Origin: Flavobacteriales bacterium
GTDB lineage: Bacteria > Bacteroidota > Bacteroidia > DT-38
Assembly: GCA_013214205.1 (NCBI GenBank)
Contig: JABSPQ010000184.1
Span: forward strand, 1-33,509
Direction of reading: 5' to 3'
DNA: 33,509 nucleotides
In this document: piece by piece, positions 1 through 33,509 of the stretch
Numbering within the stretch: position 1 is the first letter of the stretch
Layout of the letters: each line of letters opens with the position of its first letter
Notes under the pieces: generated by a model
Database searches by the model: none
What the model was told of the DNA's origin: nothing
Seen by the model: only the letters and a program-made list of their open reading frames with translations
Made by a program: the position numbers and the translations under genes

Positions 1-92
1 CGTAGTTTCCTTTTATAGTTCCTTTCCTTTTTATACAGAATAGTTAATTCTTCTTCGCTCTCTTTTATAAATATATTAGCTCTTTTTCCCAT
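1..92 (-). CDS. N-terminal fragment of a putative transposase (helix-turn-helix type, IS630-like)
   Basis: Reading leftward from an ATG at 92, an open frame of 30 codons runs off the window edge. It begins MGKRANIFIKESEEEL and continues with a Lys/Arg-rich stretch. Short basic N-termini with an 'IKES-EEEL' helix leading into a helix-turn-helix are familiar from IS630-type transposases and related HTH proteins. That is recall of a family style, not a proven match, since the catalytic domain lies outside the window. It could equally be a stand-alone HTH regulator. It starts 56 nt from the stop end of the neighbouring secreted-protein gene on the same strand. Confidence 0.4.
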   Translation of the reverse strand, partial: MGKRANIFIKESEEELTILYKKERNYKRKL

Positions 93-148
93 ACTATAAA
101 TATACGAAATATATAGGCAGCTTTGAATTTAAACTGGTATTAAAGCAA

Positions 149-1960
149 TTATAACTTTATAACCTTAATCACTTTACTAATTTGTTCTGATTCATTTTTT
201 AGTATATATGTGCCTTTGAGAGAGTTCAAATTAAGTTGATATACAGAAGAATTGATGTTTTCGTCTATAAACAAAACCTGTCCCTGTGTATTTAGCAATT
301 GAACCTTAACGTTTTTTAATCCAGCTAGGTCAATGTTTACATTTTCTTGAGTAGGGTTAGTAAAAACTACAACATTATTTAAGAGCGCTATAGTCTCAAT
401 ACTTGCAATATTTATAGATACACAAGCAGATGTATCCACGCATCCAAAAGCATTTGTTATTTCAACCGCGTAGTTTCCCTTGCCAATCGCAGAAAAAGAT
501 TGGCCTTCTTCTCCCGATAGTTCAGAATAACTGTTGTCACAATCCAACCAACGGTAAGTGGCATCGCTTGCATTAGAAGTCATGGTCATGTTTAAAACAG
601 TAACGCTGGTGTCTACATCTTCAACTGTTAAATTGATAGTTATTATTTCCACACAACCGGCTGCATTAGGAATGGTATCTTTATAAATACCTGAAATCAT
701 ATAAGTTTCATCACCAGAAGGAACTGTGTATGTACTACAAGTTGAAACCGTGATTGTACTTTTGGTATTGCAGTATTCGTATATAGCCGCGTAACCCGTA
801 CCTCCGTAAAATCCGCGTCCTCCAATTGCTATTCTACTGCCGTCATCTGAGGTACTGACGCCTATTCCTCAGAAATCATCTTGACCACCTATGAGTGTTT
901 GACCACGTTGAATCCAACCAGACGAATCCGCTTCAAAGCATTTAACATAACCGTCACCACCATACGCCCATGCTGCACCAACAGTCATTACAGAACCGTC
1001 TTCGCTAAGGTCAATTGCGTACCCCAAATTATTACCAGCATCACCTAAAATCGTTGAGCCAAATTGCGTCCATACTCCTGAAATATATTTATAACTACGT
1101 ACTGCTCCCGCGGTAGAACCGTTAATAGTGTTTCCCATTGCGCCAATAGCAACAAGTAATGCATCTCCACTTAAACTTATTCCGGTACCTGCTCTCTCTC
1201 CTTCCATTTCTCCTTGAATAGAGTTCCCTACCTGCGTCCAAACATCTGAATCAAAATTAAAAACACGTACATTACCTGCACTCACTCCATTTCCATCATT
1301 ACCCTGAGCACCTGCGGCAAAAGTTAGTCCGTCGGAACTTAAACTCAAAGATGATCCAAAATAATCCTTTTCAGCCTCTCCTTCGATATCTTCGCCTTGT
1401 TGAACCCATTGGTCATCAATAACTTTATACACCTGCACCAAACCAGCACTTGTTCCTATTGTACCATCGCTTCTAGTACTTATGGCTATAATTGAACCGT
1501 CTGCACTTAAAGAAATATGCTCTCCAAACAAATCACTATCGGCTACTCCATCAATGTCACCGCCTACCTGCACCCAAACATCAGAAATCAACTCATATAC
1601 CCGTACACTTCCACGGAGATATCCTTCATCTACACCACCATTGTTACTAGGCGAACTTACAGCTACAATATTTCCGGCATCATTAATACCCGTCGAAGCC
1701 ATATACCAATCATCTAGCTCTTCTTCAAAAATGGTGTCCCTTAAAAGCGTCCACACCGAATCAATATCAACGTAAACATTAGCATAGCCTCCTTTAACTG
1801 TTCCAACCAATGCTACTGTTCCATCAGCGTTGATACTTACTGTTTGACCAAAACTTAAGTGAAACCCTACACCTTCAATGTTTTCTCCTACCTGATTCAA
1901 TTGCCCATAAGATGCTATAGAAATTAATCCAATAGCGAAAAGCAGAAACGTTTTTTTCAT
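149..1960 (-). pseudogene. Secreted seven-bladed beta-propeller protein with T9SS sorting domain, interrupted by in-frame TGA
   Basis: One continuous minus-strand frame from ATG 1960 to the stop at 149 (about 603 codons) is broken only by a TGA at 869-871 (codon 364). The N-terminus is a signal peptide (MKKTFLLFAIGLISIASYGQ). Seven repeats of about 50-58 residues follow, with the pattern 'W-Q-G--I-G---D-FG--SLS-DGS--A-GA------G-V-VY', fitting a seven-bladed propeller. The TGA falls at the start of blade 7 (GGQDDF-stop-GIGVSTSDDGS). Beyond it the frame continues through a Cys-containing domain with the 'DTIPNAAGC-EIITINLTV' signature, an Ig-like segment, and a C-terminal type-A sorting domain (VVFTNPTQENVNIDL ... 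TYILKN). If the stop is real, only residues 1-363 are made and the protein has no T9SS signal. It might instead be a base-call error or stop read-through. The propeller's function is unknown. Confidence 0.75.
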
Positions 1961-2081
1961 ATTTATTTTTTTTAGGCTGCGTATGTAATAATATGTTAGA
2001 GATTTAGTGCTTATAACTATTAGTCTTTATAAATAGTTTTAAACTAGGATACAGCTGTATAAGTCAATATTTTGAAGGAAG

Positions 2082-2479
2082 ATGTACAAGTACGGTTCCA
2101 TGGAAACTAACCTTGAAATTTTTGTATCGGTAACAAGAGGCGCAAAGCTCTCTATCAGTCTTTTCTTCTTTTCAAGTTCGTGGTTAATGCGAATAGCAGT
2201 AAACAAAGAGCGCAAGTATTAGAAGCTTATCTGAAAAGTGGTGAAGAAATAAAAAGGAAAAAACCCTTTACCTTGTTTAACAAGTCAATTGTTTGGATTA
2301 AAAGAAACATTGGAATTTACGGAATCACTTTTTTAGCCCCCTTATTATTGTCAATCCCCGTTGGTTCAATTGTTTGCGCCAAGTTTTACGGAAAGCAAAA
2401 ACAAACATTCCCTCTCATGATGATCTTCTCTGCAATCTATAGTTTCTTAATGTGTTTGTGGATGTATGGCTCTTTGTGA
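2082..2479 (+). pseudogene. Small conserved integral membrane protein, probably split by a 1-nt frameshift
   Basis: The intact 3' part (GTG 2180 to the stop ending 2479, 99 codons) has a basic linker (SGEEIKRKKPFTLFNKSIVW), the phrase GIYGITFLAPLLLSIPVGS, and a second hydrophobic segment at the C-terminus. This resembles a small Bacteroidota membrane protein of about 130-150 residues that I know only as a conserved hypothetical. The expected N-terminal half is absent from this frame. It appears in another frame from ATG 2082 (MYKYGSMETNLEIF, then LSISLFFFSSSWLMRIAVNK), which stops at about 2220. Joining the frames needs one lost nucleotide somewhere between about 2195 and 2222. A purine-rich tract (gaaggaag) precedes ATG 2082. 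The intact 99-residue ORF alone could be expressed, but GTG 2180 has no special support. Confidence 0.5.
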
Positions 2480-2608
2480 GTGGTGGGGTGAAAAACTGAA
2501 TTGGCTTGGGTTGAATACTGATTGCTAGAGTAACCTCTCTCTAATACAAACGCATCGTCATCTTTCTCGTCAAACTCAACTTCTTGAGTGCAGATGCAGG
2601 ATATTTCT

Positions 2609-3226
2609 CTATTTATTTTTCATCGATTCTATTAGAATCTCTCTATTCGAGATAGCGTCTGGATACATTGGCCATAAAGAAATCGCTTTATCGTATTTCT
2701 CCAAAGCCTCTTCATTCCTCCCGTACTTCACCAAGTATACCGCGTAATTATACCACAATCTTGCCTCAATCGGAGATTGTTCAATCGCTTTTTCATGATA
2801 ATAAAATGCGTTTTCTGAATCCCCTTTCAATTCATAAAATTCAGAAAGGTTGTCATAATAATCACCAGTTGGTTTAATCTCAACTGCTTTTTTTAAATCT
2901 AAAATTGCCTCATCCATCCGTCTGAGAAAAAGCAAACTAAATGCTCTTGACTTAAGAACATAGTGAAGACTTGGATCAAGTTTCAATGCTCTGTTATAAT
3001 CCAATATCGAATTTTCAAACTCCTTATTATGAAATCGGGCTAATCCACGCATTCGAAATTGCTCGGTCATATTTTCCACATTCTCAATATGAAAAATTAA
3101 TTCTTCAAAACTGTAATCTGCCATCTCTAAGGAGAATCTTAAAGAATCACAAATCATAAGTTGATTTGATTGAATTCCCTTCGGGAGAAAATGGAGTGGA
3201 GATTCGGGGTCTAAAATTTTCTTCAT
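2609..3226 (-). CDS. TPR-repeat protein
   Basis: The protein has about 205 residues. After roughly 50 residues of variable N-terminus it carries four consecutive 34-residue tetratricopeptide repeats. The typical ends are visible: 'ALKLDPSLH', 'AVEIKPTGD', 'AIEQSPIEA' and 'AISLWPMYP'. TPRs form a helical solenoid for protein binding; no catalytic motif or signal peptide is seen. The start is uncertain. The frame is open upstream to a TTG at 3244, only 3 nt after the stop of the lipoprotein gene, but ATG 3226 (MKKILDPESPLHF) is the first standard start. The close spacing suggests co-transcription with the lipoprotein gene. Function unknown. Confidence 0.8.
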   Translation of the reverse strand: MKKILDPESPLHFLPKGIQSNQLMICDSLRFSLEMADYSFEELIFHIENVENMTEQFRMRGLARFHNKEFENSILDYNRALKLDPSLHYVLKSRAFSLLFLRRMDEAILDLKKAVEIKPTGDYYDNLSEFYELKGDSENAFYYHEKAIEQSPIEARLWYNYAVYLVKYGRNEEALEKYDKAISLWPMYPDAISNREILIESMKNK

Positions 3227-3247
3227 GACTTTAAAACATTTCAATTC

Positions 3248-4366
3248 TCAACAAGGACAATCTTGATAAGGAATACTCCACTGATATACATTAAGCCAAT
3301 CCTCCCCTACTTTTTTAAGTAAAGTGGTTTTGCCATACCAATCCGTTAATAGAAATTCGGGGTAATCATCCCCATCAATATCATTTGCAAAAACAGTCTG
3401 ATAATAATCGTTACCCATAAAGAGCAAAACAGGTTTAGCCTGCTTGTTTAGTTTCCAAATTGAAAACATCTCAGCATAAAAAGGATCACCACAACCATTG
3501 CCAGCAACATTGTTCACCGCAGCAAACCCGACTTCTTGGCCTACTTCAAAATAAGAAAACGAACCACGGCAATACTCATCCTTCCACCACATGTCATCAC
3601 CCCGTTTGGCAGTTTCTTCATATGCTTTCTGAACTTCTTTATAGTCAGCTGTATTACTACAAACATCGCCAACACGGTTTGCTAACACAGCGTTCTCAAC
3701 AGAATCAGATAAAATACTATACGGCTTAGGCATTAGTTTATCCGCGGGAGTCGCATAAAACAATTCATCATCATCATCATCATCCCTATTTTCTATTTCA
3801 AACTCGGCAACCAGAAAATGCTCAGCAGAATTCCATATGTCGTTAGCCTTTTCTTCTTCCGTCATAGAAATTTCTTCGTAAAATCCGTCCCATGCCTGCA
3901 CCCTACCAAAATGCGGAATAAACTCCGCTAATATTTTAATCGATTTAATTTTTGCATTGTACACTTGGTTGGTTCCACAAATATTAAACTGATTACCGAT
4001 CAAACCGGCATAAGCCAACGGAAGTGAATCCATTTCTAAATCCTTAATTACATAATAAACCCCAGCCCTTGCTGCTTCAACACTTGGCTTGCCTATACCC
4101 CAACTGGTATCTGGCACCAATGGAAGAATGATGTATTTGTTGTCTGCAATAAATGCAAAATCAAAAAAAGAGGTGTCGAGTGGCACTGCTTGCACTTCCT
4201 CTTGTACTTCATCTTCTATTTGTGGGATTGAATCTGATAACGAAATACCATCAAGTTTTGTAGGGTTTATGTTTGAATCAGTCGAAGCCTTTTCGTTGGC
4301 ACCACCACAAGCGAGTATAAATAAGCTGAAAGTAATTATAGAAAGTCGCTTGATTAAATATTCCAT
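3248..4366 (-). CDS. Lipoprotein of unknown function with Asp-rich segments
   Basis: The 372-residue protein begins MEYLIKRLSIITFSLFILAC, a signal peptide with lipobox LFILAC followed by GG, so it should be lipidated and anchored in the cell envelope. The mature part has an acidic linker, a run of Asp residues from a TCA trinucleotide tract at 3766-3783 (DDDDDDE), and near the C-terminus 'ANDIDGDDYPEFLLTDW'. That last motif resembles the calcium-binding loop of VCBS/FG-GAP-type repeats. It ends with CPC. No enzyme family was recognised. It is transcribed divergently from the secreted protein starting at 4485 and is followed directly by the TPR gene. Confidence 0.75.
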   Translation of the reverse strand: MEYLIKRLSIITFSLFILACGGANEKASTDSNINPTKLDGISLSDSIPQIEDEVQEEVQAVPLDTSFFDFAFIADNKYIILPLVPDTSWGIGKPSVEAARAGVYYVIKDLEMDSLPLAYAGLIGNQFNICGTNQVYNAKIKSIKILAEFIPHFGRVQAWDGFYEEISMTEEEKANDIWNSAEHFLVAEFEIENRDDDDDDELFYATPADKLMPKPYSILSDSVENAVLANRVGDVCSNTADYKEVQKAYEETAKRGDDMWWKDEYCRGSFSYFEVGQEVGFAAVNNVAGNGCGDPFYAEMFSIWKLNKQAKPVLLFMGNDYYQTVFANDIDGDDYPEFLLTDWYGKTTLLKKVGEDWLNVYQWSIPYQDCPC

Positions 4367-4484
4367 TTGTGTCGATTATATATTCCTGTAAAAACACAAG
4401 CAATGTGCTTGCCAAACATACCAAAATACTAGCAGAACATTTAGTATAAATTCCAACACCGCTTCCCATACGTATAAAACAAAG

Positions 4485-4997
4485 ATGAGAACTTTGATAA
4501 CCATATGTTTGATTGCTGCTTTTTCATCGCCTACCATCGTTGCAGGACAATCAGTTTCGAAAACGAAAATCAATAAATTTATTGGCACATGGAAACCCGT
4601 AGACCGCGGAATTCCTTTCTCTGCATCATTGGAAATAAGAAGAGACAATACGTATTCATATTGGTATGGTGCGTGCATGAGTGGAGGTAATTCAAAAGGC
4701 ACATGGACATACAGAGATGGAGAAATAATTTTAAATAGTCAGGATTGCGATAAATGCATGCACCTCTCCAACTTTGCATCGGATTGCATTTCGAGAGATT
4801 CTGCAAGGAATTACAAAAGAAGAGTAACACAGAACAATTGTATTCCTAAAGGTTCATTTCAATATTTACATTTTGAAAACGAAACCTTCGGCATTATAAA
4901 TAAAACTTTGATTCATGAACCTTCCAAAGAAAAACTATGTCCCAAATTTCAACTCAAATTTATACGGAAGAGGATACTCACCATTGCCCAACGTTAA
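4485..4997 (+). CDS. Secreted lipocalin-like small protein
   Basis: The 170-residue protein starts with a signal peptide (MRTLITICLIAAFSSPTIVAGQS). The mature domain begins 'KFIGTWKPVD' and continues with a strand, 'NTYSYWYGAC', and 'GTWTYRDGEIIL'. This is the GTW / N-G-Y / GTW layout of Bacteroidota lipocalin-like domains. Several Cys residues (QDCDKCMHL, DCISRD, NNCIP, KLCPK) suggest disulfides in the periplasm or outside the cell. It is divergent from the 4366 lipoprotein with about 118 bp between start codons. The C-terminal residues are not typical of the domain, so the tail may have drifted. Ligand and role are unknown. Confidence 0.7.
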   Translation: MRTLITICLIAAFSSPTIVAGQSVSKTKINKFIGTWKPVDRGIPFSASLEIRRDNTYSYWYGACMSGGNSKGTWTYRDGEIILNSQDCDKCMHLSNFASDCISRDSARNYKRRVTQNNCIPKGSFQYLHFENETFGIINKTLIHEPSKEKLCPKFQLKFIRKRILTIAQR

Positions 4998-5325
4998 ATT
5001 AGCAATGTTTCCATTAGACGAATTTAAGCCCCTTCATGTCAACCGTAGCTATAGCAAAGGTAGATTTGTAAGTCATGCGTATCTCCCTTTGAATAGAGGG
5101 CTCAAAGCTCCGATACTTCACATTGGCGTCAAATTAAGAAAGAACTAAAGCGCACTTAGACTATTTACAAATCTCAGATTTGTAGTTAATGCCGGAGGTT
5201 TCGGCCTTCAAATAAATTCTATTTAAATCAAAGTGAATACCTAGTAAGACCGGATAGCTTCGAGCACGCGAGAAGATCATCCGGCCGCACTTGGTGTTCA
5301 TGAAGAGAGAAATAGGATTTATTTG

Positions 5326-5392
5326 TAAGTCTTGATTTTTTGCTTACTTTTTCATCAAATAAAAAGTAAGTGGCCGCCTGCCAGTAGGGCAA
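5326..5392. repeat. Dispersed hairpin repeat, copy 1
   Basis: This starts TAAGTCTTGATTTTTTGC, then has arms CTTACTTTTT (5343-5352) and AAAAAGTAAG (5361-5370) around an 8-nt loop, then 'GTGGCCGCCTGCCAGTAGGGCAA'. It aligns along its full length with 16435-16503 (same order, most bases identical). From general experience such 'TTGCTTAC...GTAAG' elements are common between genes in Bacteroidota. Confidence 0.65.
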
Positions 5393-5461
5393 TGCATGAG
5401 ATTGAGAAGAAACTGAACTTGAAGCCAATGCGATACTTCGGGAGTTTGGGGTGAGTCAAAA

Positions 5462-5498
5462 ACAGGATACCACAGCATACCCTACAATACTAGATTTA
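5462..5498 (+). promoter_or_regulatory. Phased ACAG motif plus -7 box upstream of DUF1080 gene
   Basis: ACAGGATA (5462-5469) and ACAGCATA (5472-5479) are exactly 10 bp apart. TAGATTTA (5491-5498), close to the Bacteroidota -7 consensus TAnnTTTG, follows the first word after 21 nt. The gene starts at 5534, leaving a leader of about 30 nt. The same arrangement recurs before five other genes in the window. Confidence 0.55.
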
Positions 5499-5533
5499 AG
5501 TACATTTAACCTTCAACAAACAATACCAAAAGC

Positions 5534-6295
5534 ATGAAAACCAAAGCATATTTCGCAACCGCCTTTATGGTTTGCATTACATCCCTCCTAGCATCAGCAC
5601 AAGATGAACCCATAAAAATGAAGCCGCATATGACCGAGGTTTACGAAGAGTTGGATGTTGTTACACCGGGCAAAAAATTGGGCGATGCACCTTCCGATGC
5701 CATCATACTATTCGATGGTAAAAACCTAGATCAATGGGTTAACAAACATGACAACACCAAACCTGCAGGATGGAAAATTATCGACAACGATTACATGGAA
5801 GTAGTTCCTGGTTCAGGATCAATTCAAACTAAAATGAAATTTGGAGATTGCCAGCTCCACCTAGAGTTTAGCGCACCCGACAAAGTTGAAGGCGATGGAC
5901 AAGGCCGTGGAAACAGTGGCGTATTTTTTCAGAACAGATATGAAGTTCAAATCTTAGATTCGTATCAAAACGAAACGTATAGTAATGGGCAAGCAGGCAG
6001 CATTTACAAAGACGCAGTTCCGTTGGTAAACGCAATGAGAACACCGTTAGAATGGAATACCTACGACATTATTTACAGAGCACCTCGCTTTAAATCAAAT
6101 GGCGATTTAGATGCGCCTGCAACAATAACCGTGTTGCACAACGGAGTGTTAATTCAGAACAACGTTACAATTGGAGGAATTACCTCTTATGTTGGCATTC
6201 ACAAATACTCCGACTCTCATGGAGATGATGCGATCTTTTTACAAGACCACGACAACCCAACACAGTTTAGAAATATTTGGATTAGAAAACTTTAA
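5534..6295 (+). CDS. Periplasmic DUF1080 protein (3-keto-disaccharide hydrolase-like)
   Basis: The 253-residue protein has a type I signal peptide (MKTKAYFATAFMVCITSLLASAQ). The rest is one DUF1080 domain (PF06439, jelly-roll fold). The opening motif is ILFDGKNLDQWV, the central core is GNSGVFFQNRYEVQILDSY followed by 'GQAGSIYK', and the domain closes with 'DHDNPTQFRNIWIRKL'. Some family members cleave 3-keto-glycosides, and the domain is often annotated as 3-keto-disaccharide hydrolase. The neighbouring GMC dehydrogenase, ThuA and Gfo/Idh genes support that role. It is monocistronic, with its own promoter motif and a strong terminator downstream. The substrate is not deducible. Confidence 0.9.
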   Translation: MKTKAYFATAFMVCITSLLASAQDEPIKMKPHMTEVYEELDVVTPGKKLGDAPSDAIILFDGKNLDQWVNKHDNTKPAGWKIIDNDYMEVVPGSGSIQTKMKFGDCQLHLEFSAPDKVEGDGQGRGNSGVFFQNRYEVQILDSYQNETYSNGQAGSIYKDAVPLVNAMRTPLEWNTYDIIYRAPRFKSNGDLDAPATITVLHNGVLIQNNVTIGGITSYVGIHKYSDSHGDDAIFLQDHDNPTQFRNIWIRKL

Positions 6296-6340
6296 ACTAA
6301 CACGTGCATTTTGAATGCATAACAAGGTTAAGTCTCATAA

Positions 6341-6370
6341 AAAAAAGCAACCCAATCAGGTTGCTTTTTT
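6341..6370. terminator. Bidirectional intrinsic terminator
   Basis: A perfect stem AAAAAAGCAACC / GGTTGCTTTTTT surrounds the 6-nt loop CAATCA. It has a T-run on one side and an A-run on the other. It lies between the convergent DUF1080 (+) and MFS (-) genes and can serve both. Confidence 0.9.
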
Positions 6371-6401
6371 CATTATCAATCGCCCGATTAGAGCATTCCG
6401 T

Positions 6402-7613
6402 TTATGATACTGGTTTTGTTTTCTTTACCCATAAAAGCAAAATAACAAACAGTACAATTAGGATTGCTGGGAAAGTAACCATCGTTGCTAAAGTAGCCTG
6501 ACCAGCAGCTAATTCTAACTCATTGCCAGCTAAACCACTTGCTTCAGCTACATCTCTATCAGAATCTATCCAGCCTCCAATTATAGGTTGAAATATTGAA
6601 GTAGAGAACATACCAACCGCCCCAATAATAGACATTCCTAGAGCACCACTCTTTGGTATTTTGTCGGCAATAAAACCAATCATGTTTGGCCAAAAATAGG
6701 CAACACCCAATGCAAAAAACACTGCCGCAACATACGACATACTTCCCGTTTGCGTGCTAAAAAGAAACACACCGATAGTAGCTAATACCGCTGATCCTAA
6801 TAATACACCAGTTTGATCAAACTTCTTTACAACATCACCTCCAAAATACCTAGCTACCGCCATTAACCCTGCAGTTAATGCTAAAATTATCATTGGTTCC
6901 GCGCCGCTTTTAGATAATATCATTCCTACCCATTGCTGAGGTCCGAATTCCGTAATAGCAGTTAAAGCCATACAAGCCATCATAAAAACAAACATCGGCG
7001 TTAACATCGCTTTAAAGTTTCCTGAAATAGAAGCACCTTCTTCTGTTTTCGCTTTTGGCCATTCTTGTCCGAAAAACAAATAAGCATAAATCAATGTAGG
7101 AATCATAATTACCCAAATCTGAGTTTCCCAACCAATCTCAGCATCTGTCATAAACTTGGATATCAATGCACCAATTACAATTCCACCAGGGAACCACATA
7201 TGGAATCGGTTCATCATTTTACTCATCATACTGCCTTGGTATTTATCAGCAATCATTGGATTACAGGCTGCTTCCGTACATCCATTTCCTAACCCAATAA
7301 GTAATGTTGAAATAAGCAGGCCAGTATAACTCCCGGCAAAAACAGTCAATATAATTCCGGCTGCATGAGCAACAAATGCGAATTGCATTATTATTTTACC
7401 TCCAACAGTGTTATAAATCAAACCACCAATAACCATAGAAATTGGGAATCCTAAAAACCACATCGAATTAATGAAACCAAGTTCTTCAGCCGTTAAGCTA
7501 AGATCTGTTCCTAATTGAGCTAAAATCCCTGCTCTAATACTGAACGATAAAGCGGTTGTAATTAAGGCAAAACAGCTCCCATAAAAAAGGGCGTTTTTTT
7601 GTATATTTTCCAT
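6402..7613 (-). CDS. MFS sugar transporter
   Basis: The 403-residue, very hydrophobic protein has about 12 predicted membrane helices. It starts MENIQKNALFYGSCFALITT and ends with a short basic tail (LWVKKTKPVS). Helix-2/3 'GGLIYNTVGGKIIMQ', the loop 'GLGNGCTEAACNPMIADKY' and 'NRFHMWFPGGIVIGALI' resemble the sugar-transporting MFS proteins found next to Gfo/Idh and TIM-barrel genes in Bacteroidota. It should sit in the inner membrane as a proton- or sodium-coupled importer. It is divergent from the Gfo/Idh gene across a 399-nt intergenic region, so the two may be co-regulated. A candidate -7 box, TAGCTTTT on the minus strand (7659-7666), lies about 45 nt before the start. The specific sugar cannot be read from the sequence. 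Confidence 0.88.
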   Translation of the reverse strand: MENIQKNALFYGSCFALITTALSFSIRAGILAQLGTDLSLTAEELGFINSMWFLGFPISMVIGGLIYNTVGGKIIMQFAFVAHAAGIILTVFAGSYTGLLISTLLIGLGNGCTEAACNPMIADKYQGSMMSKMMNRFHMWFPGGIVIGALISKFMTDAEIGWETQIWVIMIPTLIYAYLFFGQEWPKAKTEEGASISGNFKAMLTPMFVFMMACMALTAITEFGPQQWVGMILSKSGAEPMIILALTAGLMAVARYFGGDVVKKFDQTGVLLGSAVLATIGVFLFSTQTGSMSYVAAVFFALGVAYFWPNMIGFIADKIPKSGALGMSIIGAVGMFSTSIFQPIIGGWIDSDRDVAEASGLAGNELELAAGQATLATMVTFPAILIVLFVILLLWVKKTKPVS

Positions 7614-8012
7614 TTGGTTAGTTTTAATTATCTAATTGGCAATGCTTGTACATTGTATAAAAGCTAAACTTTTTCATGCAACAAAAGCTCTGGTTGTCCG
7701 TGTTAATCAAGCGAAAAACTCTATTGTAACACTTAAAAATATCGCTTTGAAGAGCCCAAAACTAACAGAAAAATTTAACAATATGAATTTATAATTCAGT
7801 TCTGTCGTTTTTACTTCTTGCTGAAATAAATAATTTTATGTGTAAATAAATGAGTCATTCAAAGAACAAATTAAGCACCTTGATACAGTATAGTACAGGA
7901 CGGTTTAAAGTAGATTTATTCCAACTTTTAGGATAAATTAGTACTGTATTAATCTCTCCCTTGGGCCGATTAATTTTACATTGAACAAACAACTAACTAA
8001 ACGAAGAACTCA
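7614..8012. other. 399-nt divergent regulatory region
   Basis: No ORF is supported here. The region separates the MFS (-) and Gfo/Idh (+) starts. It contains the phased ACAG motif (7885-7902) and an inverted version (GTACTGTATT, 7941-7950), plus a candidate -7 box for the MFS gene at 7659-7666 on the minus strand. Confidence 0.6.
7885..7930 (+). promoter_or_regulatory. Phased ACAG motif upstream of Gfo/Idh gene
   Basis: ACAGTATA (7885-7892) and ACAGGACG (7895-7902) are 10 bp apart. Twenty nt after the second lies AACTTTTA (7923-7930), a weak match to TAnnTTTG. This is the poorest -7 of the six motif-bearing promoters. A closer TAGATTTA at 7911-7918 is also present but at the wrong distance. 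Confidence 0.45.
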
Positions 8013-9149
8013 GTGAGTAAAAAAGTAAAACTTGGAATGATTGGCGGAGGAAGTAATTCTTTCATCGGCATCTTACACCGAAATGCAGCCGCATCAACAG
8101 AATTGTATCAATTGGTTGGAGGTGTATTCAGTTCAGACTTTAAAGGAGCACAACAATTTGGTAGAAACCTTGGTTTAGATAAATCTAGACTTTACAAAGA
8201 TGTTGACGCATTTATTAAAGGAGAAAATGCCCTTCCCGAAGGAGATCGAATTGAGGCAGTATCCATACTTACACCAAATAATATTCATTTTGAAGCGGTA
8301 AGTAAATTGATAAAAGCAGGTTTCAACATCATTTGCGAAAAACCAATTACAATCGATTCAAAAGAAGCTGTTGCGTTAGAGAAACTTTCTAAAAAGCACG
8401 ATACTGTATTCGGTGTTACCCACACTTACACGGGCTATCCGATGGTTAGGGAAATGAAAGCTTTGATTGCCCAAGGTGTTTTAGGCGACATTCAAAGAGT
8501 TGATGTACAATACTATCAAGGTTGGATTAACCCTATTATTCACAATGCAAACCTGCGTAAAACCATTTGGAGATTAGATCCTAAAGTTGCAGGAATTAGC
8601 AGCTGTATGGGCGATATTGGTGTACACGCATTCAACATGGTTGAATACACTACTGGCCTTAAAGTAAAAAAGGTGTTAGCCGATTTAAACACGTTGTACA
8701 AAGACAACAAGTTGGATATTGACGGTACGGTTCTGCTTCGATTAGAAAATAACATTCGTGGCGTTATCAGATCTAGCCAAATTGCAACAGGTGAAGAAAA
8801 TACATTGACCGTAGCTATTTACGGAAGAAAAGGAAGTTTAAAATGGGAGCAAGAAAACCCAAACTACCTTCAATTCTTAAGACAAGGAGAGCCCGCACAA
8901 ACGCTTAAACCTGTTTACGACTACAATTCTAAACTAGCTGGCATAAGTTCTAACCTGCAAGCTCCTGGTCACCCAGAAGGTATTACCGAAGCCATGGGCA
9001 ACATTTACGCAGGTGTAGCCAAAGCTATTAGAGGCCATAAAGTTTTACCTGGCGAATACCCTACAATTAATGAAGGTGTGCGTGGAATGAAATTTATTGA
9101 AGCTACCGTTAAGTCGAACAAGGCGAAACAAACTTGGGAAAAAATTTAA
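8013..9149 (+). CDS. Gfo/Idh/MocA-family NAD(P)-dependent sugar oxidoreductase
   Basis: The 378-residue protein starts with GTG at 8013. The next ATG (8037) would cut the first beta strand of the Rossmann fold (KVKLGMIGGGSNSFIG), so GTG is preferred. Family hallmarks are the EKP motif at residues 109-111 (IICEKPITID) and the catalytic-region DIGVHAFN with D201 and H205. The predicted location is the cytoplasm, as no signal peptide is present. It should interconvert a hydroxyl and a keto group on a sugar. In the 3-keto-glycoside context a likely role is reduction of a 3-keto-sugar. The stop is 9 nt before the TIM-barrel start, so the two genes form an operon. In Agrobacterium and Sinorhizobium the ThuB protein of this family works with ThuA on 3-keto-disaccharides. 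Confidence 0.9.
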   Translation: MSKKVKLGMIGGGSNSFIGILHRNAAASTELYQLVGGVFSSDFKGAQQFGRNLGLDKSRLYKDVDAFIKGENALPEGDRIEAVSILTPNNIHFEAVSKLIKAGFNIICEKPITIDSKEAVALEKLSKKHDTVFGVTHTYTGYPMVREMKALIAQGVLGDIQRVDVQYYQGWINPIIHNANLRKTIWRLDPKVAGISSCMGDIGVHAFNMVEYTTGLKVKKVLADLNTLYKDNKLDIDGTVLLRLENNIRGVIRSSQIATGEENTLTVAIYGRKGSLKWEQENPNYLQFLRQGEPAQTLKPVYDYNSKLAGISSNLQAPGHPEGITEAMGNIYAGVAKAIRGHKVLPGEYPTINEGVRGMKFIEATVKSNKAKQTWEKI

Positions 9150-9158
9150 GATACAACT

Positions 9159-10205
9159 ATGATTAAAGGACCTGGAATATTTTTAGCTCAGTTTGCTGGC
9201 GACGAAGCACCGTTTAATAGTTTAGAATCTATTTGCAAGTGGGCAGCCGATTTAGGCTACAAAGGAATTCAAATCCCAACTTGGGATGGACGACTATTTG
9301 ATTTAGAGAAAGCTGGTACAAGCAAAGATTACTGCGACGAAATTCAAGCGATTGTAAGCGGAGCCGGATTAGAAATTGAAGGTTTGTCTACACATTTGCA
9401 AGGTCAGTTGGTGGCTGTGCACCCCGCATACGACGCTCAATTTGATGGTTTTGCTCCGCCAGAAGTTCATGGCAAAGGAAAAGAAAGAACAGAATGGGCA
9501 GTTAATCAATTAATGCTTGCAGCCAATGCCAGCAGCTTTTTAGGATTAAAAAACATGGCAACATTTTCGGGTGCGCTGTTATGGCAAACCGTTTACCCTT
9601 GGCCACAAAGACCTTCAGGATTAGTAGAAACGGGTTTTAAAGAATTAGCCAAAAGATGGACACCTATCTTAAATTACTTTGAGAAAAAAGGTGTTGACGT
9701 ATGCTACGAATTGCATCCTGGAGAAGACTTGCACGATGGAGTTACCTTCGAAAGATTACTAGAAGCAACCAACAATCACAACGCTTGTAAAATCTTGTAC
9801 GATCCAAGTCACTTTGTGCTTCAGCAAATGGATTACTTAAAATTCATCGATTTCTACCACGACAAAATCGGGATGTTCCATGTAAAGGATGCTGAATTCA
9901 ATCCATCTGGTAAATCGGGTGTGTATGGAGGATACCAAGAATGGAAAGAACGTCCAGGCAGATTTAGATCGTTAGGCGACGGACAAACAGATTTTAAAGG
10001 AATTTTCAGCAAGCTAACTCAATACGGGTTTGATGGCTGGGCTGTAATGGAATGGGAATGCTGCTTAAAATCATCTGAGCAAGGAGCCAAAGAAGGTGCG
10101 CCATATATTGAAAGTCTTTTGATAGATGTTGCCACAACTTCCTTCGACGATTTTGCAAAAGGTGCAGCAGACGAAGAATCGAATAGAAAAATATTAGGAT
10201 TGTAA
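9159..10205 (+). CDS. Cytoplasmic TIM-barrel sugar isomerase/epimerase-like protein
   Basis: The 348-residue protein is of the xylose-isomerase-like TIM-barrel family (AP_endonuc_2 fold). The putative metal ligands are all present at strand ends: E184 (VCYELHPGE), D215 (ILYDPSHF), H241 (GMFHVKDAE) and E298 (AVMEWECC). No signal peptide is present. Relatives paired with a Gfo/Idh dehydrogenase isomerise or epimerise keto sugars in the cytoplasm. It follows the dehydrogenase gene by 9 nt. It is followed by a 233-nt gap holding a repeat element before the next operon. Confidence 0.9.
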   Translation: MIKGPGIFLAQFAGDEAPFNSLESICKWAADLGYKGIQIPTWDGRLFDLEKAGTSKDYCDEIQAIVSGAGLEIEGLSTHLQGQLVAVHPAYDAQFDGFAPPEVHGKGKERTEWAVNQLMLAANASSFLGLKNMATFSGALLWQTVYPWPQRPSGLVETGFKELAKRWTPILNYFEKKGVDVCYELHPGEDLHDGVTFERLLEATNNHNACKILYDPSHFVLQQMDYLKFIDFYHDKIGMFHVKDAEFNPSGKSGVYGGYQEWKERPGRFRSLGDGQTDFKGIFSKLTQYGFDGWAVMEWECCLKSSEQGAKEGAPYIESLLIDVATTSFDDFAKGAADEESNRKILGL

Positions 10206-10236
10206 ATGACATTGCCAGCGCAAATAATTTCACCAT

Positions 10237-10305
10237 TGTCAGTTCAAATTATTTTTGACTTTGTCAGTTCAAGTGATTCCTTATTTGTCAGTTCGAGTGA
10301 TTTTT
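10237..10305. repeat. Three tandem copies of a 24-25 bp unit
   Basis: TGTCAGTTC starts at 10237, 10262 and 10286 (periods 25 and 24). The units become progressively closer to TGTCAGTTCGAGTGAT. The last copy is also the left arm of the 112-bp inverted-repeat element. Confidence 0.65.
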
Positions 10306-10398
10306 TCCTTCAAAAAATTGTATCGAGAACACAAATGCTAACTACCCTACTATACTTCTCGATAATAAATTATTACCAGAATTTCACTCGAAGTGACA
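10286..10398. repeat. 113-bp inverted-repeat intergenic element, copy 1
   Basis: The left arm is TGTCAGTTCGAGTG (10286-10299) and the right arm CACTCGAAGTGACA (10385-10398), one mismatch in 14. Internal GTATCGAGAACACAA and CTTCTCGATA form a second inverted pair. A copy with the same arms and near-equal length lies at 20875-20986. It may also act as the terminator for the 9159 gene. The right end is 40 nt before the 10439 start codon. Confidence 0.7.
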
Positions 10399-10438
10399 TT
10401 CGTTTTTAATATTAAATAAGATCAGAATACAAAGTGTA

Positions 10439-11332
10439 ATGAAAATGAAATTAAACTCAATTGGTATTTTATTAGCAGCTTCAATTGCCATGCTGGGAGT
10501 AGCATGTAATTCAACTGGAGAAAAAGCAGAAAACAATAATAGAAAAGATCCTGTTAAAGAAGAATGGATTCAATTGTTCAACGGCAAAGATTTGGGAGGC
10601 TGGGTTACCAAAATTCAAGGGCAAGAACTTGGAAGCGATACTGCAGGCCTTTGCTTTGTTGAAGATGGTCAACTTAAAGTGCATTACACCGATTCCTTCA
10701 ATGGCAAATTCGGGCACTTCTACTACAACGAAAAATTCTCTCATTACAGATTAAGAGCTACTTATAAGTTTGCTAAAGGCCAAGCTCCAGGCGGAGCAGC
10801 ATGGGCGTATAGAAACAACGGTTTAATGCTTCATTGCCAAGATCCAGCAACTATTGGACTCGATCAAAACTTCCCAATAAGTATAGAATATCAACTTTTA
10901 GGTTCTGAAGGAGACGAACAACGTTTCACAGCAAACCTTTGTACACCGGGCACAAACGTAGTTATAGACGACACGATGAGAACTTCTCATTGCATAAAGT
11001 CTACTTCTAAATCGTACGACGGATTACAATGGGCTACTGCAGAAGCATTGGTTTTGGGTGACTCCTTAATTCAGCACATAATGGACGGCGAAGTGGTAAT
11101 GGAATACACCAAACCAACTATTGATGGCGGCGCGGTACAAGGACATTTGCCCGAAATGAAAGTAGATGGCACACCGTTAACAGAAGGTTTTATTGCAATC
11201 CAAGCAGAGTCGCATTCTACGTATTTCAAAACCATCGAATTGCTAAACCTTTGTGGCTGCATGGATAAGAAGGCAATGAATTATAAAGAATACTTTGTAA
11301 AAGCCAACAACAAGCTTTGTAAATATGAGTGA
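10439..11332 (+). CDS. DUF1080 lipoprotein with C-terminal Cys motif (3-keto-glycoside hydrolase-like)
   Basis: The 297-residue protein has a lipoprotein signal (MKMKLNSIGILLAASIAMLGVAC, then N). The DUF1080 domain starts at about residue 40 with WIQLFNGKDLGGWV and includes 'NNGLMLHCQDP', 'ISIEYQLLG' and 'GFIAIQAESH', closing at 'FKTIELLNL'. The last 25 residues (CGCMDKKAMNYKEYFVKANN, then KLCKYE) form a separate Cys motif. It resembles the 'GCTDP-A-NYN--A---DGSC-Y' module often seen in secreted Bacteroidota proteins. Its stop overlaps the GMC start by 8 bp (ATGAGTGA), so translation is probably coupled. It is the first gene of a five-gene operon and is expected on the periplasmic or outer-membrane side. 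Confidence 0.9.
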   Translation: MKMKLNSIGILLAASIAMLGVACNSTGEKAENNNRKDPVKEEWIQLFNGKDLGGWVTKIQGQELGSDTAGLCFVEDGQLKVHYTDSFNGKFGHFYYNEKFSHYRLRATYKFAKGQAPGGAAWAYRNNGLMLHCQDPATIGLDQNFPISIEYQLLGSEGDEQRFTANLCTPGTNVVIDDTMRTSHCIKSTSKSYDGLQWATAEALVLGDSLIQHIMDGEVVMEYTKPTIDGGAVQGHLPEMKVDGTPLTEGFIAIQAESHSTYFKTIELLNLCGCMDKKAMNYKEYFVKANNKLCKYE

Positions 11333-13031
11333 ACAAACAACATTTGACGCCATCGTAATTGGCTCAGGAATTTCGGGAGGATGGGCCGCCAAGGAATTAT
11401 GTGAAAGTGGATTAAAAACCTTGGTGCTAGAAAGAGGCCGAATGGTGGAGCATGTAAAAGACTACCCTACTGCCATGATGGATCCGTGGGATTTTGAACA
11501 TGGAGGATACATTTCGGAGGAAGAAAAAGCAACGCAATTGGTACAAAGAAGAACAGGCCAAGCTAGAGATGTTGCAGCTAAACACTTTTTTGTAAACGAC
11601 ATCGACCATCCGTACAATGAAGATAAAAAGTTCAATTGGATGCGTGGTTACCACGTTGGTGGTAGGTCGCTAACATGGGGCCGACAAACTTACCGTTGGA
11701 GCGATATAGATTTTGAAGCCAACAAAAACGATGGGCATGGTGTAGATTGGCCTATTAGATACAAAGACATTGATCCATGGTATTCTCTAGTAGAAAAATA
11801 CATTGGCGTACAAGGTTCAAAGGAAGATCTTCCTCAATTACCAGACGGAGAATTTACAGAGCCCTTCCCAATGAATTGCGTTGAGGAACATTGTAAAGAA
11901 AAATTAGAAGAAGCCTATCCCGACCGAAATTTAATTAATTGCCGCTCCGCACATGTTACTGGCGAAAATGCTCCTGAGGGAAGAAGTCAGTGCCAGCTAA
12001 GAAGTAGATGCAGAAGAGGCTGTCCTTATGGTGGCTACTTTTCAAGTAACTCCTCTACCCTACCAGCTGCCGAAAAAACGGGCAATTTTACCCTCCGTAT
12101 GTTTTCAATTGTTCATTCAATTATTTACGACGATGAAACAGGAATGGCAAAAGGCGTAAAAGTTATTGATCAAGAAACTAAAGAAGAACTTACCTTTTAT
12201 TCAAAAGTTATTTTCTGCAATGCATCTACTGTTGGATCAACTGCGATATTACTTAATTCGAAATCGGAAAGATTTCCAAACGGAATGGGCAATGATAGCG
12301 GAGAGCTAGGTCACAACATGATGGACCATACCATTTTGGGCGGAGCCAACACAAGAATAGATGGCTTTGAAGACAAATACACAAGAGGCAAAAAACCCGG
12401 ACACTTATACCTGCCTAAGTTTAAAAACATTGGGGGTTCCGAAAAAGGAAAAAACTTCGTAAGAGGATATGGCTACCAAGGTGGTGCAAGCAGACGCGCT
12501 GTTCCGAGAGAATACGCTTCCAATGCAATTGGTGGAGAATACAAAGATGGCATGATGAAATTTGGAGACTGGCGTTTCGGAATTACTTGCTTCGGAGAGA
12601 TTCTACCAGATCATCGCAACAAAATGTATTTAGATTACGATAAAAAAGATGGCTGGGGATTGCCTACCGTTACATTCGATTGTGAGTTAAGAGAGAACGA
12701 AATAAACATGGCCAACGATGGCAGAGAGGAAGCTAGAAAAATGTGTAATGCAATTACAGGCAGAGACGATGCAAAAACTAGCGACAACACTAATAAATAT
12801 GCATTTGGACATGGAATCCACGAAATGGGAACAGCCAGAATGGGACGCGATCCGAAGACATCTGTACTTAACGGAAACAATCAAATTCACGCTGTGCCCA
12901 ACGTATACGTTACAGATGGCGCATGCATGACATCTGCTGCATGTGTTAATCCATCCATCACATACATGGCACTTACCGCCAGAGCAGCGAGCCACGCAAT
13001 TTCAGAATTAAAAAAAGGAACTTTTAGCTGA
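11325..13031 (+). CDS. GMC-family FAD oxidoreductase (sugar 3-dehydrogenase large-subunit candidate)
   Basis: The 568-residue protein has an N-terminal FAD-binding motif (AIVIGSGISGGWAAKEL, G13-G18) and the flavin-proximal 'GYHVGGRSLTWGR' (residues 109-120). A Cys cluster follows (C223, C229, C233 in QCQLRSRCRRGCPYGG). At the C-terminus are the GMC active-site His (H499 in HGIHEMGTARMG) and Asn (N542 in CVNPSITYMALTARAA). There is no signal peptide. The adjacent subunit-3-like protein has a Tat-like signal, so co-export as a folded complex is likely, as known for fructose and related membrane dehydrogenases. The proposed role is oxidation of a glycoside hydroxyl, possibly C3, passing electrons to a respiratory acceptor. 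No cytochrome subunit lies in the operon, so the acceptor is unknown. Confidence 0.9.
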   Translation: MSEQTTFDAIVIGSGISGGWAAKELCESGLKTLVLERGRMVEHVKDYPTAMMDPWDFEHGGYISEEEKATQLVQRRTGQARDVAAKHFFVNDIDHPYNEDKKFNWMRGYHVGGRSLTWGRQTYRWSDIDFEANKNDGHGVDWPIRYKDIDPWYSLVEKYIGVQGSKEDLPQLPDGEFTEPFPMNCVEEHCKEKLEEAYPDRNLINCRSAHVTGENAPEGRSQCQLRSRCRRGCPYGGYFSSNSSTLPAAEKTGNFTLRMFSIVHSIIYDDETGMAKGVKVIDQETKEELTFYSKVIFCNASTVGSTAILLNSKSERFPNGMGNDSGELGHNMMDHTILGGANTRIDGFEDKYTRGKKPGHLYLPKFKNIGGSEKGKNFVRGYGYQGGASRRAVPREYASNAIGGEYKDGMMKFGDWRFGITCFGEILPDHRNKMYLDYDKKDGWGLPTVTFDCELRENEINMANDGREEARKMCNAITGRDDAKTSDNTNKYAFGHGIHEMGTARMGRDPKTSVLNGNNQIHAVPNVYVTDGACMTSAACVNPSITYMALTARAASHAISELKKGTFS

Positions 13032-13038
13032 TATTAAT

Positions 13039-13671
13039 ATGAACAGAAGAGAAGCACTTAAATCGATTACCGCATTAGTTGGATACTCTCTAACGATCTC
13101 CGCAACAACTGGATTTTTAAGTTCGTGTGGAGAAAAGCGTGCAGTAGTTCCGGAATGGAAATCTGTATTTTTAAGCCAAGCAGATGCCAAAGCAATTGAA
13201 GAGATGACCGAAGTTATCTTTCCTAAAACGGCTACACCTGGCGCTAAAGATGCTCAGGTAATCAAATACATAGACGATCTTTTCAAATTCATCTATAAGA
13301 AAGAAGAGACAGATAAATTCCTAGAAGGACTTAAAAGAGTCTCCCTAAAAGCTGCCGATAAATATGGCAAGCCTGTTGGAGGGTTAACGTCAGAACAATA
13401 CACGGAATTAGTAAGCAGCTATTTTAACATTCCAGAAGAGGAGTTTTCTGAAAAGCGAAGAGCAGCGAATAAAGAAGAAGTTCCAACAGATGAAATAGCG
13501 AAAGACGAATACTACGAATATTATTATTTCACTACACTTAAATCTCTTACCATAAGTGGTTATTTCACTTCCGAATTAGTAGGAGAAGAAGTATTAGATT
13601 ACAACCCAGTACCAGGAGTATACGAAACCTGTTTAGAAGAAACACCCGAAACACGAATAGCATCAGTTTAA
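13039..13671 (+). CDS. Gluconate 2-dehydrogenase subunit 3-like protein (Tat/lipoprotein signal)
   Basis: The 210-residue protein begins MNRREALKSITALVGYSLT, with an RR pair in a Tat-like context. A hydrophobic stretch ends in a lipobox-like 'FLSSC' followed by G. The body matches the small gamma-type subunit of GMC dehydrogenases: 'LSQADAKAIEEMTEVIFPKT' at about 48-67, then 'YIDDLFKFI', 'LTSEQYTELVSSYF' and 'TLKSLTISGYFTSE-GEEVL-YNPVPG' at the end. In known systems this subunit is needed for maturation and Tat export of the flavin subunit. The gene lies 7 nt after the GMC gene, and the next ATG follows its stop by 1 nt. It is therefore the partner of the 11325 protein. Confidence 0.88.
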   Translation: MNRREALKSITALVGYSLTISATTGFLSSCGEKRAVVPEWKSVFLSQADAKAIEEMTEVIFPKTATPGAKDAQVIKYIDDLFKFIYKKEETDKFLEGLKRVSLKAADKYGKPVGGLTSEQYTELVSSYFNIPEEEFSEKRRAANKEEVPTDEIAKDEYYEYYYFTTLKSLTISGYFTSELVGEEVLDYNPVPGVYETCLEETPETRIASV

Positions 13672-13672
13672 A

Positions 13673-14641
13673 ATGAAAAGAAAAGATTTTTTAAATATTG
13701 CTGGCTTAGCCTCAATAGGAATAGCCACAACAGGATTATATGCATGTAGTAACGGCACAGCAAGCGAACCAACTACAGAAGAAGTAATTGAAAAAGCGAA
13801 AGCTCTTTTCTTTAAAATCTCATTGGCACAATGGTCGTTTCATACAGCAATTAAAGCTGGCGAAATGGATCATTTAGATTTTGCTGCAACGGCGAGTAGA
13901 TTAGGTATTGGTGGTGTAGAATACGTTAGTGGTTTCTTTAAAGACAAAGCTAAAGACATGGATTATCTCAATCAGATGACCCAAAGAGCTACCGACAGCG
14001 ATGTTAAGCAATTACTAATTATGATTGATGGCGAAGGCGGCCTTGGTTCTTTAGATGCCGACAAACTAACTTCTGCAGTAGAGAATCATTACAAATGGGT
14101 TGATGCAGCTGTTCATATAGGCTGTCATTCCATTAGAGTAAACGCACACGGTGTTGGCGAAGCGGCAGATGTTTCTAAAGCTGCAATTGAAGGATTAGGA
14201 AGATTATCCGAGTATGCTGCCAAAGCAAACCTCAATGTAATTGTAGAAAATCATGGTGGACATTCTTCTAACGGAGATTGGATGAGCAATGTGCTTGCAC
14301 AAGTTAATTTGCCAAACTGTGGTTCCCTACCCGATTTCGGAAACTTTTGTATCGAGAAAAAAAGAGTAGATGGAAAAAGAATTTGCTTGGAAGATTATGA
14401 TCGTTACAAAGGAACCAAGCAATTGATGCCATTTGCAAAAGCAGTAAGTGCTAAATCGAGAAACTTTGATGCCGATGGAAACGAGGTTGAAACAGACTAT
14501 TTAAAAATGATGAAAATTGTTAAAGACGCTGGCTATACCGAGTACGTTGGAATTGAGTACGAAGGAAAAGAATTGAGCGAGGAAGATGGCGTAATTGCTA
14601 CCAAAAAGTTATTGGAAAAAGTTGGCGCACAATTAAGCTAA
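13673..14641 (+). CDS. Exported TIM-barrel sugar isomerase/epimerase-like lipoprotein
   Basis: The 322-residue protein starts MKRKDFLNIAGLASIGIATT. The Tat-like KRKDFL pattern ends in lipobox GLYAC (C25), so it should be periplasmic and anchored. The mature part is a xylose-isomerase-like TIM barrel: 'ISLAQWSFHTAI' at strand 1, 'VIVENHGGHSSN' with E192, 'LPDFGNFC' with D221, and 'EYVGIEYEGKEL' near the C-terminus. Homologues are typically found in Bacteroidota keto-sugar loci next to GMC and DUF1080 genes. The activity is not proven, but isomerisation, epimerisation or lyase chemistry on a keto-sugar fits. It is the fourth gene in the operon. Confidence 0.87.
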   Translation: MKRKDFLNIAGLASIGIATTGLYACSNGTASEPTTEEVIEKAKALFFKISLAQWSFHTAIKAGEMDHLDFAATASRLGIGGVEYVSGFFKDKAKDMDYLNQMTQRATDSDVKQLLIMIDGEGGLGSLDADKLTSAVENHYKWVDAAVHIGCHSIRVNAHGVGEAADVSKAAIEGLGRLSEYAAKANLNVIVENHGGHSSNGDWMSNVLAQVNLPNCGSLPDFGNFCIEKKRVDGKRICLEDYDRYKGTKQLMPFAKAVSAKSRNFDADGNEVETDYLKMMKIVKDAGYTEYVGIEYEGKELSEEDGVIATKKLLEKVGAQLS

Positions 14642-14653
14642 ACCTTCAACCAA

Positions 14654-15373
14654 ATGAAAAAATGGATTCTATTTGCATTAGTAGCATCCCTTTGCTGGGG
14701 CTGTAATTCGCAGAAGAAAATCAATTTATTGGTTTTCACCAAAACCAATGGCTTTAGGCATTCCTCTATCGAACCTGCAATTGAATCATTTAAAAAGCTT
14801 GGAATTGAAAACAATTTCAATACTTCTTTTACCGAAGATTCATTAGATTTTAATGCCGAGATCCTTAAGAATTTTCAGGTGGTTGTTTTTCTAAACACTA
14901 CAGGAAACATACTAAATGGCGAGCAACAAAAAGCATTTGAATCGTATATCGAATCTGGTGGTGGCTATGTAGGCATCCACGCTGGTTGCGACACCGAATT
15001 CAATTGGCCGTGGTATGGCAAACTGGTTGGGCGTTATTTTGCAGGACATCCCAAACAACAGGAAGCGGGTTTAGAAACGATTGATAAAAACCATCCTTCA
15101 ACAGAAACACTTCCTACCAAATTCAATCGTTTTGATGAGTGGTACAACTTCATCGACAAGCTTCCCGCAGATGTTAATGTACTTGTAAACCTCAATGAAA
15201 GCACTTACGAAGGCGGAACCGACAATGGCCCCCATCCTATTTCGTGGCACCACAATGTTGGCGAAGGCCGTTCGTTCTTCACCGCTATGGGACATACAGA
15301 AGAGTCTTATCAAGAAGAACTATTTCTATCCCACATCCTAGGTGGAATTCTTTGGGCTGGTAAAGTGAAATAG
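14654..15373 (+). CDS. ThuA-like domain lipoprotein
   Basis: The 239-residue protein has a short lipoprotein signal (MKKWILFALVASLCWGC, then N). It then contains a full ThuA (trehalose-utilisation) domain with a class I glutamine-amidotransferase-like fold. Landmarks are 'LLVFTKTNGFRHSSI', GGGYVGIHAGCDTEFNWPWY, 'GHPKQQ', 'DEWYNF', 'HPISWHH' and 'FTAMGHTEESY', with 'HILGGILWA' closing the domain. The Gln-amidotransferase Cys triad is not expected in this family. In rhizobia ThuA acts with ThuB on 3-keto-disaccharides. Here the domain is exported, matching the periplasmic GMC and DUF1080 partners. It starts 12 nt after the preceding stop and is the last gene of the operon. Confidence 0.9.
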   Translation: MKKWILFALVASLCWGCNSQKKINLLVFTKTNGFRHSSIEPAIESFKKLGIENNFNTSFTEDSLDFNAEILKNFQVVVFLNTTGNILNGEQQKAFESYIESGGGYVGIHAGCDTEFNWPWYGKLVGRYFAGHPKQQEAGLETIDKNHPSTETLPTKFNRFDEWYNFIDKLPADVNVLVNLNESTYEGGTDNGPHPISWHHNVGEGRSFFTAMGHTEESYQEELFLSHILGGILWAGKVK

Positions 15374-15491
15374 TTTCCCCCTTCTTTTCGTTCATATAAA
15401 TGTTGTCAATTTTCTTGATTGCTAACAAGGATGACTGTTATATTTACTCATTCCTCCTTCAAGAAAAAAAATAGCGGGATCAATTCAATAA

Positions 15492-16174
15492 ATTATAGCA
15501 GAGAGCAATAGCGAGATATATGATAATATTGTTGAAGACCTAGGTGTATCGCTGAGTTTCAATTACACATACGAGCAAAAAACCAATGAGAAAAATGCCA
15601 ATGTCATCGCATTTTCCTTTTCTGGTAAGCTAGAGCACCCAACATTTCCTAATACAATTATATACTCCAAAGTTGAAGCAACCTTTTTTTAGGCGACAGA
15701 AAAATGCCTGATGTATATACCCTTCCTAATGTTGCCTTTCAAAATGAAAAAATCAAATATCGAAATTGGGGAACTGTATATGGTAATGAGTTTGAATTGA
15801 CCAAAGAAAAAAACGAAATTAACAAGTCGTTAGTTTTTATTATTGATGCTTCCGATCCTTTAAGTCTTGACTTCTATGGTTCTTGCCAAGATATTGACAT
15901 CTATTACAAGAAGTCTACAGAAAGAGACATCAAGAAGTTATGCAAACACTTGAACATCGAAATTCCAGAAGCGCCCACAGCTCCTACCAATCCAGAACCA
16001 CCAACATCTGTTGCTAAAGAAGCTCCCGTAAAAGAAGGGAAAGCATCTCCCCTAAAAGAAGAATTGGTAACCTCAAAGGAAGAAGATGACTTTTCAATTT
16101 CAGGCAATAACCAGAATAATTCAGATGAAATCTTATCAAATCGATCTGGCCGAATCTCAAACCAATTCGAGTAA
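15492..16174 (+). pseudogene. Unrecognised protein, frameshifted in a poly-T tract
   Basis: From 15704 to 16174 a 156-codon frame runs MPDVYTLPNVAFQNEKIKY..., followed by a Pro/Glu-rich low-complexity tail (PEAPTAPTNPEPPTS). Upstream, a frame open from about 15492 reads '...DNIVEDLGVSLSFNYTYEQK...VIAFSFSGKLEHPTFP' and ends at a TAG directly after a 7-T run (15684-15690). One extra T would join it smoothly to 'LGDRKMPDVY', so a 1-nt loss in the homopolymer is likely. No start codon is visible for the upstream part; the region before it (15400-15490) is also frame-broken. I do not recognise the family. The 156-codon part may be annotated as a stand-alone hypothetical protein. Confidence 0.5.
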
Positions 16175-16434
16175 AACGGGATATAATATCCAGTTACGTA
16201 AGAATTACAAGGCAATGCTCAATTCATTCTTGATTGGCCTATGAAAAATTCAGCCACCCGCCCGAACCTAGCGTTCGGTACGAGCGGGTAAAACAAGGGT
16301 TGATTTTTTTTGCGTTTGCCCGCCCCTTGGCGGATATAGTAAGCATTCCATAAGTTGAGTTTTTCTTGAAAAGAAAAAGGAACGGCTTGGTTTGCGTGGA
16401 AAAATTAAAGCCGTAGTTTTATCTGAATTATTCA

Positions 16435-16503
16435 TAAGTCTTGAATTTTTTGCTTACTTTTTTTTCAAGAAAAAAAGTAAGTGCCCGTCCGGTACTAGGA
16501 CAA
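16435..16503. repeat. Dispersed hairpin repeat, copy 2
   Basis: This copy has the same order of elements as 5326-5392: TAAGTCTTGAATTTTTTGC, an 11-bp stem CTTACTTTTTT (16453-16463) / AAAAAAGTAAG (16471-16481), then GTGCCCGTCC...AGGACAA. Confidence 0.65.
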
Positions 16504-16518
16504 TAGCAGCTAATTTAT

Positions 16519-16563
16519 CAGGAAAGAGCAGGACAGCAAACCCAAATCAACACACTATTTTTG
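16519..16563 (+). promoter_or_regulatory. Phased CAGGA motif plus -7 box upstream of pfkA
   Basis: CAGGAAAG (16519-16526) and CAGGACAG (16529-16536) are 10 bp apart. GCAGGACA (16528-16535) is followed after exactly 20 nt by TATTTTTG (16556-16563), a perfect TAnnTTTG -7 box. The leader to ATG 16591 is about 20-25 nt. Confidence 0.6.
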
Positions 16564-16590
16564 TTTTATAAATTATTCTGAATAAAGCCC

Positions 16591-17574
16591 ATGAACACCA
16601 ATATAAAAAAAATTGCAGTACTAACATCTGGAGGTGATGCACCCGGAATGAACGCAGGTATTAGAGCCGTTGTTAGAACAGCCATATACGAATGCATGCA
16701 AGTTTATGGTGTATACAGAGGCTACCAAGGACTTATCGAGGGCGACATGGTAGAGCTAAAATCCAAGAGTGTCGGCAACATTATTCAACGTGGTGGCACC
16801 ATCTTAAAAAGCGCCCGAAGTGAGGAATTCAGAACAGAAGAAGGCAGAGCCAAAGCACATGAACATCTTAAAGCAAAAGGTATTGATGCATTGGTGGTAT
16901 TGGGTGGTGACGGTACATTTACTGGCGCCGAAGTTTTCAGCAAAGAATACAACATACCTGTAATCGGTGTTCCGTGCACAATAGACAAAGACCTTTCGGG
17001 AACAGACCACACCATTGGCTACGACACCGCTATGAATACCGTTATAGAAGCTGTAGACAAAATTAGAGATACTGCCATATCGCACAACCGTCTTTTCTTT
17101 ATAGAAGTAATGGGCCGAGATGCTGGTTACCTAGCTCTTAGAAGTGGTATCGGTGTTGGTGCGGAAGCCATATTAATTCCAGAATCCCCTACTTACATCG
17201 ACAGACTTATTGAGAAATTAGAAAAAGGGCGAAGAAGTAATAAATCAAGTGGAATAATTATAGTTGCAGAAGGCAACGAAGAAGGTGGCGCTTACAAAAT
17301 ATCGAAACTTGTAAAAGAGCGTTTCGATCATTACGAAATGAAAGTATCTGTACTTGGTCATATGCAAAGAGGCGGTTCGCCTTCTGCAAACGACAGATTG
17401 CTTGCAAGTCAATTAGGATACAATGCAGTACTAGGATTAAAAGATGGCCTTTCGGGCGTAATGGTTGGTAAAATTCACAAAGACATCAAATTCAGCCCCT
17501 TCAAAGAAGTGATAGACCACGATGCTACCATCAACGAAGCTTTTCTTAAAATGGTAGACGTTTTATCTATCTAG
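16591..17574 (+). CDS. pfkA: ATP-dependent 6-phosphofructokinase
   Basis: The 327-residue protein is the normal length for bacterial PfkA. It phosphorylates fructose 6-phosphate to fructose 1,6-bisphosphate in cytoplasmic glycolysis. Seen motifs are the nucleotide-binding IAVLTSGGDAPGMNAGIRA (residues 8-26), GGDGT at 105-109 (Gly rather than Asp after GGD, as in ATP-dependent enzymes), catalytic TIDKD at 130-134, 'EVMGRDAGYLAL' and 'LGHMQRGGSPSANDR' near the C-terminus. It is flanked by intergenic regions on both sides, and its promoter shares the ACAGGACA architecture with gap. It is not in an operon with gap, as 208 nt separate them. Confidence 0.97.
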   Translation: MNTNIKKIAVLTSGGDAPGMNAGIRAVVRTAIYECMQVYGVYRGYQGLIEGDMVELKSKSVGNIIQRGGTILKSARSEEFRTEEGRAKAHEHLKAKGIDALVVLGGDGTFTGAEVFSKEYNIPVIGVPCTIDKDLSGTDHTIGYDTAMNTVIEAVDKIRDTAISHNRLFFIEVMGRDAGYLALRSGIGVGAEAILIPESPTYIDRLIEKLEKGRRSNKSSGIIIVAEGNEEGGAYKISKLVKERFDHYEMKVSVLGHMQRGGSPSANDRLLASQLGYNAVLGLKDGLSGVMVGKIHKDIKFSPFKEVIDHDATINEAFLKMVDVLSI

Positions 17575-17649
17575 AATTTAAATATTCGCAATTACAAATA
17601 AATACAATCACACCCACACCCCTTTCCAGTAAAGGATTTTGCAATCAAT

Positions 17650-17695
17650 ACAGCACAGAACAGGACAGATAGCCCGTTATAGCGAAGTATATTTG
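17650..17695 (+). promoter_or_regulatory. Phased ACAG motif plus -7 box upstream of gap
   Basis: ACAGCACA (17650-17657) and ACAGGACA (17660-17667) are 10 bp apart. Exactly 20 nt later is TATATTTG (17688-17695), a perfect TAnnTTTG. The gene starts at 17783, giving a leader of about 80 nt. This is the best-formed example of the class. Confidence 0.65.
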
Positions 17696-17782
17696 CATCG
17701 TAATATTTCACCAATCAAACTTTAACCACAACGATTTCTTTCGTTGTTTTCAACAGAGTTAGATTCCAATTTTAAATAGAAT

Positions 17783-18781
17783 ATGAGAAAGATAAATGTA
17801 GCTATTAACGGATTTGGCAGAATTGGACGAGTTGCTCTAAGGTTAATGATGGATCAACCAAACATCCAAGTAGTAGCAATTAACGACCTAACCGATGCAG
17901 CCACTTTAAAGCACCTCTTTAAATACGATAGCGTACATGGAGTATATAAAGGATCGATAGCAGTTAAAGATTCATACCTCCAAATTGAAGATCAAAAAAT
18001 TCAAATTCTTTCAGAACGCGATCCAGAAAACCTCCCTTGGAAAGAACTAGACATCGATTTAGTCATTGAATCAACTGGGATCTTTATTACAAGAGAAGGT
18101 GCTAAAAAACACATTAAGGCAGGTGCCAAAAAGGTGCTAATCTCCGCTCCTGCTAAAGGTGACGGCATTAAAACAATTGTTTTAGGAGTTAATGACGATA
18201 CGTTAAATGGCGACGACATAGTTTCGAATGCATCTTGCACCACAAACTGTATTGCACCAATGATTAAGGTATTGCAAGACAAAATTGGTATTGAGCAAGG
18301 TTATATCACCACCGTTCATGCATACACATCCGATCAAAACATTCAGGATGCACCACACAGTGATTTAAGAAGAGCTAGATCGGGAGCAGTTTCTATTATC
18401 CCCACCACCACAGGTGCAGCAGCAGCAGTTGGTTTGGTACTACCCGAATTAAATGGAAAACTAGACGGTATGGCAATGCGAGTTCCAGTGCCAGATGGTT
18501 CTATTACAGATTGTTCTTTAATACTAAAAGAAGAAGTAACTGCAGATCAAATTAATACTTGGATGAAAGAAGCTTCAGAAACTTCTTTAAAAGGCATTAT
18601 GGAATATACCGACGAACCAATTGTGTCTGCGGACATTGTAGGTAACAAACACAGTTGTATATTCGATTCGCAATTAACCAAAACCCATGGGAAAATGGTT
18701 AAATTAATCGGCTGGTACGACAACGAAGTGGGATATGCATCTCGTTTAGTTGACATGGTTGGTCGGCTATGTGAAAACTAA
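17783..18781 (+). CDS. gap: Type I glyceraldehyde-3-phosphate dehydrogenase
   Basis: The 332-residue protein is a standard GapA-type enzyme. It oxidises glyceraldehyde 3-phosphate to 1,3-bisphosphoglycerate with NAD in glycolysis. The Rossmann motif NGFGRIGRVALR occurs at about 10-21, with D35 (AIND) favouring NAD. The catalytic Cys C152 lies in SNASCTTNCIAP and the paired H179 in TTVHAYT. 'RRARSGAVSIIPTTTGAAAAVG' and the terminal 'WYDNEVGYASRLVDM' complete the signature. The DUF4212 gene follows by 20 nt, so gap is probably the first gene of a three-gene transcript with a symporter. Confidence 0.97.
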   Translation: MRKINVAINGFGRIGRVALRLMMDQPNIQVVAINDLTDAATLKHLFKYDSVHGVYKGSIAVKDSYLQIEDQKIQILSERDPENLPWKELDIDLVIESTGIFITREGAKKHIKAGAKKVLISAPAKGDGIKTIVLGVNDDTLNGDDIVSNASCTTNCIAPMIKVLQDKIGIEQGYITTVHAYTSDQNIQDAPHSDLRRARSGAVSIIPTTTGAAAAVGLVLPELNGKLDGMAMRVPVPDGSITDCSLILKEEVTADQINTWMKEASETSLKGIMEYTDEPIVSADIVGNKHSCIFDSQLTKTHGKMVKLIGWYDNEVGYASRLVDMVGRLCEN

Positions 18782-18801
18782 TACCAACAAGTAAACCGTA
18801 G

Positions 18802-19053
18802 ATGGAAGATAAAAAAAAAGCATATTGGAAAGAAAACCTGCGCTTTTTGGGAATTCTTCTGTCTATCTGGTTCGCTGTATCATTTGGAGCGGGCATTCTA
18901 TTTAAAGACGTCCTCGATCAATTTCATTTCGGTGGTTTCAAATTAGGTTTCTGGTTCGCGCAGCAAGGTTCTATATATGTTTTTGTGATTTTGATTTTTG
19001 TCTACATAAGAGGCATGAACAAACTCGATAAAAAATACGGCTATGACGAATAG
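18802..19053 (+). CDS. DUF4212 small membrane subunit of a sodium:solute symporter
   Basis: The 83-residue protein matches DUF4212: 'YWKENLRFLGILLSIWFAVS', 'FGAGILFKDVLDQF', then 'GFKLGFWFAQQGSIYVFVIL' and a charged tail. It has two membrane helices, with the invariant FWFAQQGS between them. Such proteins are encoded directly before VC_2705-type SSS symporters and are thought to be their small subunit. Here the symporter starts 27 nt downstream with a GTG. It is expected in the inner membrane. Confidence 0.9.
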   Translation: MEDKKKAYWKENLRFLGILLSIWFAVSFGAGILFKDVLDQFHFGGFKLGFWFAQQGSIYVFVILIFVYIRGMNKLDKKYGYDE

Positions 19054-19080
19054 TCTATTTATAACCAAAACAACAAAACT

Positions 19081-20844
19081 GTGAGCGTTCAAGAATGGAG
19101 TTGGATTTTGGTTGGAGTTACCTTCGCATTGTACTTCGGTATTGCAATATGGGCAAGAGCTGGAACAACTAAAGAATTCTACGTTGCTGGTGGAGATGTT
19201 TCTACCGTGGCAAATGCAATGGCCACAGGCGCCGATTGGATGAGTGCTGCATCATTTATTTCGATGGCCGGCATCATCTCCTTTATTGGCTACGACGGCT
19301 CTATGTATTTAATGGGCTGGACAGGTGGTTATGTTTTACTAGCCCTACTCCTAGCCCCTTATCTTCGCAAATTTGGCAAGTTTACCGTGCCCGATTTTAT
19401 TGGCGATAGATATTATTCTAACACAGCTCGAACAGTTGCCATATTTTGTGCCCTAATAATCTCCTTTACCTATGTTGCAGGTCAAATGCGAGGCGTTGGA
19501 ATCGTATTTTCTCAATTTTTACAAGTAGATATTGAAGTAGGTGTAATTATTGGGATGACAGTCGTAATGTTCTTCGCGTTCCTGGGCGGAATGAAAGGCA
19601 TCACCTACACACAAGTTGCTCAATATTGTGTTTTGATTTTTGCATTTATGGTGCCTGCAATCTTCATTTCAATTCAAATGACAGGCAGTCCTATTCCACA
19701 AATTGGCATGGGAAGCAAGCTCGAAAATGGAAAATATTTGCTTCAACATCTAGATGATCTCCACACCAAATTAGGTTTTAAAGAATATACCCAAGGCACA
19801 AAGTCTACATGGGATATGTTTGCCATAACGCTTGCCCTTATGGTTGGCACGGCAGGATTGCCTCATGTAATCGTTCGTTTCTTCACTGTAGAGAAAGTTA
19901 AAGACGCTCGTAAATCAGCAGGGTTGGCACTTTTATTCATTGCGTTTCTATACACTACTGCACCAGCGGTTGCTGTTTTCTCTAGGGTAAATCTGATTGA
20001 AACGGTGCAAGACAATTCGTACTCAGACATTCCTCAATGGTTCAAAAACTGGGAAGACAGAGGTTTGATTGCATGGGCAGATAAAAATGAAGATGGCAAG
20101 ATTCAGTATTCCAATTCAAAAGCTGTAGATGGAAAACCTGATTTTACGAATGAACGGGGCGTAAATGGAGAAAGGTTAGTTTCTAATGCTGTCGATAGTA
20201 AGAATGAATTGTACATAGATCGCGACATTATTGTTTTGGCGAATCCAGAGATTGCCAACTTGCCCAATTGGGTTATTGCATTGGTAGCAGCAGGAGGATT
20301 GGCAGCTGCCTTGTCTACAGCAGCAGGATTACTTTTGGTAATATCCACATCCATTTCGCACGATTTAATTAAGAAGCAACTCAAGCCAAACATCTCCGAC
20401 AAACAAGAATTGATGTATGCAAGAGTCAGCATTTTTGTAGCTGTAATTATTGCTGGACTCTTTGGTATTTATCCACCAGGTTTTGTAGCTGCTGTTGTAG
20501 CTCTGGCGTTTGGCTTGGCGGCAGCGTCCTTCTTCCCTGCTATTGTGTTTGGGATCTTCGACAAAAGAATGAATAAGGAAGGAGCAATTTCTGGAATGGT
20601 AATAGGAATCACCCTCATGTTGTTTTACATGATCCGTTACAAAACAGGCTTAATAGAAATTATGGATCCGTTACCTCAAAGCGAATGGTGGTTTGGTACA
20701 TCACCAGAAGGTTTCGGTACCATCGCTATGACAGTTAACATTGTAGTATCTCTGGTTGTATCCCGTCTCACTCCACCGCCACCACAAGATGTTATAGACA
20801 TTGTAGAAAACATTAGAATTCCGATAGACATTACTACTAAATAA
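19081..20844 (+). CDS. Sodium:solute symporter (SSS family, acetate/organic-acid type)
   Basis: The 587-residue integral membrane protein has about 13 helices. The start is GTG (MSVQEWSWILVGVTFALYF). Family landmarks are 'EFYVAGGDVSTVANAMATGADWMSAASFI' (helix 2; residues 33-61), 'GMKGITYTQVAQYCVLI', 'GTAGLPHVIVRFF' and 'ALSTAAGLLLVISTSISHD'. The DUF4212 pairing points to the VC_2705/ActP-like subgroup, which moves small monocarboxylates. It has an unusual hydrophilic insert (about 320-395) with an EF-hand-like loop D334-K-N-E-D-G-K-I, matching DxNxDGxI. It ends with a Pro-rich C-terminus. It is the third gene after gap. Substrate inferred only. Confidence 0.93.
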   Translation: MSVQEWSWILVGVTFALYFGIAIWARAGTTKEFYVAGGDVSTVANAMATGADWMSAASFISMAGIISFIGYDGSMYLMGWTGGYVLLALLLAPYLRKFGKFTVPDFIGDRYYSNTARTVAIFCALIISFTYVAGQMRGVGIVFSQFLQVDIEVGVIIGMTVVMFFAFLGGMKGITYTQVAQYCVLIFAFMVPAIFISIQMTGSPIPQIGMGSKLENGKYLLQHLDDLHTKLGFKEYTQGTKSTWDMFAITLALMVGTAGLPHVIVRFFTVEKVKDARKSAGLALLFIAFLYTTAPAVAVFSRVNLIETVQDNSYSDIPQWFKNWEDRGLIAWADKNEDGKIQYSNSKAVDGKPDFTNERGVNGERLVSNAVDSKNELYIDRDIIVLANPEIANLPNWVIALVAAGGLAAALSTAAGLLLVISTSISHDLIKKQLKPNISDKQELMYARVSIFVAVIIAGLFGIYPPGFVAAVVALAFGLAAASFFPAIVFGIFDKRMNKEGAISGMVIGITLMLFYMIRYKTGLIEIMDPLPQSEWWFGTSPEGFGTIAMTVNIVVSLVVSRLTPPPPQDVIDIVENIRIPIDITTK

Positions 20845-20874
20845 AACACAATATGTTTGAGATAATAAAACCAT

Positions 20875-20986
20875 TGTCAGTTCGAGTGCCGCTTCTTCAG
20901 CGGTGTATCCAGAACACAATGGCTTTATGCCACAAAAAAATGCTTCTCGATACTATCCGCCTTATGGCGAATCACTCGAAGTGACA
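20875..20986. repeat. 112-bp inverted-repeat intergenic element, copy 2
   Basis: Arms TGTCAGTTCGAGTG (20875-20888) and CACTCGAAGTGACA (20973-20986) match copy 1 at 10286-10398. Internal GTATCCAGAACACAA and CTTCTCGATA are also shared, and the right arm is followed by ATTTTTAATAT. This one also has GCCGCTTCTTCAGCGG, a small inner hairpin. The T-run makes it a possible terminator for the symporter gene. The right end lies 39 nt before the 21026 start codon. Confidence 0.7.
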
Positions 20987-21025
20987 TTTTTAATATAAAA
21001 CAAGCATACCAAACCCAACCAAACT

Positions 21026-23905
21026 ATGCAGAGCTCAATTAAAATAAAATCTCTTTTAGTTTTAGTAACATGCACTTCACTCCTACTAACTAATTGTAGT
21101 ACATCTACAGAACCTAGTACGAGCATCTCCTCCAACACCGAATTAGAAAAAGGATTTCTAAACCCTGCTTCCGAAAACGGTGCATTGTGTTTATGGCCTT
21201 GGATGAATGGCTATGTTGACACAGCCAAACTGGTGTTTGAATTAGAGGAAATGAAAGCCAAAGGAATGCGAGGCGCTTTAATTTGGGATGTTGGCTCACT
21301 AGCCGATCCTGATAAAATAATCCCAACGGGGCCAGCTTTCTTGGGCAAAGAGTCATTAACATATTTTAAAGTTGCCATGGACAAAGGCTCTGATTTAGGA
21401 CTCGATATTGGGTTGTTTATGTCGAGCAGTTGGAACGCTGGAGGCCCGTGGATAGACTCCGCAAATGGATCTATGGAACTAATTACATCTTCTCAAATTA
21501 TAGAAGGAGCTGGAAAGAAAAAGATTATAATTCAAAAACCAGAAACAGAGTTAGGATACGACGACTTCGATAATCCAATTTCGGTTACCAGATACGCTTT
21601 GGTTTCGTCTTTGGCAATTCCGTATTCAGAATCAAAACAAATAGATAATCCTAGCAAAGCCATAATATTAGACCAGTTTACCGCTGAGAATAAAGTAATA
21701 GAATGGGAAGTGCCAGAGGGAAAATGGGAAGTGATTTCATTCTTTATGAGCAGTACTGGTCAAAATTTAAGATGCCCCAGTCCTAATTCCAACGGACTTA
21801 TGATAGACCACCTGAGTGCAATTGCCACCAAACAACATTTTGATAGTGTACTTACCAAATTGGCAACAATTACAACCCCTGAAAATCACCTTAAATTTTT
21901 AATGTTAGACAGCTACGAGGTTTGGACTATGACAGATTGGTCGCCTTTATTAGTGAGCGAATTCAAAGAAAGATATGGCTACGATCCATTGCCATATCTA
22001 CCATTACTAAAAGGGTATAAATCAACTGACACAACTATTGACGAACGATTCCGTGGTGATTATAGCCGATTAGTAAGTGACCTAATGATCGAAAATCACT
22101 TTGCACAATCGGTAACGATAGCCGACCAACACAATATTGAAATGGTAACAGAAGCTGGTCATGGTGGCTACCCTCGAGTTGACCCATTAAAAGCATTAGG
22201 AAACTCACACATTCCTATGGGCGAATTTTGGAACAGAATGCAATTTTGGGTAACCAAAGAAGCGGCAAGTGCTGCTCACATCTATAACAAAAAACTGGTA
22301 GCTTCTGAATCCCTAACAGGATGGAATCATTGGCAACATGGCCCTGCAGATTTTAAACAACTAATAGACAGAGCATTTTGCGAAGGGTTAAACCAGCTTG
22401 TATTTCATGTATTTGAGCACAATCCAGAAATTGCTGGCAAACCAGGATTTGTATATCATGCAGGAGAACATGTTAATGTAAATGCAACTTGGTGGTCGAG
22501 AGCCGAGCCTTTTATGGACTACATAGCTAGGAGTTCTTACCTTTTAAGACAAGGCCTTTTTGTTGGCGACGCATGTCTGTATTATGGCGACCAAGCCCCT
22601 AACCTAGTACCACCCAAAAAGATTGATCCCAATATAAAAGAAACCCATGGAGAAGGCCTATGCTTACATTGTGGAGCACCAAAACCTGTTGACGTTGGCG
22701 ATTTACCCGGCTACGATTACGATTACATGAACGCCGATATCATTACTACCACATTGGGAGTTAAGGATGGTAAATTGGTACTTCCATCAGGAATTGAATA
22801 CAAGGTGATGTTGATTCCGAAGAGAGTTGATATTTCGTTAGACGTAATTAGAAGTCTTGAGAAACTAGTAAACGATGGCGCAATAGTTATTGGAACAAAG
22901 CCTGAAAGAACAACTTCGCTAAAAGACTACCCTGCTTGCGATGATGAGGTGAAAGCCATTGCCGATAAATTATGGGGCGATGCTGATGGCAAAACGATTT
23001 TCTCTAACAATTACGGAAAAGGAAAAGTTTACTGCGGCAAAACGGTTCAGGAGGTGTTAACAGAAATAAATGTGGGAAAAGACTTTTCTGTTACAGGGAT
23101 TGACAATCCTCACGATCATGTTGATTATATCCACAGAAGAACTGAAACAGAAGACATCTATTTTGTCACCAACAGCACGCATCAAGAACAAAACGTAACA
23201 TGTACATTCAGAATTAAGAACAGAGTTCCCGAATTATGGGACGCTGTAACTGGACTAATTCAAAGAGATGTTGCATTCAAAAAAACAAAAAACGGTATCA
23301 GTATAGAGCTTATTCTAGAGCCTCTTTCTTCAAGGTTTGTAATCTTTAGAGATCAATCAACAGGAATAAATGATGCTGATTTGGCGATTGATTTACAATA
23401 TGGTACAACCAAATTAAAGTCTACTGTAATAGACATTACAAAAGATTGGAGAGTAACTTTCGATACAGAAATGGGTGGTCCAGAGTCGTACCAAATGGAA
23501 ATTTTAACCAGTTGGTCGGAAGCTGAAGAGATCAAATATTATTCTGGCGACGCAACATATAGCAAAGTCTTTACAATTGAAACAGGTGCACTTAAAGACG
23601 GAACTAAAGTATCGGTATCCTTTGAAGACATTCAGGAAATTGCGAACGTTACCATAAATGGTAACGATTGTGGAATTGTTTGGGCTCCACCCTATCGATT
23701 AAACATAACCGACTTTGTAAAAGAAGGAGCTAATGAAATAATAGTTCAAGTGGCCAACACATGGAACAACAGAATCGTTGGCGATTTAAGCAATCCTGAC
23801 GAAACGCCATACACCAACACCAATGCAAAGGTTAAATTCAAAGCAGACGGTCCACTCCTACAATCTGGCCTAATAGGCAAAGCAGAAATTCTATTGAGTA
23901 AATAA
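21026..23905 (+). CDS. GH106-like glycoside hydrolase lipoprotein (alpha-L-rhamnosidase-type)
   Basis: The 959-residue protein has a lipoprotein signal: MQSSIKIKSLLVLVTCTSLL, then LTNC and S. The N-terminal catalytic region starts LCLWPWMNGYVDTAKLVFEL and 'KAKGMRGALIWDVG', then 'GLFMSSSWNAGGPWID'. It continues through 'MLDSYEVWTMTDWSP', 'MVTEAGHGGYPRVDPL' and 'VASESLTGWNHWQHG'. The C-terminal ~100 residues form a galactose-binding-like beta-sandwich with 'VANTWNNRIVGDL'. This architecture resembles large GH106-related proteins of Bacteroidota that remove rhamnose or related deoxy sugars. The family is a resemblance call; catalytic residues were not individually verified. It stands alone, is probably envelope-anchored, and could supply substrate to the 3-keto-glycoside locus. 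Confidence 0.75.
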   Translation: MQSSIKIKSLLVLVTCTSLLLTNCSTSTEPSTSISSNTELEKGFLNPASENGALCLWPWMNGYVDTAKLVFELEEMKAKGMRGALIWDVGSLADPDKIIPTGPAFLGKESLTYFKVAMDKGSDLGLDIGLFMSSSWNAGGPWIDSANGSMELITSSQIIEGAGKKKIIIQKPETELGYDDFDNPISVTRYALVSSLAIPYSESKQIDNPSKAIILDQFTAENKVIEWEVPEGKWEVISFFMSSTGQNLRCPSPNSNGLMIDHLSAIATKQHFDSVLTKLATITTPENHLKFLMLDSYEVWTMTDWSPLLVSEFKERYGYDPLPYLPLLKGYKSTDTTIDERFRGDYSRLVSDLMIENHFAQSVTIADQHNIEMVTEAGHGGYPRVDPLKALGNSHIPMGEFWNRMQFWVTKEAASAAHIYNKKLVASESLTGWNHWQHGPADFKQLIDRAFCEGLNQLVFHVFEHNPEIAGKPGFVYHAGEHVNVNATWWSRAEPFMDYIARSSYLLRQGLFVGDACLYYGDQAPNLVPPKKIDPNIKETHGEGLCLHCGAPKPVDVGDLPGYDYDYMNADIITTTLGVKDGKLVLPSGIEYKVMLIPKRVDISLDVIRSLEKLVNDGAIVIGTKPERTTSLKDYPACDDEVKAIADKLWGDADGKTIFSNNYGKGKVYCGKTVQEVLTEINVGKDFSVTGIDNPHDHVDYIHRRTETEDIYFVTNSTHQEQNVTCTFRIKNRVPELWDAVTGLIQRDVAFKKTKNGISIELILEPLSSRFVIFRDQSTGINDADLAIDLQYGTTKLKSTVIDITKDWRVTFDTEMGGPESYQMEILTSWSEAEEIKYYSGDATYSKVFTIETGALKDGTKVSVSFEDIQEIANVTINGNDCGIVWAPPYRLNITDFVKEGANEIIVQVANTWNNRIVGDLSNPDETPYTNTNAKVKFKADGPLLQSGLIGKAEILLSK

Positions 23906-23990
23906 ATGCTTTTGCCACGTCCGTCGGTTCGTGGCACAACCGAATCCAGAATAAAATTCCGATTTCCAATCCATCCCACCCCCTTTCAGA

Positions 23991-24036
23991 ACAGGACACT
24001 ACAGGACAAGACAGATAGATACTTTCAGTAATTTAA
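23991..24036 (+). promoter_or_regulatory. Triple 10-bp-phased ACAG motif plus -7 box upstream of M43 protease
   Basis: ACAGGACA at 23991 and again at 24001, then ACAGATAG at 24011, are three units at exact 10-bp phase. Twenty nt after the second unit is TAATTTAA (24029-24036), a partial TAnnTTTG. The gene starts at 24061. Confidence 0.55.
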
Positions 24037-24060
24037 AGCATCTTAACATAAAATAACATC

Positions 24061-26175
24061 ATGAAATTTCATTCAAAAACATTATTACAATTCGTAATAG
24101 CCGTTTTAATTGTAACCCTTACAACCTCTTTACAAGCACAAAGCGAGCACTTTTGCAAAAATCAAGAACACTTAGAAAGGTTAAGCAAAGAAAACCCTAC
24201 AGAATATAAAGCGCTTCTTAAACGGATAACAGATCACGACAGAGAAAGCGAAAGAATTGATTTACAGAAAGCCGTAACCGATACAACCTACATTGTACCT
24301 GTTGTATTCCACATCATTCACAACAACGGGCCCGAAAAAATATCTCAAGCCCAAATACTAGATGCAATGAGAATTTTGAATGAAGATTTTAATAAATTAA
24401 ATGCAGATACCGCAGAAGTTCTTGACATATTCAAACCCATAATTTCCGACGTTAGATATGAATTTAGATTGGCACAAATAGACCCTAATGGCAATTGCAC
24501 AAACGGCATCAATTATTACGAAAGTAGCGAACACTATAAAGGAGGAAACGATGCCGCAATGAAATGGGTACAAGATCAATGGACACCCAATCATTGGAAA
24601 GGTAGATTCTATTTAAATATTTACGCCAATACAGGTATTGGTGGAGGCTGGAGTTATGGACCAACCAAGCTGGATAAGTATTCGGGAGTAATGGTGCAAA
24701 CAGATTTTATTGGTTTAGTAGGCACAGGTGTTGGTGGTTACAACGAAAGGACAATAACACATGAAGTTGGCCATTGGTTTAACTTAGGTCACACGTGGGG
24801 CGGAGGTGGCGATCCTGCTGTAACTGGTAATTGCAATAAAGACGACGGTGTAGCCGACACCCCTAACTGCGGGGGAACTTTTAGTTGCGCTGAAAGAAAC
24901 TCGTGCGATGACGGTGTAGATGACTTACCAGACAACAATCAAAACTATATGGACTATGCCTGTGGAGTAATGTTTACTGAGGGACAAAAAACAAAAATGA
25001 TCAACTCTATGCTTACAATAAGTCACAGAGATTTGTTTGATTCTACCAACCTTGCAAATACAGGCACAATAGATCCATATGTATATGGTTCCGTTACTTG
25101 CTATCAACCAACGGTTGAAATCTCCATACCTTATGAAGATCTATTTATTTGTACTGGCGATTCAGTTACTTATTCTTATTTTACTGAAGGAGCCGTGGCA
25201 GATAGTGTTAAATGGGAGTTTCCTAATGGAAGTCCAGCAACTTCAACCAACGATTTCCCACAAATTACTTATTCTACTGGCGGAAAGCACAGTGCTTACC
25301 TTACCATATATGCTGGTGAATATACTGCTTCAGATTCTTCGGAAGTTAGCACAATACAACTTGGTGACGGTGAAGTTTACCCTTATTCAAACAATTTTGA
25401 AGACGAAGTAGACTTCGACGACAACTTTTACATTTCTAATCTAAATGGTGATGCAAGCGGTTGGGAATATTATAATGGTGCCAGTTTCAGTGGTTCCAAT
25501 TGTATTAGCATGAACAACGACAATAATATAGCAGGTAGAGAGGATGAACTATTTGGCCCCTTATTAGATTTATCTAGCATGGAAGGTAATGCTGCTATTT
25601 TATCTTTCCAATTGGCTTACGCTATGAAAACTGGCAAAACCGACAGGCTAGAAGTTTACTTCACTAAAAATTGTGGAGAAAAATGGAATAAATTCTACAC
25701 AAAATCTGGCGGAGAAATAGCCACAACGTCAAATAGTACTGGTTCATTTGTTCCAACAAAAGCATCTGAATGGAGGCAAGAATTGATTGAACTACCTGTA
25801 CCCTACTCTACAGTTGATGTTTTATTCAAATTTGTTTTCACATCCGATCAAGGCAACTCTTTATATATAGACGACATCAACTCTTATTCTTCAAGCATTA
25901 ATAAAAACGATGAGATTAACAGATCATTGAGCATCTTCCCAAACCCTGTAAATCCCAATTCAACCATTTCATTCGACTTGCCTAACAGCGAAGAAGTAAC
26001 AGTAGAAATCTACAACCTACTTGGCGATAAAGTGGCTAGTACATCGTACGGTAAGTTGGCGAAAGGAAGTCATCAGTTAAACTTAGAAATGGGAGCTAAA
26101 AGCCAAAGTGGAATCTACTTTGTTAAAGTGAAGTTTAACAACGAGGTAATTACTCGAAAAGTGGTTAAGCAATAG
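24061..26175 (+). CDS. Secreted M43 (pappalysin-like) zinc metalloprotease with T9SS sorting domain
   Basis: The 704-residue protein has a signal peptide ending TTSLQAQ. After a propeptide-like N-region comes 'YIVPVVFHIIHNNGPEKIS' and 'QILDAMRILNEDFN', then the zinc motif HEVGHWFNLGH (H234, E235, H238, H244). The Met-turn region is 'NYMDYACGVMFTEGQK'. A PKD/Ig-like domain (VKWEFPNGSPATSTNDFPQ) and a MAM-like beta-sandwich ('LFGPLLDLSSMEGNAAILS') follow. The C-terminus is a type-A sorting domain (SLSIFPNPVNPNSTISFDL ... GIYFVKVKFNNE). It should be exported by the Sec and T9SS systems and act outside the cell. It is the tandem paralogue of the next gene. Confidence 0.94.
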   Translation: MKFHSKTLLQFVIAVLIVTLTTSLQAQSEHFCKNQEHLERLSKENPTEYKALLKRITDHDRESERIDLQKAVTDTTYIVPVVFHIIHNNGPEKISQAQILDAMRILNEDFNKLNADTAEVLDIFKPIISDVRYEFRLAQIDPNGNCTNGINYYESSEHYKGGNDAAMKWVQDQWTPNHWKGRFYLNIYANTGIGGGWSYGPTKLDKYSGVMVQTDFIGLVGTGVGGYNERTITHEVGHWFNLGHTWGGGGDPAVTGNCNKDDGVADTPNCGGTFSCAERNSCDDGVDDLPDNNQNYMDYACGVMFTEGQKTKMINSMLTISHRDLFDSTNLANTGTIDPYVYGSVTCYQPTVEISIPYEDLFICTGDSVTYSYFTEGAVADSVKWEFPNGSPATSTNDFPQITYSTGGKHSAYLTIYAGEYTASDSSEVSTIQLGDGEVYPYSNNFEDEVDFDDNFYISNLNGDASGWEYYNGASFSGSNCISMNNDNNIAGREDELFGPLLDLSSMEGNAAILSFQLAYAMKTGKTDRLEVYFTKNCGEKWNKFYTKSGGEIATTSNSTGSFVPTKASEWRQELIELPVPYSTVDVLFKFVFTSDQGNSLYIDDINSYSSSINKNDEINRSLSIFPNPVNPNSTISFDLPNSEEVTVEIYNLLGDKVASTSYGKLAKGSHQLNLEMGAKSQSGIYFVKVKFNNEVITRKVVKQ

Positions 26176-26213
26176 AAAAAAACATGGTGAAAGTTAGTTC
26201 CAACAAAGCTAAC

Positions 26214-26250
26214 AACAGCCATTTTCAAGAATACGATTCTTAGCTGTTTT
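26214..26250 (+). terminator. Nested hairpin with T-run after first M43 gene
   Basis: Outer stem AACAGC (26214-26219) / GCTGTT (26243-26248) encloses a perfect inner stem AAGAAT-acg-ATTCTT (26227-26241), followed by TTTT. It lies 39 nt after the protease stop. Confidence 0.55.
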
Positions 26251-26321
26251 AGTCTACTGATAAAGGGTACAGCCGTTATTTTGGCCGCATTTTTTTGTAA
26301 CTTTAGAATATCAACACATTA

Positions 26322-28439
26322 ATGCATCAAACTTTCAAGACCATGTATCGTCCTAATTCCACCTTCAGAATATTATTGGCTACCCTATTATTGGCCTTTG
26401 CAACTTCGGTTTCAGCTCAAAACGAGCATTTCTGCACCAGTGTAGAAAAACTAGAATTGCTTAAAAAGATTGATCCTGCCAAGTACAAATCAATAAGAGA
26501 TCAAGCAACAAAGCACCAAGCAGAGGCCAAACATTTAGAATTACAGAAAATAGCGAAGCCAGATACAATCTACGTTATTCCAATCGTGTTTCACATCATT
26601 CACAACGGAGGCGAAGAAAAAATTTCGGAAGCTCAAGTATTAGATGCCATGAGAATTTTAAATGAAGACTTTAACGCCTTAAGCCCCGATACGGTTGATG
26701 TTGACCCTTTATTCTGGTATCTATATGCAAACATTGGTTTCGAATTTAGATTAGCGCAAATAGATCCTGATGGCAATTGCACCAACGGAATTATATACTA
26801 CCAACATCCTACACATTACACAGGTGGTAGCGATGCGACATGGTCGTGGGTGCAAAACCAACTAAACAATACATGGAAATACGATCAATATTTAAATATC
26901 TATACCAACGTGGGGTCAAGTAACTTTACTTGGGGGCCTACAACCGATGTTTGGTCGGGTGTGATGATAGAACACAATAATGTTGGATCCATTGGTACTG
27001 GTGTGGGAAATGGATTGTGGGAAAGAACCCTTACCCACGAAATTGGGCACTGGTTTAACCTTACGCATACATGGGGGCCAAAGGCAATTGGTGAAGGCAC
27101 ACCCTGTAATCAGGATGATGGTGTTGAAGACACGCCAAACTGTAAAGGGACATATGGTTGTAGTTCTACTCTAAATAGTTGCGACGACGGCCCTGGTGAT
27201 CTAAAAGACATGATGCAAAACTACATGGACTATGGATGCTCGATTATGTTTACCGAAGGGCAAAAAGCAAGAATGCTTGCCTCTTTAATGACCAACAAAC
27301 AAAAAAACTTATTTACTCAATCTAATCTCGAAAAAACAGGAACGGCAGCTCCTTATGTTTATGGAGAAAATACATGTCAAGATCCTACCCTTGAATTAAA
27401 TGTAGTAGATGAAATAGACGTTATCTGTGTAGGCCAAGAAATTATGTTTAATTACGAAACGTGGGGCGGAGTTATAGATAGCGTTTCATGGGATTTTACG
27501 AACGGAACTCCATCTACGTCAACTATGGAAAACCCATCTGTTTCTTTTACAGTTGGAGGAATTCAAACTTCAACACTAACTATTTATTCAGGCGAATTTG
27601 AAGCCAGTGAGAGTATTGATATTACCGTTGGTGAATTAGGCGATGGGATCTCCTACCCATTCACCACAACCTTTGATGATGAAGCTCAATACAATGAATA
27701 CTTTACTGTAACAAATACAAATAACGACTCGAAACTTTGGGAGAGAGCTACAACCGTTGGCTTTAGCGATACTACTTGTATGAGGTTGCTAAACAACTCT
27801 AGTACCAACGGAAACGAAGATGTACTTTGGGGCCCCCTATTAGACTTAAGCGGTCACACATCTACAAATCCATTTACGTTTAAATTGGCCTACTCATACA
27901 CCAATAGTAAAAACGATAAATTAGAAATCTTCTTTTCGAAAACATGCGGAGATACTTGGAACAAATTCTACAACAAAAAGGGTTCTCAGCTCCAAACCAT
28001 GTCGGGTGTAACGCCTAATTCTATGGACGATTGGCGAGAAGATTCTTTTACTATTCCTACAGGGTATAATGTTGCCGACGTTCAATTTAAATTTGTATTT
28101 ACCTCGGCAGGTGGCAGCCACATTTGGATTGACGACTTCAACAATACATTGGCAAGCGTTGCAAATGTAAATGTGATTGGGAGATCGTTAAACATTTTTC
28201 CTAATCCAATTAGTTCTAATTCTGTAGTTTCTTTTAACCTTCCAAATGAAGAAGAAGAAGTAACAATAGACATCTACAATTTGCTTGGAGATAAAGTGTC
28301 GAGTGCTGCTTACGGCCAACTGGCAAAAGGAAGTCATCAATTAACATTGGAATTAAACAACAACAATTTAAATGGAATCTACTTTATTAAAGTAAGATTC
28401 GGCAGCGAGGTTGTTACCCGTAAAGTAATTAAACAGTAA
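26322..28439 (+). CDS. Secreted M43 zinc metalloprotease with T9SS sorting domain, tandem paralogue
   Basis: This 705-residue protein has the same domain order as the gene before it: signal peptide (ILLATLLLAFATSVSAQ), propeptide, and catalytic domain with HEIGHWFNLTH (H239, E240, H243, H249). The Met-turn region 'NYMDYGCSIMF', Ig-like 'DFTNGTPSTSTMENPS', a beta-sandwich 'LWGPLLDLSGHT' and the sorting domain 'SLNIFPNPISSNSVVSFNL ... GIYFIKVRFGSE' follow. ATG 26343 (MYRPNSTFRILLA) gives a tighter signal peptide and may be the true start. A -7-like TAACTTTA lies at about 26298. The upstream region lacks the ACAGGACA motif seen before its paralogue, so regulation may differ. Confidence 0.93.
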   Translation: MHQTFKTMYRPNSTFRILLATLLLAFATSVSAQNEHFCTSVEKLELLKKIDPAKYKSIRDQATKHQAEAKHLELQKIAKPDTIYVIPIVFHIIHNGGEEKISEAQVLDAMRILNEDFNALSPDTVDVDPLFWYLYANIGFEFRLAQIDPDGNCTNGIIYYQHPTHYTGGSDATWSWVQNQLNNTWKYDQYLNIYTNVGSSNFTWGPTTDVWSGVMIEHNNVGSIGTGVGNGLWERTLTHEIGHWFNLTHTWGPKAIGEGTPCNQDDGVEDTPNCKGTYGCSSTLNSCDDGPGDLKDMMQNYMDYGCSIMFTEGQKARMLASLMTNKQKNLFTQSNLEKTGTAAPYVYGENTCQDPTLELNVVDEIDVICVGQEIMFNYETWGGVIDSVSWDFTNGTPSTSTMENPSVSFTVGGIQTSTLTIYSGEFEASESIDITVGELGDGISYPFTTTFDDEAQYNEYFTVTNTNNDSKLWERATTVGFSDTTCMRLLNNSSTNGNEDVLWGPLLDLSGHTSTNPFTFKLAYSYTNSKNDKLEIFFSKTCGDTWNKFYNKKGSQLQTMSGVTPNSMDDWREDSFTIPTGYNVADVQFKFVFTSAGGSHIWIDDFNNTLASVANVNVIGRSLNIFPNPISSNSVVSFNLPNEEEEVTIDIYNLLGDKVSSAAYGQLAKGSHQLTLELNNNNLNGIYFIKVRFGSEVVTRKVIKQ

Positions 28440-28503
28440 GCTTCCACTCTATTAGTCTAATCAAAGCAAGCTGCAATCGGCTTTGCGAAACGATAAAAAC
28501 ATT

Positions 28504-28555
28504 AAACGTCAATCTCTTTATTAGGCAAAAGCTTTAAAAAATGATTGGCGTTTTT
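28504..28555 (+). terminator. Intrinsic terminator after second M43 gene
   Basis: AAACGTCAATC (28504-28514) pairs with GATTGGCGTTT (28543-28553), one G-U pair in 11, followed by TT and 'CTATT'. The loop is long (28 nt). Confidence 0.6.
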
Positions 28556-28841
28556 CTATTGTGCAACTCTCTGCATAATTTGCCCCTACTTAAAAAGTTT
28601 ACACAACATTAATTTGAACTAGGGGTAAATCAAAAATCAATTGTTAATCTTAAAAACAGACTTACCTCCTTATAAAATAGAAGCGTAAAAAGATGAATTT
28701 AAGAAGGGTTTGAAATAAATAATGATGTAAGTGTAACTTTTTGATGCCTTTATACATCTAACTAGTAAATAAAGAAAAACTTGAGAGGTTACCTTTTAAG
28801 TTTATCGACATTAAAATATAATTAAAATATTTAATAAAAAA

Positions 28842-28997
28842 ATGTTTCAAAAATCACTTTTAAACGTCTTTATTTCAAATGCCTCTCTTTCTCCGCTTGG
28901 AAGTAGAAGCAGAAGCAAAAAAATTAAGTTTAAAATGAATACCGACATAGCCAATATCTTTATCCGAAAGGAATGTTTAGTAATAAAGGTATTGTGA
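28842..28997 (+). CDS. Possible 51-residue basic protein
   Basis: ATG 28842 opens 51 codons (MFQKSLLNVFISNASLSPLG..., then SRSRSKKIKFK and NTDIANIFIRKECLVIKVL). The TGA stop overlaps by 2 nt the first base pairs of a strong 18-bp hairpin. No family was recognised. The tight hairpin after the stop supports a transcription unit ending there, but the ORF may be chance and the RNA itself the product. Confidence 0.25.
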   Translation: MFQKSLLNVFISNASLSPLGSRSRSKKIKFKMNTDIANIFIRKECLVIKVL

Positions 28998-29044
28998 AAT
29001 ATCTGGAGACCTGTCTCATAAGCCAGCAGGTCTCCGGATATTTC
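28996..29044 (+). terminator. 18-bp hairpin, terminator or stable RNA
   Basis: GAAATATCTGGAGACCTG (28996-29013) pairs with CAGGTCTCCGGATATTTC (29027-29044), 17 Watson-Crick pairs and one G-U. The loop is 13 nt and only a weak T-rich tail follows. It is one of the strongest stems in the window. Confidence 0.6.
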
Positions 29045-29144
29045 TATAACAACAAGCAATAGAATTGATAATTGTTGGCTAACAAACCAGATTTTATCCT
29101 ACAAAATTTCATAATTTTAATACATCAAAAAAATATCAGCAAAC

Positions 29145-30074
29145 ATGAAAACTAAAAACAGACTAAAGGCATATTCTATTACAGCAGCGGCTCTTGCCCT
29201 AAGCGGATCTGCAAGTGCGGATGTAATATATACAGATTTAAACCCCGATTCTGTTCTGCAAGATAGTGGGAGTTTTAGTTTAGACTTAGACAACAATGGG
29301 GTAAGCGATTTTGAATTTAACCTAATGATGAGTAGTAACATTTTCAATGGCACAATCTCTTCGCGACCAAGTTTAGGCTACATAAATTATGTTGGCTCTC
29401 AAAAATTCATGACAGGCTATCCTAATGATTACAATAGGTTTGAGGCCATTACTAGCGCTGGTACTTATTCTACTTATTGGTACCTACCAGTTGACAAACC
29501 AGCTGGGAATGTTATTTCAGAAAGCCTTAGATGGGTGGGGAAAAGCGATATATTTAGAGGCTCTTCCTCTTACAGAACAGCATATTTTGGATACCAATAT
29601 TTCCAATCCTTCGACTTCGAAGGAACCTCGAATAACCCAGGAGGATCATCCGTAGGAAGCTATGATGGAGGAGAATTCGCAAATGGATATGATAGGTACT
29701 TTAGTTTGCAACTTGTTGTAAATTCAGATACAATGTATGGTTGGGTACTATTAAATCTATCAGCCGACATTTCTACTTTTACTGTTAAAGAATATGCATA
29801 TAGCGATGTTCCTAATGAACCCATAAAAGCAGGCCAAGTAAATACAACTGGCATTGAATCTAGAGATGATAATAAAGCATCTATATATGGTTTCAACAGA
29901 CAGATTCATATTTCGGGTACCAAAGGCACAGCAACCATCTACAACATGACAGGCCAAAGAGTACACCGATCCCAATTATCGGGCAAGGAAACCATTACAC
30001 TTAACAGCGGTGTTTACTTGGTTAAAGTAGCCAATGGAAAAAACAGCACTACCAAAAAAGTAATCCTTAATTAG
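29145..30074 (+). CDS. Secreted protein with T9SS sorting domain, function unknown
   Basis: The 309-residue protein has a signal peptide (MKTKNRLKAYSITAAALALS, cleavage after GSASA). The mature N-region reads 'DVIYTDLNPDSVLQDSGSFS' and 'DLDNNGVSDFEFNLMMSS', a beta-rich domain with a DLDNNGVSDF Asp/Asn motif, and 'YGWVLLNLSADISTFTVKEYAY'. The C-terminal 75 residues are a sorting domain ('SIYGFNRQIHISGTKGTATI', 'IYNMTGQRVHRSQLSG', 'GVYLVKVANGKNS'). The middle domain reminds me of secreted proteins with a C-terminal anchor that cluster near proteases, but I cannot name it. Surface or secreted localisation is likely. Confidence 0.85.
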   Translation: MKTKNRLKAYSITAAALALSGSASADVIYTDLNPDSVLQDSGSFSLDLDNNGVSDFEFNLMMSSNIFNGTISSRPSLGYINYVGSQKFMTGYPNDYNRFEAITSAGTYSTYWYLPVDKPAGNVISESLRWVGKSDIFRGSSSYRTAYFGYQYFQSFDFEGTSNNPGGSSVGSYDGGEFANGYDRYFSLQLVVNSDTMYGWVLLNLSADISTFTVKEYAYSDVPNEPIKAGQVNTTGIESRDDNKASIYGFNRQIHISGTKGTATIYNMTGQRVHRSQLSGKETITLNSGVYLVKVANGKNSTTKKVILN

Positions 30075-30319
30075 TCATCTAAACCCATAGTAACGTCATC
30101 CTGACAATCAGTGTGCGCAGCACAAATGAGAAGCAGGATCACTACAACTAAAAATAGATAAGCCTATAACTATCTTCTCTGCCTACCCATCTTTACATGT
30201 CAGATAAAAAGATCAACACGCATGGTAAACATCCGATAAAAGGACAATAACAATACGCTGGTTTTGTTTATTGCAACTTCGTACCTTGTGACTCCAAAAT
30301 CAACTAACGCTTCAGCAAA

Positions 30320-31012
30320 ATGGAATCAGCAGATCACAAAATAATAAACGGACACAAGCACGTTTCTTTTCACTCAGAAACAATCTCAGAAACTGAATTG
30401 ATCGCTAAAAGCGAATCCTTTTATAAATGGCAAGATGAAAGAAGATCGGTAAGAGATTTTTCCGACAAGCACGTCCCAAAAGAAGTAATAGAGAACCTCA
30501 TTAAAAGTGCGTCCACTGCCCCATCGGGAGCACACAAACAACCGTGGACATTTTGCGCGGTTTCTAATGCAGAGATAAAAGCGCAAATAAGAAAAGAAGC
30601 TGAAATAGAAGAAAAGGAAAGCTACGAAAGTAGAATGAGTAAGAGTTGGAAAAAAGATTTAGAAGCCTTGGGAACCGACATGAACAAACCGTTTTTAGAA
30701 ACCGCTCCATGGCTTATCATCGCATTTAAAAAAGCCTACGACTTCGGCGAAAACGATGAAAAAATGAACAACTATTATGTTACTGAATCTGTTGGAATAG
30801 CCTGTGGAATGTTAATTACAGCTATTCAGAATGCTGGGTTAGTTACATTAACACATACGCCTAGCCCAATGAAGTTTCTTGCTAATATTCTAGACAGACC
30901 TAGCAACGAAAGAGCCTATTTGTTACTTCCTGTAGGATATCCAGAAACCCCAACCTTCGTTCCCGATTTAAAAAGAAAAGAATTGGATGAAGTAGCTAAA
31001 TTTTATGAATAA
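30320..31012 (+). CDS. Iodotyrosine deiodinase-like nitroreductase-family flavoprotein
   Basis: The 230-residue protein has the nitroreductase fold binding FMN: 'DERRSVRDFS' at 39-48, 'STAPSGAHKQPWTF' at 65-78, and 'LLLPVGYPETPTFVPDLKRK' at the C-terminus. The whole length resembles vertebrate iodotyrosine deiodinase (IYD) very closely as recalled. The residues that bind the zwitterion of mono-iodotyrosine in IYD (a Glu-x3-Tyr pair and a Lys in the active-site lid) are all present as E98, Y102 and K123. Bacterial IYD relatives reductively dehalogenate halotyrosines with FMN. It is cytoplasmic. The gene stands alone, so its physiological role here is unknown. Confidence 0.9.
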   Translation: MESADHKIINGHKHVSFHSETISETELIAKSESFYKWQDERRSVRDFSDKHVPKEVIENLIKSASTAPSGAHKQPWTFCAVSNAEIKAQIRKEAEIEEKESYESRMSKSWKKDLEALGTDMNKPFLETAPWLIIAFKKAYDFGENDEKMNNYYVTESVGIACGMLITAIQNAGLVTLTHTPSPMKFLANILDRPSNERAYLLLPVGYPETPTFVPDLKRKELDEVAKFYE

Positions 31013-31053
31013 CTAATTCATTCACAAACATCTATTTAAAGCCTCTATTTCAA

Positions 31054-31096
31054 GCGTCCGCTTGGAATACAGCTAACAAAGCGTCCGCTTGGAATA
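31054..31096. repeat. Short direct repeat before the GHMP kinase gene
   Basis: GCGTCCGCTTGGAATA occurs at 31054-31069 and again at 31081-31096. The first copy extends to CAAGCG-tc-CGCTTG, a small palindrome. Confidence 0.5.
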
Positions 31097-31112
31097 TACC
31101 CAACAAATAAAG

Positions 31113-31154
31113 ACAGAACAGGACACAAAAATTCAATAAAATAGCGTAATTCGA
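31113..31154 (+). promoter_or_regulatory. ACAGGACA motif plus -7 box upstream of GHMP kinase
   Basis: ACAGAACA (31113-31120) overlaps ACAGGACA (31118-31125) at half the usual 10-bp phase. After 21 nt comes TAATTCGA (31147-31154), an imperfect TAnnTTTG. The gene starts at 31181. Confidence 0.5.
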
Positions 31155-31180
31155 ACCCGCAACTACCGCAGTTCTGTTTT

Positions 31181-32266
31181 ATGAAAGAAATAATTTCCCT
31201 TGCCCCTGGCCGTACATGTCTCTTCGGCGATCATCAAGATTACATGCACTTGCCCATAATAGCCTGTGCCATAAACCGACAGATTACATTAAAAGCTGTA
31301 GAAAACAATTCCGAAGCATTTCACATTTCCATGCCCGATGTAGAGCAAGAAAGAACCATCTCCATAAATACATGGAGTAAAGATTTCGAAGCAAAAGGAG
31401 ATTACTTTATCGCGGCACTTAAAGTGCTAAAAAAACATGGTTGCGTTGCTACCAAAGGATACAATATCAGTATTTCGGGTAATATCCCTATCAATTCGGG
31501 CCTATCAAGTTCGTCGGCATTACTAGTTTCTTGGGTTAACTTTTTAGCCAACACCTTTGGTTGTAACCAAGAAATTACGCGAAGATTCATTTCAGAAATC
31601 ACCTATGAAGCAGAAGTTATGGAACAAGAATCGTCTGGCGGCAGAATGGATCAATACGCTATTGGCGTTGGCAAAATCATCTATTTAGAAACAGATAACA
31701 ATTGTCATTTCGAAATCATCAATCACCAATTGGCAGGTTTAATTGTTGGCGATTCAGGAATCCCTAAAGACACACACGGCGTATTAAAACACCTTAAAGA
31801 CAATTCGTTATTAGCAATTGAAAAAGTACAAGCATCGGCTCCCGATTTTATTTTGAAGGAAGCTAGAATAAAAGACATCAAAAACTACTTACCTCTCCTG
31901 CCCGATCATTTACAATCTTATTTTATTGCTGCTATATCCAATCACGATATTACCCAAAGAGCTTTAATCGAATTCCAAAAACAAGAATTAGATTATAAAA
32001 AAATTGGAGACTTAATAAACCAACATCATCAAATTTTAAAGGACGTATTAGAAATCACTGTTCCTCGAATTGATGACATGATAGATGCAGCATTGCAAGC
32101 TGGCGCGTATGGTGCTAAAATAGTAGGATCGGGAAAAGGCGGAAGCATTATTGCATTTGCTCCTAAAGAAAAAGAAGAAGCGGTAATAGCCGCCATCAAA
32201 AATGCGAAAGCAGCAAATGCATATGCTGTTAACGTAGACAACGGCGCTAGAATTATTTCGAATTAA
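31181..32266 (+). CDS. GHMP-family sugar kinase, galactokinase-like
   Basis: The 361-residue cytoplasmic kinase has the three GHMP motifs. The N-terminal signature is 'LAPGRTCLFGDHQDY' (residues 7-21), close to the galactokinase GRVNLIGEHTDY but with Asp for Glu and Gln for Thr. The ATP loop is 'PINSGLSSSSALLVS', and the C-terminal motif is 'GAYGAKIVGSGKGGSIIAF'. It should phosphorylate a sugar hydroxyl with ATP. The altered first motif means galactose is not certain; arabinose, uronic acids or another sugar are possible. It is followed at 54 nt by the broken hydroxylase gene on the same strand. The promoter carries the ACAGGACA motif shared with pfkA and gap. Confidence 0.85.
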   Translation: MKEIISLAPGRTCLFGDHQDYMHLPIIACAINRQITLKAVENNSEAFHISMPDVEQERTISINTWSKDFEAKGDYFIAALKVLKKHGCVATKGYNISISGNIPINSGLSSSSALLVSWVNFLANTFGCNQEITRRFISEITYEAEVMEQESSGGRMDQYAIGVGKIIYLETDNNCHFEIINHQLAGLIVGDSGIPKDTHGVLKHLKDNSLLAIEKVQASAPDFILKEARIKDIKNYLPLLPDHLQSYFIAAISNHDITQRALIEFQKQELDYKKIGDLINQHHQILKDVLEITVPRIDDMIDAALQAGAYGAKIVGSGKGGSIIAFAPKEKEEAVIAAIKNAKAANAYAVNVDNGARIISN

Positions 32267-32320
32267 AAGAGAAAAATCATTTGTGTAAATTTGATTTAAA
32301 TCGACATTTGCATTAATAAA

Positions 32321-33066
32321 ACAACTGCCTACTTAAAATTCCCAATTTTATTCGACGAGACTAAACTGCTCCATGACTTAGCGTTAATTGTAAACGATAA
32401 GTGGATTCCGCATTTTAATGAAATGGGCTATAATGGAGAATGGAAAGCCATTCCACTGTATGCAAAAGACGGAAAAGAATCCAATATATTCGCTCATTTG
32501 TCGGACTGGAGATGTCGGACAATGAAACCGCATTGAAAACAGCTTTAATGAAAGATTGCCACTATTTTAGAGAGGTTATTGAATCGTTCAAATTCCCATT
32601 TCAAACTGTACGCCTACTAAGACTTGGAATTGGAGCAGAAATAAAGCCACACCAAGATCACGAGTTAGGCTACAAAGAAGGCGTTTTCCGATTGCACATC
32701 CCCATTTCCACCAGCGATGGCGTGCAGTTTATTTTAGACAATACATTATTAAAAATGCTACCAGGCCAATGCTGGTATACCAATGTTAACTACGAGCATT
32801 CTGTTTCTAATATGGGAAAAACAGATCGGGTTCATTTGGTAATTGATGGCATTAGGAACGAATGGTCCGACAAAATGTTTTTCGAAATGGCTCCCGTGGA
32901 AAGCTTTCAATCCATCCCCTTTAAAGAAAGCACTTCGGTCGACATAATAAGACAAACCATCGAGGGATTAGAACTTAGCGACTTTCCTGCGAATAAAGAA
33001 TTGAAACAAGATTTGGCCAAAGCCACAGCAGAAAGCACTACACTATCAAGCGGTAAGCCAGCTTAA
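32321..33066 (+). pseudogene. Aspartyl/asparaginyl beta-hydroxylase-family protein, frameshifted
   Basis: A frame from about 32321 reads 'TTAYLKFPILFDETKLLHDL' to 'IPLYAKDGKESNIFAHLS' and stops at 32536. The rest of the same domain continues in another frame to 33066, from 'GLEMSDNETALKTALMKDC' through 'RLGIGAEIKPHQDHELGY' and 'PGQCWYTNVNYEHSVSNMGK'. The second half keeps the iron-type ligands expected of the family (H-x-D in 'KPHQDHE', His in 'YEHSV', Arg in 'RVHLVIDG'). The join needs a single lost base near 32500-32503. No ATG, GTG or TTG precedes 'TTAYLKFP' in frame; the codon where relatives start (M-T-A-Y-L) is ACA. So the gene lacks both a start and continuity, although an ATT start or base-call errors remain possible. 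A 208-codon ORF from 32440 begins in the wrong frame. Confidence 0.75.
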
Positions 33067-33087
33067 AGGCCTTAATTTAAAGCAGCT

Positions 33088-33104
33088 CCCCTTTCTTCAA
33101 GGGG
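33088..33104. terminator. Short hairpin after the hydroxylase gene
   Basis: CCCCTT (33088-33093) pairs with AAGGGG (33099-33104) around loop TCTTC, just downstream of the stop at 33066. No clear T-run follows, so function is uncertain. Confidence 0.4.
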
Positions 33105-33114
33105 ATGCTTATGT

Positions 33115-33509
33115 TGTACTGAAATAGGTTGACAGATTTATATGTTATTTCTGTTCTAGGTTTACAATGATAGTTTATTCCTGTAATAAGTTTACAGGTT
33201 GTTTATAATAGGCTGAATTCAAGTAATAAATGTAACTTTTGGGTTAAATAATAATTGATCCATTACAAATGTAGGTGTTTCATATCCAAACTGGACTTGC
33301 TACATTTGAGTGGAGAGTTAGTTAAGAGAATGTCACCATTATTAACTTTACAAAATGGAAAAACGAAGAACATTTGATTCAGCTTTCAAAGAGAAGGCAG
33401 TAGCACTAGCAGAAGCAAGAGGTAATGTGCCTGCAATAGCAATAGAATTAGGGATAGAGGTAAATATGCTTTATCGTTGGAGAAAAGAGTTATCGCAGTA
33501 CGAACACAA
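33115..33509 (+). mobile_element. Left end of an IS3-family insertion sequence (partial)
   Basis: The window ends inside this element. The likely terminus is TGTACTGAAATAGGTTGACAG at 33115-33135; a TGTACTG end is seen in IS150-group IS3 elements. Related words recur at 33151 (CTGTTCTAGGTTTACA) and 33181 (CTGTAATAAGTTTACAGG), about 30 bp apart, as expected of subterminal transposase-binding repeats. The OrfA start is at 33355. The right end and target duplication are outside the window, so the boundary is tentative. Confidence 0.6.
33355..33509 (+). CDS. IS3-family transposase OrfA, N-terminal fragment
   Basis: ATG 33355 opens 51 codons to the window edge: MEKRRTFDSAFKEKAVALAE, then 'RGNVPAIAIELGIEVNMLYRW' and 'RKELSQYE'. 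This is the helix-turn-helix domain of IS3 OrfA (HTH_Tnp_1, PF01527), with the characteristic 'F-x-x-x-FK-x-x-AV' start and 'A-ELGI-x-x-x-LYRWRKE' recognition helix. In intact elements OrfA is followed by OrfB with a programmed -1 frameshift; that part is not included. Confidence 0.9.
   Translation, partial: MEKRRTFDSAFKEKAVALAEARGNVPAIAIELGIEVNMLYRWRKELSQYEH

Follow-up and report, generated by a model that had tools for sequence, protein, structure and literature searches.

The forward strand of the window, the whole stretch of 33,509 nucleotides of Flavobacteriales DNA that was analyzed, carries a gene that raises the question whether this bacterium encodes an iodotyrosine deiodinase (IYD) and what such an enzyme would do there. 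The open reading frame (ORF) was found to be intact from its ATG to its stop codon with exact coordinates (Table 1), and encodes a protein of 230 amino acids, whereas the opposite strand is interrupted by stops. Inspection of the translation by eye revealed an N-terminus without a hydrophobic stretch.

In a sequence search of the PDB, the best matches were 5ko7, 5ko8 and 5krd (E = 2.8e-78), which carry the PDB name 'Nitroreductase' and which we take to be the bacterial IYD of Haliscomenobacter hydrossis. The IYDs of mouse and human followed with E-values of 2.5e-60 to 3.1e-58, the lowest of which was obtained for mouse. Entry 6pz0, named 'iodotyrosine deiodinase' and presumably the IYD of Thermotoga neapolitana, was retrieved at 5.1e-24, and all remaining PDB nitroreductases at 1.5e-12 or weaker. 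With E-values of 2.8e-78 for 5ko7 and 2.5e-60 for mouse IYD, a chance resemblance is excluded. The order and separation of the matches were unchanged when a profile built from eight close relatives was used. Pairwise alignments gave 60% identity to 5ko7 (118 of 196 aligned residues) and 50% identity to mouse IYD (chain 3gb5, 106 of 211). An AlphaFold model calculated from 8 sequences only had a mean pLDDT of 43.4.

The earlier note had assigned E98, Y102 and K123 to the substrate-binding triad of IYD, and this assignment holds: the translation reads E at 98, Y at 102 and K at 123, which align with E153, Y157 and K178 of mouse IYD (chain 3gb5, native numbering), presumably the residues that grip the substrate there, and with positions 91, 95 and 116 of the 5ko7 chain. 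The triad was present in all 47 rows of the IYD-group alignment, which consisted of the window protein, 44 loci, 5ko7 and mouse IYD (two of the loci, L006 and L007, encode identical proteins). All eight FMN contacts listed for mouse IYD in an excerpt of PMC3930498, namely R96, R97, S98, R100, P123, S124, T235 and R275, are identical in the 230-amino-acid protein.

Table 1. Predicted gene for the IYD-type protein and the codons of its triad and FMN-contact residues.
Feature	Position	Strand	Evidence
IYD-type FMN-dependent halotyrosine dehalogenase (predicted)	30320..31012	+	ORF, PDB sequence search, profile search
Codons 41-45 (RRSVR), mouse FMN contacts R96, R97, S98 and R100	30440..30454	+	Alignment, PMC3930498 (excerpt)
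Codons 68-69 (PS), mouse FMN contacts P123 and S124	30521..30526	+	Alignment, PMC3930498 (excerpt)
E98 codon, first triad residue	30611..30613	+	Alignment
Y102 codon, second triad residue	30623..30625	+	Alignment
K123 codon, third triad residue	30686..30688	+	Alignment
T180 codon, mouse FMN contact T235	30857..30859	+	Alignment, PMC3930498 (excerpt)
R219 codon, mouse FMN contact R275	30974..30976	+	Alignment, PMC3930498 (excerpt)

Taken with the closest relatives, the triad and the FMN contacts argue for a cytosolic, FMN-dependent IYD. The product is thus predicted, with a probability of roughly 85% and at the level of sequence, to be a soluble, stand-alone bacterial IYD-type dehalogenase of the nitroreductase superfamily, and its activity would most likely be the reductive dehalogenation of halotyrosines. 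The family call of the earlier note is well supported at sequence level by the triad, the FMN contacts, the best matches and the tree described below.

By analogy with the known enzymes, the protein would most likely form an FMN-binding homodimer, in which E98, Y102 and K123 would grip the zwitterion of the halotyrosine and close a lid above it, so that the phenol ring would be stacked on the flavin. Reduced FMN could then strip off the halogen reductively, yielding halide and tyrosine, and T180, placed at the flavin N5, may favour one-electron steps. The likeliest role of such an enzyme would be the salvage or detoxification of halotyrosines, either environmental or made by oxidants, to tyrosine.

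Among the IYDs of known structure, 5ko7 shares with the window protein the triad and the FMN contacts, with the exception of Ser43, which is replaced by Thr. Both fall inside the Bacteroidota IYD group of the tree, but in different sub-branches, that of the window protein being shared with Aquimarina and Bizionia. Mammalian IYD/DEHAL1 (3gb5, 4ttb and 5yak) likewise has the triad and all eight contacts; its N-terminal membrane segment, however, has no counterpart visible by eye in the window protein, and near the flavin the window protein reads THTPSPM where the mammalian enzyme reads TTTPLNCG, with one inserted residue. By sequence 6pz0 belongs to the same family, yet it is far more distant and shorter (192 residues).

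The surroundings of the gene were inspected for hints to its function. Upstream lies a protein with a T9SS tail. The genes downstream encode a GHMP sugar kinase and a protein resembling aspartyl/asparaginyl hydroxylases, and none of the scanned ORFs of the window could be recognised as a gene of tyrosine or halogen metabolism. When the window was compared with 42 further loci, extending 8 kb to each side where the contig allowed, no conserved operon partner could be identified, as no family occurred in more than 6 of the 43 neighbourhoods. Two loci in which the IYD gene was missed by the ORF caller (L056 and L102) were left out of this set. The neighbour families that do recur reflect local synteny of related genomes, for example genes read by eye as PurN, FabF and RNase III. 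A secreted M43 metalloprotease was considered as a partner of IYD, but it was found at 4 of the 43 loci, two of which come from one genus, in an orientation unlike that in the window, and was judged to be probably coincidental.

HPPD was detected over its cut-off in the genome that contains the window, so the tyrosine released could be catabolised there. Across the phylum, HPPD was present in 75 of 115 genomes with IYD and in 135 of the 280 remaining genomes (odds ratio 2.0, p 0.003), based on E-values for the IYD genomes and on an over-cut-off tally of 210 of 395 for the total, and was absent from the other 40 IYD genomes, a number compiled by hand. The association was gone without family f60 (75/115 vs 135/195, odds ratio 0.83, p 0.53), which comprises at least 85 genomes by hand count, listed from the IYD, HPPD and cytochrome oxidase searches, none with a strong match to IYD or HPPD. 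The check proposed in the earlier note, a search for nearby or co-occurring genes of aromatic amino-acid catabolism, therefore gave no link, neither in the 43 neighbourhoods nor for HPPD without f60. On the halogenation side, a Trp_halogenase match in the genome (42.7 bits) was rejected as a halogenase, since neither GWxWxIP, which we take to be the halogenase motif, nor WxWxI was found in its locus; E. coli also matched in the control search with this profile. A search for animal peroxidases gave matches nowhere, controls included.

These results bear on the alternative that the IYD scaffold serves another tyrosine-like physiological substrate, such as nitrotyrosine or a halogenated phenol from algae or sponges, and that halotyrosine turnover is a side reaction. 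The IYD genomes without HPPD and the failure to find a conserved neighbour are in line with this, as are animal relatives such as SUP-18, the substrate of which is still to be elucidated according to an excerpt of PMC3930498. However, no variation was seen in the triad, which holds the amino-acid end of the substrate. This argues for a substrate that is an amino acid and has its zwitterion free, and makes this alternative rather unlikely.

A general nitroreductase or flavin reductase, which would resemble IYD through shared ancestry only, is a far weaker candidate. It would agree with the Pfam assignment to PF00881 Nitroreductase (75.8 bits vs a cut-off of 23.5), which places the protein at superfamily level only and speaks for the fold by sequence only; in an excerpt of PMC6017928, Iyd is described as a subgroup of this superfamily. 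Eleven ordinary nitroreductases of Bacteroidota, two of which are encoded by the genome that contains the window, served as controls; they share most of the FMN residues, including those of the FMN loop, so that these residues are by themselves not discriminating. None of the 11 controls, however, has the EYK triad found in all group members, the nearest being SYK and -YK, and the gap from about 1e-60 to 1e-12 between the IYDs and the other nitroreductases makes a general nitroreductase highly improbable. NCBIfam gives the protein no name, because no IYD model was returned and nothing scored over its cut-off, and a relative of BluB (5,6-dimethylbenzimidazole synthase), the top model of that search (TIGR02476), or of malonic semialdehyde reductase can practically be dismissed, since 54.5 bits compare with a curated cut-off of 150 and a BluB-like PDB entry reached only 9.5e-5.

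Returning to the IYD-type dehalogenase, about 115 of the 395 genomes sampled from Bacteroidota were found to have strong orthologues (E ≤ 1e-50), spread over many families. This number was counted by hand, checked for duplicates and includes the window's own genome, which may or may not be among the 395. Matches in the phylum were bimodal, at 1e-55 or better versus 1e-10 or weaker, with fragments of interrupted or split genes (those of the second copy described below and of G215) between or outside the two groups. Damage was also seen among the strong matches, with internal stops in G204 and a split gene in G215. Among 60 relatives, 17 had a strong match, whereas none was found in the sole genus-mate (G001), and the gene is thus dispensable. 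With regard to the marine or algal material mentioned in the earlier note, the close relatives that carry a name (Aquimarina, a Bizionia MAG and, from ALOHA, a Crocinitomicaceae MAG) are presumably marine, but the strong orthologues extend over many families of the phylum. The rarity implied by the earlier note could not be upheld: the gene is common in Bacteroidota, and structures of bacterial IYDs already exist (6pz0 and presumably 5ko7), with further work reportedly published on two bacterial IYDs of solved structure. Because of this distribution and the bacterial IYDs in print, the gene is not new in kind; it is a genuine but ordinary bacterial IYD. The presence of a predicted halotyrosine dehalogenase in about one third of the sampled genomes means that these bacteria probably meet free halotyrosines commonly.

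The same genome contains a second IYD copy (G000:C337:14142-14829; L012:5143-5833), which is 72% identical to the window protein over residues 1-138. It has one in-frame stop and its frame is lost mid-gene, which may be an assembly error, and the triad codons are kept. A match to the upstream T9SS-tailed protein encoded at 29145-30074 also adjoins this broken copy, but such shared adjacency is weak evidence because the protein as query gave 81 matches in its own genome, many of them to the sorting tail only. In the tree of 47 rows, the window protein grouped (support 95/81) with Aquimarina and the MAG labelled Bizionia; they belong to a larger group of nine rows (support 100/99), which further comprises G187, G235 and the second copy with its broken frame. 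IYD identities in this group were 75-80% (70% for G235), while the best matches of two yardstick proteins in the same genomes had 54-59% (PFK) and 52-56% (GAPDH) identity, no closer than in genomes with IYD at 60-63%. High IYD identity next to ordinary PFK and GAPDH identity suggests that the gene may have been gained by horizontal transfer, as judged from two yardstick genes and a tree of which the deeper forks are not settled.

It is possible, if tentatively so, that Bacteroidota IYD is a mobile enzyme that acts on its own to clear free tyrosine carrying halogen (or nitro) groups, which would work outside tyrosine catabolism and be gained, duplicated and lost between lineages. If true, this would explain the patchy presence of the gene, its lack of operon partners and its independence from HPPD, together with the broken copy in this genome and a gene tree that disagrees with both yardstick genes.

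Further features were observed in the window. Just past the stop codon of the IYD gene, a 16-base motif occurs in two exact copies (31054-31069 and 31081-31096), 27 bases apart; no further copy was found when the genome was searched with up to 1 mismatch allowed. The only PDB relative of the aspartyl/asparaginyl hydroxylase family protein at 32440-33066 is L-proline cis-4-hydroxylase (7.2e-8). Two secreted M43 metalloproteases of the PAPP-A type with T9SS sorting tails are encoded in tandem at 24061-26175 and 26322-28439. A sugar-catabolic region at 5534-23905 encodes two 3-keto-disaccharide hydrolases, a GFO/IDH/MocA protein, two xylose-isomerase-like proteins and ThuA, as well as a GMC oxidoreductase with gluconate dehydrogenase subunit 3, a sodium/solute symporter and a GH106 rhamnosidase.
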